NCBI GenBank assembly: GCA_021774965.1 | Contig: JAJFIL010000308.1 | Coordinates: 1-64,000, forward strand | Length of the DNA: 64,000 bases | Source: Alphaproteobacteria bacterium | Lineage (GTDB): Bacteria; Pseudomonadota; Alphaproteobacteria; JAJFIK01 | Reading direction: 5' to 3' | Shown: positions 1 through 64,000 of the stretch, piece by piece | Layout: each line of letters starts with the position of its first letter | Position numbering within the stretch: position 1 is the stretch's first letter | Program-made: the position numbers and the translations under genes | The notes under the pieces: generated by a model | Seen by the model: the letters and a program-made list of their open reading frames with translations, nothing else | Database searches by the model: none | What the model was told of the DNA's origin: nothing

Positions 1-957
1 GAAGGGTTGGCTGATCTGATCGAGGCCGAAACCGCTGCCCAGCGTACTCAGGCTTTGCGCCAGATGGAGGGGGGCCTGTCCGATCTGGCAGAGGACTGGC
101 GCGAGGAGCTAATCAAACTGGCCGCTCTCGTTGCAGCAGATATCGACTTTGACGACGAGGGTGATGTGCCCGGCGGCCTGACTGCCAAGGCGCGGCCCGG
201 GATCAAGGCGCTGGCCGCCAAACTGGAAAGCCAGCTGGAAGCAGGCACCAGAGCCAGCCGCCTGCGCGATGGGTTGGAAGTTGCCATCCTGGGTGCGCCA
301 AATGTTGGAAAATCCAGTATTCTCAATGTATTAGCAGGAAGAGACGCGGCCATTGTCTCCTCCACCGCCGGCACCACCCGCGATGTTGTGGAGGTCCATC
401 TGGACCTGGGCGGCTATCCCGTCACTCTGGCTGATACGGCAGGATTGCGCGAGGCAGCAGATGAGATCGAAAGCGAAGGCATTCGCCGGGCGCTGGAACG
501 GGCGGAGCGAGCCGACCTGCGCCTCATCATCTTTGATGCTGCCGCCTGGCCTGAGGCGGACCTTCCCACCCGAGAGGCCGCCCGCTCCGGGGATATCATC
601 GTGCTCAATAAATCAGATGCGGCAGAAGATCTGACAGCACCGGAGACTGTCTGGGGCACGGCGCTGTTGCTCAGCGCTTCCACCGGCACAGGTCTTGGTG
701 AGCTGGAGGAACGACTTCAGACCGAGGTCATTGCGCGCGCCGGTCTTTCCGAAGACGCCAGCATCACCCGCCTGCGCCATGCCCGTGCTCTGGCCGATGC
801 TATCGAGGCCCTGCGTCGCGCGGAAAAGGCCACGGAGGCTGAGCTTTGCGGTGAGGACCTGCGTCTTGCCGCCCGCGCGCTCACCCGACTGGTGGGCAAA
901 GTGGACGTGGAAGACCTGCTGGACGTGATCTTCGCGGAATTCTGTATCGGGAAGTGA
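1..957 (+). CDS. mnmE: tRNA modification GTPase MnmE, C-terminal part (5' end outside window)
   Basis: Frame 1 is open from base 1; G1 GAPNVGKSSILN, DTAGLRE, NKSD, and C-terminal CIGK; located directly upstream of mnmG. Confidence 0.96.
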   Translation, partial: EGLADLIEAETAAQRTQALRQMEGGLSDLAEDWREELIKLAALVAADIDFDDEGDVPGGLTAKARPGIKALAAKLESQLEAGTRASRLRDGLEVAILGAPNVGKSSILNVLAGRDAAIVSSTAGTTRDVVEVHLDLGGYPVTLADTAGLREAADEIESEGIRRALERAERADLRLIIFDAAAWPEADLPTREAARSGDIIVLNKSDAAEDLTAPETVWGTALLLSASTGTGLGELEERLQTEVIARAGLSEDASITRLRHARALADAIEALRRAEKATEAELCGEDLRLAARALTRLVGKVDVEDLLDVIFAEFCIGK

Positions 958-961
958 CCTG

Positions 962-1066
962 AAAGGTCATCCCGGGGCAGCGCAGATGAACCCGGGATCT
1001 CGCGCTACGGACCGAGGCTCAGATTCCGGGTTCGGGCCAAGAGCCCGCCCCGGAATGACGAAGTTT
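962..1066. repeat. Intergenic palindromic repeat (GTCATCCCGGGG ... CCCCGGAATGACG)
   Basis: Inverted arms GTCATCCCGGGGC...AACCCGGGATCT and AGATTCCGGGTT...GCCCCGGAATGAC; same family as 5686-5806. Confidence 0.75.
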
Positions 1067-1103
1067 CTTTGGGCCCCACCACTCAGCCACCGCCGCTTGG
1101 CGG

Positions 1104-1119
1104 TGTTTCACGTGAAACA
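1104..1119. promoter_or_regulatory. parS centromere site TGTTTCACGTGAAACA
   Basis: Perfect 16-bp palindrome matching the canonical ParB-binding parS consensus, upstream of mnmG and near parAB. Confidence 0.95.
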
Positions 1120-1177
1120 TTGAGCAAATCTCAGACGGCCCTTGGAACTCTTGTCCTCCTGCGCTACATAGCGCCAA

Positions 1178-3073
1178 ATGGATATGGATTTTGACGTCAT
1201 TATTATTGGAGGCGGGCACGCGGGCTGTGAGGCTGCGGCTGCAGCTGCGCGCATGGGGGCTCAATTCGGCCTGAAGACGGCGCTTCTAACCCACAAGCTC
1301 GATACCATTGGCGAGATGTCATGCAATCCGGCGATCGGGGGCCTGGGCAAGGGTCATCTGGTGCGGGAGATTGATGCGCTGGACGGGGTCATGGGCCGTA
1401 TAGCGGATGCCAGCGGGATCCAGTTCCGCATGCTCAATAAGCGCAAGGGCCCTGCCGTGCGCGGGCCCCGCTGTCAGTCTGATCGCAAGCTTTATCGCGA
1501 AGCCATGCAGGCGGAATTAAGCTCTACAGCCAATTTGACCTGCCTCGCTGCTGCCGTCGAAGATCTGATCGTCGAGGGTGGCGTGGTTTCGGGCGTCATC
1601 TGCGCTGGCGGCACCCGTTATGGCGCTCGAGCCGTCGTGCTGACCACGGGGACGTTCCTCAAAGGTCTTATTCATATTGGTGAGGAGCGTATCCCGGCGG
1701 GGCGAATGGGCCGGGGGGATGGACAAGAAGAAGCGCCTGCCATCGGCCTCTCAGATCGGCTCTATGGCATGGGGCTCACGATGGGGCGGCTCAAGACCGG
1801 CACGCCTCCGCGCCTTGATGGAACGACCATCAATTGGGATGCCCTGGAAGAACAGCCCGGAGACGCACCGCCTGTGCCGTTTTCCTTCCTGAATGATGCG
1901 ATCAAAGTGCCTCAGGTCCCATGTCACATCACCAAGACCACAGAAGAGACCCACAAGATCATCGCGGACAACCTTCATGTGGCGCCGGTCTATTCCGGTC
2001 AGATCGATGGGGTGGGTCCGCGGTATTGTCCTTCCATCGAGGACAAGGTCGTCAAGTTTCAAGATCGCACCAGTCATCAGATCTTTCTTGAGCCTGAGGG
2101 CCTGGATGATGACACCATCTATCCCAACGGCATTTCCACCAGCCTGCCGCTTTATGTGCAGGAGGCCTTCCTGAAGACCATCCCGGGGCTGGAGGAGGCT
2201 GTCATCCTGCGCCCTGGCTATGCTATCGAGTACGATTATGTGGATCCAAGGGAGCTGAAAGCCACTCTGGAAGCCATCAAGGCACCGGGTCTGTATCTTG
2301 CGGGCCAGATCAATGGCACCACAGGGTATGAAGAGGCAGCAGCTCAAGGCCTCATGGCGGGGCTCAATGCAGCCCTGAAAGTGGCGGGGGAGGAGGCCTT
2401 TATCCTTGACCGCGCCGACGCCTATATCGGGGTGATGATCGATGATCTGGTAACGCGCGGGGTTTCCGAGCCCTATCGCATGTTCACCTCGCGGGCGGAA
2501 TATCGCCTGACCCTGCGCGCTGACAATGCGGATCAGCGGCTCACGCCTCTGGGCATCAATTTGGGCTGTGTCGGTAGTGCCAGAGCCCAGGTGTTTGAGA
2601 TGAAAGCAGCTGAGCTGGCAGCTGCCCGGGCGCTTATGACCGCGAGCACCATGACCCCCAATGAGGCCAAGAAACAGGGGCTCGCCGTCAAGCAGGATGG
2701 ACGCCGCCGCACGGCGCTGGACCTTCTGGCGTATGATACGATCAGCCTTGAAGGCCTAGCTCAGATATGGCCAGAAATGGCAGAATTCAGCCATTTAGTA
2801 GCAGAGCAAATCGAGATTGACGCGGCCTATGCAGGCTATCTGGGGCGTCAGGAAGCCGACATTCTGGCCTTCAGAAAGGACGAAGCTTTGGTTCTGCCCA
2901 CTAATATAGACTACGCCGCCATCAACGGACTTTCCAATGAAGCGCGGAACAAATTAGCTGCTGCCATGCCGTCCACCCTTGGTCAGGCCGCGCGCATTGA
3001 TGGTATGACTCCGGCGGCCTTGACGATCCTCCTGAATGTTGTGAAGAAGGGCAATGTCCGCCGCACCGCCTGA
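1178..3073 (+). CDS. mnmG: tRNA uridine-5-carboxymethylaminomethyl(34) synthesis enzyme MnmG (GidA)
   Basis: FAD motif [44 protein letters not shown]; gene order. Confidence 0.98.
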
Positions 3074-3692
3074 AATCATCCAGGAACTCGAGAGCCTCGC
3101 AGATGTTTCACGTGAAACATTGGGGCTCTTTGAGACCTATTTGGAACTCCTTGAGAAGTGGCAGGCCAGGATCAATCTGGTCAGCGGCTCAACCCTGAAT
3201 GACGCCTGGTCGCGGCACATAGTGGATTCGGCCCAGCTCTGGCCGCTGATACCCGCAGAGGCGAAGGTTCTGACCGATCTTGGCTCTGGCGCTGGGTTTC
3301 CGGGGCTTGTGCTGGCCATCCTGGGTCGGGATCGCCCGGAATTTGAGGTGCATTTAGTGGAATCTGACCAGCGAAAAGCCACATTTCTGCGCGAAGTTAT
3401 CAGGGTAACAGGGGTGAAAGCTCAGGTCCACTGCGCCCGAGCGGAGGAAATGGAGCCCATCGTCTCGGATATTGTGACCGCCAGAGCACTTGCCCCTTTG
3501 GAAAAACTGCTCTCCCTTACAAATCCCTTTGTAGGAAATGAGGGAATCGCTCTACTTTTAAAGGGTAGGAGCGCGGCGGAGGAATTGGCCGTTGCTGCCC
3601 AATGGGGGACCTTCGAGGTGGAAGTCACCCCAAGTCGTACTGACAGGGAAAGCTCAATCTTGAAGCTTTCCTCTCTTATTCCAGCGTCTTAA
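3054..3692 (+). CDS. rsmG: 16S rRNA (guanine527-N7)-methyltransferase RsmG
   Basis: [17 protein letters not shown] motif, RHIVDSAQL, overlap with mnmG end. Confidence 0.96.
3104..3119. promoter_or_regulatory. parS centromere site TGTTTCACGTGAAACA inside rsmG 5' coding region
   Basis: Perfect 16-bp palindrome identical to the site at 1104-1119; encodes the VSRET segment of RsmG. Confidence 0.95.
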
Positions 3693-3714
3693 GTTAAATC
3701 GGACCCCCCAAAGT

Positions 3715-4587
3715 ATGGCCATTTTCGCCCCCAAGTCATCCCAGCCTCCCCAACCGCCTGGGGCCCCTAAGGCTTTGCGCCCTAAACGCCCCAGGATTAT
3801 TTCCGTTGCCAATCAAAAAGGCGGGGTGGGCAAGACCACCACGGCCATCAATCTGGGCACCGGGCTTGCCGCCGTGGGTGAGAAAGTCCTGATCATCGAT
3901 TTGGACCCTCAGGGAAATGCCTCCACGGGGTTTGGTATTCCGCGCAGCGAGCGGGCGGTTTCCACCTATGAGCTGATTATTGACGGAGCGCCCCTGGAAA
4001 CAGCCGTGCTGCCGACGAAGATCCCGAACCTCTCTATTGTGCCATCGACAGTGGATCTATCGGGAGCAGAGCTGGAACTGGTCAATGTGGTGCGCCGGTC
4101 ATTTCGTCTAAGGGATTGTTTTAACAAGTATTTTCAGGATTTACCCGCCGGGGCGATCGCCTTTGACTATGTCCTGATCGATTGCCCGCCCTCGCTCAAT
4201 CTCCTCACGGTGAACGCCATGACGGCCTCTGACGCCGTGCTGGTGCCCCTGCAGTGTGAGTTTTTTGCTTTGGAAGGTCTGAGCCAGCTTTTGAAGACCA
4301 TCGATCTGGTCAAGGATTCGCTTAATCCGGAACTGGAAATCCAGGGCGTGGTGCTGACCATGTTTGATCGGCGCAATAATCTCTCCGACCAGGTGGCCAA
4401 GGACGTGCGGGAATATCTGGGCGAGAAAGTCTACAAAACAGTGATCCCCCGAAACGTGCGCGTTTCCGAAGCACCAAGCCACGGCAAACCGGCATTGGTC
4501 TATGACCATCGGTGTGCAGGCAGCCAAGCCTATATGCGGCTGGCCCGGGAAATGATCCAACGAGAACGAAAACTACGTGCCGCTTAA
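3715..4587 (+). CDS. parA: Chromosome partitioning ATPase ParA
   Basis: Deviant Walker A KGGVGKTTTAINLGTGLA; DYVLIDCPPSLNLLTVNA. Confidence 0.97.
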   Translation: MAIFAPKSSQPPQPPGAPKALRPKRPRIISVANQKGGVGKTTTAINLGTGLAAVGEKVLIIDLDPQGNASTGFGIPRSERAVSTYELIIDGAPLETAVLPTKIPNLSIVPSTVDLSGAELELVNVVRRSFRLRDCFNKYFQDLPAGAIAFDYVLIDCPPSLNLLTVNAMTASDAVLVPLQCEFFALEGLSQLLKTIDLVKDSLNPELEIQGVVLTMFDRRNNLSDQVAKDVREYLGEKVYKTVIPRNVRVSEAPSHGKPALVYDHRCAGSQAYMRLAREMIQRERKLRAA

Positions 4588-4614
4588 GGCCACGCATCTA
4601 TAAGGACGAACATC

Positions 4615-5535
4615 ATGGCTGACAAAGGCCGCAGTAGAGGACTAGGCAGAGGGCTTTCTGCCTTGTTGGGCGAAGAGGATGCGCCTGCGCCGAAAGCGGC
4701 ACCCGTGGCTCAAGCGCCCATTGCTATACCCGTAGCTGCCGAGGCTCCTGCGAGCAAAGGCGGGGACACGGAAATTGCCGTTGAGTTTTTGGAGCCCAAT
4801 CCGTTTCAGCCGCGCCGCGCATTTGGCGAGGATGACCTAAAGGATTTGACCGCCAGCATTAAAGAGCGCGGCATTATCCAACCCATCATCGTGCGGGCCA
4901 AGCCAGGGAGTGCGGATCAATTTCAGATCATCGCAGGGGAGCGCCGCTGGCGTGCTGCCCAACGGGCCAAGCTACATACTGTTCCTGTACGGATTAAAGA
5001 GTTCGATGACGCGCAAGCCTTGGAAATTGCCATTGTCGAAAATGTTCAGCGTGCGGATTTAAATCCAATTGAGGAATCTCTCGGCTATCGTCAATTGATG
5101 GATCAGTTTTCCTATACCCAGGAAGCGCTCGCCAAGTTTATCGGTAAGTCACGCAGCCATATCGCCAATATGCTCCGTCTACTGAGCTTACCCGAAGCCG
5201 TGCAAGTGATGTTGGCAGATGGGCGCCTGTCCGCAGGCCACGGCCGCGCCATTCTCGCATCAGACAATATGCCAGGTCTGGCGCATGAGATTGTCAAAGG
5301 CGGCCTATCGGTGCGCGAAGCCGAAGCGCTGGCCAAACAGGGCGGCGTGAAAGCCCCCGCCAAACAACAGCTCAAGCCAGCGAAAGATGCAGATACGCGC
5401 GCCCTCGAGCAACGCCTCTTCCGCGCCGTGGGCATGCGGGTATCCATCGATGCCGTTGGCGAGAAGGGAAGCCTTACAATCGATTTCCGAACCCTGGAAC
5501 AGCTGGACGATATTTGCAGGCGCCTGATGCGTTAG
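4615..5535 (+). CDS. parB: Chromosome partitioning protein ParB
   Basis: RGLGRGLSALLG start; NPFQPRR; GERRWRAAQ; NVQRADLNPIEE; HTH GKSRSHIANMLRLL. Confidence 0.97.
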   Translation: MADKGRSRGLGRGLSALLGEEDAPAPKAAPVAQAPIAIPVAAEAPASKGGDTEIAVEFLEPNPFQPRRAFGEDDLKDLTASIKERGIIQPIIVRAKPGSADQFQIIAGERRWRAAQRAKLHTVPVRIKEFDDAQALEIAIVENVQRADLNPIEESLGYRQLMDQFSYTQEALAKFIGKSRSHIANMLRLLSLPEAVQVMLADGRLSAGHGRAILASDNMPGLAHEIVKGGLSVREAEALAKQGGVKAPAKQQLKPAKDADTRALEQRLFRAVGMRVSIDAVGEKGSLTIDFRTLEQLDDICRRLMR

Positions 5536-5552
5536 TTTGTGTGCGGAATAAA

Positions 5553-5592
5553 TGAGTGGTCATTTCCGGGTTTGATCCACTACTGCCCAATT
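5553..5592. repeat. Solo terminal-repeat copy related to the MITE-like element ends at 32109-32146 and 32405-32442
   Basis: GGTCATTTCCGGGTTTGATCCACTACTGCCCAATTA aligns to CGTCATTCCGGGACTTGATCTACTAGTGTCCGGTTTA. Confidence 0.6.
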
Positions 5593-5685
5593 AGAGCCCG
5601 GCGAGTATAACGAGCCGGGAGGGGGTGAAGATGTGGGCGCAATTTGGGAATTGAGAAAGAGGCGTCACCGATGCCGATCTACTAT

Positions 5686-5806
5686 CGTCATTCCGGGGCG
5701 GTCCCTTGCGCCGTAGCGCATTTTGGGCCGAACCCGGAATCTCTGGATCCCAATAGTTTGCTCAAGATTCCGGATATTTGCTTATGCAAATTCCGGAATG
5801 ACGAAA
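5686..5806. repeat. Intergenic palindromic repeat (CGTCATTCCGGGG ... CCGGAATGACG)
   Basis: Inverted arms CGTCATTCCGG / CCGGAATGACG; internal GGGCCGAACCCGGAATCT shared with the 962-1065 element. Confidence 0.75.
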
Positions 5807-5814
5807 TAGGGCGC

Positions 5815-6864
5815 CTAACGCCGGGCGTTCGCCGCGGATCTTGTAAGCGACAATATCAGCCGCCCACAGATGGCATCATCCGGGAGCCCGCTGGTTTTAC
5901 ATTCTGTTTCTGCGGTCTCAAGCGCCAATAGCGCTCGTTCACACGAGGCGCGCGGCCAGCAATTAGCCTGACGGATCAGCGCTTTATCGCGAGGGTAGCG
6001 CACGGGCGGACGCAAGCTCCGCACGGCCTCGGTCACATTGCCCGTGCTCGCCGTTATGCCTGCGAGCAAGTGTAGCGTCTTCATCTGATTGGTCAGCATA
6101 CGGATCACACCCACTGGGGCCATGCCGCCGGAAAGGGCCTTGCCAAACTCCTTGTCCGCGTTGCGCATATTGCCGGAAGTGACTGCATCGATCAGCGCAT
6201 CAAGTCGCGCCTCGCCGCTGCCTACAACGATCTCTACTACATGCTCGCCCGTGATCTCACCATTAGCCTCATCGGGCCCCACATAAAGGCATAGCTTTTC
6301 CAGCTCTTGCCGGGTGAGCCCGCGGTCCCCGCCCAGGCGTTCGGTCAGCATCGCCATGGCATCGGGGGCAAGGGAAAGACCATGTTCTTTCACCACGCTG
6401 CGGATCAAATCCTCCAGCGCGCGGGCATCATCCGCATAACAGGGCAAGGCCACGTGGGTCTTGGATTTCTCAAACAGTTTGCGCAGGGACGAACGCGGGC
6501 CCAGGTCGCCGCCCTCGATGATGACCCAGACATCGGTTTCTTCCACCGGCGCTAAATCAGCAATGGCCGCTTCTACGTGCTTGGTCACACCATCTGCTGC
6601 GGGGCGCAGGCGCACCAGACGGTCACCCCCCATCAAGGATAATGATCCCACCGCATTGGCAAGGGCTGCCGGATCGTTTTTTACATCTGTGTCTGAGAGC
6701 GATGTGACCTGAAACGCATCGTTTAGATCTTCGACAATCTTCTTGCCCAGCGCGGCTCCGCGCTCGCGCACTAATCCCTCATCCGGCCCATAGATTAGCA
6801 CTGCTGCGGCGGGCGGCTTGGCGCGGCGCATAAAGCTGGCAATCTCATTGTTCTTAAGGCGCAT
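5815..6864 (-). CDS. holA: DNA polymerase III subunit delta
   Basis: LIYGPDEGLVRERG N-terminus, GGDRGLTRQELEKLCLY, position between parB and lptE/leuS. Confidence 0.93.
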   Translation of the reverse strand: MRLKNNEIASFMRRAKPPAAAVLIYGPDEGLVRERGAALGKKIVEDLNDAFQVTSLSDTDVKNDPAALANAVGSLSLMGGDRLVRLRPAADGVTKHVEAAIADLAPVEETDVWVIIEGGDLGPRSSLRKLFEKSKTHVALPCYADDARALEDLIRSVVKEHGLSLAPDAMAMLTERLGGDRGLTRQELEKLCLYVGPDEANGEITGEHVVEIVVGSGEARLDALIDAVTSGNMRNADKEFGKALSGGMAPVGVIRMLTNQMKTLHLLAGITASTGNVTEAVRSLRPPVRYPRDKALIRQANCWPRASCERALLALETAETECKTSGLPDDAICGRLILSLTRSAANARR

Positions 6865-6868
6865 GGAA

Positions 6869-6924
6869 GCTCTGCCTAACTCTCTATACCTAACTTGCTC
6901 TGCCTAGCTTGCTCTGCCTAACTT
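6869..6924 (-). repeat. Four tandem 14-bp units (minus-strand consensus AAGTTAGGCAGAGC) between lptE stop and holA start
   Basis: + strand units gctctgcctaactc / tctatacctaactt / gctctgcctagctt / gctctgcctaactt. Confidence 0.85.
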
Positions 6925-7463
6925 GAAGGCCCGGTGTTGAGCTGGCGATCAAAGAAGATGGCAAGGCGCAGCTTGATATCTTCGGAAAGTTCTGTGGCGG
7001 CGCGTTCTTCGGCGTCCCGGCGTGCCGAGAGTGTGGCGAACTGGCTCTCCACCACGTTGTAAGCAGCGATGGAGCGGCTGCGCCCTTCATAAATCACATT
7101 GCCCGAGCGCACATCCACCAGACGGAAGTTCGCATCAAGGCGGAAATTATAACGGGTGATCGATGCATCGCGTTCAATGGCTACCCCCTCGCGATCTTCG
7201 CTCAGGCGTACACGCAATTGATAATCAGGTTCCGCGGGCTCGCCATAGGGAGAGAGATGATCGATCAGTGCGTTATAGACATCATGGCCGGTGCGGCCGT
7301 TGTCTATTTCCAGAACCCTGATCTGGCTCAGCTCTGTATCCGTGCGGGCTCCGCCTTCGCGCGCGCCGTACAAAGGGGTAAAGCCACAGCCGCCAAGGAC
7401 AAGCAACACGCCCGCTATGGCGGTCCATTTCATCAGAATACGGAACATAATAGAGCCTATCAA
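6918..7463 (-). CDS. lptE: LPS assembly lipoprotein LptE
   Basis: Lipobox [12 protein letters not shown]; position directly downstream of leuS. Confidence 0.9.
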
Positions 7464-10285
7464 ATCACGATATTGACGATACGCTTGGGAACGACAATGA
7501 CTTTCCGAACGGAACCGTCCCCCACCAGACGTTTGACGGCCTCGTGGGACAAGGCCAGCGCCTCAATGGTAGCGTTGTCAGCGTCAGGTGCAATCTCAAT
7601 TTCACCCCGACGCTTGCCATTGACCTGGATTGGCATAGTGATGGTGTCATCTGTGGTCAGGGTTTCCTCGAAGACCGGCCAGGGCGTGTCGACCACAAGG
7701 GTCGAATGGCCCAGTTTCTCCCAGATTTCCTCAGCCAGGTGCGGCATGAACGGATTGATCAGCCCCACAAGCTTCTCCAACGCCTCGCGCACGGCAAAGC
7801 CAGCACCCGCCGCATCCATATTCTTGGAAACCACGGTGCCAATAGCGGTGGCCAGTTCATAACAGCGGGCAATGCCGCGGTTAAAGCGGAAGTTTTCAAT
7901 ATCCCCGGTCACATCGCGCACGGTCTTGTGGGCGGTTTTGCGCAATGCGGCGGCCGGATCCGACAGGTCATTGGGCAGGCTCGCATCTGCTGCGGGCAGG
8001 TGCGGCAGGGCTTCGTTGGTCACGCGCCAGAGACGTTGCACATAACGCCAGGCCCCATCAATGCCGGCTTGGGTCCACTCAATATCCCGCTCGGGCGGGG
8101 TGTCGGACATCATGAACCAGCGGGCCGTATCCGCGCCGTATTGATCCACAATGCCTTCAGGGTCGATGGTATTGCGCTTGGACTTGGACATCTTTTCCAC
8201 GGCGCCGATGGTCACCGGCTGGCCGGTCTTGATCTCCGTGGCTTTGCCTTCCTGCTGGTCCACCTCATCGGGATAAAGCCAGCCGCCGTCTGCTGCCTTG
8301 AAGGTCTCATGACAAACCATGCCTTGGGTAAAGAGGCCCTTGAAAGGCTCTTTCACGTTCAAATGACCGGTTATGGACATGGCACGAGCGAAAAAGCGGG
8401 CATAGAGCAAGTGCAGCACCGCGTGTTCGATGCCGCCAATATACTGATCCACCGGCAACCAATAGTCCGTGGCCTCGCGGTTCGTTGGCGTATCGACGCT
8501 GTTGTCGCAATAGCGCGCAAAATACCAGGACGAATCCACGAACGTATCCATGGTGTCGGTCTCGCGCGTTGCTGCTTTGCCGCACGTTGGGCAGCCCACA
8601 TGTTTCCACGTGGCGTGATGGTCCAGCGGATTGCCGGGCTTATCGAAGCTGACATCATCGGGAAGTTTTACCGGCAGGTCCTTTGCCGGCACGGGCACAA
8701 CGCCGCAGCCCTCACAATGGATCATGGGAATAGGGCAGCCCCAATAGCGCTGCCGCGAGATCAACCAATCGCGCAGACGATAGACGGTGGCTTCCCCGCC
8801 AATATCCAGATCAGATAATTTGGACGTGGTCTCCAGTAGAGCCTCGCCGCCCGTGGTCATGCTCCAGCTATCTGCCGCCCCGCGATAAGACCATTCTTCA
8901 TCAACGGTTCGTTGCTTGATGGGATCAATGGAGCTCTTGCCCGAGATCGTTTTGGGGTGGGGCAGGGCTTCAACCTCCGGGCATTTTGCCACGCTGAAGA
9001 AGACATCCTGCTCAAACTCGCCGGTGTGATCATACCTGGGCACGCTGGGGCTTTTCTCAAAGCGGTAAAGGTGCTGCCGAATGAACTCCTGATCTTCTTC
9101 GGAGAACGTTGCAATGGTCTCGTCAGAGAGGTCTTCCAGGAAGTGACAGCCCACGGGGCGGCGGGCCGCGCGAATTTTCAAGCCATATTTGGTGGCAAAT
9201 TCATGGTCCCGTTCGTCGTGGCCGGGGGAGCCAAAGATCGCGCCGGTGCCGTAATCCATCAATACATAATTGGCCACATACACAGGCACGGTATGGGCAG
9301 GATCAAACGGATTGATCGCAACAATGCCCGTATCAAACCCGGTCTTTTCTGCTGTATCCAGGTCTGCCTGCATGGTGGAGCTTTTGCGCACACTGTCGCA
9401 ATAATCCGCAAGCTGAGGATTTGATTGTGACAAAGCCAGCGCCAATGGGTGATCTGCGGCAATAGCGCAGAAGCTCATGCCAAAAATAGTGTCAGGCCGA
9501 GTGGAGTAAACTTCCAAACCAGCTTTGACCTCAGGAATATCAGCGCCTTCAAGATCAAACGACCATTGTGCGCCATAGGACTTGCCAATCCAGTTGGCCT
9601 GCATCAGGCGGACATTGTCCGGCCAGCGATCCAAGGTGTCCAGGCTCTCCAAAAGGTCGTCGGCATGATCGGTGATCTTGAAAAACCATTGGGTCAATTT
9701 GCGCTTTTCAACGGGGGCGCCGGAACGCCAGCCCTTGCCGTCGACGACTTGTTCATTGGCCAGCACAGAATTTTCAACAGGGTCCCAATTGACCGTGGCT
9801 TCTTTGCGATAGACTAGGCCTGCTTCGTAAAAGTCCGTGAACAGACGTTGTTGGTGCTGATAATATTCAGGATCACAGGTGGCGAACTCGCGGGACCAAT
9901 CTAAAGACAATCCCATCAATTGGAACTGCGCTTTCATGGCCGCGATATTGGCGTGGGTCCATTTGCCCGGATGCTCGCCGCGTTCTCGCGCTGCGTTTTC
10001 TGCCGGCAGGCCAAAGGCGTCCCAGCCAAAGGGATGCAGAACCGAGAACCCTGCAGCGCGCTTGTACCGCGCGACCACATCACCCATGGAATAATTGCGC
10101 ATATGGCCAATGTGAACCCGCCCCGAAGGATAGGGAAACATCTCCATGACAAACGCCTTGGGCTTGTCCGGGTCTTGTTTGGCGGTGAAGACATCTCTGT
10201 CCGCCCAGATGCCTTGCCACTTTTGCTCTGTGGCTTTTGCGTTGTAACGCTCCGGTGCGTCTTGGGGGGCGGTGTCGCTGCTCAT
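7460..10285 (-). CDS. leuS: Leucyl-tRNA synthetase
   Basis: [16 protein letters not shown] (HIGH), [14 protein letters not shown] (KMSKS), 941 aa. Confidence 0.99.
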
Positions 10286-10459
10286 GGGTCTGATCTCTAA
10301 ATTGGTTTAAGGCCCCACTAGGGCCCATCATGATGCAAAAAGGAAGAGTGATTTGCTGAACGTCAGGTAAATCATCTTGCGGGGCGCTTGCACGCGCAAT
10401 AGACCGCGGGCCGCTTTCGCGAACCCTGGTTTAAGTCGGCCCATCAAATCAGGCGTCTT

Positions 10460-11035
10460 TTACTCGGAGAAGTTCGCGACGCGGAGTTGACGGGCCCGCG
10501 TTAGAATTGCGTTTTCGATCTGGACCTGAACTTCAGGATCAACCGCTGCATCGGCCCACTGACCGCTTAGCTCGCGCTCCTGACGGAAGACGCTGACCCG
10601 AACGCCATCAGCGCGAAGGCGGCGATCAAGAATAAAGACCGTCAGCTTGAAACGTTCTTCCGGGCTTTGCGGGGTCTGGTACCAATCAGAAATGATCACG
10701 CCGCCGAACGGATCGGTGGTCGTCAAAGGCATGAAGGATACCGTGTCCAGCGAGGCGCGCCAGAGATAGCTATTGACGCCAATGCCGCCGCCACCGCTGT
10801 TGCCGCCGCTTTCGCCACCAAACAGGGTAATGCCGTTGGGGCCAAACAGGCCGCCTTCTGCATTTTGTGCTGCCGCGTCCGCGCCAAAGGGGTCATAGCG
10901 CTCGCTACCGCCATATTGCTCAGGATAGTTGCTGTCATTGCCCGGGCCGTTTGCACAGCCGGCGAGGGTGAAAGCAAGGGTGGCGATTAAGGCCAGAAAA
11001 CGCACAGATTGGCGCATGAGGGCGACAATCGCCAT
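10460..11035 (-). CDS. DUF3576-type lipoprotein (start trimmed to the signal peptide Met)
   Basis: MAIVALMRQSVRFLALIATLAFTLAGC lipobox; NSYLWRASLDTVSFMPLTTTDPFGGVIISDWY; located upstream of leuS. Confidence 0.85.
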   Translation of the reverse strand: MAIVALMRQSVRFLALIATLAFTLAGCANGPGNDSNYPEQYGGSERYDPFGADAAAQNAEGGLFGPNGITLFGGESGGNSGGGGIGVNSYLWRASLDTVSFMPLTTTDPFGGVIISDWYQTPQSPEERFKLTVFILDRRLRADGVRVSVFRQERELSGQWADAAVDPEVQVQIENAILTRARQLRVANFSE

Positions 11036-11659
11036 GGGAGCACTCCTTGAAAAACGCGAAGTCAAATGACCGCAAATTTTGAAAGAACCGAGGATATCAG
11101 GGCCGTTGATATACCACGGGTGGAAGCTGGCGCCAGTGGAAAATTCACCAAATGAAGCAGCCAAGCTCGTGGAATGGCTCAGCTTTTCGCCGCCAAGGCC
11201 CAAAAGATGGGTAAATGGAGAGCCGGAAGCGGCTCTGATTGCCCCAAAACGGATGGGCTGCCCAAAAAACCCTATTGAATTCAAGTCGTTAGTGGGGCTT
11301 CACAAGAAGGGCCTATTTGCGGCACCGATGAGCACCCTAACCAGCTCCTGGTGGGGGCGTTCAGAGAGTTTCCAGAATCGCTCAAACAGTCCCTCCCAAT
11401 TTCGTAGCAAAAATGACACGCGAGGCAATTAACCTTAACGAAACCCTGTTAAAACCTCGCACTTTGTGAAATAGAAGTCGATATTAACCATCTAAACACA
11501 CGGTTTAGCGACCGAATTTCCGTGCCCCCGGCCAGTGTTGTTAGGTTGCAACGGTTGTCGAGAACGCTAAGACTGTGTTTCGAAAGGGCTTCGAATCAGC
11601 TTAAGGCTGAGTAATCCGCGGGTTTTACACCGCATCATACTGATCAACGCGAGGGGATC

Positions 11660-12868
11660 ATGAGAAACATTCTATTAGGCACGACGGCACTTGTTGCCGC
11701 CACAGCGTTGACCGTACCAGCAATGGCAGCCGAACGCATTCAACTTCAGATCCGCGGCTATCATGTTGGCGGCATCACCTACACGGACGGTGATTTTGAC
11801 TGGGAATGGCGTGAGATTGCTACGGGCGTACATGACAACCTTGGCGGGATAGGCGATTACAACGAAATCAATTTCGGCTCAGATAGCGAAATTCACTTCG
11901 AAGGTATGACCACCCTCGACAATGGATTGACGGTGTTGGTTCATGCTGAGCTTGAGCTGGAAGACAATTCAGACGTTGATTTCTATGCTGACCAAATCGA
12001 CGAAGTATACATTCAGTTCGATGGTGGCTTTGGCCGCGCTCAGTTTGGGCAGAACGATGGTGCCATGTACCAGATGCATGTCACAGCGCCGAACACCTTT
12101 GTGGGCCACCGGGTCAACATGAACAGCGTCCAAATGGACCCGTTCCTCCCCCTTGGACCAAGCCCATTTAGCACCACCTTCCCGCGATTCAGCTCCGGCA
12201 ACCCGATCAGCACCTATGGTTCGTTCTCGGGCGACAACATCAAGCTGACTTATTTCACACCGTCCTTTAATGGGCTCCAGTTTGGTGCTTCTTACACGCC
12301 AAACCCTTGCAAGAATGACACGGGCTACTCCAGCTGTGTTTATTCAGAGTTTGGCCGGAATTTCTGGGAAGCAGCAGCTTCTTGGGAAATTGCTCTCGAT
12401 AATATCGCAATTGGTCTTTCCGGTGGTATTGGCGCAGGCGAGAGCGGTACTAGTGGTGATGAGCCGACCGAATGGACGCTTGGCGGTGATATCGCCTTTG
12501 GTGGCTTTACTTTTGGCGGCTCCTACCGGGATGTTTCCGGTTTCACACAAAGCGGCCCCTTTGTATCGATGCAGGATACTCGCGAGGAAATCCACTTTGA
12601 TGTGGGCGCTACCTACGAGACCGGACCTTGGGGCTTCACAGTGAATTATGGCAACAGAGATGGCGATCATGTTTCCGGCAGCTACCGGTACGATGATGCG
12701 GCCAACAGCTGGCTCGCCGGGGCAACCTATATGTACGGCCCAGGCATGCAGGTCGGATTTGGCATTCAGACACTGGATTCCGAAGGAGAAATGTCCGATG
12801 GGTCTTACCGTGGTACGGAAGGTTTCGAAGGCACCTCGTTCTTCATTGAGAACGCCATCAGATTCTAG
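11660..12868 (+). CDS. Outer-membrane porin paralog 1
   Basis: Signal peptide MRNILLGTTALVAATALTVPAMA; QFDGGFGRAQFGQNDGAM; GASYTPNPCKNDTGYSSC; TYMYGPGMQVGFGIQ; C-terminal Phe. Confidence 0.9.
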   Translation: MRNILLGTTALVAATALTVPAMAAERIQLQIRGYHVGGITYTDGDFDWEWREIATGVHDNLGGIGDYNEINFGSDSEIHFEGMTTLDNGLTVLVHAELELEDNSDVDFYADQIDEVYIQFDGGFGRAQFGQNDGAMYQMHVTAPNTFVGHRVNMNSVQMDPFLPLGPSPFSTTFPRFSSGNPISTYGSFSGDNIKLTYFTPSFNGLQFGASYTPNPCKNDTGYSSCVYSEFGRNFWEAAASWEIALDNIAIGLSGGIGAGESGTSGDEPTEWTLGGDIAFGGFTFGGSYRDVSGFTQSGPFVSMQDTREEIHFDVGATYETGPWGFTVNYGNRDGDHVSGSYRYDDAANSWLAGATYMYGPGMQVGFGIQTLDSEGEMSDGSYRGTEGFEGTSFFIENAIRF

Positions 12869-12892
12869 AACGAACCTGACAGTGAATTGAAG

Positions 12893-12929
12893 AAGGGCGG
12901 CTCGCTGGTTTTTGAGCCGCCCTTTTTTT
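12893..12929 (+). terminator. Rho-independent terminator after porin 1
   Basis: AAGGGCGGCTC-loop-GAGCCGCCCTT followed by T run. Confidence 0.92.
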
Positions 12930-13130
12930 GTGGTGGGTTGGGTTTTGTGGTGGCGTGGGACCCCCAGGGTGGGACCGCATGTCGCACAGACAAATCCTCA
13001 ATGGAATGCTATTTGCTATTGCGAAGCATTCTTAAGAAGGTTTGCTGTACCATAGCTATCTGCCATAAGGTGGCATCGGGTAATCTAACTTCGGGCAGGA
13101 ATGCCTGCCTTTGAATTCTGTGGGGATCTT

Positions 13131-14201
13131 ATGAAATACCTATTCCTTGGCACAACGGCACTTGTGGCCGCTGCAATCATTGCCGCTCCTGCTAGTGCAG
13201 CAGAGCGCATCCAATTGGAGCTGCGTGGCTACCATGTGGGGGCAATTTCCTGGACCGACCTCGACGATAGCGGCTCCGACGCCAATGAAATCAATTTTGG
13301 CTCAGATTCTGAAATCCATTTCCGTGGCTCGACGACCCTGGACAATGGCTTGCAGATCTCTTTCAAGGCAGAGATGGAGCTTGAAGACAACAGCGACGTG
13401 GATGGCGATGCTGACCAGATCGACGAGGTCTATATCCAATTTGATGGCGGCTTTGGGCGTGTGCAGTTTGGTCAGAATGATGGGGCTATGGATCAAATGC
13501 ATCTGGCGGCTCCGCGGCTCTTCCGCCGCCATTATGCAAACGACCCCAGCATGGATCCCTTCGCCCCCTATGGCTTGCGAAACCGCATCAACAGCTTTGG
13601 AGAGTTTTCCGGCGACGACATCAAGATCACCTATTTCACGCCGCAAATGAACGGCCTGCAGCTTGGCTTTTCCTATACGCCAAACCCTTGCAAGAACGAC
13701 ACGGGCTTTTCCTCCTGCGTGACCTCCGAATTTGGCCGCAACTACTGGGAAATCGCGGGCACCTGGGAAATGTCGCTGGATAATATCGAGATCGGTCTCT
13801 CAGCAGGCTATGGCATGGGCAAACAGGCCAACACATCGCAAGAGCCAAATGAGCTGACCCTCGGCGCTAACGTCGGCTTCGGTGGATTTAGCTTCGGGGG
13901 CTCCTACGCCAACAAACAAACGGGCGGTATCAGTAGCGAACAAGACCACTGGGATATTGGCGCCAAGTATGAAACCGGCCCCTGGTCCTTCGGCCTCAGC
14001 TATGCCAACGCAGACGGAGACATGGATTGGGGCGGTGTCGAGGATGAGGAATACATCAGCCTCCTCGCTGGCGCGCGGTACATGTACGGTCCGGGCATGC
14101 ACATCGGCTTTGGCATCCAGACCCTGGATTTCGACGATACTGGCACCTCAGACGACAACGACGGTTTGGCCATATTTGTGGAAAACTCCATTGTTTTCTA
14201 G
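13131..14201 (+). CDS. Outer-membrane porin paralog 2 (start at MKYLFLGTTAL)
   Basis: Signal peptide; shared EINFGSDSEIHFRGSTTLDNGLQ, QFDGGFGRVQFGQNDGAM, YMYGPGMHIGFGIQ. Confidence 0.9.
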   Translation: MKYLFLGTTALVAAAIIAAPASAAERIQLELRGYHVGAISWTDLDDSGSDANEINFGSDSEIHFRGSTTLDNGLQISFKAEMELEDNSDVDGDADQIDEVYIQFDGGFGRVQFGQNDGAMDQMHLAAPRLFRRHYANDPSMDPFAPYGLRNRINSFGEFSGDDIKITYFTPQMNGLQLGFSYTPNPCKNDTGFSSCVTSEFGRNYWEIAGTWEMSLDNIEIGLSAGYGMGKQANTSQEPNELTLGANVGFGGFSFGGSYANKQTGGISSEQDHWDIGAKYETGPWSFGLSYANADGDMDWGGVEDEEYISLLAGARYMYGPGMHIGFGIQTLDFDDTGTSDDNDGLAIFVENSIVF

Positions 14202-14235
14202 GACTTAGCAAGTCTTACAGCATCGAAACTCAATT

Positions 14236-14263
14236 GACCCGGGGAGAAATCTCCGGGTCTTTT
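14236..14263 (+). terminator. Rho-independent terminator after porin 2
   Basis: GACCCGGGGAGAAATCTCCGGGTCTTTT. Confidence 0.8.
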
Positions 14264-14447
14264 GCGTCTGGAAGGGGTTGTGGCTTTAGCGCACCATTTA
14301 GGACCTATTCCCTTGTTCTGCATAGGCTGAGGGTTGTGCTCAGGCGAATGTTAGGTTCTTGTTAACCATATGAAATTCGCGTAGCGCCGCGCATCACGGC
14401 GTCCCCTCGCACTCAATCAAAATCAAGCAATTCGGGAAGGCCCCCTC

Positions 14448-15614
14448 ATGAAAACACTAATGCTCGGAACAACGGCACTCGTCGCTGCAACTCTTGTGGC
14501 CACCGGTGCAAACGCTGCGGATTGGGACGTCAGAGTCGGCGGCTACTATAATGCCATGGTTGCTTATGCCGATGCGGGTGGTGACAACGGAAGCAATGAC
14601 TCCAATGAGATCAATTTCGGCTCAGACACAGATGTCTTTTTCCTGCCAAGCATAACCCTCGATAACGGGCTAACAATTGGTGCCAGAGTTGTTCTTGACG
14701 CGGAAGAAAATAACGATGTCGATAGCAACTCTGATCTGATTGATGAAGTCTACATTTATGGCCAGGGCGGGTTTGGCCGGATTGAATTTGGCCAGACCAA
14801 TGGTGCTGGCTATAAATTGGGCCGCGATATCATCCCGGACGTGCTTGGCCACAGTGTCGACGGAAACGAAGACAATGAAATGGATCCTTTTGCGCCTTAT
14901 GATGTTTACACAGGCCTCCGATGGACGTCATTGCGTAATCGCATCACGACAAGCCTTCAGTACACGGAAGACCGTACCAAGGTGTCCTATTACTCGCCTG
15001 CTTTTAGCGGCTTTACTTTCGGGGCGTCCTATACGCCAAATCCCTGTAAGAATGATACCGGCTTCTCTGATTGTCTCGACACCGAGTTCGGGCGCAATAC
15101 TGTGGAGCTCGCCGGTAGCTTCAACCGTCAGGTCAACAACGTCTGGCTCAGGCTCTTTGGTGGATACACTTTTGGTCAAAGCGATGACACAGGAAAAGAG
15201 CCCGAAGAATGGTCAGTTGGTGCCCAGCTTAGATTTGGAGGAGTAACATTTGGCGGTGTCTATACAGAACACGATACCCGCTCTGAATCAGCCTTCGGTA
15301 GCCCCCGGTTTGATGTGAAAGTACAGACGGCTGGCTCTGTGCAATACAGAACTGGCCCCTGGACATTTGACTTACAAGCAGGCCGAAGCGAATCCGGCAA
15401 TGTGCAAGATGACTTCATATATGGGAATGTCCGCAGCAGGGGCGAATACGATTCCTACATGGCAGGTGTGACCTATCAAGTCGGCCCAGGTGTGGAAGTC
15501 GGTGGCGGTCTTCGGGCAATCGATTTCTCTCGCGATACGCGCGGCGGGATGAGCGACAATAGTTTTGACACAAATGCAACGTCCATTTTTGTGGGCTCGC
15601 GCATCAGCTTCTAA
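14448..15614 (+). CDS. Outer-membrane porin paralog 3 (most divergent)
   Basis: MKTLMLGTTALVAATLVATGANA; GGFGRIEFGQTNGAG; GASYTPNPCKNDTGFSDC; C-terminal ISF. Confidence 0.88.
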   Translation: MKTLMLGTTALVAATLVATGANAADWDVRVGGYYNAMVAYADAGGDNGSNDSNEINFGSDTDVFFLPSITLDNGLTIGARVVLDAEENNDVDSNSDLIDEVYIYGQGGFGRIEFGQTNGAGYKLGRDIIPDVLGHSVDGNEDNEMDPFAPYDVYTGLRWTSLRNRITTSLQYTEDRTKVSYYSPAFSGFTFGASYTPNPCKNDTGFSDCLDTEFGRNTVELAGSFNRQVNNVWLRLFGGYTFGQSDDTGKEPEEWSVGAQLRFGGVTFGGVYTEHDTRSESAFGSPRFDVKVQTAGSVQYRTGPWTFDLQAGRSESGNVQDDFIYGNVRSRGEYDSYMAGVTYQVGPGVEVGGGLRAIDFSRDTRGGMSDNSFDTNATSIFVGSRISF

Positions 15615-16261
15615 GGTAACAAGGCCCCAATAGCACCAATACCAACCGCTCCGCTGCTCAAAAGCTGCGGGGCGGTTTTTGTTGTTACCCCGCCAAGCGC
15701 ATAGACCGGAAGGTCGCTTGCGGTCACAATCCCTGCAAATGCCAGACTCCCAAGTGCCTCTGCCTTCGGGTGGCTTGCGGTGGGAAAGACCGGGGAGAGA
15801 AAAACAGCATCCGCACCCTTTTTCACGGCACTTTCCAACGCCTTCGCACTGTGAACAGCTGCTGTAGAGATCCAATTCTCATCGGCACGAGGAATGGCTT
15901 TTCGCTCCTCCAGCATGTGCTCTGAAAAATGCAGGCCATCCGCGCCTACCAAAAGCGCCAATTTGACATCTCCAGCGATCAGGCACATGCGGCCTTGTGC
16001 ACGGCATTCAAGAACAACGTGTCTCGCCAGGTCACTCCGATCAACAACATCATAATGTCGGAAAATGACCCCACATCCCTTGGGCAGGGTTTTGATCAAA
16101 GCAACCGGATCAGGAGTACGCCGCTCGTCCGTGAAAAAGAAAAGTGCGGGCAATCTACCGCCTCCGCTCAATGCACCAGCGGGATGGGCCGCATTGAGCC
16201 GGACTGCCAGCTCTGCTAGCTTCTCGGCCTCTGAAACATTTGCCCCAATTGAGTTCTTCAT
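15611..16261 (-). CDS. thiE: Thiamine phosphate synthase-like protein (start at MKNSIGANV)
   Basis: LFFFTDERRTPDP; LIAGDVKLALLVGADGLHFSE; ADAVFLSPVFPTASHP; VYALGGVTTKTAPQLLSSGAVGIGAIGALL. Confidence 0.75.
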   Translation of the reverse strand: MKNSIGANVSEAEKLAELAVRLNAAHPAGALSGGGRLPALFFFTDERRTPDPVALIKTLPKGCGVIFRHYDVVDRSDLARHVVLECRAQGRMCLIAGDVKLALLVGADGLHFSEHMLEERKAIPRADENWISTAAVHSAKALESAVKKGADAVFLSPVFPTASHPKAEALGSLAFAGIVTASDLPVYALGGVTTKTAPQLLSSGAVGIGAIGALLP

Positions 16262-16949
16262 GACTAATCCACCTGTAAGCGAAGATACCGCATCCATTGC
16301 TGCCCTGGCTGAGGTTAACCAGACAATTGCTTCCGCCGCAAAGGCTGTTTCTCGCCAGGCCGAAAATGTGGTGCTGGTCGCTGTCTCCAAGACGTTTTCC
16401 GCAGACCAGATACGTCCTGTGTTGGGCGCTGGCCACAGGCACTTTGGCGAAAATCGTGTGCAAGAAGCTGCGGCCAAATGGCCCGACTTGCGGGCGGACT
16501 TTCCAGACACAGTTTTGCATCTCATCGGGCCCCTTCAGACAAATAAGATAGCAGAGGCGTTGGCCTTGTTCGATGTCATCCATACTGTGGACCGGCCAAA
16601 GCTGGCCCGCAAATTGGCAGCGGAAATGGTGCGCATGGGCAAGTCGCCGGATCTTTTTGTGCAGGTCAATACGGGATTGGAAGAACAAAAAGCTGGCGTG
16701 GCTCCACAGGAGACCGTTAACTTTGTTCATCAGTGTAAGGACGAATGGGGGTTAACTATAAGCGGCCTCATGTGTATTCCGCCTGTTAACCAAGACCCGG
16801 CCCCGCATTTTGCCCTTCTGGCAAAGCTCGCAAAGGAAGCAGGTGTTGCTAATCTTTCCATGGGAATGAGTGCGGATTACGCTTCAGCGTTACGTTTGGG
16901 GGCAACGCATGTGCGCGTGGGCAGTGCGATCTTTGGCGCTCGAGATTGA
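16260..16949 (+). CDS. YggS/PROSC family PLP-binding protein
   Basis: VVLVAVSKTFSADQIRPVLGAGHRHFGENRVQEA; LHLIGPLQTNK; HTVDRPKLA; LSMGMSADYASALRLGATHVRVGSAIFG. Confidence 0.95.
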   Translation: MTNPPVSEDTASIAALAEVNQTIASAAKAVSRQAENVVLVAVSKTFSADQIRPVLGAGHRHFGENRVQEAAAKWPDLRADFPDTVLHLIGPLQTNKIAEALALFDVIHTVDRPKLARKLAAEMVRMGKSPDLFVQVNTGLEEQKAGVAPQETVNFVHQCKDEWGLTISGLMCIPPVNQDPAPHFALLAKLAKEAGVANLSMGMSADYASALRLGATHVRVGSAIFGARD

Positions 16950-17164
16950 TTCAAGGGCAAGAAGAATCTTTAAAACACGATTCACCCACCGCGGGAATCT
17001 GACGCGAATCTGTGGCTTCCACACCACGCGTTAAGAACGATTGCGGCATCGCGTGTCGTATCTTCTTGGGCAAATCCTCTCTCCCGCGATTATATGTCCG
17101 CAACGGGAATGGCAGTACTCAAATTCGGGTCCTGCCCAAACATGGGGTTTATGAGAGGTCAGTC

Positions 17165-18325
17165 ATGAACAAATTTTTACTTGGTACAACGGCGCTCATT
17201 AGTGCTGCTGCGTTCACTGCACCGGCTTTGGCTGCAGAAAAAATTCAACTGGAACTACGCGGCTACCATGTAGGCGGCATGTCCTATGCTGATATTGATG
17301 GGGAAAGCGTCATCGTCAGATTGGACGAGTTTCCACCAAACATCATAGTTTTCAGCGGCGATGAAGCCAACGAGATCAATTTTGGGTCTGACTCCGAAGT
17401 GCATTTCCGCGGATCGACGACATTGGACAACGGTCTGCAGGTTTCTTTCCGTGCAGAACTTGAGCTGGAAGATGACAGTGACGTCGATGGCAACGCTGAC
17501 CAGATTGACGAAGTCTACATTCAGTTTGATGGCGGTTTTGGCCGGGTTCAGTTCGGTCAGAACGATGGGGCCATGTATCAACAGCATATTGCTGCCCCTA
17601 ACGCATTTGTCGGCCACGGCGTAAATCAGCCAGATGTACGTATGGATCCATTTGGGCCGTACTATTCCGGCGTTCATTTGATCAATACATATGGCAGTGC
17701 GTCTGGCGATAATATCAAACTGACGTATTTCACACCATCCATGAATGGTCTTCAGTTCGGGGCTTCCTATACGCCGAACCCATGTGAGAACGATACCGGT
17801 TACTCCGGCTGTGTCATGGATGAGTTTGGCCGCAACCACATCCAAATCTCGGGCACCTGGCTCGGTAATCTGGACAATATCACCCTTGGTCTTTCCGCCG
17901 GGTACGGTATGGGCGAAGGGACGACCGCAACGGACGATCCGACTGAGTGGACTGTTGGCGGTGAAATCGGCTTCGCTGGTCTTACCATTGGTGGGTCCTA
18001 CAGGGATATGGATCTGGACAGCACCTGGGAGGAAACTCACTGGGATGCAGGTGTTTCTTATGAAACCGGTCCTTGGGCTTTCTCTCTAACCTACGGCACC
18101 ATGGAAACCGACGGTTTGGTTTTCACGGCAGGTATTCCTGCGGCTAGCGAGGCAGATCAGGAAAGCTGGATCGGTGGCGTAACCTATATGTACGGCCCAG
18201 GCATGCAAATCGGCTTTGGCGTTCAGACAATGGACAGCGAGGGGGTTTATATAAGCCCTGACTTGGTTGATGAGCACTTCATTGATGGCACCTCGTTCTT
18301 CATTGAGAACGTCATCAGCTTTTAA
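17165..18325 (+). CDS. Outer-membrane porin paralog 4 (start at MNKFLLGTTAL)
   Basis: Signal peptide and all shared porin blocks; very similar to paralog 5. Confidence 0.9.
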   Translation: MNKFLLGTTALISAAAFTAPALAAEKIQLELRGYHVGGMSYADIDGESVIVRLDEFPPNIIVFSGDEANEINFGSDSEVHFRGSTTLDNGLQVSFRAELELEDDSDVDGNADQIDEVYIQFDGGFGRVQFGQNDGAMYQQHIAAPNAFVGHGVNQPDVRMDPFGPYYSGVHLINTYGSASGDNIKLTYFTPSMNGLQFGASYTPNPCENDTGYSGCVMDEFGRNHIQISGTWLGNLDNITLGLSAGYGMGEGTTATDDPTEWTVGGEIGFAGLTIGGSYRDMDLDSTWEETHWDAGVSYETGPWAFSLTYGTMETDGLVFTAGIPAASEADQESWIGGVTYMYGPGMQIGFGVQTMDSEGVYISPDLVDEHFIDGTSFFIENVISF

Positions 18326-18386
18326 AACTCAAACTTTGGTTTGGGAAATGGCCAATCTTTGAACTCCTGTTCGAAGGCGGCATATG

Positions 18387-18419
18387 AAGGGCGACCATAC
18401 CGGGGGGTGGGTCGCCCTT
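18387..18419 (+). terminator. Terminator-like hairpin after porin 4 (loop ATACCGGGGGGTG)
   Basis: AAGGGCGACC / GGTCGCCCTT perfect 10-bp stem. Confidence 0.75.
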
Positions 18420-18639
18420 CGTCTTTGGAGACTGCTAAAAAACCTCCGTAGGCGAATTAACCATGTTTAGCATGTGGGATGCGGGCCACAGGCGCTTGGC
18501 ATATTAGGTATTTTCAAGAACGGTTGTAGAAGGTGAGAATATTTGCCGATAGACTATTGGGGAAATATCAGGCTGCGGGGGTGCGGCCAATTCTATATGA
18601 AATGCATTTTGCGGTGACGGACTAACGGGAACTAGGGTC

Positions 18640-19791
18640 ATGAATAAATTTCTTATGGGTACAACGGCGCTTATTGGCGTTGCAGCATTCACTGCACCAG
18701 CTTTGGCTGCGGAAAAAATTCAACTGGAACTTCGCGGCTACCATGTTGGCGCCATATCATACACGGACGTAGATTTCATCTCGTTTCTTGATATCGCCGG
18801 CGGGCCTGGGCCAATTCTTGTCGATGACTCCAACTACAATGAAATCAACTTCGGGTCAGACTCTGAAATTCATTTCCGTGGATCGACGACCCTGGACAAT
18901 GGCCTGCAGGTTTCCTTCCGCGCTGAACTTGAACTGGAAGACGACAGCGACGTTGATGGCGATGCAGATCAGATTGATGAAGTTTACATCCAGTTTGATG
19001 GCGGCTTTGGCCGAGTGCAATTTGGTCAGAATGATGGGGCTATGTACCAACAGCACATCGCAGCGCCCAACGCCTTTGTTGGCCATGGGGTGAACCAGCC
19101 GGACATCCAGCTGGATCCATTTAGTCCCTTCGCTGGCAACTTCATCAACACATTCGGCACCGCGTCGGATGACAATATCAAGATTACCTATTTCACACCT
19201 TCCATGAACGGTCTGCAGTTCGGCGCATCCTATACGCCCAATCCGTGCAAGAACGATACGGGCTATGCAGGCTGTGTCTTTGAAGATTTCGCGCGGAACT
19301 TCTGGGAAATCTCTGGCACCTGGCAGGGTGACTTGGACAATATATCCATCGGCCTTTCCGCGGGCTTTGGCTCTGGGGAAAGTGGTGGCTCCAGTGAAGA
19401 GCCACAGGAATGGACAGTAGGCGGCCAGGTCGGTTTTGCAGGTCTTACTGTTGGTGGTTCGTATAAAGACACCAACCTGACAGGCGACAGCCACTGGGAC
19501 GAAACCCATTGGGATGCAGGCGCGTCCTATGAAACCGGACCATGGAATGTCTCTGTAACCTACGGAACCATGGAAGCTGAACACGGCATTGTTGCGGGTG
19601 AGCCTCTGGCAGTTTTGATCGAGCAGGAAAGCTGGATTGGTGGCGTGACCTATATGTATGGCCCAGGCATGCAAATTGGCGCTGGCGTGCAGACCATGGA
19701 CAGCGAGGGCGTCATCCTTAGCCCAGACCTGTTCAGTCTCCACACGCTTGAGGGCACCTCGTTCTTCATCGAGAACGTCATCAGCTTCTAA
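18640..19791 (+). CDS. Outer-membrane porin paralog 5
   Basis: MNKFLMGTTALIGVAAFTAPALAAEKIQLELRGYHVG; shared porin blocks; C-terminal VISF. Confidence 0.9.
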   Translation: MNKFLMGTTALIGVAAFTAPALAAEKIQLELRGYHVGAISYTDVDFISFLDIAGGPGPILVDDSNYNEINFGSDSEIHFRGSTTLDNGLQVSFRAELELEDDSDVDGDADQIDEVYIQFDGGFGRVQFGQNDGAMYQQHIAAPNAFVGHGVNQPDIQLDPFSPFAGNFINTFGTASDDNIKITYFTPSMNGLQFGASYTPNPCKNDTGYAGCVFEDFARNFWEISGTWQGDLDNISIGLSAGFGSGESGGSSEEPQEWTVGGQVGFAGLTVGGSYKDTNLTGDSHWDETHWDAGASYETGPWNVSVTYGTMEAEHGIVAGEPLAVLIEQESWIGGVTYMYGPGMQIGAGVQTMDSEGVILSPDLFSLHTLEGTSFFIENVISF

Positions 19792-19854
19792 GGCGCAAAC
19801 AACCCCAAGAGTTCGGGGATAGCCGCCTCTGCGTATCATGAAGGCCGGCATTTA

Positions 19855-19892
19855 AAGGGCGCCCATACCGGGGGGTGGGTCGCCCTTTTTTA
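19855..19892 (+). terminator. Rho-independent terminator after porin 5 (same loop as 18387)
   Basis: AAGGGCGCCCATACCGGGGGGTGGGTCGCCCTTTTTT. Confidence 0.85.
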
Positions 19893-20246
19893 TGGGCGAA
19901 CGAGATAGCCGGAAGGCATTCAAATCAGCCGCTCCCGAGACACGGGAGCGCACACAGAGAAATTCGCTCCGTAGGGGAATCACTAACAAAAACATGTGGC
20001 TCGAGGGCAACGTTGCTGTTGCAGATTGGTTCGCCTTCGTGGATTTCGCTTGAGGCTTTGGGCTCACGCCCCTTTAATATCCACAGGGCATGAGAGACGA
20101 GGTACTGAGGGGCACTTCGTTTTTGTTCGGGAAATGGGAACAAAACTCGGCGATATGAGTTTAAGGGCAAGCCTGCGCTCCCAGCGCGGCGTCCTTCGCA
20201 GAGTTTCTCTTATGCTTACAGAACTCGAACCGAGGTTCGAGGGGAT

Positions 20247-20281
20247 GAGGGGTGGCCTATACGGGGGTAGGGCCACCCCTC
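20247..20281. repeat. Orphan terminator-like hairpin related to the porin 4/5 terminators
   Basis: GAGGGGTGGCC-TATACGGGGGTAG-GGCCACCCCTC, 11-bp perfect stem, no CDS directly upstream. Confidence 0.7.
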
Positions 20282-20321
20282 CACTTTTCTCGGACCTATT
20301 TCTGTATACTGAGTATTGTGG

Positions 20322-21185
20322 CTAGGGAGCTGTGGCTACAGGCGGGGTCATGCGCGTGGCCATCGCGGCCTGCCAAGCTGCCATGCTGGCAGGATCCAAG
20401 GAAGGCTCTTGAGTAAGTCCCGCCGAGCCGTCGTCGGCTTCGTGCTCTTCGCCCTCATCCATATTACCGCTGGCCAGCGAGGCAATCAGGGCGTTCATGG
20501 CCGCAGGGCTAAGCGTGGGCACATCTGTGGATGTGGCCGGCGAAGGAGTGCCAAGGGCCGTGGTGTGCATGTCCATCGCAGCTTCTCTGGAAGCTGCCGC
20601 TCGCGCGCGGGGCGGCATAGCCGCCAGGAATGCAGGCTCATTGGAAACCTGAGCGATCGTCGGATCTGCGGCGCGGGGCGATCCAGACTGTGATGCTGTC
20701 ATTGAAAAAAGAACGGTTGCCAGATCCACCTCATTGGCGGGGACGGTTTGCGGGGCTGCTGCCATCTGCCGGGCTGGATCTGCGCGCGGTATATCCAGAG
20801 TGGGTGCGTCTTGCCTTTGACCCTCACCAGGGCCTTGCCCCTGTTCTGGCCAGAACACAGCCAACATATGTTCACCGACATCTCGTCCTGTGGTGTCCTC
20901 CACCATGGAATTGACCATGGCCGCAGCAAACCCGACAGGTCCGCCAAAGATAGCTCCGCCTGCCATGCGCGAGCCCATGGAAATCTCGTCCCCGGAAAGG
21001 CGACGGTAGAGGCCATTTAGAACGGGTATGTGCTGAAGCGGATTGACCATGTCCAGAACGTCGCCAAAGGTAAAACCGTCCTCGCCGAACAAGGGCGTGC
21101 GTTCTCCCCTTTGGCTGGGCTCGCTTTGAGCCTGATCAAGGTGTGAGCGCTGGGGCGCGGAGGTAATGGCAAGCGTATCCATGGC
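20322..21185 (-). CDS. Conserved hypothetical protein (FGDVLDMVNPLQHIPV family; start at MDTLAIT)
   Basis: Long ORF with conserved-looking block TFGDVLDMVNPLQHIPVLNGLYRRLSGDEISMGSRMAGGAIFGGPVGFAAA; codirectional with ribA. Confidence 0.7.
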   Translation of the reverse strand, partial: AMDTLAITSAPQRSHLDQAQSEPSQRGERTPLFGEDGFTFGDVLDMVNPLQHIPVLNGLYRRLSGDEISMGSRMAGGAIFGGPVGFAAAMVNSMVEDTTGRDVGEHMLAVFWPEQGQGPGEGQRQDAPTLDIPRADPARQMAAAPQTVPANEVDLATVLFSMTASQSGSPRAADPTIAQVSNEPAFLAAMPPRARAAASREAAMDMHTTALGTPSPATSTDVPTLSPAAMNALIASLASGNMDEGEEHEADDGSAGLTQEPSLDPASMAAWQAAMATRMTPPVATAP

Positions 21186-21291
21186 CTTATCAAAGCAAGC
21201 CCTGGGCCAGACTAATACCATATAAAATCAATGGGTTATGAGTGCGCGGCAGGGCACAAATGACCCCCTCGGCAGGCTTTGCCGCCCGCGC

Positions 21292-22458
21292 TTAAAGCTT
21301 ATGCCCGGTCTTGGTCTTTTTGGTGAGCAGGTAGTGCTCATTGTGGGCATTGGTGGGAAAGGCGTGAGGCACCCGTTTGGAGACGGAAACGCCCAGGGAT
21401 TTCAGGGCCTCGACCTTGTCCGGGTTGTTGGTCATCAGAGCAACATTGCTGATCCCCATGAGCTTGAGCATCTGAGCGGCGGGGTGGAAAAAACGCTCAT
21501 CCACCTCAAAGCCAAGGCGCGTATTGGCGTCCACCGTGTCATAGCCTTGATCCTGAAGGCGATAGGCCCGCATTTTGTTGGGCAGACCAATGCCCCGGCC
21601 CTCCTGCGCCAAATAAAGCAACACCCCGGAGCCGGCTTTGGAAATCTCGCCCAGGGCCCCGCGCAGCTGATCCCCGCAATCGCATTTGAGTGAGCCCAAA
21701 AGATCTCCCGTAAAACATTCTGAATGGATGCGCGCCAGAACCGTTTTGCTCGCGTCGGGCTGACCCACCAAAATGGCGTAGTGCTCGGGGCCTCCGGCGC
21801 TGGATCTGAAGACCAGCATTTCTGATTGCTCAGCATCGCTCAACGGCAGTTTTGCGCGGGTTACAAGCGATAATGTGTCGGTAATACCAAGGTCATACTT
21901 GCTTGCTGCGGCCTGGCTGACAAAACTCAAACGATGGTCTTGAGCAAAGCTGCGCGCAGCCTCCTCATCGGCGGCGTCCAGATCAAAGCTCAGAACAGAC
22001 GGCAACAGCCCTCCGATCTTGGCCAGCTTTACCGCCGCCCAAAGGGGCCGGTCTTCCAGATCTCGCAAAGCGGCATAAGGCCCACCCATGGGATGGGTCA
22101 GGTCTTCGCTGGGGTCACCCAGAATGCGCGCCCGGGTCAGGGCGTCTTTCGCCTGCATGGGGATGGCGACGACTTGTTCGGTATAGAGGCGGATTTTCAG
22201 GGTTTCGGCCCTTTCATGGGTCAGAACCGCCAAAGGCGCTAGAGAGACTAGAGGCATCTGGGTTTTGGCCGCCCAGCCAAGAGTTTGCTCAAAGGCGGCA
22301 GCCCCAGCTGTTTCCGGCGAAAGGGCCAGGATGGATCGTGCGCCCTCTGTGGTATCGCCAGCCACCACCACAGGCAGACCCCGCCGCAGGTCCACTACAG
22401 CGCGCTCCACCTCCACAATATCCAGGTGGTCCATGGGGTTGTCATTTTCTGCGACCAT
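21292..22458 (-). CDS. ribA: GTP cyclohydrolase II (long form)
   Basis: RIHSECFTGDLLGSLKCDCGDQLRGAL; GVLLYLAQEGRGIGLPNKMRAYRLQDQGYDTVDAN. Confidence 0.95.
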   Translation of the reverse strand: MVAENDNPMDHLDIVEVERAVVDLRRGLPVVVAGDTTEGARSILALSPETAGAAAFEQTLGWAAKTQMPLVSLAPLAVLTHERAETLKIRLYTEQVVAIPMQAKDALTRARILGDPSEDLTHPMGGPYAALRDLEDRPLWAAVKLAKIGGLLPSVLSFDLDAADEEAARSFAQDHRLSFVSQAAASKYDLGITDTLSLVTRAKLPLSDAEQSEMLVFRSSAGGPEHYAILVGQPDASKTVLARIHSECFTGDLLGSLKCDCGDQLRGALGEISKAGSGVLLYLAQEGRGIGLPNKMRAYRLQDQGYDTVDANTRLGFEVDERFFHPAAQMLKLMGISNVALMTNNPDKVEALKSLGVSVSKRVPHAFPTNAHNEHYLLTKKTKTGHKL

Positions 22459-22579
22459 GTCTTGTGTTATGTCCTCAGGTATCCCACATGAAACTTGCCA
22501 GAGGTGCCTTTCCCGCGCCTCTTTCCTCGGTTAAGAACCATAGAATGATTTCCCGGGTCCAGCACCAAAAGGACACCAA

Positions 22580-23266
22580 ATGAGCCCCGCCAAGAAAATT
22601 CTTCTCGTAGATGACGACAATCCCTTGCGGGAGAGCCTGAAAGAGCAGCTTGAGCTTAACGGCGAATTTGCCTGCGCAGAGGCAGATACCGGCCAAACCG
22701 GGCTGGAAGCGGCCAAAGCTGACCTTTTTGAGGTGGTGCTTTTGGATGTGGGCCTGCCGGATCAGGACGGGCGCGAGGTTTGCCGCCAGATGCGCAAATC
22801 AGGGGTCACCTGCCCTATAATTATGCTCACCGGCGCGGATACGGACGCAGATCAGATCCTGGGGCTTGAATCCGGCGCCAATGACTATGTCACCAAGCCG
22901 TTCAAATTTTCCGTGCTCATGGCGCGCCTACGGGCGCACTTGCGCAGTCACGAACAATCAGAAGACGCTGTCTTTAAAATTGGGCCTTACACGTTTCAGC
23001 CCGCGGCCAAGGTCCTTTTGGAAGAAGACGGCAAGAAAGTTCGCCTGACGGAAAAAGAAACCAACATCCTCAAATTCCTCTACCGCGCCGGCGACAAGGT
23101 GGTCACCCGCGATGTGCTGCTGCACGAGGTCTGGGGCTATAATGCTGGCGTCACCACGCACACCCTGGAAACCCACATCTATCGCCTGCGCCAAAAGATC
23201 GAACCCGATCCGGCAAACGCACGCCTGTTGGTCACCGAAAGCGGCGGCTATAAACTGGCACCGTAA
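22580..23266 (+). CDS. OmpR/PhoB-family response regulator
   Basis: Receiver domain KKILLVDDD, LLDVGLPDQDGREVCRQMR, TGADTD, YVTKPF; winged helix LTEKETNILKFLYRAGDKVVTRDVLLHEVWGYN. Confidence 0.95.
   Translation: MSPAKKILLVDDDNPLRESLKEQLELNGEFACAEADTGQTGLEAAKADLFEVVLLDVGLPDQDGREVCRQMRKSGVTCPIIMLTGADTDADQILGLESGANDYVTKPFKFSVLMARLRAHLRSHEQSEDAVFKIGPYTFQPAAKVLLEEDGKKVRLTEKETNILKFLYRAGDKVVTRDVLLHEVWGYNAGVTTHTLETHIYRLRQKIEPDPANARLLVTESGGYKLAP
23248..23264 (+). repeat. 17-bp direct repeat CTATAAACTGGCACCGT, left copy (3' end of response regulator gene)
   Basis: Identical to 24871-24887. Confidence 0.9.
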
Positions 23267-23433
23267 ACAATCTTGCCAAATTTTAGTCCCATACCTGTTT
23301 TATGGTTTTGAGAAAGCGCCCCTCTTATTTGCCAGCAGCTCAGTTCCAATTAGTGGATTGGGAAATAGGCAATCGGTCCCTTTGGACATTTAGCCCTCAT
23401 CATAGCGTTTAACCTTGGTGCAGAGAACTGAAA

Positions 23434-23892
23434 ATGATCCGAGCTGCAGCTTTCCCAAGGAATGCAGTATACGCATCCCTCAGTGCTGGGTTTGCGCAGT
23501 ATGCCGTGCCGCTTGTGTACAAAAGAAAGTCCCTCGCCGGGATGACGAATAGCGAGCTTGCTCATATTTGGTTCATCCCCACTGATACGTCAATTGAGGG
23601 TTTGTCCCAATTTCTATCCGGCCATGTACAAGTTCTTTTTTTTATCTTTTTGATTGTATCCAGCCTATACATCTTTGCACGGAGGTTCTTCGCGAGCCCT
23701 CACGAAACCGTACAAGCGGTTCTGTGGGGGGCATTCGTCGGTGCTTACCTCTTTTTGGCACTCGACTACAATTTTTATGGTGAGCTATCCAGGTCCAGGG
23801 AGAGCCTACTCCAAGCATATGGGCTCGTTGGAGTTCTTGATAACGCGACTTGGTTCCTACTTTTTTGGTACTCTTGTCGATTCCATCAGTAG
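23434..23892 (+). CDS. Hypothetical membrane protein
   Basis: 152-aa ORF with hydrophobic segments HVQVLFFIFLIVSSLYIFA and VLWGAFVGAYLFLAL; no strong RBS. Confidence 0.45.
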   Translation: MIRAAAFPRNAVYASLSAGFAQYAVPLVYKRKSLAGMTNSELAHIWFIPTDTSIEGLSQFLSGHVQVLFFIFLIVSSLYIFARRFFASPHETVQAVLWGAFVGAYLFLALDYNFYGELSRSRESLLQAYGLVGVLDNATWFLLFWYSCRFHQ

Positions 23893-24023
23893 TTGTTCCG
23901 TATTTACTCTCCAAACTCTTTAGAAGGTTCAGTAAGGTAAGCCTGCAGAAATGACGATGCTTTGAGAGATTATCAGCGCATTCCTTATGAGAATGTAGGG
24001 GTTCTTGGGCTGCAGGATAGAGG

Positions 24024-24839
24024 ATGGCAATAATGTCGGCGCGTGTTGCTTTGTGTCTAGTTTGCACGCTTTTGATTGCGGGATGCCAAGCCTCGATGGG
24101 CCCCATCAACTCTGAAAGACTCTACGCTCCAACAAGTCTGTGTACGGTAGTACCCAACATCATAAACTTTGATCAGAAGCGAGTTACCCTGCACGGCATA
24201 ACTATTCCGCAGATCACATCCTTGGTTGATCCTGAATGCGAAAATGAAACTCTTATCCTCTTGGGGGGATATGAAGGGCAGATTGGAAGAGAAGAATATT
24301 TCGGCCTGCTCCAGACAATTATTTATTCATACGATAAGGCAATCGAAGTTGATGTGCGGGGGATGGTACATTGGACGGAAGAAGATCCAACACGCCGCGG
24401 GTTTGTAGTTGAGGAATATGCAAATCCCAGGATTATCGACCGGCCCCTTATTGGGTGGCTGGACAACGAAGAAATTGCGGCGGAGAGCCAATACGAAACT
24501 GCTGATCTTTGCGCGATTGGCCCGGAGATAGCGGACTATGATCAAGACCGGCTCTCGCTGACTGGGATAGTGATCCCAGAAGTGTCTTTCCTAATTGACC
24601 CAGAATGTGAAGCTGAGGCGATTAACTTGTTCAACCGGCAGGCGGGGCAGGTAGGTCGGGAGGAATTCAATAGGTTGCTCATCAATATTCTATCCTCACA
24701 GGATCAGGCTATTGCCGTCGAAGTCCGGGGGCGAATTGAGTGGCCGGAAGGTGGGGTTCAACGGCGCGGGTTTGTAGTTGAGGAATATGTCGATCCTCGC
24801 GTTGTTGAGCGACCCTATGTCGGCTGGCTAGACAGTTAG
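24024..24839 (+). CDS. Lipoprotein with two tandem homologous ~115-aa domains
   Basis: Lipobox LLIAGC; two copies of LC..GP/VP.I..(F/Y)DQ.R..L.GI.IP....L(I/V)DPEC..E...L and RRGFVVEEY..PR...RP..GWLD; AGGATAGAGG upstream of ATG. Confidence 0.8.
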   Translation: MAIMSARVALCLVCTLLIAGCQASMGPINSERLYAPTSLCTVVPNIINFDQKRVTLHGITIPQITSLVDPECENETLILLGGYEGQIGREEYFGLLQTIIYSYDKAIEVDVRGMVHWTEEDPTRRGFVVEEYANPRIIDRPLIGWLDNEEIAAESQYETADLCAIGPEIADYDQDRLSLTGIVIPEVSFLIDPECEAEAINLFNRQAGQVGREEFNRLLINILSSQDQAIAVEVRGRIEWPEGGVQRRGFVVEEYVDPRVVERPYVGWLDS

Positions 24840-24870
24840 AGCCACTGGTTCATCCCCCCCATCCAGCCGC

Positions 24871-24887
24871 CTATAAACTGGCACCGT
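24871..24887 (+). repeat. 17-bp direct repeat CTATAAACTGGCACCGT, right copy
   Basis: Identical to 23248-23264; followed in frame by TGA, regenerating YKLAP-stop. Confidence 0.9.
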
Positions 24888-25116
24888 GAGACATTTGCCT
24901 GCAAATCTCTGATTAATATTACCCGGTGTGACGGTTGAACACACGAGGTGGGGCTTTGAGATATTCACAAGTCCGGCTTGAGAGCCCACATTACATGGGG
25001 TGGGGGGATTATTGTGCGTAGGAGCCAGGGTGGCGGAACCCGGGTTTGAGCGCCGGGATATACATTTGGCTCGCGTTGGGACTTGTGCATGCCCGTGTAG
25101 GTAAGGGGCCAACCAT

Positions 25117-25992
25117 TTGAATATGTGGTCAAAACTCGATGGATTGACGGAGCGGCTCATGCGCGGCAGCGACAGGCTATCTGTACGGTTCTGGGGCGTG
25201 CGCGGCTCCATTGCCTGCGCCGGACGAGAAACCCAAAAATATGGCGGCAACACCTCCTGCCTTGAGGTCATGTGCGGCGACCGACGGATCATTCTCGATG
25301 CGGGGTCCGGACTGCGGTACCTCGGCGAACATCTGAAGAGCCAGGACAGCGTGGAAACCGACATCCTGCTTTCTCACACACATATGGATCATATTTGCGG
25401 GCTGCCATTTTTTGCGCCCTTCCATTGCGATACAACGCGGGTGCGCCTGTGGTCGGGGCATCTGGAAAACGGTTGGACCACATCCCAGGCCGTGGACGAG
25501 CTCATGGCCGAGCCTTTGTTTCCGGTCTCCAAGGATGTGTTCAAGGCGCATGTAGAGTTTGTGGATTTCGAAGCCGGTGAAACCTTAAACCCGGCAACAG
25601 GCGTAACCATAAGAACCGCCCCGCTGAACCACCCCAACGGGGCGACAGGTTACCGGATTGAATATGGCGGCAAGTCGCTTTGCTATGTAACGGACACAGA
25701 ACATGTGCCGGGCCAGCTGGATGAAAACATCCTCAAGCTTATCGATGGGGCGGATATCTTCATTTATGATTCCAGCTATACAGATGCTGAGTTTCCAAAA
25801 TATGTCGGGTACGGACATTCCACCTGGCAAGAAGGCGTGCGCCTGGCCAAGGCTGCTGGCGTAAAAACCTTTGTGGCGTTCCATCATGATCCCTGTCACG
25901 ATGATGAGGTGATGGATCAAATCTCCCGGGAACTTAAGAAAGCCTCACCCAATGCCTTGGTTGCTCAGGAAGGCATGGTCTTAAAGCCGTGA
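25117..25992 (+). CDS. MBL-fold metallo-hydrolase
   Basis: VRFWGVRGSIACAGRETQKYGGNTSCLEV; LLSHTHMDHICGLPFF; YVTDTEH; FVAFHHDPCHDD. Confidence 0.93.
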   Translation: MNMWSKLDGLTERLMRGSDRLSVRFWGVRGSIACAGRETQKYGGNTSCLEVMCGDRRIILDAGSGLRYLGEHLKSQDSVETDILLSHTHMDHICGLPFFAPFHCDTTRVRLWSGHLENGWTTSQAVDELMAEPLFPVSKDVFKAHVEFVDFEAGETLNPATGVTIRTAPLNHPNGATGYRIEYGGKSLCYVTDTEHVPGQLDENILKLIDGADIFIYDSSYTDAEFPKYVGYGHSTWQEGVRLAKAAGVKTFVAFHHDPCHDDEVMDQISRELKKASPNALVAQEGMVLKP

Positions 25993-26005
25993 GGGGAGCT
26001 TTATC

Positions 26006-26854
26006 GTGAAAGGTGTCAAGCCATGGCGGCAATTGCGGTTTGGCCTATCAACCCTGCTGGGCTTTAAGCAACTCGGCTTCTTCATTCCCTATCGCTATGC
26101 GGCCCAGCTTAACGAGCCGCAATCCTATCCAGCGCTAGAGCCTTTCTTTGCGGCGGGCGAGCAGCGATACGAGGATCTACTCGCACTTGCCGAAACCTAT
26201 ATTGATCAGCTTACGGATTTTTCACGCGCACCGGTGCCACCCCCGCGGCTTGATCAGGATTGGTTCCCGCGCCTTGATGCCATCGCGGCCTACAGTCTGG
26301 TGCGCAGGTGCAAGCCAGCGCGGGTCTTTGAAATAGGTTCCGGCCACTCAACGCGCTTCTTCTCCCTGGCCGTTGCGGACGCGGGGTTAGCTACCACCAT
26401 TGATACGATCGATCCCTCTCCCCGAGCGGATATTGCGCAGCTTCCCAATGTAACGCTTCATCAGAACCTGTTGCAGGATACCCCTCGCGAGTTTTGGCAG
26501 GAGGTACACGAGGGTGATTTTGTCAGCCTCGATGGCTCACATATCCTGATGCCGGGCACGGATGTGGATACGTATCTGACGAGTGTTTTGCCGCAAATTG
26601 CGGGCAAGGCCACCTTGCACATCCATGATATCACCCTGCCGGATGCCTACCCCAAGGCGTGGGGCTGGCGCGGCTATAATGAGCAAAGCGCCGTGGCGGG
26701 GCTGATTGCCAGTGGTGCCTATGAGGTCTTGTGGTCAAGTCATTACGTGACCACACGGATGGGCGCGCGCTTGGGCAATTCTCCCTTGAGCGATTTGCCG
26801 TGCTCCGACAATGCCATCGAGACCAGCCTGTGGCTGACGCCGCGTCTTAAGTAA
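26006..26854 (+). CDS. Class I SAM-dependent methyltransferase-like protein
   Basis: RVFEIGSGHSTRFFSLAVADAG; VSLDGSH; LHIHDITLP. Confidence 0.75.
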   Translation: MKGVKPWRQLRFGLSTLLGFKQLGFFIPYRYAAQLNEPQSYPALEPFFAAGEQRYEDLLALAETYIDQLTDFSRAPVPPPRLDQDWFPRLDAIAAYSLVRRCKPARVFEIGSGHSTRFFSLAVADAGLATTIDTIDPSPRADIAQLPNVTLHQNLLQDTPREFWQEVHEGDFVSLDGSHILMPGTDVDTYLTSVLPQIAGKATLHIHDITLPDAYPKAWGWRGYNEQSAVAGLIASGAYEVLWSSHYVTTRMGARLGNSPLSDLPCSDNAIETSLWLTPRLK

Positions 26855-26897
26855 TGTAGGCTGAGAACCTGAGACACTGGAGAGAGACCTCAGCAGC

Positions 26898-27917
26898 ATG
26901 GTTCAAGACAAGTTTCAAGCCCTCATGGAGCGCGGCATCAAACTGGCCAGGGGCGGCGGCCACGAGGCGGCAGAAGAGGTTTTCCGCAAGATCACCAAGG
27001 CTGCACCAGATTATGCGGCGGGCTGGCATAACCTGGGCAACGTGCTGGTCAAGTTGGAAAAGCACGGGCCTGCGGTCGAGGCTTTTTCAAGGGCTGCAAA
27101 ACTAGCCCCGGATAATCCGTTTGTGCTTTATGGTCTGGGGCGTGCGCTTCTTTGGGTTCATCAGTATACAGAAAGTGTTGAGCGCCTTAGCCGTGCCATA
27201 GAGTTGGCCCCCTATGAGCTTCAAATGCTATCCTACAAGATATTGGCCTTGCGCCATGCGGGGCGTGACGATGAAGCGGACGATCTGGAAGGGATCAATG
27301 ATATGATCCTGACGGTGCATGTGCCGCCCCCGCCGGAACATAGCTCGCTCCAGAGTTGGAACGAGGCTTTGCAGGAAGAGCTTCTCAATCATCCGGCGCT
27401 AACAACAGAGTTTCAAAACCGCGCCACCCGCAATGGGGCGAAGGTTGATGGTATGTTCGAAGGCAATGCCACGCCGATTTTCCGGCAGTTCGAAAAACAA
27501 GTGCGCGCCTCGTTCGAAGAAACCCTTGAGCGCATGCCAAAAAAGCCAAACCATCCTCTGCCCTTGAGCATTGCCAATAGCTACACCACGGATATGTGGG
27601 CAAATGTCATGCATGACGGCGGCCATCAGGCCCCGCATAATCATCCCAAGGGCTGGTTTTCGGCGTGTTATTACAATGCGCTGCCCGACCGCGTGACCAC
27701 TTCAGGCGATGCCCACGAGGGCTGGATCGAATTTGGCGGCACGGCTTACGATTTTCCAGAACCTGCCCACGCCCCCAAGCGGCAAATCCAGCCCGAGCCG
27801 GGTCTGATGGCGGTTTTTCCGTCTTATGTGTTCCACCGCACCATTCCTTTTTCCTCCGATCAACTCCGCATTTCCTGCGCCTTTGATGCCAAACCCGTTG
27901 GCTGGCAGCATTCCTGA
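26898..27917 (+). CDS. TPR protein with C-terminal putative 2OG-Fe(II) oxygenase domain
   Basis: TPR repeats A.GWHNLGNVLVKL / FVLYGLGRALLW; HNHPKGWFSACYY, LMAVFPSYVFHRTIPF, RISCAFD. Confidence 0.85.
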   Translation: MVQDKFQALMERGIKLARGGGHEAAEEVFRKITKAAPDYAAGWHNLGNVLVKLEKHGPAVEAFSRAAKLAPDNPFVLYGLGRALLWVHQYTESVERLSRAIELAPYELQMLSYKILALRHAGRDDEADDLEGINDMILTVHVPPPPEHSSLQSWNEALQEELLNHPALTTEFQNRATRNGAKVDGMFEGNATPIFRQFEKQVRASFEETLERMPKKPNHPLPLSIANSYTTDMWANVMHDGGHQAPHNHPKGWFSACYYNALPDRVTTSGDAHEGWIEFGGTAYDFPEPAHAPKRQIQPEPGLMAVFPSYVFHRTIPFSSDQLRISCAFDAKPVGWQHS

Positions 27918-28048
27918 GATCTTGTAACAAAAACTGCATCCGAATTTGCGTTCCCGTGCATCTACTTTATGCGCATTGTCGCTCAAGAGATTGAGGCAAG
28001 GCGCTGTCTTTGGTGCGAATGATGCGAATAGTGCGAACGGAGAATATC

Positions 28049-29137
28049 ATGATCAGACCTGCAAATATCCTGACCAGCACAGCGGCTGCAGCTGCGTTAA
28101 TGGCGAGCACAATCGCTTTCGCCGCCGACGATGTTGTTACCTTCGGCCCCGAGACTTATTCGGTTGAGGAATTTGAAACCGACCGTTTTATCGGAACTCT
28201 GGATATTATTGTTGAAGATCGCGCCACTATTGAAATTTCCGCAAGCGGCCTTGCCGAGCACATGAACCATCTTGAAGTAAATGCGGATGGGGACAGTGTT
28301 GAGGTCACCTATGACGATCCCCGCCGCCGCCGCAATGCCTGGTCGCGCGCCTCTTCCTGGTGGCACAATGATGATGACAGGCTGGAAGAATTTCCAACTG
28401 TAACGGTGCGCCTTCCTGCGGGCACGACCGTTGATCTTGACGGCATGGTCGGTGAGTTAAACGCTGGTGATCTGAACGGGCCCTTCAGGCTTGCTGCCAA
28501 TGGCTCACTGATTGCTGAAGTTGGCGATGTTGCCTCAGCAGACATCCAAGGCTCCGGCTCGGGAAGAGTTGAGCTTGGGGATATCGCGGGCGCGTTGCAG
28601 GTTGCGAACTCAGGCTCCGGCGATTTAACCGCAGGATCATCAAACTCAGCGGAAGTTCGCAACAGCGGATCCTCTGATATCGATCTGGGGGCCATCGCTT
28701 TGGGGCTTGACGCCCGGATGTCAGGGTCAGGCGATTTGTCAGCAGCAAGCGTCAATGGTCCCGTATCCATCAACCTCTCCGGCAGTGGCAACGCCCTGAT
28801 TGACGGTGGCAACGCCACAGGTTTTGAAGTTTCAACTTCTGGCTCTGGCGACATCCGGTTTGAAGGGTCGACCACAAGCGCAAGCCTACAAACCCGGGGC
28901 TCGGGCGAGATTGAGTTGGAGCGCGTGAACGGCCCCGTGGAAATCAACACCACCGGCAGTGGTGATGTGAGCATTGACGAAGGCCGCGCCGAGGGCCTGC
29001 AGGTGACGATCCGCGGCTCTGGTGACGTGGATTTCGGCGGCACGGCGGTGAATGCCATCACCTCGGTTACAGGCTCCGGTGATCTGCATATCGATACCTA
29101 CGAAGGCCGCACCAGCTCCAGGCGTACTGGCGGCTGA
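28049..29137 (+). CDS. GIN-domain (DUF2807) exported beta-solenoid-like protein 1
   Basis: Signal peptide; periodic SGSGD motifs about every 20 aa. Confidence 0.8.
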   Translation: MIRPANILTSTAAAAALMASTIAFAADDVVTFGPETYSVEEFETDRFIGTLDIIVEDRATIEISASGLAEHMNHLEVNADGDSVEVTYDDPRRRRNAWSRASSWWHNDDDRLEEFPTVTVRLPAGTTVDLDGMVGELNAGDLNGPFRLAANGSLIAEVGDVASADIQGSGSGRVELGDIAGALQVANSGSGDLTAGSSNSAEVRNSGSSDIDLGAIALGLDARMSGSGDLSAASVNGPVSINLSGSGNALIDGGNATGFEVSTSGSGDIRFEGSTTSASLQTRGSGEIELERVNGPVEINTTGSGDVSIDEGRAEGLQVTIRGSGDVDFGGTAVNAITSVTGSGDLHIDTYEGRTSSRRTGG

Positions 29138-29151
29138 GCTATCTGTGCTGA

Positions 29152-29177
29152 AAGCCCCGGAGTTCTGGGGTTTTTTG
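29152..29177 (+). terminator. Rho-independent terminator
   Basis: GCCCCGGAGTTCTGGGGTTTTTT. Confidence 0.75.
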
Positions 29178-29276
29178 GCATAACAAAATCGATGACTAGT
29201 TTTGCGTTCCGGCGCGCCGCATTTGTGACCACTATCTTTGTATTGAATAAGCCTGCGGGACTTGAGGAGAACGAGA

Positions 29277-30212
29277 ATGACTAAATCCACCCTGATGAGC
29301 AGTGCTGCCGCCCTGGCCCTTTTGGGCACCATCATGGTCTCTGCTACCGCCTATGCGCAGGACGAAGAGGTCCCGTTTGGCCCAGAGACCTATGAGGTGG
29401 ATGATTTCGACGTTGATAGTTTTATCGGCACCATCGAGATCCTCGTTGAAGACCGCAGCACGATTGAGGTTTCCGCCGTGGGATCCGCCGAACACATGGA
29501 AAACTTCCACGTGGATCAAAGCGGCGATGCTGTCGAGGTATCCTACGACCGGGATGATTTCCGCTGGAACGATTGGTCCACCTGGGTTTCCTGGTGGGGC
29601 GCGAACACTGTGAAAATCTCGGACTACCCTGTTGTCACGGTGCGTGTGCCCGAAGGCACATCGGTTGAAGTCGACAGCATGACCGGCAATTTCACCGCAG
29701 GCGACCTGAACGGTGAATTGAATTTTGACGGTGCCGGCGCAATCGATGCCACCATCGGCACGTTGCAAACTGCAAATATCGATGTTGCCGGGGCAGCAGA
29801 CATCACCCTTGGCGATGTGGCCGGTTCTGTCACCATTTCGATTGCCGGGGCAGCTGATGTACATGGCCAGTCCGCAGGCTCCCTCGATTTAGAGATGAGC
29901 GGGGCCAGCGATGTCAGCTTCGGCCATGTGGCAAACGATCTTGATATTTCCATTGCAGGCGTCGGCGACGTGGATGTGACAAGCGTCAACGGTGTGGTGG
30001 ATATTTCCATTGCCGGCGCAGGTGAGGTCAGCATCGATGAGGGCCGTGCTGAGGAATTTGATGTTTCCATCTCCGGCTCTGGCGAGGTCTTTTTCGGCGG
30101 CACCGCAGTGGATCCAGATATTTCCATCGCAGGTTCTGGCGAGGTGCGCATTCACGATTATGAAGGCGAACTGGATCACAGCGGCATGGGCCACGTGGAA
30201 ATCGGTAGCTAA
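29277..30212 (+). CDS. GIN-domain (DUF2807) exported protein 2
   Basis: Signal peptide MTKSTLMSSAAALALLGTIMVSATAYA; paralog of upstream gene (VPFGPETYEVDDFDVDSFIGTIEILVEDRSTIEVSA). Confidence 0.8.
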   Translation: MTKSTLMSSAAALALLGTIMVSATAYAQDEEVPFGPETYEVDDFDVDSFIGTIEILVEDRSTIEVSAVGSAEHMENFHVDQSGDAVEVSYDRDDFRWNDWSTWVSWWGANTVKISDYPVVTVRVPEGTSVEVDSMTGNFTAGDLNGELNFDGAGAIDATIGTLQTANIDVAGAADITLGDVAGSVTISIAGAADVHGQSAGSLDLEMSGASDVSFGHVANDLDISIAGVGDVDVTSVNGVVDISIAGAGEVSIDEGRAEEFDVSISGSGEVFFGGTAVDPDISIAGSGEVRIHDYEGELDHSGMGHVEIGS

Positions 30213-30238
30213 GTTTCCCCTACGGCAAAAATCACATC

Positions 30239-30277
30239 GCGGCCTTGGTTTGCCGTTTTTGCAGCCAAGGCCGTTTT
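30239..30277 (+). terminator. Intrinsic terminator after second GIN-domain gene
   Basis: CGGCCTTGG...CCAAGGCCGTTTT. Confidence 0.75.
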
Positions 30278-30343
30278 GCATGTAGTCTTCACCCAACAAA
30301 GAACACAAGTTGGCCAACAAACAAGTTGGGAAGGGCAAAGCTC

Positions 30344-32089
30344 ATGCATGATCTGGTCATACGAGGCGGCAAGATTGTCGATGGCACGGGAAGCGCTCCC
30401 TTCATCGGCGATGTAGCCATCAAGGGCGGCATCATTGTGGAAGTTGCCAACCGCGATAAAGGCGAAGCTGCAGGGGCTGCGGTGCGGGACATGGACGTCG
30501 ATGGCCTGGTGGTCACCCCGGGCTGGGTTGATATCCATACCCATTATGACGCCCAAGCCACGTGGGACCCTTACTTTACACCTTCCAGCTGGCACGGGGT
30601 CACTTCTTGTGTGATGGGCAATTGCGGTGTGGGCTTTGCCCCCGCAGCACCAAACCAACACGAAATACTGATCGATCTGATGGAAGGGGTGGAAGACATC
30701 CCCGGCGCAGCATTGACCGAAGGCATGGAATGGTCGTGGGAAACTTTCCCCGAATACCTGTCCGCCATTGAGGCCAAACCCCACGTCATCGATTTCGGCA
30801 CGCAAGTTCCCCACGGCGCAGTGCGTACTTACGTGATGGGCGAACGGGGCGTTGCCAATGAGGATGCCACCGCAGAAGACATCGCGCGCATGGCCAAAAT
30901 TGTGCGCGAGGGACTGGACGCAGGCGCCATGGGTTTTTCCACCTCGCGGACGTCGATTCACAAGTCAAAGTCCGGCGAACACGTGCCCGGCACTTATGCC
31001 GCTATGGACGAAGTGTTCGGCCTGGGCTCAGCGCTTAAAGATACCGGCAAGGGCGTCTTCCAGATGGCCATTGAACATCATGAGGCGGATGAAAACTTCC
31101 CCTGGATGAAAAAACTGGCGCAGGAAACTGGCCGCCCGGTGCTGTTCAATTTGGTGCAGGCCGACAAAGCCCCTGACAAATGGAAGACCATGCTGAGACT
31201 GCTGGACGAAGCGGGCAAGGAAGGCGTGCCCATCTACGGTCAAACAGCGGGACGTCCGGTGGGGCTTTTGCTCAACTGGCGCGCTTCGGTGCATCCGTTT
31301 GTTCTGTGCGCCACCTGGCAGGCGATGAAAGACCTTCCGTGGGAAGAACAATTGGCGAAGCTGAAAACGCCAGAGACCCGCGCGGCCATGTGTTCAGACG
31401 AGGTGCATTTCTGGGATGATTTTGTGCATCTCATCATGACTGGCCATCACAAGATGTTCCCGCTGGGACCAGAGCAGAACTATGAGCCAGGACCGGAAAT
31501 GTCCGCCGAAGGCATTGCCAAAGCCACAGGCCAGAACCCGCGGGAGATCGTCTATGATGCGCTGATGCGGGACAACGGGGAAGGCATTGTCTATTTCCCT
31601 CTGTTCAATTATTCCAACGGCGATTTTGACGTGTTGCGGCAGCTTATTGATCACCCGCGCACGGGGCTCTCTCTATCGGATGGCGGGGCTCATTGCGCCA
31701 CCATTGCAGATGCCTCCATCCCTACGTTCATGATCACCCACTGGACGCGGGACAGAACGCGGGGCGAGAAATTCCCACTGGAAAAAATGGTCCGTATGCA
31801 GACCCATGATACGGCTCGGCTGTTCGGTCTTAATGATCGCGGGGTGCTTGCGCCGGGCTACCGCGCCGATGTCAACGTTATCGATTATGACAAGCTGGCG
31901 CTGGCCCGCGCGCATCTGGCCTGGGATCTGCCCACGGGCGCGAAACGATACGTCCAGCGTGCGGAAGGCTATGTGGCCACGGTGGTGGCGGGCATTCCGA
32001 CCTATGAAGGCGGCGAAGCGACCGGTGCGTTGCCGGGGAAACTCTTGCGCGGTGCGCAGGCGGGCCCCATGGTACGGGCTGCAGAGTAG
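30344..32089 (+). CDS. D-aminoacylase / N-acyl-D-amino-acid deacylase-like amidohydrolase
   Basis: MHDLVIRGGKIVDGTG; VTPGWVDIHTHYDAQATWD; SSWHGVTSCVMGNCGVGFAP; LSDGGAHCATI; GVLAPGYRADVNVID. Confidence 0.93.
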   Translation: MHDLVIRGGKIVDGTGSAPFIGDVAIKGGIIVEVANRDKGEAAGAAVRDMDVDGLVVTPGWVDIHTHYDAQATWDPYFTPSSWHGVTSCVMGNCGVGFAPAAPNQHEILIDLMEGVEDIPGAALTEGMEWSWETFPEYLSAIEAKPHVIDFGTQVPHGAVRTYVMGERGVANEDATAEDIARMAKIVREGLDAGAMGFSTSRTSIHKSKSGEHVPGTYAAMDEVFGLGSALKDTGKGVFQMAIEHHEADENFPWMKKLAQETGRPVLFNLVQADKAPDKWKTMLRLLDEAGKEGVPIYGQTAGRPVGLLLNWRASVHPFVLCATWQAMKDLPWEEQLAKLKTPETRAAMCSDEVHFWDDFVHLIMTGHHKMFPLGPEQNYEPGPEMSAEGIAKATGQNPREIVYDALMRDNGEGIVYFPLFNYSNGDFDVLRQLIDHPRTGLSLSDGGAHCATIADASIPTFMITHWTRDRTRGEKFPLEKMVRMQTHDTARLFGLNDRGVLAPGYRADVNVIDYDKLALARAHLAWDLPTGAKRYVQRAEGYVATVVAGIPTYEGGEATGALPGKLLRGAQAGPMVRAAE

Positions 32090-32108
32090 GGGGGCTCTCT
32101 TCTTAGGG

Positions 32109-32442
32109 CGTCATTCCGGGACTTGATCTACTAGTGTCCGGTTTAAATCCAAATGACCCATGAACATACCACGTGCCTTCGGCATCCTCCTCTCCCTAAC
32201 CCTCCCCCACGCTGGGGGGAGGGGATGAAGCCCGCATGTTTTCACCAAAAAACACCTCCCCCTTCAGGATGGGGGAGGTCCGAGCAAAGCGAGGGGTGGC
32301 CAATCATCATTGGGGCACAAACGAATACAGAGTCTCAGAGTCTCAGTTTTGGCAATCAACGTCGTTCCCAACGAACTACAGCACTCGAAGCATAACCTGC
32401 CGAGTTAAACCGGACAGTAGTGGATCAAGCCCCGATATGACG
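32109..32442. repeat. MITE-like dispersed repeat, copy 1
   Basis: ~37-bp imperfect terminal inverted repeats CGTCATTCCGGGACTTGATCTACTAGTGTCCGGTTTAA / TTAAACCGGACAGTAGTGGATCAAGCCCCGATATGACG; interior shared with 47495-47832. Confidence 0.8.
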
Positions 32443-32472
32443 TAAACTTTGAGTTCGAATTATCCTCGGTGA

Positions 32473-33141
32473 CTACCCCACCAAACCCCATACAAAATTC
32501 CCCACCAGGAACCCGCCCACCAGAACCAGCGCCCATTTCATGATGCGCGCGGCGTAGTCGCGGATGAGCGCGTTGACCTCGCCCAAGTACCGCTGGCTGG
32601 TCTCGCGCCAGGCAAAGAAGGCAGCCCAGATCGCGAAGAACGGCAGAAATGCCATCACGTTGTAATAGATCACCCCGGCCCAGACCCATGCGGCATTAGG
32701 AGCAGCTTCTACCACTTGAGATACGGCGAGGGCATAGGCAGCGGCGATGGGGAGTTTTGTAAATGTCAGCCCGATGCCGATGATGAACCAGCCAAGGGTT
32801 GAGTGATCGCCGGGGTCTTTGAAATGGGGACGGGGTCCGGGAGCGGCGGGCATCATGACCCCCATGATGAGCATCAGGATGCCCACGCCCAGCAGAATGA
32901 AAGAGGCTTGATGCTCAATGGCGCTGAGCAGTTGGCCCAACTGTGATGCGCCGCCTGCGGCAAAGGCCAGCCCGCCCAGGAAATGTGTACCCAACATGCC
33001 GAGTGAAAATGCTGCGCCATGGGCGATGGGATGCGGCCTGCCCAGCACGAAGATCAGCATCAACATGACGGGGAAGTTCAGCGTGTCCCACAGGGCCAGC
33101 GCCGTTACCGATCCCCATACGTCCATTGGTATGCCGGTCAA
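32473..33141 (-). CDS. GAP/Sap-like multi-pass membrane protein
   Basis: Multiple TM segments; LNFPVMLMLIFVLGRPHPIAHGAAFSLGMLGTHFLGGLAFAAGG. Confidence 0.65.
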   Translation of the reverse strand: MTGIPMDVWGSVTALALWDTLNFPVMLMLIFVLGRPHPIAHGAAFSLGMLGTHFLGGLAFAAGGASQLGQLLSAIEHQASFILLGVGILMLIMGVMMPAAPGPRPHFKDPGDHSTLGWFIIGIGLTFTKLPIAAAYALAVSQVVEAAPNAAWVWAGVIYYNVMAFLPFFAIWAAFFAWRETSQRYLGEVNALIRDYAARIMKWALVLVGGFLVGNFVWGLVG

Positions 33142-33210
33142 TATGCTTCCTTCGAGGCGTTGATCTTATGAGTGCCAGCGCGGCATCGCGCCAGCTTGGA
33201 GCCTTCGCCC

Positions 33211-34425
33211 CTACTCATACCTCAATGCATCGATGGGGTTAAGGCGTGCGGCGCGTTGGGCGGGGAAAAATCCGAAGATGACCCCGATGAGGGCGGAAAA
33301 AACCACGGCGATGATAGTGGCCGTCGTGCTTACCACAAAGGGAAAGCCCAGGCCCCAGGCAGCAAGGAAAGACATGCTCATGCCAAAGCCTACACCCAGT
33401 ATGCCACCCATGACGGACAAGAGGATCGCTTCGACCAGGAACTGCGTCAGCACGTTTCCTTCCTGGGCGCCAATGGCCAGGCGGATACCAATCTCCCGTG
33501 TGCGCTCGGTGACCGAGACCAGCATGACATTCATCACGCCAATGCCGCCCACAATCAGGCTAATGCCGGCAACGGCTGAGACCAGCGCCAGCATGACACC
33601 TGTGATCTGCTCAAACTGCTCCTGCACCTGTTTGAGGTCCTGCATGAAGAAGTCGTTTTCTTCCCCCTCGCGCAGGCGGTGGCGTTGGCGCATGAGAGCG
33701 GTGACATCTTCAACGGATTCTTCCGTGGCATCTGCGGCAATACCGGACATGAAGATCAACGTAATATCGCGTGTCCCGGCGATACGTCTTTGCACGAACA
33801 ACAATGGCGCAAGGATGAAATCATCCTGATCCTGACCAAACGTGTCCGCGCCCTTTTCTTCCAACACGCCGATGACCTCGCAGGAAACATTGCCCCCGGC
33901 GATCAGTCGAATTTGCGCCCCGATGGGATTTTGCGCGCCGAAAAGCTCCCGTCGCGGGGTCTCCCCAATGATGCAGGCGGGTCTGCCGCCGCGCAGCTCT
34001 CCGCTGGTAAAGCTGCGCCCCAATTCAACATCCAGATTGCGAATGGTGAGATAGTCATTGTCGGTGCCGCGAACGGAGGAATAATAATTCTCGTTGCCAT
34101 AAACCACGGTTGCCACCTGGGTCAGCACGCCAGTGGCCATGGTGATGGTGGGCACTTGTTCGCGTAGGGCATCCACATCGGCTTGAGTGAACATGGTCAC
34201 AAGGCGGTTGGCGCTGCCCTGATTTTCATTGCCGGGAATAAGCGCAATCAGGTTGCTGCCCAGATCAGAAAGATCATTCTGCACTTGCAGGGTGGCCCCT
34301 TGCCCCAGGGAGACCACGATGATCACAGCACCCACGCCGATGATAATGCCGAGGGTTGTCAAAAAAGATCGCAGCAGATTGGCGCGAATTTCACGAATAG
34401 CAATGCCAAGTGTCGATAGAAACAT
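33211..34425 (-). CDS. MacB-type ABC transporter permease
   Basis: NLLRSFLTTLGIIIGVGAVI; FtsX-like C-terminus GIGVMNVMLVSVTERTREIGIRLAIGAQ. Confidence 0.93.
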   Translation of the reverse strand: MFLSTLGIAIREIRANLLRSFLTTLGIIIGVGAVIIVVSLGQGATLQVQNDLSDLGSNLIALIPGNENQGSANRLVTMFTQADVDALREQVPTITMATGVLTQVATVVYGNENYYSSVRGTDNDYLTIRNLDVELGRSFTSGELRGGRPACIIGETPRRELFGAQNPIGAQIRLIAGGNVSCEVIGVLEEKGADTFGQDQDDFILAPLLFVQRRIAGTRDITLIFMSGIAADATEESVEDVTALMRQRHRLREGEENDFFMQDLKQVQEQFEQITGVMLALVSAVAGISLIVGGIGVMNVMLVSVTERTREIGIRLAIGAQEGNVLTQFLVEAILLSVMGGILGVGFGMSMSFLAAWGLGFPFVVSTTATIIAVVFSALIGVIFGFFPAQRAARLNPIDALRYE

Positions 34426-35150
34426 TACACCGCCTCCCGGATGCGCGTTGCTGAATCTGAAACAATGTTGCCGTCCAGAAAATGAACCTGACGGGTGGCA
34501 TAGGCGGCCATGTCTTCTTCGTGAGTAACCATCAAGATGGTGATGCCGTCACGTTGATTCAGAGTACGGAGCAATTCACCGATCTCATGGCTGCGCTCGC
34601 TATCCAGATTGCCGGTGGGCTCATCGGCGAGCAACAAGGCAGGTTCCGTGGCGATGGCGCGGGCAATGGCCACGCGTTGTTGCTGGCCACCGGAAAGCTC
34701 GGCAGAGGTGTGATGTATGCGATCGGCCAGGCCAACGGCTTCTAATGCGGCCTTGGCGCGTTTGCGTCTCTCACCTCCCGGCGTGCGGCGATAGACCATG
34801 GGCAATTCAACGTTCTTAAGTGCTGTGGTGCGTTTCAGCAGGTTAAAGCCCTGGAACACAAAGCCTAAGTAATGCCGTCGCAACATGGCACGCTGATTGG
34901 GATAAAGAGTGCCCACATCTACGCCGCGGAAATAATAATTCCCTGCTGTCGGCGTATCAAGACAGCCCAGAATATTCATAGCCGTGGATTTGCCAGAGCC
35001 GGACGGACCCATCACAGCAACAAACTCGCCATCGTTGATGGTCAAATCGACCCCATCCAGTGCGCGCACTTCTGTTTCGCCATCGCCATAGGCTTTGACC
35101 ACATTGCGGAACTCGATGAGTGTTTTCTTGTCTCCAGTGGCAAGCATCAA
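34425..35150 (-). CDS. MacB/LolD-type ABC transporter ATP-binding protein
   Basis: [51 protein letters not shown]; 1-nt stop/start overlap with permease. Confidence 0.95.
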
Positions 35151-35183
35151 CGCGCCCTCCTCTTTGTCTGATCCGCAGACGGA

Positions 35184-36404
35184 TTAATTGCCGCGGCGAT
35201 TGCGAACCACATCGACGATAACTTCCTGGCCGACTTCCAGCATGCCATCCAGAATGACCGTCAGGCGTCCATCAGATTCGCCGATCTCCAGCTCAAGAGC
35301 TTCCGGGATGCTCTGTTCTCCCTCGCCTTCGGTCTCGAGCCAAACCTGACCGCGCAGGGTGCCGTCAGATGAGCTGGGGCGTGCAGCGTCTTCCTGATCA
35401 GGAGGCATGAAACGCAAGGCCCCATTGGGCACCAGCAAGGCGTCTTCCACCACGCCCACGGTGATATCCGCGGTGGCGGTCATGCCGGGCTTAAGGGAAA
35501 AATCGGGGTTAGCAACCACCAACAAGGCCTCGTAAGTCACCACGCCGGATTGCTGGCGCGGAGCGTTGCGCACTTGAACGATCTCTGCCTCAAATTCCCG
35601 TGCAGGATAGGCGTCCACGGTAAAGCTGGCCATTTGACCTTCGTGCACCACGCCGATGTCCGCTTCATCCACATCCACCTGCAATTCCATTTGGCTGAGG
35701 TCCTGCGCGATGGTGAAAAGATGAGGTGTCTGGAAAGAGGCGGCAACGGTTTGGCCTTCCTCGATCAAACGGTCCAGCACCATGCCGTTGATGGGCGAGC
35801 GGATCTCCGCTTCACCAAGGCGAGATTGCGCACTGTCGAGGGCCGCTTGCGCTTGCACCACACCGGCTTCGGCGCGAGAGACACCAGCCTCAGCACTGGC
35901 CAAGGCAGCGTTGCGTGTATCCAGCGCCTGGGGGGAGGCATTATTGTTTCGCACCAGGGCAGAAGTTCTGTTGCGTGCAGCACGTGATTCCAGGGCGATG
36001 GCGTTTGCTTCGGCAAGGGATGCTTCTGCAGAAGCAAGCGCTGCGTTGGCCTGCACAACAATCGCGCTCAGCTCTTCGGTATCTATTAGCGCCAGAAGAT
36101 CCCCTGCGCTCACCTCATCATTGAAATCCACCAACACTTCGCGAATAAGGCCAGAGACCTCGGCGCCCACCTGAATTTGATTTGTAGGCTGAAGTTGGCC
36201 GGTGGCATTCACCAGCACCGTCAGTGTGCCGCGAGTGATCTCAGCGGTTTCGTATTCGGTGATCTGCGGCCTGGTCACAAGGAACGTGATACCGGCAATC
36301 GGGGTGCCGATGAGAAGAAACCAGAATATGGTCCAGAACTTCCAGGTCTTGCGCTTCTTTGGCTTGCCCAGCGTGGCTGTAATATCGTTGGTGTTCTTTT
36401 TCAT
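35184..36404 (-). CDS. MacA-like periplasmic adaptor (HlyD family)
   Basis: N-terminal TM; VNATGQLQPTNQIQVGAEVSGLIREVLVDFNDEVSAGDLLALID; coiled coil. Confidence 0.92.
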   Translation of the reverse strand: MKKNTNDITATLGKPKKRKTWKFWTIFWFLLIGTPIAGITFLVTRPQITEYETAEITRGTLTVLVNATGQLQPTNQIQVGAEVSGLIREVLVDFNDEVSAGDLLALIDTEELSAIVVQANAALASAEASLAEANAIALESRAARNRTSALVRNNNASPQALDTRNAALASAEAGVSRAEAGVVQAQAALDSAQSRLGEAEIRSPINGMVLDRLIEEGQTVAASFQTPHLFTIAQDLSQMELQVDVDEADIGVVHEGQMASFTVDAYPAREFEAEIVQVRNAPRQQSGVVTYEALLVVANPDFSLKPGMTATADITVGVVEDALLVPNGALRFMPPDQEDAARPSSSDGTLRGQVWLETEGEGEQSIPEALELEIGESDGRLTVILDGMLEVGQEVIVDVVRNRRGN

Positions 36405-36613
36405 ATCCCGCACTCTCAAATTCGAACAAGGTTTTGGCAGGCCCTCGAAAAACGAGGCCCCGCATCTGTGATGACGCTCACACTATGAATGGATGCACGA
36501 CCAAGCGCCTTCAAAATGGAAGGCAGCTTTTGTTGGCCCCGCCTACCCCTCTTAGATGGGGTGAGGGAATGGCGGAACAAGGGCGGGAAATGAGCGCGAT
36601 TGAGGCGAATTGA

Positions 36614-36659
36614 GTACCCCGGCCAAAGGCCGTTAAGTACCCCGGCCAAAGGCCGTTAA
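36614..36659. repeat. Two tandem 23-bp units GTACCCCGGCCAAAGGCCGTTAA, each with a CGGCC-AAA-GGCCG hairpin
   Basis: Direct reading; second unit overlaps the stop codon of the adjacent permease gene. Confidence 0.85.
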
Positions 36660-37819
36660 GTATAAGGATCCGCAGCATCCCTCATGCCGTCGCCCAAGAA
36701 GTTGAACGCCAGGATGGTCAGAATCACGGGTATCATGGGGGCGAGTAACCAGGGGTAGAACTCAACCGCCGCTAAATTTTGCGCCTCATTCAGCAAGACC
36801 CCCCACGAGGTAATGGGCGATCTCAGCCCCAACCCCAGGAATGAGAGAGCCGTCTCGCCCAAAATCATTGTGGGGATGGACAAGGTGGCGCTAGCGATCA
36901 GATGGCTCATGAAGTTGGGGGCGAGGTGGCGGAAGATGATGCGCTTGGGCTTGGCCCCCATCAAGGTGGCGGCGGTCACATAGTCCTCTTCGCGCAAGGC
37001 CAGGAATTTTGAGCGCACGGCACGGGCCAACCCCGGCCAATCCAGCAGCCCCAAGATGATGGTGATGCCAAAATAGACCAATATGGGCGACCACCGGACA
37101 GGGATGGCAGCCGACAAGGCCATCCACAGAGGCAATTCCGGCAAGGATTTTACCAGTTCGATCAGACGCTGGATCGATGCATCCACCCAGCCGCCAAAAT
37201 ATCCCGCGACCCCGCCAATGACCAATCCCAGGACAAAGCTGATGGCGATCCCCACCAAGCCAACGGTCAGGGATATACGTGTGCCATGAAGAATGCGCGA
37301 GAACATGTCCCGCCCCAAACGATCCGTTCCCAACAAAAATAATGTGCCGTCCGTCGCGGGGCAGATAAAATGAAAGTCGGCGTTGATCAATCCCCAAAGG
37401 CGATAGTCCTCGCCGGAACAGAAAAACCGCAAGCGGTCAATGTCTGCTTCATTGTTCACATAAATCCGCTGGAAGGTCTGGATATCCACGGTGTGTTCAT
37501 AGCCATAAGTAAATGGCCCGATGAACTGGCCCTCATGGAACAGGTGCACCCCTTGGGGCGGGGCGTGGATATAATGGCTGTCGCGACTGGAAAGATCGTA
37601 AGGCACAAGGAACTCTGTCAAAGGAATGGTGGCATAAAGCACGATCAGCACAATGGCTGAGAACATGGCCAGCTTATGGCGCTTGAACTTCCACCACATG
37701 AGCGAAAGCGAGGATGCGGTCCCCGGCATGGAGCCGGTCCCGGATTGGCGCTCGGCTTCGGGATCGAAAGGTGCTGGGTTCACATAATGAGGCAGATCGC
37801 TGGTGGTGGTCTTGCTCAT
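36656..37819 (-). CDS. Oligopeptide ABC transporter permease (YejE/OppC type)
   Basis: LGTDRLGRDMFSRILHGTRISLTVGL; EEDYVTAATLMGAKPKRIIFRHLAPN. Confidence 0.93.
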   Translation of the reverse strand: MSKTTTSDLPHYVNPAPFDPEAERQSGTGSMPGTASSLSLMWWKFKRHKLAMFSAIVLIVLYATIPLTEFLVPYDLSSRDSHYIHAPPQGVHLFHEGQFIGPFTYGYEHTVDIQTFQRIYVNNEADIDRLRFFCSGEDYRLWGLINADFHFICPATDGTLFLLGTDRLGRDMFSRILHGTRISLTVGLVGIAISFVLGLVIGGVAGYFGGWVDASIQRLIELVKSLPELPLWMALSAAIPVRWSPILVYFGITIILGLLDWPGLARAVRSKFLALREEDYVTAATLMGAKPKRIIFRHLAPNFMSHLIASATLSIPTMILGETALSFLGLGLRSPITSWGVLLNEAQNLAAVEFYPWLLAPMIPVILTILAFNFLGDGMRDAADPYT

Positions 37820-38865
37820 CGCGTGTCCTCCGCACCCAGACGAATGCGCGGGTCAAGCCAGCCCAGCAAGAGATCAGAGATCAACATGCCCACCACCGTC
37901 AGCATGGCCACGAACAACAAGATAAAGCCCGACAAATAAGTATCCTGGACTTGCAAAGAGGTGAGCAGCACCGGGCCGATGGTAGGCAGGTTCAACACCA
38001 CCGACACAATAATGGAGCCCGAAATCAGCGAGGGCAGCAGATTGCCGATGTCGGCGATAAAGGGGTTCAGCGCCATGCGCAGAGGGTATTTGATCAGGGC
38101 ACGGGTTTCCGAAAGACCCTTTGCCCGGGCGGTGACCACGTAAGGTTTTTGCAGCTCATCCAGAAGATTGGCCCGCAGGCGGCGGATCATGGCGGCTGTG
38201 CCCGCCGTGCCGATAACGATCACCGGAATGATCAAATGCATCAAGACGGATTGAAGCTTGTCCCAGGACCAGGGCTGGTCCAGATATTCCGGCGCCATCA
38301 ATCCCCCGATGGAAAGCCCAAACCAGATATTAAAATAGTACAGAAGAATGAGCCCCAATAAGAAATTGGGTGTGGCAAGGCCGATATAGCCGAGCAGCGT
38401 AAAGCCATAATCCCCCCAGCTATAGGGCCGCGTTGCAGAGTAAATCCCGATGGGAAAGGCCACAAGATAAATAAAGATCACCGCCGCCAGGTTCAAAACA
38501 ATGGTCAGTATCAGACCTTCGCCGACAATTTCCGAGACGGGCCGCTCATACTCAAAGGACCAGCCAAAATCGCCCTGAATGAGCCCGGAGAATTCAAGCG
38601 TGGTCTCGCCATCCACTTCGCGCTCATGCGGCCAGACACCAATCCACAAAAGATAACGCACGGGGAGGGGCTTATCGAGATCATATTCCTGTTGATAAAA
38701 CTCGATCTGCGCAATCGAAGCCTCTTCACCCTGGGAGCGTAGCTCATCAATGCGATTGGATAGAATGTCGCCTTCGGGGAGCTCAATAATCAGAAACGTC
38801 AGCACACTGATGGCAATCAGCGTGGGGATCATGATAAGAAGGCGCTCGACCGTATATCGGAACAT
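37816..38865 (-). CDS. Oligopeptide ABC transporter permease (YejB/OppB type)
   Basis: MFRYTVERLLIMIPTLIAISVLTFLI; YVVTARAKGLSETRALIKYPLRMALNP. Confidence 0.93.
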   Translation of the reverse strand: MFRYTVERLLIMIPTLIAISVLTFLIIELPEGDILSNRIDELRSQGEEASIAQIEFYQQEYDLDKPLPVRYLLWIGVWPHEREVDGETTLEFSGLIQGDFGWSFEYERPVSEIVGEGLILTIVLNLAAVIFIYLVAFPIGIYSATRPYSWGDYGFTLLGYIGLATPNFLLGLILLYYFNIWFGLSIGGLMAPEYLDQPWSWDKLQSVLMHLIIPVIVIGTAGTAAMIRRLRANLLDELQKPYVVTARAKGLSETRALIKYPLRMALNPFIADIGNLLPSLISGSIIVSVVLNLPTIGPVLLTSLQVQDTYLSGFILLFVAMLTVVGMLISDLLLGWLDPRIRLGAEDTR

Positions 38866-38920
38866 GGGCGTCTGACGTCTTCCTCAATAAAACTCAAAGT
38901 GCGCGCAAGACGCGTGCAGC

Positions 38921-40864
38921 CTATTCCGTTGCTGGGTCAAACCAGAACTGATCGGGGTGGTAGATACCGATCTGGGCCCCTGGATCCCAGCTATAGACGC
39001 CCTGCTCCGGCACATTCCGTAATCTGTTGGAGACCACGATAGGCTGAAGCACGGCGGACACAACACCGATAATAAACTGCTGTTCGGCATGGATTTGCAA
39101 CATGCGCAGCCAAATCACTTCGCGCTCCGCATCATCATCCGAAGCTTGCCATTCCCGGTAAAGCGCCATCAACTCAGCCGCTTCAGCCAGATCCACGGGC
39201 TCTCCCGATTGGCCGCCGGTCTGGAAATACTGCCCCCATTTGGGCCAGTTCAGCGTGTCCTGCCGCGTAGGGGCAAGAACGGCGGGGCTCATGCTGGCGG
39301 TGGCCAGGCCATTGTCCCACCCGGCCCAGACCGTCATCAGGGCTTCGCCGGAATAGGCCCGGTTGCGCATGACATCCCGGCTTGAGGTGCGGATCAGCAC
39401 GCGCACGCCGATTTCGGCCCAGGTCTCGGATACCAGTTCCAGGAAATCTACTTCCTGAGGGTCTTCGCCCGCCGTTTCGATAATGATCTCCATGGGCCGG
39501 CCGTCGCGCAACAGGCGCATGCCATTGGCGCCGCGCTCATAAAGGCCCGCATCATCTAGCAGGCGATTGGCCTCATCTGGGGAATAGGCCGCATAAAGAC
39601 CAAAGTTGCTTTCCCGATATAGAGGGCTGAGGGGCTGCAATGTATTGCCGCCCTCTGCTGCCAGACCAAAGAACAAGGAGAGATTGATCCCGTGTCGGTC
39701 GATGCCCATGGACAAGGCCCGCCGCACCCGCACGTCGCGAAAGATACGCCGCCAGACAGGGTCTTCAACGTTCAGATTGGGATAAAGCGCAAAATGGGCT
39801 GACTTGCCGTCTGGCCACAGAATGGTGCGATAGTTGGCGCGCTCTTCGCCACCGCGCAAAACCGTGGCATCAGAAAAATTAAGCCCGCGAGATTGAAGAT
39901 CGGTTTCGCCCGCATTGGCCATGGCGGGGATCAGCCGACCTTCGGCCACGGTCATATCCACTTCGTTGATATAAGGCAGCTGCCGCCCGTTCTCATCGAC
40001 ACGGTGGAAATAAGGATTGCGCATGAAGATGAAGCGATTGGCCGGCGGCACCGTGGTGTTCAGCCAGGGCTGCAGCGTTGGCAGGTCCGGATTATCCATG
40101 CGGTACATGTTATCGCGGCGATTATGCAGGGCGGCCCAGGAGCTGACGCTTGCTTCTTCCATGGCAGCGACAACGATGCGCGGAATGCCGTAATTCTCGT
40201 GAAACTGCCTCAAATAATGCGCTGGGCGATAGATAAAGACGGGCCGTGCCCGCGCCATCATATCCAGGAACGAAGGATTGGGCGCAGACCAGCTGTAGCG
40301 GATGGTAACTTCGTCAATGACCTCTACAACGGGGGCTTCTCCTTCAACAAGAAGCTCAGCAGGTGGACCGGATGGGGAGAGGGATTCGTTGTTGGCGACA
40401 TCCTCCCACCAATAGCGGAAATCCTCAGTGGTAAAAGGCGCGCCGTCCGACCATTTGTGGCCGGGGCGGAGATGCAGCGTATAGACGCGGTCCTCCTCTA
40501 CATCCACGGCCAACAGGAGATCCGGCTGCAGGTCCAGCTCTGGCGTATAGCCCATGAGGCGTGCGTAGCCATAAACCGACATAAGGCGAATATCACGAGC
40601 GCGGGAAATCAGTGTACGGAGCTCTCCACCATAGGTGCCGGGGGTAAGGTCGCCTTCAAGGTGGACTATTTTCGGGATTTCCGGGATGCGCTCGCGCACA
40701 GGCGGTAATTCACCGGAAACAACCCGGGGCCCCAGAACCGGCGGCTCAATAAACAATGTGTCTTGCGCAACAGAAGGAGCGATGGATAGGCCCAGCACCA
40801 GCACAAAGGCCAGCGCTGCGAGGCCCGCAATTTGGGCTGCGGCAAAACTAAACAGGTTACGCAT
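38921..40864 (-). CDS. Extracellular oligopeptide-binding protein (SBP family 5)
   Basis: Signal peptide; LRPGHKWSDGAPFTTEDFRYWWEDV; VRRALSMGIDRHGIN. Confidence 0.93.
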   Translation of the reverse strand: MRNLFSFAAAQIAGLAALAFVLVLGLSIAPSVAQDTLFIEPPVLGPRVVSGELPPVRERIPEIPKIVHLEGDLTPGTYGGELRTLISRARDIRLMSVYGYARLMGYTPELDLQPDLLLAVDVEEDRVYTLHLRPGHKWSDGAPFTTEDFRYWWEDVANNESLSPSGPPAELLVEGEAPVVEVIDEVTIRYSWSAPNPSFLDMMARARPVFIYRPAHYLRQFHENYGIPRIVVAAMEEASVSSWAALHNRRDNMYRMDNPDLPTLQPWLNTTVPPANRFIFMRNPYFHRVDENGRQLPYINEVDMTVAEGRLIPAMANAGETDLQSRGLNFSDATVLRGGEERANYRTILWPDGKSAHFALYPNLNVEDPVWRRIFRDVRVRRALSMGIDRHGINLSLFFGLAAEGGNTLQPLSPLYRESNFGLYAAYSPDEANRLLDDAGLYERGANGMRLLRDGRPMEIIIETAGEDPQEVDFLELVSETWAEIGVRVLIRTSSRDVMRNRAYSGEALMTVWAGWDNGLATASMSPAVLAPTRQDTLNWPKWGQYFQTGGQSGEPVDLAEAAELMALYREWQASDDDAEREVIWLRMLQIHAEQQFIIGVVSAVLQPIVVSNRLRNVPEQGVYSWDPGAQIGIYHPDQFWFDPATE

Positions 40865-42770
40865 CGGCTCTTGCCTCACTTGTTACATCCTGCCCGCCAG
40901 AGCTTTGCTGCAGTTTCCCCACAGCGACCTGATGGCCCGCGCCTAACTCTACCATGGTGGGGGCCTGATCAAAGCCAAGACGATATTTGCCGGGCCAGGC
41001 CTCCGGGTTGGAAGCTCGGCCTTGCAATATCTCGTCCAGGTCCAGTTTTTGCGCCAAATCGGGCGAGGGTATGGCCTGCATCAGGGCCTTTGTGTAGGGG
41101 TGTTGCGGGTCCTTGAAAAGGGCGGCTTTCGGCCCTTGTTCCACGATCCGCCCCGCTGCCATCACCGCCACATGATCGGCGATATAGTCCACCACCGCCA
41201 GATTATGGCTCACAAAGAGATAAGTGAGCCCCAGGGCGCTCTTGAGGTCCTTGAGCAAATTGAGGATTTGTGCCTGAACGGAAACATCCAGCGCAGACAC
41301 CGGCTCGTCCAGAATCAGGACCTCAGGCTCCAACGCCAGAGCCCTGGCGATGCCGATGCGCTGGCGCTGACCTCCAGAAAATGCGTGCGGATAGCGCCGG
41401 GCAAATTCGGGGTCCAGCCCCACTAGGCGCAGAAGGTGTGCGACCCGCGTGCGCATTTCCGCAGGTCCGCAAAGGCGGTGGATCTCCATGGGCTCGGCCA
41501 GGATTTCGTGAACCGTCATGCGCGGATCAAGAGAGGCCTGAGGGTCCTGAAAGACATATTGAACCTTGCGGCAATAATCGCGCGCGGGTTCTCCTTCAAG
41601 AGTGCTCACATCAAACGAGCCATTGGGATCGTTGTAGGTGACGGTGCCTTCGTCAGGGGAAAAGGCCCGCGCGATGGTTTTGGCCAGGGTGGTTTTGCCG
41701 GAACCCGATTCCCCCACCAGGCCAAGGCAGCTGCCTCGATTGAGCGTCAGGGATACACCATTGATGGCGATGGTCTTTACCCCTTCGCCGCGGCCCCAGC
41801 TGTTGGCCTTCTTGGCGGTGAAGCTTTTGCTGACACCGCTGATCTCAATAAGAGGCGTGCCTTCTGCGGCTCGGTCGTCACTTTGCGGAAGGTCTCTAAT
41901 CCCGCCGTTGATTTCTGGGGCGACCTGCCGCAAAGGCGTGAGGCGTGTATCAGCATCCAGCCCCATGCGCGGCACCGCTCCCATCAGCGCTTTAAGATAA
42001 GGGTGCTCGGGACGTTCAAAAAGATCCGTTGTGGTGCCGGCCTCCATGACCTCGCCGCCATAAAGGACCACCACTTCATCCGCCAGGTTGGCGACGACGC
42101 CTAGATCATGGGTGATGAACAAAACCCCCATGTCGGAATCGCATTGAAGATCAATGATCAACTTCAGGATTTGCGCTTGGATGGTAACGTCCAGCGCCGT
42201 GGTGGGCTCGTCGGCGATCAACAAAGCAGGCTTGCAGATCAGGGCCATGGCGATCACCGCGCGCTGGCGCATGCCCCCTGAAAGCTCAAATGGAAATTTG
42301 TGTAGCGCGCCCTCAGGATCAGGAAAGCCAACGCGGGTCAGCATTTCCAGCGCGTGGGCTGCGGTCTCTTGCTTGCTGCCTTTCTCGTGCAGGCGCCAGG
42401 CCTCGCCGATTTGATCACCAATGGTATGCACCGGTGAGAGGGCCGTCATGGGCTCTTGAAAGATCATGGCGACGCGGCTGCCGCGCAACTCTCGGAAGAT
42501 GCGCCCGCGCGGGTCTTGCTGGGCCAGATCCAGCGCGCCATTCGCGCCTTCAGGATCATCAAAGGCAATACTGCCTGATTTGATGCTGGCCGATTGAGGC
42601 AGAATACCCATGACGGCCTGACACAGGACGGATTTGCCAGACCCGCTTTCGCCCACCAGCGCCACGGTCTTGCCGCGAGGTACGCGCAGGCTTGCACCGT
42701 TCAGGGCACGGACGGATCCACCGGGCAGGCTGAAATCAACGCACAGGCCTTCGACCTTCAGGATGTCCAC
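40857..42770 (-). CDS. Oligopeptide ABC transporter, fused tandem ATPase (YejF type)
   Basis: Two complete NBDs: [38 protein letters not shown] and [38 protein letters not shown]. Confidence 0.95.
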
Positions 42771-43354
42771 GGAATGCCCTCCGCGGTTTCAATGCCGGTA
42801 GCTTCCAGATTGGCAAGGGTCGCTTCGTCCAGCATAAGGCCGCGTTGCTGAGCAGCCGTCCAGGCCTCCCGCAACACCGGCTGAAAGGCTTCGTGGGTGC
42901 CATCAAAGGTGAGGGAGATTTTTGCGCCGTTGGCGTCTGTGCCAATCAGCTTGACCATCATCCAGCCGCTTTGTTCTGATTCTTTACGGCGAGAGAAAAA
43001 GCGCAGCTTGAGCTCCTTGAGATCGGCCCAATCCAGGCGCTGTTTGCGGACCATGATCAGGCCCGAGGGGTCCATTGGATTGCGCCAGCCAAAGGTGGTG
43101 CCGTCTTCATCCAGCTCAAGGCGTAAACCATGCCGCCATAAGGTGTGTCCCAGATAGATCACGAACGCCAGGCTCAACAGTCCCGTCAGAAACCAGATGA
43201 AGGTGCCGGGAGTTGTCGCGGTCCACAGGGCAATCATGATCGCAAGGGTTAAGATCACGCGCACATAGTCCCAAATCAGCGCGCGCCAATCCGCATGAAA
43301 GGCATAGCGGGGGGCGGCTCCGGGAATTCGGTTTGCGGCGTGATCGTCACTCAT
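42758..43354 (-). CDS. Hypothetical membrane protein
   Basis: Two TM segments; overlaps start of the downstream ATPase gene by 13 nt. Confidence 0.65.
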   Translation of the reverse strand: MSDDHAANRIPGAAPRYAFHADWRALIWDYVRVILTLAIMIALWTATTPGTFIWFLTGLLSLAFVIYLGHTLWRHGLRLELDEDGTTFGWRNPMDPSGLIMVRKQRLDWADLKELKLRFFSRRKESEQSGWMMVKLIGTDANGAKISLTFDGTHEAFQPVLREAWTAAQQRGLMLDEATLANLEATGIETAEGIPWTS

Positions 43355-43363
43355 GATTGCACA

Positions 43364-44494
43364 CTAGGAAGCCGCAGTAGTCCCGCGCAACCCTTTAAGG
43401 ATCACAGGCACGTTTGAAGTGCCCGAAAGGTTAAGAGCGGGCGCTTTGGAAAGGTCTCTTGCCGCGTTAACGGCTTTGATCAGGCCCGCCGGATTAAGGC
43501 TTTCCGTGCTCAAGGCAATGGCCAGCCCGCGCTCTGAAAAACGTGTCGCGCGCAGACCCTGCTCTGTTTGGCCCGCTTCGGCATAAGGCACCAAAACCGG
43601 CTTGGTTCCCAGCGCCACCGCCTCGGCGACAGTGTTATAGCCCGCCTCGCTGATGGAGATCTCGGCCCGGGCCAGATGGTCCATAAAGTCAGCCCCAAAG
43701 GGATGCACATGAACTTGAGCGTTCTTGGGTGCCGGCTCATCAAGATCCGGCGGCACGAAGATATGCCAGGGCGCATCAATGGTGGCAGATTTATCTCCGG
43801 TCTCGACGGCAACTCCCAGCAGCACTTCGCCTGAAGGGCTTGATCCTGCGGAAACCACAACACCTGATTTTGAACTCAGCTGTGGAGGGGATGGCGCGAT
43901 ATAGCCCGTGTAATGCAAGGGGGCCCCGGCCCCAGCCACAAATGGCGCTGTCTCTTCTAGCCCGATGATGTCTTTATCTCCGTGGACCAGCACGGCATCG
44001 AAGTGATCGGCCAGCCGCTCGCCCATCTCCGCCATCTTGGTGGGCTCGGCCTTGGGCTCGATAATGTCCCGCACCGAAGAGATGATCAGCGGCGCTGTGG
44101 GCAGGGCTCGGGCCGCCTCAATCAGGGCCAGGACTTCGGCGGCAAATTTTCGCCTGCCAAAGGGAAACAACTCGATCAGCACAATGCCCGGAGCAGAGGT
44201 CGCCAGCGTTTCCAACATGGCGCAGCGGCGCATCTGCCAATAGGCCTCATCGGGTGCTTCTCCCCGTGCGCTTAAAAGCCCTGTATACTGATGATTGGAG
44301 GTAGCAAGACTTGGCAGCTGATGAGCGGTAACCCCATCAATCCCCGCGAACGCCTCACGCCCCTCAGGGCCACCTGCCACCACGGTAACCTCCATGCCGG
44401 ATTGCGCGCAGGCAGCGGCAATTCGCGCCATACGCCGTACATGGCCCTTGCCAAAAAGATGCTGCACCCAAATGAAAAGCGACGGCGTGCTCAT
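43364..44494 (-). CDS. GT28/MurG-like glycosyltransferase A
   Basis: WVQHLFGKGHVRRMARIAAAC; ISEAGYNTVAEAVALGTKPVLVPYAEAGQTEQGLRA. Confidence 0.8.
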   Translation of the reverse strand: MSTPSLFIWVQHLFGKGHVRRMARIAAACAQSGMEVTVVAGGPEGREAFAGIDGVTAHQLPSLATSNHQYTGLLSARGEAPDEAYWQMRRCAMLETLATSAPGIVLIELFPFGRRKFAAEVLALIEAARALPTAPLIISSVRDIIEPKAEPTKMAEMGERLADHFDAVLVHGDKDIIGLEETAPFVAGAGAPLHYTGYIAPSPPQLSSKSGVVVSAGSSPSGEVLLGVAVETGDKSATIDAPWHIFVPPDLDEPAPKNAQVHVHPFGADFMDHLARAEISISEAGYNTVAEAVALGTKPVLVPYAEAGQTEQGLRATRFSERGLAIALSTESLNPAGLIKAVNAARDLSKAPALNLSGTSNVPVILKGLRGTTAAS

Positions 44495-45117
44495 GAGGGC
44501 GCGCGCTGTCTTAAAGGCACGTTCAGCTCTTCTACCTCCAACATGCCATGTTCATTCAGTTGCAGAATATGCGCCGCGGTCCATTTCAGTTTCACTGGTT
44601 CAGGGGGCAGCATGTCCCAGCTCAAGGCGGACGCTAGGGCTGCGCGAATGACGCCCTTATGGGTAATCACGCCATAGATGCCTTTATAGTCGCCGCCACA
44701 ACCTCCATCGTTCTCAATATTCCTATTCCGCGCCCAGTCCAGAACGCGGGCCTGAACCTCAACGGGGCTTTCCCCGCCAGGGGGGCGAAAGTGAATGCCG
44801 CGATCTTCATGAGCTTTCATGCCGGCGGGATCTTCGTCGCGCAGCTGCTGTACCGTGCGCCCTTCCCAATGGGCCCAATCCATCTCTGTCAGCCGCGGAT
44901 CGGGGGTCGCATCCGCAATGCCAAGGGCCTCGGCGGTCTGCCGCGCTCGAGCAAGAGGGCTGGTATACCAAATGGCATCATCCAGAAGAGCTGGTGCGCG
45001 CAAAGCCTCCATGGTGGCAAGACCCTCCGAAGAAAGATCTGTATCCCGCAGGCCCTGAATGCGCTTTTGCTTGTTCCATTCCGTAAGCCCGTGACGGATA
45101 AACCCGATGCGGATCAA
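44491..45117 (-). CDS. Histidine phosphatase (phosphoglycerate mutase-like)
   Basis: IGFIRHGLTEWNKQKRIQGLRDTDLSSEG; YTSPLARARQTAEALG. Confidence 0.9.
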   Translation of the reverse strand: MIRIGFIRHGLTEWNKQKRIQGLRDTDLSSEGLATMEALRAPALLDDAIWYTSPLARARQTAEALGIADATPDPRLTEMDWAHWEGRTVQQLRDEDPAGMKAHEDRGIHFRPPGGESPVEVQARVLDWARNRNIENDGGCGGDYKGIYGVITHKGVIRAALASALSWDMLPPEPVKLKWTAAHILQLNEHGMLEVEELNVPLRQRAPS

Positions 45118-46160
45118 AACGCACCTCCAATAGTATCATTCAGAGTACGGAGGAACTGCGCCTTGGAGAAGTTCGCTTCCACATGGGCGCGGCCTCTTTC
45201 CGCCATGGCTTTGCGCACGGTCTCATCCGCCAATCCATCAATGGCAGCGGCCATGTCTTCAGGCTCCGGCCCTGTCAGGCACGCTGTTTCTGGCGTAAGG
45301 ATGCCGCGCAGGGCCGGGTTATCGATGGCGACCACAGGCAGGCCTGCCGCCTGGGCCTCAAGATATACCACCCCCAGCCCTTCGCCGTGTCCCGGCCAGA
45401 CAAAAACATCCGCAGCCCCATAGGATCGGATCAGATGCTCGTGGTTCATGGGGCCTGCGAAGTTAATGCGCATACCAAATTCCGCAAACAGGCCCACCAC
45501 GCGCTCATGAGCAGGACCGTCGCCTGCCACGGTCAGGGACCAGGGCACGGTCAGATGTCTCAGCGCCCGGGCGAGAGTGCGATAGCTATCCAGCTTGTCC
45601 CCCTCCCGCATCATGGCAGTTGTGTGCAGGCGCAGTCCCGTATGAGGCGGCAAGTGTGGGGCCTCCCACGCCTCCGGATCAATCCAGGGGCGAAGCTCGG
45701 TCACTGTTTTCAAACCCTCTGCCTCAAGGGCGGGCAGATCGCGAGGGCAGGTAGAGAAAATCGCCTGCGCTTGGTGAATTGCGTCTCGCGCCAGCTTATA
45801 CCCCTCCGCCCACTGATCATTGGCGCGGCGAGGGGAGAGGGAGGCTTCGGCGATGAAATAGGGAATACCTTGGGCCGCAGCAATCTCAGGCCCCAGAAGA
45901 TCAGGCGCCTTGTAGTAGACGTGATAGGTAAACCAGGCATCGAATTTCTGGGCCTTCAGACGCTCAATTTCCGCCTCCGCCTCTTTACGGAACCCAGGCA
46001 GGGCCGTGGGCTCCGGCGCCCAAGTTTTAAGGCGTGAGACCAGGAAGACGTCATGGCCTAAATCCTTCAACCCTTCCATAATTTGCCGGGCAATCAATCT
46101 GTCCCCGGAGGGCTGGCCATCATCAGGCACATTCATGGGGGCGTAAAAAGCTATTTTCAA
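45114..46160 (-). CDS. Glycosyltransferase family 4
   Basis: LTVAGDGPAHERVVGLF; VFVWPGHGEGLGVVYLEAQAAGLPVVAID. Confidence 0.88.
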   Translation of the reverse strand: MKIAFYAPMNVPDDGQPSGDRLIARQIMEGLKDLGHDVFLVSRLKTWAPEPTALPGFRKEAEAEIERLKAQKFDAWFTYHVYYKAPDLLGPEIAAAQGIPYFIAEASLSPRRANDQWAEGYKLARDAIHQAQAIFSTCPRDLPALEAEGLKTVTELRPWIDPEAWEAPHLPPHTGLRLHTTAMMREGDKLDSYRTLARALRHLTVPWSLTVAGDGPAHERVVGLFAEFGMRINFAGPMNHEHLIRSYGAADVFVWPGHGEGLGVVYLEAQAAGLPVVAIDNPALRGILTPETACLTGPEPEDMAAAIDGLADETVRKAMAERGRAHVEANFSKAQFLRTLNDTIGGAF

Positions 46161-47434
46161 CGTGAGGTCTCCTCAACAGGTGTGGCGCTAGGTGGCGCGG
46201 CATTGGGCGGCGCGGCGCTAGGAATGCGTTTTGCGAATAATGCAGCCAGTCTATCTGCCCAGTTGCGACTATCAAACCCGGCGCGAACAGAGCGCTGCCC
46301 GTTGTGGGCAAGGTGCTGGCGCAGCGGTTTATCCTGGGCCAGTCGCGTAATAGCATTCGCCATCTCTGCGGGGTCGCTTGAAGGCACCAGCAATCCGGTC
46401 TGCTCATGGGTGATCAGCTCGGATATGGCGCCTGCGTCGGTTGCCACTACGGCACAGCCCATGGCCATGGCCTCAGCTAAAACATTGGGAATGCCGTCAC
46501 GATCCCCGTCAGGCTGATTGGTGCTGGCCAGAACAAAGATGTCTCCTCGCCCCAACAGGTCAATAACCTCCCCTTGAGGCTGGCTGCCCCGCCAGGTCGT
46601 GCGAGAGGCAAGGCCAAGGGTATTTGACTGTTCCTTCAAGCCATCCAGCAAAGGCCCCCCGCCGATATGCTCAAAACTCCAGTTCAGCTCAGGGGGCAAG
46701 GCAGCGAATGCCTCTAAAAGATGCTCATAGCCTTTCTTGGGCACGCCGCGCCCAACGGAAATGATGCGCAGGGCTCCGTCGCCAACTTCAAGCTCTGTAG
46801 ACGGATTAAACCGCGCAAGATCTATCCCGTGATACATAAGGTCCACGGGGCCTGCCTTCGGGGTGCCAAGTCCATTGAGATGATCGGCCCCGGCGCGGGT
46901 GCAGGTCGCGCCAAACAAGGCCTCGGGCAGTTTCTCTTCAATCTCCCAATTCGGAATGGTCCAGATGTCCTTGGCGTGGGCGGAAAAGCTCCATTCCCGA
47001 CCCGTGATCAGTGCGGCATAGCGGGCAACGGAGGCCGGGGTGTGCAGGAAGTGAGCGTGAAAATGAGTGACCTCTGGCGGCACTTCCGCGGCCAGCACCA
47101 TGGCCTGACCAAAGCGCCGGGCCCGGTTGCGGGTAACGTCCCGGGCCCCATCCCGGGCAAAGCAGGCGCGGGCCGCAAGATAACCCGGCAAAATGCGCAC
47201 CTTGCGCCAGGCCTTGATCACCCGGGCGGGCTCGTCATGAAGATATTCCGGCAGGTAGCTTACCGGTGCCTTGATTGCGTCATGCACCGGGTGGGTCTGG
47301 ATATCTGTGGGGGCTCGCAGGGAGTAGATACTGATCTGAAACCCGCGCGCCTCCAGACTGGCAATCTCTTGTGCGATGAAAGTTTCCGACAGGCGCGGAT
47401 AGCCCTTCAGGATAAATCCGATGTGACCGGTCAT
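46157..47434 (-). CDS. Glycosyltransferase family 4 (start at MTGHIGFILKGYPRLSETF)
   Basis: GYPRLSETFIAQEIASLEARG; IISVGRGVPKKGYEHLLEAFA; GIPNVLAEAMAMGCAVVATDAGAISELI. Confidence 0.9.
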   Translation of the reverse strand: MTGHIGFILKGYPRLSETFIAQEIASLEARGFQISIYSLRAPTDIQTHPVHDAIKAPVSYLPEYLHDEPARVIKAWRKVRILPGYLAARACFARDGARDVTRNRARRFGQAMVLAAEVPPEVTHFHAHFLHTPASVARYAALITGREWSFSAHAKDIWTIPNWEIEEKLPEALFGATCTRAGADHLNGLGTPKAGPVDLMYHGIDLARFNPSTELEVGDGALRIISVGRGVPKKGYEHLLEAFAALPPELNWSFEHIGGGPLLDGLKEQSNTLGLASRTTWRGSQPQGEVIDLLGRGDIFVLASTNQPDGDRDGIPNVLAEAMAMGCAVVATDAGAISELITHEQTGLLVPSSDPAEMANAITRLAQDKPLRQHLAHNGQRSVRAGFDSRNWADRLAALFAKRIPSAAPPNAAPPSATPVEETSR

Positions 47435-47494
47435 GGCGTTGGCCTTTGATGGCAATAGGCCTGCGAAGCTGATGGAGAGTGCAATAACGAAATC

Positions 47495-47832
47495 TCTACC
47501 GCGGCATTCCGGTTTAGATCCAAACGCCCATGGACGTGCCGCGTGCCTACGGCATCCCCCCCATCCTGACCTTCCCCCTCGCAGGGGGGAAGGGACGAAA
47601 ACCGTACAATTGCGCCACAAAACACCTCCCCCTTGAGCAGGGGGGAGGTCCGAGTGAAGCGAGGGGTGGGGGTGGCAGACCACCGTTGGGCACAAATGAA
47701 AACAAAGTCTCCGTTTTCGCAATCTGTTTCGATCCCAGCAAACCATTGCAGTCGAAACAACTCCTGCAGAGTTAAACCGGACAACAACAGATCAAGTCCC
47801 GCTATGACCAGAAATTTGAGTTTCAATTCCAT
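47495..47832. repeat. MITE-like dispersed repeat, copy 2
   Basis: CCGGTTTAGATCCAAACGCCCATG...GAGTTAAACCGGACAACAACAGATCAAGTCCCGCTATGACC...TTTGAGTTT aligned to copy 1. Confidence 0.8.
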
Positions 47833-47861
47833 AATATCTCATCGACCTCGGTTGGAACCGC

Positions 47862-49058
47862 TCAGCGCCGCCGCGCCCGCTTGAGATAGGGCTGGATCCG
47901 GTCGCAGATCGTGTCAAACCCGCTCAAGGCATCGGCAGAAAGGGCTGCCGAGGGGCGAGGCATATTGGGTAGAATGCGCATAGCATCCGCCATTACGTCC
48001 GCATATCGCGGCGCGCCGCCCGCTTCCATTGGGTCAATCAAGACATGACACAGGCCAAGGGTTTCGGCGCGATTGGCGCGTATGGTCTGTTCCGCGCGAG
48101 GGGTCATGCGCGGCACGATCAAGGAAGGCTTGTCATGGCTGAGGATTTCGCAAAATGTGTTATAGCCCCCCATGGCCACCACACCGGAGGATTTGGCCAT
48201 GAAGTGCTCAATCCGCGCATCAAAGACCAAAGTCTCCACATTGGAAAGCTTTGCTGCACGGGCTTCAAAACCGTCGCGCGCCTCGGGTGGCAAAAATGGT
48301 CCGTATACGATCAATGCAGGAAGAAGATCCTTGCCCGACGTCTCATAGGCTGACAGAACCCAATCGATCAGCCCGGCGCCGTCACCGCCTCCGCCGGGGG
48401 TCACCAGCAAGAACTTATCCTTGGTCACCTCGGGCCAAACTTCGGGCAAAGTGTATTCGGGCAAGGGGCGCGGCAGATACCCCGTGAAGGTGGTTTTCTC
48501 CCGTGTTCCCTCGGGAAGCTCCAGGCCCTCCAGCGGGTCGGAAATGTCATCCGGGCCATAGGCCCATATTTCATCGTAAAGCGGCAGGGCATCGAACGCG
48601 CCTTTGCGCTCCCACTCCGCGCTCAAGGATTTGGTCTCGTCCAGCACATCGCGCAGCCCCAGAACCAGCCGGGTGCCCCGGTCCTTGAGCAGGGGCAGGG
48701 TGGATTTCAGCTCTCCGCGCAGCCCCCAGGGCTCTTTGTCCACGATGAAGACATCCGGGGCGAAGGTTTCCGCCGTATGCTCGATGATGGAGCTGCGCAA
48801 GGCCATGGTCTGATCCAGCTCGATATGTAGCCCAAGGGAGGTGTAAGCCCCGTTGCGGAGCTTGATCACCCCCGGCACGCGGACGAAATCCACCCGTGCC
48901 TTAAAGTCAAAGCTGCCTATCAGGGGCGAGCCGGACAGGATCAGCACCGAAAGGCGCGAATAGTTCTCCACCAGGGCATGGGCAATGGCCCGGGCGCGGC
49001 GCAAATGGCCCAACCCGAAGGTGTCATGGCTATAGATAAGAACCCGAGCGCCGTTCAT
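47862..49058 (-). CDS. GT28/MurG-like glycosyltransferase B
   Basis: LIYSHDTFGLGHLRRARAIAHALV; VTPGGGGDGAGL; VAMGGYNTFCEILSHDKPSLIVPR. Confidence 0.85.
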   Translation of the reverse strand: MNGARVLIYSHDTFGLGHLRRARAIAHALVENYSRLSVLILSGSPLIGSFDFKARVDFVRVPGVIKLRNGAYTSLGLHIELDQTMALRSSIIEHTAETFAPDVFIVDKEPWGLRGELKSTLPLLKDRGTRLVLGLRDVLDETKSLSAEWERKGAFDALPLYDEIWAYGPDDISDPLEGLELPEGTREKTTFTGYLPRPLPEYTLPEVWPEVTKDKFLLVTPGGGGDGAGLIDWVLSAYETSGKDLLPALIVYGPFLPPEARDGFEARAAKLSNVETLVFDARIEHFMAKSSGVVAMGGYNTFCEILSHDKPSLIVPRMTPRAEQTIRANRAETLGLCHVLIDPMEAGGAPRYADVMADAMRILPNMPRPSAALSADALSGFDTICDRIQPYLKRARRR

Positions 49059-49181
49059 CATTGCCACCCCAATTACGACCCTTATTACGGCCTAAATACG
49101 ACTTCTACCGCAGCCTCTATTCTGGCCTCTATTCTGGCCAATGCCGCCTTGTCCCAAAACGTGCCCCGAGGCTAAGGTGCG

Positions 49182-52028
49182 GTGAGGCTTGAGTCACGCT
49201 TCACGTTGGATAATTGGTTACAAAAGTCAAAGGTACTCTCCGGGATTGCACTTAGGGGTGCGCCTCGGATTACACCCTGGATCACACAGGACCCAAGCTT
49301 GGAAAAGAATCTCTTCCGGTACATTTGGAATTATTCCAGGCGCGAGCAGCTGGCGGTGCTGGTGTTCGTGGGGCTTGCCTTGCCGTTCTATTTCGCCTCG
49401 CTCTCCCTGCCCCGCTATATTGTTGATGCCATTGAGACCGCGGCACGTAATTTTATAGAACCTGAGCTCGCTACTGAGACCAGCGGTATCTTCATGCGGC
49501 TCAGCTTGCCTTGGCCGGATTTTCTGGGCGGCGGGGTGCAATTCTTCCAAGGCTGGGAGCTGAGCCTGGAGCCTTTGATCCTGGCGCTCAGTTTTACCTA
49601 TCTTGCGCTGGTGATGATCAACGGCGGCTTTAAATTCCAGATCAACACTCTGAAGGGCCGTATGGGTGAGCGGATGTTGCGGCGCTTGCGCTATCAGTTG
49701 GTGGATCGGATCCTGCGCTTTCCCACCAGTTATTTCCGCAAGCTCAAGCCCGCTGAAGTTGCTTCCATGGTAAAAGACGAGGTCGAACCTTTGGGCGGCT
49801 TTATCGGGGATGCCTTTGTGCTGCCCATCTTCCAGGGCGGCCTGGGGCTTACGGCGCTCATTTTCATCATGGTACAGAACTTCTGGCTGGGCTGTATGGC
49901 GGGTGCTGTGGTTCTGGTGCAGGCCTTTATTATTCCAAAGCTGCGGCGGCCTATCCTGCGCCTGGGCAAGGAACGCCAGATCGCTGCCCGCCAGCTTGCA
50001 GGCCGCGTGGGCGAGTTGATGGATGGGGTCCAGGAGGTGCGCATCAATGCGACCTCCAACTATGAGCGCGCCGATATGACGGCACGCCTGGGGCGTATCT
50101 TTGATATCCGCTATGAAATCTTTCGCCGCAAGTTCTTTGTAAAGTTCCTCAATAATTTTCTGGGCCAGTTCACGCCGTTTCTGTTTTATGCGGTGGGCGG
50201 CATTCTGGCGGCACGCGGGCAACTGGATGTGGGTCAGCTTCTGGCCGTTCTGGTGGCGTACAAGGATCTGCCCGCGCCGGTAAAACAATTGATCGACTGG
50301 GATCAACAGCGCCTGGACGTGCAGATTAAATATGATCAGGTGATCGATCACTTTGACCCTGAAGACATGGTGGAGCCTGAACTTCAGCGCCCAGTAGGCG
50401 AGGTTAGTCATCTGCGCGGTGGTATTGAGGCCTCAAATCTTACGGTGACCGATGAGACGGGCGCGCGGCTGTTGCAGAACATCTCGTTCTCTGTGGCCTT
50501 GGGCGAGACCCTCGCCGTGGTGGGCCCCGCAGCGGGCGGTAAGGAGCATCTGGGGCCGACCTTGGTGCGCCTGTTTGGGGTTAGCGGGGGCAAGCTCGCT
50601 CTCGGGGGGCACGACCTGAGCAATCTGCCCGAAGGCATCATCGGTCGTTGGGTCGGGTATGCCGGGCAGGACACATATCTTTTCCCGGTCAGCATGCGGG
50701 AGAACCTTACCTATGGCCTCAAGCATGAACCTGTTGGTGAGGCAGATGACGCGATGCACCCCAGGAAGGCCTGGATAAATCGCGAAACCCAGCGTGCAGG
50801 CAACGCGCCTTTTGATATTGATGCGGAGTGGGTGGACTATCAATCCGTCGACGTGGAAGGCCCCGAAGCACTGAGCAAACGCATGCTGGAAGTTCTGCGC
50901 ATGGTCGGCCTGGAAGACGATGTCTATGAGCTAGGCTTATCAGGGCGCGTTTCTCTGGAGACGCATCCAGAGCTCATCACCAAACTTTTGGCGGCGCGCG
51001 AGCTGCTGCACAAACGCATCGAGGAACGCAGTCTGGGCCATCTGGTGGAGCGGTTTGATCCTGATCGCTACAACAACAATGCCTCCCTGGCGGAGAACTT
51101 GCTGTTCGGTCTGCCGTGCGGGCCTTTGCTGGCAGAAGGGGCGCTGGCGCAGCATCCTTATTTTGATGAGGTGATGAGCCGCTCGCATATCGCCGACAGG
51201 GTCGCAGGCATGGGCTTTGAGATTGCCCGCACCATGGTGGAATTGTTCGCGGACTTGCCAGCGGATCACCCGTTCTTTGATCAGTTCTCCTTTATCTCCG
51301 CCGACGAGTTGCCGGATTACCAAGCGCTGGTGAACCGCTATACCGGTAAAGTTTCCCACAGTGATCTGACGGAGGACGATTGCGGGCGGCTGGTCTCCCT
51401 TGCGCTGCGCTATGTTGAATCCCGTCACCGCCTGGGCTTGATCGATGATGACTTTGCCGCCCAAATCGTTCTTGCCCGGAAGATGTTTGCCCGCGGGCTG
51501 CCCGATAATCTTAAAGGCGCCGTGGAACCCCATGAGCCGTCGGCCTATAATGGTGCCACTTCTATTCAAGATAATTTGCTCTTTGGGCGGATCGCCTATG
51601 GCCAGGCCAAGGCGCAAGAACGGGTGGGTGTTTTGCTCACGGAAGTGCTTGAGGAATTGGGCCTGCACGAGGCTGTTTATGCCGCAGGGCTTGACTTCAA
51701 CGTAGGCCCGGGCGGCAAGCGTCTGACCACGACCCAGCGTCAATTGGTGGGCCTCGCGCGCGCAATCTTAAAGCGCCCGGATATTTTGGTGGTGGATGCG
51801 GCGCTGGCGGTGCTGGATACCTCCATGCAGAAAATGATCCTGGATAATGTGCTCAAATCATCCGGCAGCCGGGCGGTGATCTGGATCCTGGCGCGCCCCT
51901 ATCAGGCCAAGTTGTTTGATCGTACCTTGGTGATTGACGAGGGCCGGGTGATCGAAGAAGGAACCGCAGAAGATCTGGACGCAAGAGGCGGGCGCTTTAC
52001 GGCCCTTGCCGCGTCTCCTCGAGGTTAG
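49182..52028 (+). CDS. ABC-exporter-like protein with degenerate, internally duplicated NBD (948 aa, GTG start)
   Basis: ABC exporter TM domain (LKGRMGERMLRRLRYQLVDRILRFPTSYFRKLKPAEVASMVKDEVEPLGGF); NBD remnants VVGPAAGGKEHL, GYAGQDTYLFPVSMRENLTYG, SLAENLLFG, SIQDNLLFG, TTTQRQLVGLARAILKRPDILVVDAALAVLD. Confidence 0.92.
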   Translation: MRLESRFTLDNWLQKSKVLSGIALRGAPRITPWITQDPSLEKNLFRYIWNYSRREQLAVLVFVGLALPFYFASLSLPRYIVDAIETAARNFIEPELATETSGIFMRLSLPWPDFLGGGVQFFQGWELSLEPLILALSFTYLALVMINGGFKFQINTLKGRMGERMLRRLRYQLVDRILRFPTSYFRKLKPAEVASMVKDEVEPLGGFIGDAFVLPIFQGGLGLTALIFIMVQNFWLGCMAGAVVLVQAFIIPKLRRPILRLGKERQIAARQLAGRVGELMDGVQEVRINATSNYERADMTARLGRIFDIRYEIFRRKFFVKFLNNFLGQFTPFLFYAVGGILAARGQLDVGQLLAVLVAYKDLPAPVKQLIDWDQQRLDVQIKYDQVIDHFDPEDMVEPELQRPVGEVSHLRGGIEASNLTVTDETGARLLQNISFSVALGETLAVVGPAAGGKEHLGPTLVRLFGVSGGKLALGGHDLSNLPEGIIGRWVGYAGQDTYLFPVSMRENLTYGLKHEPVGEADDAMHPRKAWINRETQRAGNAPFDIDAEWVDYQSVDVEGPEALSKRMLEVLRMVGLEDDVYELGLSGRVSLETHPELITKLLAARELLHKRIEERSLGHLVERFDPDRYNNNASLAENLLFGLPCGPLLAEGALAQHPYFDEVMSRSHIADRVAGMGFEIARTMVELFADLPADHPFFDQFSFISADELPDYQALVNRYTGKVSHSDLTEDDCGRLVSLALRYVESRHRLGLIDDDFAAQIVLARKMFARGLPDNLKGAVEPHEPSAYNGATSIQDNLLFGRIAYGQAKAQERVGVLLTEVLEELGLHEAVYAAGLDFNVGPGGKRLTTTQRQLVGLARAILKRPDILVVDAALAVLDTSMQKMILDNVLKSSGSRAVIWILARPYQAKLFDRTLVIDEGRVIEEGTAEDLDARGGRFTALAASPRG

Positions 52029-52045
52029 ATGATGGAGCAAGACAC

Positions 52046-52519
52046 GTGAGCCTGAGTGATGAAGTCGAACTGCTCCGCAAGGTGCCTATCTTTGCCAATG
52101 TGGAATTGGCGAAGCTGAAGCTGCTTGCCTTTACCTCAGAACGCATGCGCTTTGACCCCGGCCAGGTGGTTTTCAAACAGGGGGATGCCGGCGATGCTGC
52201 CTATGTGATCATCGAAGGGGTGGCCGAAGTCATGGTGGACACCCCCACCGGGCCGATAAAGATTCTTGAATTCGAACAGCACTCGTTCATCGGTGAAATC
52301 GCCATTCTGTGTGATGTGCCGCGCACGGCCTCTGTGATCGCCAAGACAGAACTGCACACTTTACGTATCTCAAAGGATTTGTTCTTCCGCCTGGTAGAGG
52401 AATTTCCGCAAATGGCAGTGGAGATCATGCGCGTGCTGGCCATGCGGGTGGAGAACACCACAGCTGAGCTGACCGATGCGCGCAACCGCCTGCGCGAAGC
52501 CGGCCTTGAAACTGATTAA
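52046..52519 (+). CDS. Stand-alone cyclic nucleotide-binding domain protein (GTG start)
   Basis: GQVVFKQGDAGDAAYVIIEGVAEV; FIGEIAILCDVPRTASVIA; no HTH domain. Confidence 0.92.
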   Translation: MSLSDEVELLRKVPIFANVELAKLKLLAFTSERMRFDPGQVVFKQGDAGDAAYVIIEGVAEVMVDTPTGPIKILEFEQHSFIGEIAILCDVPRTASVIAKTELHTLRISKDLFFRLVEEFPQMAVEIMRVLAMRVENTTAELTDARNRLREAGLETD

Positions 52520-52539
52520 TACGTAGACGGAGCAACCAC

Positions 52540-53007
52540 GTGGCATATGAGACCATCGATCCTGAAAAGCGCAAATCCTATCCGCCTGCCATTCAGGCAA
52601 TTCTGAAAAAGCCCAGCCCGGCAAGCGAATATCTGGGTATCGAGCTTGAGGCTTTGGACATGGACGCCGCCCGCGTGCGGGTGGCCTTTAACGCTGAAGA
52701 GCGCCTGTGCAATAAATGGGGCGGGCTCCACGGGGGCATGGTGGCGGCCATGCTGGACGATTTGATGTCCATTGCGGTGGGGCTTTCTCTTGAATGGGGG
52801 CAAATCACCCCAACATTGGAAATGAAGACCAGTTATATCGCGGCGGGTCGCCCTGGGCGGCTCATCGGGGAAGGCTGGGTGGTCAAGCGGGGTAAATCGG
52901 TGGCCTTTATTGAGGCGAACCTCAAAAACGCAGATGGGGAATTGGTGGCGACAGGTTCGTCCACCGCGCGGATCGTGACAATGAAACCTGCTGAGGAAAA
53001 AGGCTAA
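52540..53007 (+). CDS. PaaI-family (hotdog) thioesterase
   Basis: NKWGGLHGGMVAAMLDDLMSIAV; TPTLEMKTSYIAAGRPG. Confidence 0.85.
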   Translation: MAYETIDPEKRKSYPPAIQAILKKPSPASEYLGIELEALDMDAARVRVAFNAEERLCNKWGGLHGGMVAAMLDDLMSIAVGLSLEWGQITPTLEMKTSYIAAGRPGRLIGEGWVVKRGKSVAFIEANLKNADGELVATGSSTARIVTMKPAEEKG

Positions 53008-53018
53008 ATCCAAGAGCA

Positions 53019-53978
53019 ATGACGTATCTGGGTATTCTTGCCGGGCTGGTGATGCTGGCTGTCGGGGGCGACATATTAATCAGAGGTGCGGTCTCCCTGG
53101 CCAAGGGCCTGGGCATGTCGCCGTTGATCATCGGGCTTACCGTGGTGGCGTTCGGCACTTCGGCGCCGGAAATGATTGCCAGCCTGCGGGCCGCCTACCT
53201 GGGCGCGCCAGGTATCGCCGTGGGCAATATCATGGGCTCGAACATTGCCAACATCCTGCTCATCCTGGGGGTCGCAGCTCTCATCACACCGCTCTCTGCC
53301 GACAAGAAAGGTTTCAGGCGGGATGCCACGGCGCTCACTGTCTCGGCGCTGTTTTTCATGTTTGCCATCCTGTGGGGCGAGGCCAGCCGCCTCTGGGGCA
53401 TTGTCGCCGTAACGATGCTGAATACCTACATCATCGTGGCTTACCGCAGTGGCCGCGAATTTGGCGAAGAAGGGGTCATCACCACGGAGGCCCGCTTTGC
53501 CGAACGGCATCTGAAATTTGATCTCGCCCTGTTGACCGATGTGGGCATTCTCATTGCCGGGTTTGTGATCTTGGGCTTTGGCGGCGACATGCTGGTGCGT
53601 TCCTCGGTGACCGTAGCGCGGGAATGGGGCCTGTCTGAAACCTTCATTGGACTGACAATCGTGGCGCTGGGCACCTCGGCACCGGAACTGGTGGTTTCTA
53701 TTCTGGCAGCCCTTAAACGCCAGACCGATGTGGCCCTGGGCAACATCATCGGCTCGAACCTCTTTAATGTGCTCGCGGTGCTGGGGGTGACGTCGATCGC
53801 CATCCCCATCCCCATCGGCGGCGGCCTGGCAGGGTTCGATATCTGGGTCATGCTGGCAGCTACCGCACTACTGGTGTGGGTCGCCTGGTCAGATTACAAG
53901 ATCACCCGTCGCGAGGGCTTCGTGCTTCTGGCGTGTTATGTGGCATACCTCGGCCTGAAGCTGGCACTGTTTTTGTAG
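53019..53978 (+). CDS. Calcium/sodium antiporter (CaCA family)
   Basis: Two inverted alpha-repeats GLTVVAFGTSAPEMI...GNIMGSNIANILLILG and GLTIVALGTSAPELV...GNIIGSNLFNVLAVLG. Confidence 0.97.
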   Translation: MTYLGILAGLVMLAVGGDILIRGAVSLAKGLGMSPLIIGLTVVAFGTSAPEMIASLRAAYLGAPGIAVGNIMGSNIANILLILGVAALITPLSADKKGFRRDATALTVSALFFMFAILWGEASRLWGIVAVTMLNTYIIVAYRSGREFGEEGVITTEARFAERHLKFDLALLTDVGILIAGFVILGFGGDMLVRSSVTVAREWGLSETFIGLTIVALGTSAPELVVSILAALKRQTDVALGNIIGSNLFNVLAVLGVTSIAIPIPIGGGLAGFDIWVMLAATALLVWVAWSDYKITRREGFVLLACYVAYLGLKLALFL

Positions 53979-53989
53979 GGGGTTTGGAG

Positions 53990-54135
53990 TGTTTGATGTA
54001 GTCCCTTCCCCCCCCTTGCGGGGGAAGGTTAGGATGGGGGGGCACCGAAGGCGCATCAGGATCGCTGATGGCCTTCCACCCCCACCCGGCGCGCTTCGCT
54101 TGCCGACCTCCCCCGTCAAGGGGGAGGTGATTTAG
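53990..54135. repeat. G/C-run dispersed intergenic repeat (related to interiors of the MITE-like copies)
   Basis: CTTCCCCCCCCTTGCGGGGGAAGG...CCGACCTCCCCCGTCAAGGGGGAGG. Confidence 0.65.
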
Positions 54136-54445
54136 GTAAGCTGGTATGTTTGAGCCTAACAAGTGCCTTTGTATTGTGTCACAAGATGCTGCGACCTAAC
54201 AATGTATAGCCGAGAGCGTGTTGTTCCGCCTACTTTAGAGCCCATGCCCCGAAAATTTGAGGAATCGCTATGCCCAAAATGGCAATTATTTCTCCGTATA
54301 CCCATAAACCCATGAGCGCGGAGGTCATCGGTCATTACAATCACTTTCATGACCCGAGTGATCTTTCATATGAAATGGTTTACTGAGATGTGCGGAAACG
54401 GGTAAGCCAATCCTTGTTTCCCGCGAAATCTACAATGAAGTAGAT

Positions 54446-54874
54446 ATGTCGGACCCATACATCGTTTACCCAACTTCTGCGAAGGAGCTGAACGAGCAGG
54501 TTCCTGAAGAGGTTCACTATTACTTTAATGAAGCGCAGAAATGTATTGGCGCAAATGCAAACACTGCTGCAGTTGTAATGTGTCGAGCGGCCCTCGAAGC
54601 AATCGCAAAATCAAAGCTCACTGGCACCCCATCAAAGAAGCCTCTTGCGAAAATGGTCGCGGAGCTGAAAGCGCAGAATACAATTAACAATGACTTGGAA
54701 GAATGGTTTGACGGCCTAAGGGTTCTTGGGAACAAGGGGGCGCATGCGTCTGGGCATAAGCCGACTAAACGAGATGCCGCCGACGCGGTTGATTTCGTCC
54801 TTGCCCTATCGGACTACATTTTTACCTACAAACAAAAATTCGACGACTTTAAGAAACGTCAATCTGGCTCATAA
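54446..54874 (+). CDS. DUF4145-domain protein, possibly N-terminally truncated
   Basis: YYFNEAQKCIGANANTAAVVMCRAALEAIAKSKL...LEEWFDGLRVLGNKGAHA; upstream coding-like sequence in shifted frames. Confidence 0.75.
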   Translation: MSDPYIVYPTSAKELNEQVPEEVHYYFNEAQKCIGANANTAAVVMCRAALEAIAKSKLTGTPSKKPLAKMVAELKAQNTINNDLEEWFDGLRVLGNKGAHASGHKPTKRDAADAVDFVLALSDYIFTYKQKFDDFKKRQSGS

Positions 54875-55681
54875 CGTGATATCCATCAACACCGGCACGT
54901 GGTCCGACGGCCTCTCCCATCCCCTCGCATCTGTCAGGATACGGATGTTTCCTGATGCTTCGGCCAGAGCCGGGGTGACCCAGATGTGATCCAGTCTGCG
55001 GCCTTTGTTCGCTGCGCGCCAGTCCTTCGCGCGATATGACCACCAGGTGTAAAGCTTTTCAGGTTCCGGGGTTTCTTCCCGCATCACGTCCACCCATTTG
55101 TGGGAGGCCTGAAGGGCGTCCATGTGTTCTACCTCGATAGGTGTATGGCTGACAGTTTTAAGAAGCTGCTTGTGGCCCCAGACGTCGTGTTCCCGCGGGG
55201 CGATGTTAAGATCCCCCACCATCACCAGTTTGTTTTTCGTCTTTGTACGTCGTTTGCCGAACATCTCCGTCATCTCGGTTAGGAAATCCAGCTTGTGAGC
55301 AAACTTTTCATTCACGGCGCGGTCGGGCTCGTCGCCTCCCGCAGGCACATAAAAATTGTGCAGCTCAAGGCCTTCGTGGGGCCCGCCGTCCAACGTTACC
55401 GCCACATGGCGGCTGTCGCCTTTTTCGCAAAAGTCGCGCTTGGTGGTTTTGGCAAAGGGCACGCGGCTGACGGTGGCGACCCCGTGATAGCCCTTCTGGC
55501 CATTTACGGCGATATGCTCATAGCCCATTTCCGCGAAGGCTTTGGTAGGAAAGGAGCCATCTTCGCATTTGATTTCCTGCAAACAGAGGATATCGGGGGC
55601 ATAGCCCTTGAGCAGGTCTTTAACCAGCTCGATGCGCAGGCGAACGGAATTGATGTTCCAGGTGGCGATGGTCAGCGTCAT
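54869..55681 (-). CDS. xth: Exodeoxyribonuclease III
   Basis: TLTIATWNINSVRLR; DILCLQEIKCED; VMVGDLNIAPREHDVW; RLDHIWVTPALA; SDHVPVLMDI. Confidence 0.96.
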   Translation of the reverse strand: MTLTIATWNINSVRLRIELVKDLLKGYAPDILCLQEIKCEDGSFPTKAFAEMGYEHIAVNGQKGYHGVATVSRVPFAKTTKRDFCEKGDSRHVAVTLDGGPHEGLELHNFYVPAGGDEPDRAVNEKFAHKLDFLTEMTEMFGKRRTKTKNKLVMVGDLNIAPREHDVWGHKQLLKTVSHTPIEVEHMDALQASHKWVDVMREETPEPEKLYTWWSYRAKDWRAANKGRRLDHIWVTPALAEASGNIRILTDARGWERPSDHVPVLMDITL

Positions 55682-55846
55682 GAATGAGATCTCGATTGAA
55701 GGATGAGTGAGCAGGAATGTTGGCCGGTAAACAAGTTGGTAAAACTAAATGCAAACGGAGGTAAAACTTTGTTCACGAGATTGCATTTCGTTTTTACTTG
55801 AGCCGACGGTCCGAAAAACTTGACCCCGCCGGCCAGGGCCCTCGGC

Positions 55847-56479
55847 TTAAAAAATATTCAGGGTCATGCCCGCCACGCCCATGGGCCAGCGCCCCTGGGT
55901 GAAAAGCTGGTAGCGGGCTGAGAAAGGGTGGTCCTCCTCGCCGGCCAGAAGCACCAGCATGGCGGTGTGGGTGGCCTGGACGGCGGCGCCCACCGCCGCA
56001 GTCAGGATCTCCCGGTCTTCCAGATCGGAAAGATGCGCCATCTCATCAGCGGCGGCCTTGATCATGGGGGTGACCGTGGAGATGGTGAAGTTCTGAACCA
56101 CCTCAAACTCTTCGTCGCTCAAGGTCTCGAGCGCCAGCATGGTCAGATCAGCCCGCAGGCCCTCTTCTGCCGCCCAGCCGTCGCTGTCCCAGTCCAGGCT
56201 AGCTGCCGCAGCGCCAGCATCCTCCCAGCTCGAGACCCGGGCAGGTTCGGCGTGGGCAAATCCCAACCCGTCCAGGAACTGGCGGGCAGCCGCCTTGTCG
56301 TCCTTGTTCAGAACATCTCCCAGGCGCGCGAACCAAGGCACTTGGCTGGCCCCGCTGGCAAAGCGCTGGATCACCGCTATCGCAGGCTGACGCTCAATCA
56401 GCTCCTCAATCAGGGCCTGATGAAGCTCGGCCTCGTCTTCATCGTTTTCTTCAGGGTACTCAGCGGTGGGATCTTGCAT
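55847..56479 (-). CDS. Conserved hypothetical protein
   Basis: 210-aa acidic ORF with coding-like composition and no opposing better ORF. Confidence 0.6.
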   Translation of the reverse strand: MQDPTAEYPEENDEDEAELHQALIEELIERQPAIAVIQRFASGASQVPWFARLGDVLNKDDKAAARQFLDGLGFAHAEPARVSSWEDAGAAAASLDWDSDGWAAEEGLRADLTMLALETLSDEEFEVVQNFTISTVTPMIKAAADEMAHLSDLEDREILTAAVGAAVQATHTAMLVLLAGEEDHPFSARYQLFTQGRWPMGVAGMTLNIF

Positions 56480-56662
56480 AGGGTCAGCTTGCTTGGCGTT
56501 CGGGGTGAAATCAGAAGAGCCCGCTTGTAATGGTATCTGGCGCTGCCGTCACCACCTCTTAGTTGGGCCAGGTAGGCCCTCGTAATTGGTGTGCCTTGGC
56601 AAGCAGTAAAATTTGACGCTTTTTTATTGACTGTGTTGCGAACACCTAAGCCAGGCCCCCAT

Positions 56663-56697
56663 AAAAATGGCGCCCGACTTAGGGCTAGTCGGGCGCC
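56663..56697 (-). terminator. Intrinsic terminator (minus strand)
   Basis: GGCGCCCGACTAGCCCTAAGTCGGGCGCCATTTTTAT. Confidence 0.85.
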
Positions 56698-56812
56698 GAT
56701 ATGCGCGTCTAAGCGCTCGGCACTGGGAGGGGATGTTCCAGTGCCTCCGAACGGCCCGAGGATCTGCAAGCGGGGGGGCAACGCTGATCCGTTGGTTCTG
56801 CCGTTCGGCAAC
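56663..56812 (-). ncRNA. Candidate small structured RNA
   Basis: Minus strand: TTGCCA-17 nt-TACATT promoter-like boxes (56842-56847, 56819-56824), internal GGCACTGG/CCAGTGCC hairpin, 11-bp terminator stem GGCGCCCGACT/AGTCGGGCGCC followed by ATTTTTAT. Confidence 0.55.
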
Positions 56813-57241
56813 GAAATTAATGTACCAAAAAACCACCCGTTTGGCAATGCTTTTCTCAGGGTTTCTGCGGGGTTGAGGGCCTCTCTGGGCCTTGGCAGAA
56901 GGCCTCATGCGCGTGCCGCGTGTTGGCTCTGGGGCGCTTGGGGTTGTGCTTCGGTCGCCACAAGTGTGTTATCAAATGGTTAACGTGCGACACGCGGGAT
57001 TCAGAATTTGCCGGAAATTGGCGGTCTTCAGAGTCGTGAGACAGGCTTTGAATCGGTGAATTCTGTTAATGATATTTATGCAACAACTTAAGGAAAAAAC
57101 CTTTTCGGGTTGTTGGGCCGGGTGATCAAGTTCTCGTCTGGCGAGTGAAAAAAAACTAAGGGCGGTCAATCACCCGGCTATTTGGGGCCTCTTGGAAGAG
57201 GAGTGATGGCGGTCAAAGCTCTCAAAGAGCCTTGAGACACC

Positions 57242-57334
57242 TTAAGCCAAGCCATTCTGAAGGCCTGAGTAGAGAACAGCAAAGAAGCCAACGGCTGCTG
57301 CGCTGTAAAAGAAGGTGGTGAAGGTGGCTCTCAT
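57242..57334 (-). CDS. Candidate 30-aa single-pass membrane peptide MRATFTTFFYSAAAVGFFAVLYSGLQNGLA
   Basis: AAGGA 8 nt upstream of ATG, one hydrophobic segment, stop TAA. Confidence 0.5.
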   Translation of the reverse strand: MRATFTTFFYSAAAVGFFAVLYSGLQNGLA

Positions 57335-57506
57335 CGGTCTGGTCCTTGTCCTGGTCTTTCTGGGGGCGGGCCTCTCTGGCCACAACAGGGAGATGGGCGC
57401 GGGCGGGCTCAGAGACATCACAAAACGAGGGAGGCATTTTGTTGCCCCTATTTGCATCCAGGCAAAGGTCTCTGAAAAAGCCCTGAAAACTGCGCGATTT
57501 AACGAA

Positions 57507-57540
57507 AAAAGGCCGACCAGTTTGGGGCTGATCGGCCAAG
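57507..57540 (-). terminator. Intrinsic terminator downstream of lolA
   Basis: Minus strand GGCCGATCAGCCCCAAACTGGTCGGCCTTTTTT. Confidence 0.8.
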
Positions 57541-57674
57541 GGTTTGGTTTGGAGGATCGCTTTGGGCGATCAAGACCATGTACTGGTCATGAGCCAAACA
57601 TGCCTGTTTCCGCCCAGAGGCGATAGGCAAATTCAATCGACAATTTTGCTGGTGATGGGATCTGGTCGAAGCGC

Positions 57675-58325
57675 CTAGTTGAAAATATCGCTGTCGTCAT
57701 AGTCGGGAAAGCGAAACAGGTCCCGGGGCAGATCCTCGACCTCTGTCACGTCGCGCAAAGCCACCGTGGTCCGGCGCCCTTGAGCATCCACAACCACCCA
57801 TTGGCGCAGCTCCAGGCCCGGGTCAGAGAAGATCATGGTCAATTGACCCTGGGCAAAGCCGCTGTCCTCTGTGGCCACAATATGAAGCTGGCCCGGCACT
57901 CGCTCAACGGCTGTGATATTGGCATCCGAGGTCAAATCGACTTCCCGGCGCAGGAGAACCCGAAGCGGGGTGGAGCCGATGGGATATTGGCTCACGGTCT
58001 CCATCTCTGAGTTGTCGATGCCCACAAAGCTGCCGTTGGAAATAAAGGTCAGCGGGATCGGCGCGTCATATTCAAACCGCATGCGCGTGCGCTCGGCGAT
58101 ATAGAAGTTGCCTTCCGAATAGCCGCCGCCTGTATCCGAAATCTGGATGAAGCGCCCGGAAAGAAAGCCTATTCCGTTGAGATACTGGTTCACCCGCTCA
58201 AGATCAGCGATATCCTGGGCCGAAAAATTACCCTGCGCGCTGGCCGGTATTGATGAGCCCAGCACCGAAAACCCAAGTATAACAGCGACCGTCAGCCGCT
58301 TTAGCCCGGTTAAAAACACGTCCAA
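57675..58325 (-). CDS. lolA: Outer-membrane lipoprotein carrier LolA-like protein
   Basis: Signal peptide; LNGIGFLSGRFIQISDTGGGYSEGNFYIAERTRMRFEYD; adjacent to ftsK. Confidence 0.9.
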   Translation of the reverse strand: MDVFLTGLKRLTVAVILGFSVLGSSIPASAQGNFSAQDIADLERVNQYLNGIGFLSGRFIQISDTGGGYSEGNFYIAERTRMRFEYDAPIPLTFISNGSFVGIDNSEMETVSQYPIGSTPLRVLLRREVDLTSDANITAVERVPGQLHIVATEDSGFAQGQLTMIFSDPGLELRQWVVVDAQGRRTTVALRDVTEVEDLPRDLFRFPDYDDSDIFN

Positions 58326-58403
58326 ATCCTTGTTAAGCGCCCTGCTTGAGCGTGACCTTGGCCTGCCAGTGTGACGAAATCTAGTCCGTTGGAGCAGAAC
58401 TCT

Positions 58404-60821
58404 CTAAAACTCACTGTGATCAGAGATCAGAACTTCGCGCTTGCCCGCATGGTTTGGCCCGGAAATCACCCCTTGCTCTTCCATCTGTTCAATGATCCGT
58501 GCTGCGCGATTGTAGCCAATCTGCAGCTTGCGCTGAATGTAAGAGGTCGAGGCCTTGCGATCCCGGGCCACGATCTGCACCGCCTGATCGTAAAGCTCGT
58601 CGCCGTTATTGCCGCCGCCAAAGCCGCCCAGGCCATCTTCGCCTGGTTCAGGATCTCGGGTGACGTCTTCAATATAATCAGGGCGACCCTGCTTTTTCAG
58701 CGCCTTGACCACGGTTTCCACTTCATCATCAGAAACAAAAGGCCCGTGAACGCGGCGAATGCGTCCGCCGCCTGCCATGTACAGCATGTCGCCCTGGCCC
58801 AGCAGTTGCTCAGCGCCTTGTTCGCCCAGCACCGTGCGACTGTCGATCTTGGAAGAAACCTGGAACGAAATCCGCGTCGGGAAGTTGGCCTTGATGGTGC
58901 CGGTTATCACGTCTACGGAAGGTCTCTGCGTCGCGGTGACCAGGTGAATGCCTGCCGCCCGCGCCATCTGAGCCAGGCGCTGAACCGCACCTTCAATGTC
59001 TTTGCCGGCCACCATCATCAGGTCTGCCATCTCATCGATTACCACAACGATAAACGGCATGGTCTCCGGTGCGATGGTTTCAGTCTCGTACAAAGGTGCG
59101 CCGGTTTCTTTGTCAAACCCGGTCTGCACCGTGCGAGTGAGTTCCTCGCCATTGGCGGCTGCCTCGGTTACGCGATCATTGAAGCCCTGAATGTTCCGCA
59201 CCCCAAGTTTCGACATGCGGCGGTAGCGATCTTCCATCTCGCGCACGGTCCACTTGAGCGCCACGACTGCTTTCTTTGGATCCGTCACAACAGGGGTCAG
59301 TAGATGCGGGATGCCGTCATAAACGGATAGTTCCAGCATCTTGGGATCAATGAGGATCATCTTACAGCGGTCCGGCGGCATACGGTACAGCAACGACAGG
59401 ATCATGGTGTTGATGGCAACGGACTTACCAGACCCGGTGGTGCCCGCGATCAGCAAGTGCGGCATGGTGGTGAGGTCTGCGATGATCGGCTCGCCGCCAA
59501 TCCCTTTGCCGAGTGAAAGTGCAAGTTTCGACGCGGTGCTTTCATAAGCAGCCGTGGAAAGAAGTTCGCGCAGGCTTACAGATTCGCGCCGTGCATTTGG
59601 CAGCTCAATCCCGATCACACTCTTGCCCGGTACAACGGCAACCCGAGCAGAAATGGCGCTCATGGAGCGGGCGATGTCGTCGGCCAGACCGATGACGCGG
59701 GATGCCTTGATCCCGGCAGCAGGCTCCAGCTCATACAAAGTGACCACAGGGCCGGGGCGCACATTGGTGATCTCCCCGCGCACACCATAATCATTGAGAA
59801 CAGATTCAAGCAGCTTGGCATTCTGATGAAGCGCATCGTCGGTGACTTCGCCGCCAATGGCAGGCGCAGGCTTGGACAGGAAATTCAGCGACGGCAATTT
59901 ATAATCATCCCCTACCAAATCCAGTGTGGGTTGGGCATCAGCGGCAACGCGCTTGCTTTCGCGTGCCTTGCGTTGACTGCGCGTTACTTTAGGCGCGCGG
60001 CCTCGGCCCGGCTCAACCTCTGGGTCGGGCGCTCTCTGTCCTGGAACGGGCGCGCGAATGCCAGTTGGCTCGATCCGATCTCTTACTTCGCGAGGGCCAT
60101 TGGGCTCGGCCCGTTGGCGTGGCTCAATACGTGTGCGGGTATCTGCGCGGGCGCTCCGGTTCGCCTGCCGCTCAAGAACGAAGTCCTCAACAAAGTCGTA
60201 CACGGACCAAAACAAGTTAGCCAGAACTGCGCCAATCTCGTAGATGTCATTGCGGCGCAGGCCCATGGCAAAACTAGCAGCAAGAATGCCAAGGGCAAAA
60301 AAGAGCGTTCCCACAATACCCATGCCCCAATTGGCAAGCGAAAGGCCCGCCAATGCGGCAAGGCCTTGCACGCCAGTGATGATTCCGAGGCCCAATAGGC
60401 CGCCCTGACCTGAGCTCAAAGGTTCGGGTGCAGCAAACGGAAGTGTAGCTGCGGCAGCACAGATAAAGCAGACCCCAAGCGCCCAGGCGCCAACGCGCAG
60501 CCAGACAAATGGCAATGGGTCTTTGGCCATGGCAAGCCATCCCCAAACCGCAAGCGGAGCGATGAGTGCAAGACCGCCAAGCCCCAGGTTCTGCCAGACA
60601 AGATCGGCAAAGATGGCACCGGGCGCCCCCAGTATATTATGGATCACGCCACTGCCGGTGCTGTTCAAGCTCGGGTCCAGGGGCGTGTAGCTTAACATGG
60701 CCACCGCGCCAGCCAGACTGACCAGACCTAAGAAGATGCCTGTTACTTCCATCACGCGGTTCGCTACGAACTGGCTGATGATGAGAGCGATGTTTGGTCT
60801 GGTGCGAGTTCGGCGAGCCAT
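58404..60821 (-). CDS. ftsK: DNA translocase FtsK
   Basis: N-terminal TM helices; MPHLLIAGTTGSGKSVAINTMI; VIDEMADLMM; ATQRPSVDVITGTIKANFPTRISFQVSSKIDSRTVL; C-terminal gamma domain. Confidence 0.98.
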   Translation of the reverse strand: MARRTRTRPNIALIISQFVANRVMEVTGIFLGLVSLAGAVAMLSYTPLDPSLNSTGSGVIHNILGAPGAIFADLVWQNLGLGGLALIAPLAVWGWLAMAKDPLPFVWLRVGAWALGVCFICAAAATLPFAAPEPLSSGQGGLLGLGIITGVQGLAALAGLSLANWGMGIVGTLFFALGILAASFAMGLRRNDIYEIGAVLANLFWSVYDFVEDFVLERQANRSARADTRTRIEPRQRAEPNGPREVRDRIEPTGIRAPVPGQRAPDPEVEPGRGRAPKVTRSQRKARESKRVAADAQPTLDLVGDDYKLPSLNFLSKPAPAIGGEVTDDALHQNAKLLESVLNDYGVRGEITNVRPGPVVTLYELEPAAGIKASRVIGLADDIARSMSAISARVAVVPGKSVIGIELPNARRESVSLRELLSTAAYESTASKLALSLGKGIGGEPIIADLTTMPHLLIAGTTGSGKSVAINTMILSLLYRMPPDRCKMILIDPKMLELSVYDGIPHLLTPVVTDPKKAVVALKWTVREMEDRYRRMSKLGVRNIQGFNDRVTEAAANGEELTRTVQTGFDKETGAPLYETETIAPETMPFIVVVIDEMADLMMVAGKDIEGAVQRLAQMARAAGIHLVTATQRPSVDVITGTIKANFPTRISFQVSSKIDSRTVLGEQGAEQLLGQGDMLYMAGGGRIRRVHGPFVSDDEVETVVKALKKQGRPDYIEDVTRDPEPGEDGLGGFGGGNNGDELYDQAVQIVARDRKASTSYIQRKLQIGYNRAARIIEQMEEQGVISGPNHAGKREVLISDHSEF

Positions 60822-60856
60822 TTTGGTTTCCTCAAGTGGGGGCAGCTTCGGATACG

Positions 60857-62047
60857 TTAAGCGGTCAAGGTCGTCAGGCGATCGAGCATTTCAGTCGTGG
60901 TCGGGGCATCGTAAACAACAGCAATTCGAATATAATCAGTGCCAGGATTACCTTGCGGCGTATCGCGCGCAAGATAGCTTCCGGGAAGAACACGCATGCC
61001 TGTCTCTTCCCATAGGCGAAGGGTGGCAGCCTCTCCGCTCAAACCCCATTCAACCTGGGTGTTGAGCCAGAGGAAAAATCCTCCATCAGGGGTCTGATAG
61101 GCAAAGCGGTTCCCGATGGCATTTTCAACAAGCTTGAATTTCTCAGCATAAAGGTTGCGATTGTCTTTAACGTGAGCCTCGTCCTGCCAGCAAGCTGTGG
61201 CCACCGCGCAAAGAGGGAGAGGGGAAGGCGCTCCGCTCAGGCGGCGCAATTTCATGATCTCAGCAATGCGGGCCGCATCTCCGGCCACGAACCCGGACCT
61301 CAGCCCGGGCAGGTTGGAGCGCTTGGAGAGGGAATTGAAGATCAGAAGGTTTGCGTAGTCGCCATCTGTAACTTCCGCAGCACCTATTGGCGCTTGGCCA
61401 AAATAGATCTCTGAATAACATTCATCGGCCAGCACCACAGCATCATGGGCGCGGGCTTTGGCTAAGAGCTTGCGCCAATAATCCGCGTCTGCCGCGGCCC
61501 CTTGTGGGTTGGCGGGCGAGCACATGAAGACAGCGGCGACCCGGTCCCAGGTTGCTTCATCAATGGCATTAATGTCTGGCAGGTGGCCTGTCTCGGCCGT
61601 GGCGTTCCAAAACAAGGGCTTGGCCCCGGCGGCGACCGCGCCTGCCGCATAGCATTGGTAAAATGGGTTCGGGATCAGGATAATTGGCCTCTGGCCAGCT
61701 TTGGTGGCGGGCGTTATGGCCAGGCAGGCATTGAAAAGGGCTTCCCGCGTGCCGTTCACCGCTGCAGTCTGGGTCTCAGGATCCAGTCTTCCGGATGAAG
61801 ACCCATATCGTTTTGCCATCCAATCGGATACGGCCTGGCGCAGGGCCAGTGACCCGCCAGGAGGCGGATATCGGCTGAAATCTGCGATATTCTCGTCTAA
61901 AACAGATTGCACGAAGTCAGGGGCAGGGTGTTTGGGCTCGCCGATGGTCAGGTCCATAGGCGTAAGCGCGCCTTCATGCCCAGCGAGAAGCTCTCGCAGC
62001 CGCACAAATGCTGATTCCGGTAATGTATCGAAACGGTTACCGTCCAT
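60857..62047 (-). CDS. Class I/II PLP aminotransferase (start at MDGNRFDTL; alternative start 62068)
   Basis: VNGTREALFNACLA; FMCSPANPQGAAAD; VLADECYSEIYFG; FNSLSKRSNLPGLRSGFVAGD. Confidence 0.9.
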   Translation of the reverse strand: MDGNRFDTLPESAFVRLRELLAGHEGALTPMDLTIGEPKHPAPDFVQSVLDENIADFSRYPPPGGSLALRQAVSDWMAKRYGSSSGRLDPETQTAAVNGTREALFNACLAITPATKAGQRPIILIPNPFYQCYAAGAVAAGAKPLFWNATAETGHLPDINAIDEATWDRVAAVFMCSPANPQGAAADADYWRKLLAKARAHDAVVLADECYSEIYFGQAPIGAAEVTDGDYANLLIFNSLSKRSNLPGLRSGFVAGDAARIAEIMKLRRLSGAPSPLPLCAVATACWQDEAHVKDNRNLYAEKFKLVENAIGNRFAYQTPDGGFFLWLNTQVEWGLSGEAATLRLWEETGMRVLPGSYLARDTPQGNPGTDYIRIAVVYDAPTTTEMLDRLTTLTA

Positions 62048-62164
62048 GACCTCTATGACTTCCCGCAACTTCCCGTTTGCGCCGTGAGAGGTATGTTCTC
62101 ACGATGTTCCCATTTTGGAGGGGTAACCTTAACGTTCCGTCAATACTTGTCCAGTAGAAGTCAA

Positions 62165-62179
62165 TTAACGTTTTGTTAA
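62165..62179. promoter_or_regulatory. CtrA-like full site TTAA-N7-TTAA
   Basis: TTAACGTTTTGTTAA, matches the alphaproteobacterial CtrA box, ~118 bp upstream of the aminotransferase start. Confidence 0.5.
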
Positions 62180-62225
62180 CGATATGAACGGCCTATGGGC
62201 CATTCCTAATGTGTATTGCGTATTA

Positions 62226-62262
62226 CGGCCCAGCTGAGAAATCAGCCGGGCCGTGCGTTTTT
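62226..62262 (+). terminator. Terminator-like hairpin on plus strand
   Basis: ACGGCCCAGCTGAGAAATCAGCCGGGCCGTGCGTTTTTT. Confidence 0.6.
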
Positions 62263-62365
62263 TGGCAGAAAACCGCCACCTTTCAGACTGCGACTGCGGT
62301 CCGGTGCCCCTGCACCGCTCCCGCGAAGCCATGCGTCCCAAAGGCGCATTGGGCGCGAGCGAAAT

Positions 62366-63622
62366 CTAGGCGTTCACGAACTCGGGGTAGGCCTCCAGCC
62401 CCAGTTCTGAATGGTCCAATCCCAACATCTCTTCTTCAGGGGTAACCCTCAGGCCGACAGTATATTTCAGTGTGGCCCAGACGATGGCGCTGGCCCCGCA
62501 AACAAAGGCACCAATGGCCACCACCCCGATGAACTGGCCCAGAAATGTTGGGCCGCCATCAGCCATTACGCCATGGTTAGTCAAGGGAACGGCCATGGTT
62601 CCCCAGATGCCAGCCACCAGATGAACCGGGATTGCACCCACAACATCATCGATCTTGAACTTGTCCAGCATGGGAACCGCAAAGACCACCAGCATTCCGC
62701 CAACAGATCCGATCAGCGCGGCCATGGGGATTGAGGGGGTCAGCGGCTCTGCCGTGATGGAGACGAGCCCTGCCAACGCGCCATTGAGCGCCATGGTGAG
62801 ATCGACTTTCTTATAAAGAACCTGCGTGGCCACCATGGCCGTTACCACGCCTGCCGCGGCTGCCGTGTTGGTGTTGATGAAGATTGCCGAGATGTCCACG
62901 GCGTTCTGCGCGCTGCCCAAGGCCAATTGCGAGCCCCCGTTAAAGCCAAACCACCCCAGCCACAAAACAAAGGTGCCAAGGGTTGCCAGTGGCAGGTTGG
63001 AGCCCATCATGGGATTGACCCGGCCATTGGGGCCGTACTTGCCTCGGCGGGCGCCCAGGAAAATCGCACCCATCAAGGCTGCCCAGCCGCCCACGGAATG
63101 CACCAGTGTGGAGCCTGCAAAATCCGAAAAGGCAAACTTGGCGTCCAGCCAGCCGCCGCCCCATTCCCAGGCTCCGGCGACAGGATAGATCAGTGCCGTC
63201 AGGACTACGGTGAAGATCAGAAACGGCCACAGCTTCATGCGCTCTGCCAAGGTGCCGGAGACGATGGAGGCGGTGGTGGCACAAAAGACCATCTGGAAAA
63301 ACCAGTCCGATCCGCTGGCGTAACTGCCTTCTTCGAACTCACCTGTTGTCAGCACCGCATCCTCAGCGCCCCAGGGCATGAAGGGGCCAATGATCCCGCC
63401 TGCGTCTACCCCGTACATGAGATTGTAGCCAATGGCGTAGAAGGTCAGCCCGGCAATGGAATAGAGCGCAATGTTCTTCAGGCTGATGGTGGCGGCATTT
63501 TTGGATCGCACCATGCCGGTTTCCAACATGCAAAAGCCAGCGGCCATGAACATGACGAACATGCCGCAAATGAGAAAGAGGAAGGAGTTGAAGATAAACT
63601 CGGTTTCACCAGAAACACCCAT
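62366..63622 (-). CDS. amtB: Ammonium transporter (Amt family; start at MGVSGETEF)
   Basis: FCMLETGMVRSKNAATISLKNI; DFAGSTLVHSVGGWAALMGAIFLGARRGKYG; LLWLGWFGFNGGS-type block VLWLGWFGFNGGSQ. Confidence 0.95.
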   Translation of the reverse strand: MGVSGETEFIFNSFLFLICGMFVMFMAAGFCMLETGMVRSKNAATISLKNIALYSIAGLTFYAIGYNLMYGVDAGGIIGPFMPWGAEDAVLTTGEFEEGSYASGSDWFFQMVFCATTASIVSGTLAERMKLWPFLIFTVVLTALIYPVAGAWEWGGGWLDAKFAFSDFAGSTLVHSVGGWAALMGAIFLGARRGKYGPNGRVNPMMGSNLPLATLGTFVLWLGWFGFNGGSQLALGSAQNAVDISAIFINTNTAAAAGVVTAMVATQVLYKKVDLTMALNGALAGLVSITAEPLTPSIPMAALIGSVGGMLVVFAVPMLDKFKIDDVVGAIPVHLVAGIWGTMAVPLTNHGVMADGGPTFLGQFIGVVAIGAFVCGASAIVWATLKYTVGLRVTPEEEMLGLDHSELGLEAYPEFVNA

Positions 63623-63827
63623 GGATACAAACTCCTCTTTGTCAGGCCTGATCGCAGCACTTTTGCGCGCGCGCCTTGGGTTCAATCCAAGATGCGTGCC
63701 GCAATGGACATGAGGTAAAAACTCAAGTGTTTCTGCGAGTTTTTGAAGAGGGATGGCGTTCGAGAAAGCCATGGTGCTCAATTGATGAGCAGTCCTTCGC
63801 TCATGAAATAGGCACCAGGAGATTGGG

Positions 63828-64000
63828 TCAGGAGATTGGTAAGGGTACTGGCGGAAGAAGCCGCTCCAACGCTGCGCCGATGCGCAACAGCTTGGCCTCT
63901 TGATGAGGGGCCGCCATGAGCATGAGCCCCACCGGAAGGGGTGGGGTATTGCCTGTTGGCTCAGTCATGCCGCAGGGCAGGGTGAGTGCCGTTAGTCCCA
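63828..64000 (-). CDS. Amidase (amidase-signature family) C-terminus, partial at window end
   Basis: Minus-strand translation LTLPCGMTEPTGNTPPLPVGLMLMAAPHQEAKLLRIGAALERLLPPVPLPIS-stop; not in ORF track because no start is inside the window. Confidence 0.75.
   Translation of the reverse strand, partial: GLTALTLPCGMTEPTGNTPPLPVGLMLMAAPHQEAKLLRIGAALERLLPPVPLPIS

Follow-up and report, generated by a model that had tools for sequence, protein, structure and literature searches.

The window analysed here, 64,000 nucleotides of contig JAJFIL010000308.1 from a member of the Alphaproteobacteria, raises the question of what a set of glycosyltransferases might be doing beside an ABC exporter with degenerate catalytic motifs and a stand-alone cyclic-nucleotide-binding (cNMP) protein. 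We propose that the cluster probably builds a protective surface sugar, and that the pseudo-ABC protein and its cNMP partner may act as a sugar exporter or regulator that is switched by cAMP or cGMP.

Organization of the locus

A preliminary description of the window had named the central genes, all of which were found at the positions claimed, and profile matches bore out its family assignments (two GT28-C, two GT4, His_Phos_1, ABC_membrane plus ABC_tran, cNMP_binding, and 4HBT). The minus strand carries, from left to right, a GT28-like glycosyltransferase (GT28a; 43364..44494; Pfam PF04101), a branch 1 histidine phosphatase with conserved RHG and second His (44491..45117; PF00300, E=4.6e-38), and two GT4 glycosyltransferases (GT4a, 45114..46160; GT4b, 46157..47428), these four genes being joined by the three 4-nt overlaps reported earlier (ATGA, TTGA, and TTGA). 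For GT4b, we prefer a start at 47428 to one at 47746 because the longer reading frame reaches into palindromic repeat-like DNA. A second GT28-like enzyme (GT28b; 47862..49067) completes the series. As first described, the GT28-like pair is mutually homologous (BLASTP E=5e-13) and has a common motif (GLGHLRR / GKGHVRR). Single-sequence and profile searches with GT28b returned no solved relative; its family match, its AF2 model (pLDDT 90.6), and the Foldseek matches of that model to GT-B enzymes indicate a GT-B fold only.

On the plus strand lie the pseudo-ABC gene (49299..52028; annotated start 49182) and the cNMP gene (52046..52519; PF00027). Translation of the former probably begins at the TTG at 49299 rather than the GTG at 49182, since the alignment with homologues starts at residue 39/40 and the pLDDT is <50 over residues 1-36. 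The hotdog thioesterase that had been counted as a member is found near the ABC gene in just 2 of 80 named loci and is therefore best regarded as a neighbour; the CaX (Ca2+/Na+ antiporter) gene that follows it was likewise rejected, recurring in 1 of the 80.

The functional unit is larger than first noted and reaches left to an Opp-type importer (36656-42770), also on the minus strand. Pfam searches identified the Opp/Dpp-type permeases B (36656..37819; BPD_transp_1 and OppC_N) and A (37816..38865), which are both kept in the cluster, a family-5 solute-binding protein (SBP; 38921..40879; SBP_bac_5), and the OppDF-like dual ATPase of the importer (40857..42770). Between the importer and GT28a, a gene on the same strand (42758..43354) encodes an accessory small membrane protein of 198 aa that is present in 18 of the 80 named loci and had no match in Pfam or NCBIfam. 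A reading of the locus as a defence system was discarded, as PADLOC gave generic cNMP-domain and weak ATPase matches only.

Conservation of the gene set

The preliminary description had named a lack of conserved co-occurrence between the glycosyltransferase and ABC/cNMP genes as the outcome that would refute it; in 143 alphaproteobacterial genomes, the genes proved to co-occur, and that refutation fails. The ABC and GT28b genes are both present in 50 genomes and both missing from 90, with ABC found alone in 2 and GT28b alone in 1 (Fisher 6e-35, a value that ignores shared ancestry). GT28a and GT4b occupy identical sets of genomes (50/143), and the SBP gene is found in 48/143, every one of them ABC-positive. 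In at least six of the co-occurring genomes (G034, G140, G041, G119, G135, and G145), ABC and GT28b are on the same contig at a distance of >30 kb, so linkage alone is not a sufficient cause of their co-occurrence. As for the exceptions, the GT28b match in G072 is a distant homologue (34%) in a genome that lacks an orthologous cNMP gene, while G045 and G146, like several Ruegeria plasmid loci, have the ABC and cNMP genes with no adjacent glycosyltransferase genes; the pair can thus act in some other capacity or with a partner encoded elsewhere.

At the level of gene neighbourhoods, ABC and cNMP are together in all 80 named loci, which also contain GT28b (65), GT4b (60), GT28a (57), the importer ATPase (49), GT4a (46), and the histidine phosphatase (28) in decreasing numbers. 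In Rhizobium, the genes form a single ordered block: OppDF-SBP-permA-permB-GT28b-GT4b-GT28a-ABC-cNMP. The near-identical presence and absence of the glycosyltransferase and ABC/cNMP genes across the 143 genomes upholds the idea that they make up one functional unit, which is further supported by the published phenotypes of the Sinorhizobium meliloti orthologue, as these point to a surface polysaccharide (PMC10128002).

A counterpart in S. meliloti

The cluster had been presented as undescribed, a claim that has to be withdrawn given that the orthologous S. meliloti locus was named in 2023. Travin et al. designated smb21252-smb21271, on pSymB, as the locus for a phazolicin-protecting polysaccharide (PPP), which they termed a putative polysaccharide (PMC10128002). 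They found nine genes in the range smb21252 to smb21271 that sensitise the strain to phazolicin when they carry an insertion; the MIC for an smb21265 mutant was 0.18 ug/ml, as against 1.47 ug/ml for the wild type, making it 8-fold more sensitive, and a cyaA mutant showed a 2-fold increase in sensitivity (PMC10128002). The ABC and cNMP proteins are not discussed in the main text of that paper (PMC10128002). In addition, the expression of PPP genes rises under attack by Myxococcus (PMC10315480).

Having fixed the S. meliloti gene numbering by the LacI gene SM_b21272 and the gene order in strain 2011, we identified GT28b by synteny as the orthologue of SMb21265; on the same basis, the ABC and cNMP genes correspond to SMb21269 and SMb21270. 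The two loci have in common the ordered orthologues importer, GT28b, GT4b, GT28a, ABC, and cNMP. They differ in that the PPP locus is codirectional, whereas the ABC and cNMP genes of the window are divergent from the rest, and in that S. meliloti has additional genes for a class III cyclase, a polysaccharide lyase, a methyltransferase, and FkbM but lacks GT4a and the histidine phosphatase in this block.

The pseudo-ABC protein

The membrane domain of the ABC protein matches PF00664 (ABC_membrane; E=8e-17), and fold matching of the predicted structure points to a type IV exporter. The earlier view that this ABC protein is degenerate was fully borne out, with each catalytic motif of the nucleotide-binding domain (NBD) altered, and the changes hold across 80 homologues. 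The Walker A sequence departs from GxxGxGK[ST] by the replacement of Ser/Thr with Glu/Asp in 72/78 (88% when weighted over the 80 homologues); its glycines are invariant, and its Lys is retained in about half. The Walker B Asp is replaced by Asn in 81% (weighted), and the catalytic Glu and the H-loop His are retained in 23% and 5% (weighted), respectively. The protein itself lacks the LSGGQ signature, with loss of its glycines, as well as the Walker B Asp-Glu and the H-loop His, while ABC exporters from the same genome, examined as controls, have canonical motifs. The ATPase is thus predicted from sequence to be dead throughout the family, making ordinary ATP-driven export unlikely.

This loss of catalytic residues is equally compatible with the pseudo-ABC and cNMP proteins being a putative membrane receptor or scaffold rather than a transporter, in which the former exporter fold would bind the cNMP domain and either the glycan or the lipid that carries it, and would regulate or bring together the glycosyltransferases. 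We regard this as the most serious alternative, although a somewhat doubtful one. Its role would be like that of other pseudo-enzymes. Besides the family-wide loss of the ATP-hydrolysis motifs, it could draw on the insert of about 320 residues in the NBD, which is kept in all homologues and could offer a docking surface, and on the two genomes that have the pair in the absence of adjacent glycosyltransferase genes. The insert (50682..51686) runs from the Q-loop region to the signature region and adds two further copies of an 'xNLLFG' segment, which is thereby triplicated (hhalign, copy 2 vs 3: probability 97.8, E 6.7e-13; copy 1 vs 2: probability 90.1, E 1.6e-6). However, conservation peaks in the membrane domain (0.74 vs 0.57-0.59 for the parts of the NBD), which a pure scaffold would have no need of.

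We consider it improbable that the protein is an ATP-driven exporter with a noncanonical site, in which the Glu/Asp of Walker A and the Asn of Walker B would replace metal ligands. These replacements are conserved in a manner unlike random decay, and the invariant Walker A glycines would also fit, but such a site is hard to reconcile with the inconstant Walker A Lys, the rarity of the catalytic Glu and H-loop His, and the lost LSGGQ glycines.

MsbA, TmrAB, PCAT1, Atm1, and PglK, which are type IV ABC exporters or lipid flippases, share the fold of the membrane domain and NBD, yet the pseudo-ABC protein differs from them in its lost catalytic motifs, its insert with triplicated segments, and its obligate cNMP partner. 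SbmA/BacA (SLiPT) has an exporter-like membrane fold and is ATP-independent; it lacks an NBD, and the likeness is by analogy only. The bacteriocin exporters NHLM ABC2 and TIGR03896 cyc_nuc_ocin, to which there are weak matches, also combine an ABC exporter with a cNMP-type domain, but they export peptides, have active ATPases by annotation, and are without glycosyltransferases.

The cyclic-nucleotide-binding partner

The cNMP protein has 157 aa, with the cNMP domain as its sole match, and a domain search found no C-terminal DNA-binding domain of the CRP/FNR type. The phosphate-binding cassette, Gly-Glu ... Arg-[Thr/Ser/Ala]-Ala, is present, and the pocket is intact across 100 homologues (G 100%, E 98%, R 100%, and A 98%). 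Furthermore, the cNMP domain is fused to the ABC protein in sister lineages (Ruegeria, Azospirillum, and two further genomes), and a class III cyclase adjoins the cluster in S. meliloti, R. leguminosarum, and Phyllobacterium. The pocket, the fusions, and the adjacent cyclases of rhizobia together strengthen the idea of gating by a cyclic nucleotide.

The importer

Permeases B and A are 64% and 56% identical, respectively, to their S. meliloti orthologues, the former on pSymB. The nearest solved structures to the SBP are 5ipw, the pectin-binding SPH1118, and an alpha-galactoside-binding protein. For the closest solved chain, the annotation is that of an oligopeptide-binding protein, and SBP family 5 also binds peptides, which counts against a glycan cargo. 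SPH1118 from Sphingomonas sp. A1, the closest characterised relative, is likewise part of an Opp-type gene set, but it serves pectin chemotaxis and assimilation, and no glycan-synthesis genes are reported alongside it, unlike in the cluster (PMC7055323, PMC9314435). A primary role in importing and processing an oligosaccharide or peptide from outside the cell, with glycosyltransferases that modify the cargo and a secondary surface-glycan phenotype, is very unlikely: the importer does accompany the cluster in 48/50 genomes, and the likeness of its SBP to proteins that bind pectin and galactosides would fit, as would the extra polysaccharide lyase of S. meliloti, but glycosyltransferases require the cell's own sugar donors and acceptors, the cluster has no catabolic enzymes conserved alongside it, and the GT28b orthologue mutant is sensitive to a peptide antibiotic, which its authors attribute to the loss of a barrier (PMC10128002).

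A possible mechanism

We therefore favour, at roughly even odds (about 0.5), a surface-glycan module combined with an oligomer importer and a non-hydrolytic membrane component under cyclic-nucleotide control, the pseudo-ABC protein being a translocator or flippase. GT28b, GT4b, GT4a, and GT28a would build a glycan in the cytoplasm, joined by the phosphatase in part of the lineages. The cNMP protein would sense cAMP or cGMP and act on the pseudo-ABC protein via its enlarged cytosolic domain, opening or closing a non-hydrolytic path for a glycan intermediate, and we infer that the Opp-type importer would take up fragments of this glycan, or of one related to it, to be recycled or sensed. The broader proposal, that ATPase-dead exporters of this kind are ATP-independent translocators of envelope glycans, gated by cAMP or cGMP via a dedicated cNMP subunit or a fused domain, and are widespread in alphaproteobacteria, is tentative.

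As the preliminary description had remarked, the interval shows neither a polymerase nor a flippase nor any standard capsule gene, and the Pfam and NCBIfam matches of the cluster include no polymerase, Wzx flippase, KpsMT/Wzm-Wzt, or initiating phosphosugar transferase. The pseudo-ABC protein and its cyclic-nucleotide partner are candidates for the missing step of glycan export or control. About a third of the sampled alphaproteobacterial genomes, legume symbionts among them, have the five-gene core and the cNMP partner, which are kept or lost jointly, and the proposed arrangement would tie cAMP/cGMP signalling to envelope protection directly, beyond transcription alone.

Gene layout and extent of the cluster

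The open reading frames, families and stop/start overlaps of the preliminary description were all found in the sequence, and its observation stands with corrections. The leftward operon begins with GT28b, a GT28-like glycosyltransferase (47862-49067), and continues through the GT4 glycosyltransferases GT4b (46157-47428) and GT4a (45114-46160) and a histidine phosphatase (44491-45117) to GT28a (43364-44494), a paralogue of GT28b; ATGA/TTGA overlaps link the last four genes. Divergent from this operon, and pointing right, are the genes for the pseudo-ABC protein (ABC) and the stand-alone cyclic-nucleotide-binding protein (cNMP). We corrected the start of GT4b to 47428, since its reading frame appears 106 codons too long given the palindromic repeat-like DNA at 47429-47861, between GT28b and GT4b (CCTCCCCCCTGCTCAAGGGGGAGG, with a second, similar copy), while the ABC start is probably at 49299. 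The short divergent region between GT28b and ABC (49068-49298) contains small direct repeats (CTCTATTCTGGC, twice) and is possibly a regulatory region shared by the two genes.

The system reaches further left, and less far right, than had been described. On the left, GT28a is followed by an accessory 198-aa gene and then by a complete Opp-type importer (36656-42770). The MacB-like permease, ATPase and HlyD-type adaptor adjoining the importer (33211-36419) are ordinary tripartite-efflux-like genes. On the right, the hotdog thioesterase had been counted as a member, but it was present in only 2 of the 80 named loci retrieved with the ABC profile; the Ca2+/Na+ antiporter (1/80) was also dropped. 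In these loci, the cNMP gene always lay beside ABC (80/80). The partner counts are lower bounds, with many contigs stopping within the cluster: ABC was accompanied by GT28b in at least 65 loci, GT4b in at least 60, GT28a in at least 57, the importer ATPase in at least 49, GT4a in at least 46 and the histidine phosphatase in at least 28. On Rhizobium plasmids, a class III cyclase precedes a single codirectional block of importer, GT28b, GT4b, GT28a, ABC and cNMP. Some cluster methyltransferase occurs in 42 loci; for example, a PF12692 (Methyltransf_17) gene, absent from the window, follows ABC-cNMP in many Rhodospirillales-type loci (e.g., L058, 13327-13815).

Co-inheritance across genomes

Among 143 genomes of the class Alphaproteobacteria with at least 95% completeness, ABC was present in 52, GT28b in 51, GT28a in 50, GT4b in the identical 50, and the family-5 solute-binding protein (SBP) of the importer in 48. 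The proposed tie between the glycosyltransferases and the ABC/cNMP genes held, as ABC and GT28b were concordant in 140 of the 143 (Fisher 6e-35, a p-value inflated by shared ancestry). Two observations argue against ancestry or linkage as the only cause: in at least six genomes more than 30 kb of a single contig separates the two genes, and one family (f15) contains both a genome with the whole cluster (G132) and one with none of it (G016). Co-inheritance of these genes as one unit is strongly supported. In a phylum-wide sample, 27 of 299 genomes were positive, all 27 being alphaproteobacteria. A few of the loci retrieved with the ABC profile belong to MAGs labelled Betaproteobacteria, which may be misbinned.

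An ABC protein without ATPase motifs

The ABC protein combines an exporter-type membrane domain with a split NBD, and its predicted fold is that of a type IV exporter (AF2 pLDDT 84, pTM 0.79; Foldseek matches to TmrAB, PCAT1, MsbA and Atm1 at E about 1e-17). Its ATPase motifs are lost: in 80 homologues, the Walker A Ser/Thr is replaced by Glu (52) or Asp (20), the Walker B Asp by Asn (69), the glycines of LSGGQ have disappeared, and three retain the H-loop His. Other ABC exporters checked in this genome have every motif intact. The Q-loop and signature regions are separated by some 320 inserted residues, in which the segment around a conserved NLLFG motif recurs twice (hhalign probabilities 97.8 and 90.1), giving three copies of this part of the NBD in all. 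Three homologues from the phylum-wide sample (G336, G429, G432), with open frames of 1097-1137 aa and matches split in two inside the NBD, are probably fused, further expanded forms.

The cNMP protein carries no DNA-binding domain and has kept its binding pocket (Gly 100%, Glu 98%, Arg 100%, Ala 98% in 100 homologues); its ligand would be cAMP or cGMP, between which sequence does not distinguish. In Ruegeria, Azospirillum and two further genomes, it is fused to the ABC protein as a C-terminal domain, and these fusions argue for a physical partnership; that the two proteins are partners is strongly supported overall. On two Ruegeria plasmids (L131, 12052-15021; L135, 12001-15096), the fusion has no adjoining glycosyltransferases; L131 does carry an Opp-type importer, some 7 kb from the fusion. 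Class III cyclases adjoin the cluster in S. meliloti, R. leguminosarum and Phyllobacterium; the genome of the window has three, all away from it.

Relation to a known polysaccharide locus

The reading as an undescribed glycan system was partly supported: co-inheritance stands, but the locus itself is not new. In S. meliloti strain 2011, the orthologues lie on pSymB in unchanged order, within a named locus. According to PMC10128002, an uncharacterised surface polysaccharide, PPP (phazolicin-protecting polysaccharide), requires nine genes located between smb21252 and smb21271; the phazolicin MIC is 0.18 for an smb21265 mutant vs 1.47 ug/ml for the wild type, sensitivity is 2-fold higher in a cyaA mutant, and a cited A. 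tumefaciens pyocyanin screen included orthologues. Counting back by gene order from the LacI regulator gene directly after FkbM (SM_b21272; PMC11387232), we infer that GT28b is SMb21265, an assignment consistent with the label "glycosyltransferase family protein" used in PMC10128002. PPP gene levels also rise under Myxococcus attack (PMC10315480). As far as we searched the open-access full-text literature, we found no description of this ABC family, which is ATPase-dead, coupled to cNMP and marked by a triplicated NBD segment.

Possible mechanism

Among solved structures, the SBP is closest to an oligopeptide-type SBP (5ipw), to the pectin-binding SPH1118 (PMC7055323) and to an alpha-galactoside-binding protein, which makes an oligosaccharide cargo plausible, if tentatively; the S. 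meliloti cluster has an additional polysaccharide lyase. As judged from sequence, the main rival to transport is that the ABC/cNMP pair could serve as a receptor or scaffold. However, the membrane domain is highly conserved (0.74 vs 0.57-0.59 for the NBD), which tips the balance slightly toward transport. In the proposed reading, the cluster would make an envelope glycan in this organism, the ABC protein would translocate either this glycan itself or a lipid-linked precursor and would do so without hydrolysing ATP, a cyclic nucleotide would govern this movement, and the importer may recycle or sense glycan fragments.

Follow-up and report, generated by a model that had tools for sequence, protein, structure and literature searches.

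A small RNA (sRNA) gene lies on the minus strand between lolA and xth in the window (i.e., the whole 64,000-nt stretch of alphaproteobacterial DNA analyzed in this study), and the comparative evidence indicates that it is a real sRNA gene. Its product is very probably a free-standing sRNA and the counterpart of RusT, which would pair through a C-rich loop near ribosome-binding sites with the aid of Hfq and repress envelope and transport mRNAs. In C. crescentus, RusT (CCNA_R0199) is the 118-nt product of a gene that lies between lolA and xth; this sRNA is bound by Hfq, and its conservation was reported only among close Caulobacteraceae (PMC11005374). Judged from structure and synteny, the window RNA is a predicted RusT-family member far outside the Caulobacteraceae that possesses an extra conserved C-rich loop. 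It should be noted that the source genome is a draft of 319 contigs with an estimated contamination of 7%.

Organization and predicted structure of the sRNA gene

The element occupies positions 56847-56661 of the minus strand, where inspection of the sequence revealed all of its parts from the promoter boxes through the terminator. The features of the locus, in the direction of transcription, are:

57675..58325, minus strand: lolA (PF03548), upstream neighbor of the sRNA gene and synteny marker
56842..56847, minus strand: -35 box TTGCCA (sequence; all 30 non-redundant homologs have a TTG at this distance upstream)
56819..56824, minus strand: -10 box TACATT, 17 nt after the -35 box (sequence)
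56663..56812, minus strand: predicted sRNA transcript of the RusT family, about 150 nt, four stem-loops (fold; model score of 124.8 bits; homologs)
56747..56808, minus strand: SL1, long imperfect hairpin with outer stem CCGAACGGC/GCCGUUCGG and inner stem GGAUC/GAUCC (fold; covariation z of -12)
56772..56778, minus strand: C7 run in the SL1 apical loop, candidate second seed (sequence; homologs)
56719..56745, minus strand: SL2, hairpin with stem GGCACUGG/CCAGUGCC (fold; covariation z of -9)
56727..56737, minus strand: SL2 loop AACAUCCCCUC, candidate target-pairing seed that matches the RusT seed, nt 45-57 (AACCUAUCCCCUC) (fold; PMC11005374)
56703..56716, minus strand: SL3, short GCGC hairpin in the place of the Hfq-contacting stem-loop of RusT (fold; Hfq role suggested by analogy)
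56669..56697, minus strand: SL4, intrinsic terminator hairpin of 11 bp (fold and terminator scan; pairs changed on both sides in the model-fitted alignment A4)
56668-56661, minus strand: tail after SL4, AUUUUUAU (ATTTTTAT as first listed) (sequence)
55847..56479, minus strand: gene for a conserved hypothetical protein between the sRNA gene and xth, found in many alphaproteobacteria (no Pfam or NCBIfam match; homologs in the same place)
54869..55681, minus strand: xth, exodeoxyribonuclease III (TIGR00195, above cut-off), synteny marker

The original prediction had placed in this region promoter boxes TTGCCA-N17-TACATT on the minus strand, a segment that can pair with a downstream one, a hairpin exposing a C-rich loop, a C-run and an 11-bp GC-rich terminator, with no credible CDS. 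The boxes were located at 56847-56819; the pairing of the two segments corresponds to SL1, in which, in DNA letters, CCGAACGGC pairs with GCCGTTCGG and the apex holds the C-run within GTTGCCCCCCCGC; the exposed loop is that of SL2, which in full reads GGCACTGG-AACATCCCCTC-CCAGTGCC; and the terminator spans 56697-56669 plus its tail. The minus-strand ORFs that overlap the sRNA were without a Pfam match.

The minimum free energy structure, which includes SL1, SL2, the terminator and the small SL3, had an energy of -74.4 kcal/mol and a z score of -5.97 and was equaled by none of 200 shuffled sequences. SL4 possesses the longest stem among the eight terminator-like sites found (2.4 expected). Another strong terminator-like hairpin, followed by T6, is found at positions 57511-57537 of the minus strand, about 140 nt past the end of lolA, and separates lolA from the sRNA gene.

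Conservation of the promoter position

Taken alone, the promoter match was at the level of chance, with one found and 0.5 expected in 2 kb. Among the 30 non-redundant homologs, all had TTG within the same 19 upstream positions, compared to 29% expected in shuffled sequences, and 21 had TTGAA upstream, compared to 2.5%, although these homologs are not independent and the nominal p value is therefore too strong. The TTGCCA of the window is at the place of the conserved TTG. As judged from these sequences, the position of the putative promoter is clearly conserved across homologs, and the window promoter is predicted to be sigma-70-like. We infer that transcription starts near position 56812.

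Covariation of the paired arms

Compensatory change was examined with an alignment-free test, in which each arm from 30 homologs that were less than 80% alike was paired either with its own partner arm or with the partner arms of other genomes. The outer arms of SL1 had a mean pairing energy of -19.1 kcal/mol with their own partners vs. -12.0 kcal/mol with foreign ones (z of -12), and the own partner was the best in 20 of the 30 homologs. The corresponding z for SL2 was -9, while the control z values, obtained after reversing, shuffling or misplacing the arms, varied from -0.1 to -2.5; what little signal was left with reversed arms is taken to reflect shared base composition. In a MAFFT alignment (A3), 15 pairs were changed on both sides vs. 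8.0 in shuffles, and pairing fell from 90% to about 40% when partners were slid. The model-fitted alignment A4, which is biased towards structure and includes one likely false row, had both-side changes in all 32 pairs (268 cells vs. 79 in shuffles). Because the A4 counts lean towards the model, the alignment-free test and A3 are regarded as the main evidence.

The covariance check on homologous intergenic regions that the original prediction had named found strong compensatory change in both SL1 and SL2. The element is best read as a free-standing sRNA that would act in trans and exposes C-rich loops.

Distribution among alphaproteobacteria

By BLASTN against 59 genomes, full relatives were found in two genomes only, both of the same genus as the window. 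Examination of 80 xth loci from GTDB genomes for an upstream core revealed that GGAUCAGCGUUGCCCCCCCGCUUGCAGAUCC or a close variant recurs upstream of xth in Aquisalinus, Parvularculaceae and further lineages; it is placed between lolA and xth wherever the contig holds both, and each relative with the core has the same hairpins. Covariance model R1, which was built from 12 seed sequences, none of them from Caulobacter, was searched against 81 sources and gave matches in 47 of them at an E of roughly 4e-4 or lower; Parvibaculum, Hyphomicrobiales and Hyphomicrobiaceae are among these. Genome-wide, R1 matched 37 of 386 genomes of the class, with a single match apiece; in this search a first-look filter scored only eight candidates per genome, so that misses are uninformative. 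R2, a model trained on 42 matches, matched 39 of the 386.

The matches are spread over the alphaproteobacteria and for the most part follow lolA and precede xth. At least one of lolA, the hypothetical gene and xth was beside the sRNA in 26 of 30 retrieved loci, some of which are from R1 seed genomes. In the order to which genome G183 belongs, R1 matched 20 of 41 genomes, and a marker gene was present in all 20 new loci except L167, whose match, a GC-rich second match in genome G449, looks false. In one lineage (L079, L082, and L111), CACAUCCCCUCCC is found in the first hairpin and ACCCCCCUCC in the second, an apparent exchange of the two loop types compared with the window RNA.

Probable identity with RusT of Caulobacter

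RusT folds into four stem-loops, has a conserved seed at nt 45-57, including C53, in the SL2 loop and contacts Hfq at nt 73-84; NtrX represses its expression, iron starvation or zinc induces it, and RusT in turn represses mRNAs of TonB-dependent receptors and ompW in trans (PMC11005374). For comparison, the genus of genome G441 was taken as Caulobacter because 29 of its 31 genomes carry RF01530 (CC3664), an RNA family that among control genomes matched only Caulobacter vibrioides. A single conserved RNA was present in almost every lolA-xth intergenic region retrieved from this genus and its family. In the C. crescentus-like genome G461, the RNA from GCAUGGCG to the U tract is 118 nt long, and its nt 45-57 are AACCUAUCCCCUC, with C53 among four Cs, in agreement with the published features of RusT; given that the start at GCAUGGCG was our choice, its identification as RusT rests on the combined landmarks.

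The window RNA and Caulobacter RusT share the strand and the lolA-xth site, four stem-loops in the same order of which the last is the terminator, and an SL2 loop with a UCCCCUC seed (AACAUCCCCUC in the window, AACCUAUCCCCUC in G461). They differ in that the window RNA is about 150 nt rather than 118 nt long; its SL1 is longer, with a C7 loop, whereas Caulobacter RusT is without a C-run; its SL3 is a GCGC hairpin; and a hypothetical gene separates it from xth. With a threshold of E ≤ 0.001, R1 found the Caulobacter lolA-xth RNA genome-wide, with no use of synteny, in 5 of the 31 genomes (E of 1e-4 to 8e-4) and weakly in the rest, and the G461 copy scored 26 bits. Beyond SL2 and the terminator, the sequence link to RusT is weak and leans on synteny, and convergence can produce GC-rich terminators and C-rich loops repeatedly. 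Most probably, the window RNA and Caulobacter RusT represent one and the same gene.

Gene neighborhood and the possibility of a cis-acting leader

In the window, lolA, the sRNA gene, the hypothetical gene and xth follow each other in this order on the minus strand, and the neighbors of the sRNA are ftsK, lolA and xth. Given that the sRNA of most homologs precedes the hypothetical gene and xth on the same strand, and that about 190 nt lie between the end of its terminator and the start of the hypothetical gene, the element might instead be a cis-acting leader or attenuator of these two genes that produces no separate RNA. This is unlikely. In three genomes (L101, L104, and L108; group f4), the gene after the sRNA is convergent and, by a reading of its translation, alkB-like, and in L103 and L106 it is a convergent gene that reads as aminopeptidase-like. 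The sRNA is not considered a leader of xth because the next gene is convergent in the f4 and f127 genomes, where the predicted sRNA persists without xth behind it. The Caulobacter counterpart RusT, moreover, acts in trans (PMC11005374).

Comparison with other RNA families

At the gathering score, Rfam matched neither the window nor any of six homologous loci, and in the literature that was searched for a lolA/xth-linked sRNA, the RusT paper (PMC11005374) was the sole relevant report. RusT is absent from Rfam. The best Rfam match of the window RNA is RF01530, over its full length (26.7 bits, E of 0.03), and R2 scores CC3664 at 27.5 bits (E of 0.014). CC3664 resembles the window RNA in its 5′ hairpin with a C-run loop, a UAUCCCCUCC segment (also given as UAUCCCCUCCCC) and its terminator. 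The window RNA could be an additional CC3664-family RNA rather than RusT, a reading that we regard as slightly less probable still than that of a leader. The score of 26.7 bits falls short of the gathering score of 60, RF01530 matched neither the genus-mates of the window nor another homolog (L029), and in G461 a distance of about 41 kb separates CC3664 from xth, whereas the window RNA has the lolA-xth site of RusT. Membership in RF01530 was rejected on these grounds, and CC3664 is possibly a distant paralog of the window RNA.

In Caulobacter, a second C-rich RNA of similar plan and with its own terminator is found within about 150 nt after CC3664 (L168, positions 1501-1641 and 1697-1860), and paired matches to RF01530 occur in many Caulobacter genomes, which suggests that the CC3664 pair is a tandem duplication. 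The sRNA of a genus-mate (L003, positions 1504-1584, minus strand) weakly matches the Burkholderia anti-hemB RNA RF02837 (24.5 bits vs. 49.5), probably by virtue of a shared C-rich architecture.

The alphaR8 family (MmgR and SisA-D) is also distributed throughout the class, and its member SisA represses a large regulon (PMC12559287). Its anti-Shine-Dalgarno-like core UUUCCUCCCU is CU-rich and resembles the SL2 loop of the window RNA, and an intrinsic terminator is common to both. That core, however, is single-stranded below a weak hairpin and its genes mostly adjoin that of N-formylglutamate amidohydrolase (PMC12559287), whereas the window core UCCCCUCCC forms the loop of a strong hairpin at lolA/xth; UUUCCUCCCU itself was not found in the sequence of the window sRNA. 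It is thus very unlikely that the window RNA belongs to alphaR8. GsrN, an alphaproteobacterial sRNA, likewise pairs with mRNA through an exposed 5′ C-rich loop, but it is usually linked to the general stress locus (ecfG-nepR-phyR) and driven by sigma-EcfG (PMC5869019). The exposed C-rich loop is shared with the window RNA; the ftsK/lolA/xth neighbors and the sigma-70-like promoter TTGCCA-N17-TACATT of the latter excluded identity with GsrN. Finally, while GC-rich intergenic DNA folds readily and the promoter scan by itself is at chance level, a functionless chance structure is hardly conceivable in view of the fold z of about -6, the strong covariation and the conserved loops, promoter position and synteny.

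Proposed mode of action

As a RusT counterpart, the sRNA would be transcribed from its own minus-strand promoter, fold into four hairpins and end at its intrinsic terminator. By analogy with the action of RusT on TonB-receptor mRNAs, it most likely acts through Hfq-assisted pairing of the C-rich SL2 loop AACAUCCCCUC with purine-rich sequences around ribosome-binding sites, through which the translation of envelope and transport mRNAs would be repressed; the C7 loop of SL1 may join the SL2 loop in target pairing. The same analogy suggests that disturbed iron homeostasis would bring about this repression. The candidate target class of TonB receptors is represented by only six genes detected in the genome of the window; their seed energies averaged about -12 vs. 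-9.4 (sd of 3.4) for 50 window genes, which is only slightly better, and the gene starts are uncertain.

Implications for the RusT family

The two C-rich loops raise the possibility, to which we assign an even chance, that this is a hitherto undescribed class-wide sRNA family that ancestrally had two C-rich seeds (i.e., the SL1 C-run and the SL2 UCCCCUC) and that Caulobacter RusT is a shortened, one-seed descendant. If so, a single RNA would be able, by means of its two loops, to engage two target sets or to contact one mRNA at two positions. Further questions are whether the iron/envelope role is ancestral and what the second C-rich loop, which Caulobacter RusT lacks, contributes. What had been known as a regulator of a single bacterial family appears to extend through the alphaproteobacterial class, and the RNA is placed at one ancient locus in Parvibaculum, Hyphomicrobiales, Parvularculaceae, Aquisalinus, Hyphomonadaceae-like and many other lineages. 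This placement would make RusT one of the few sRNAs that can be followed throughout the class by both structure and synteny, and it would supply Rfam with a missing family.
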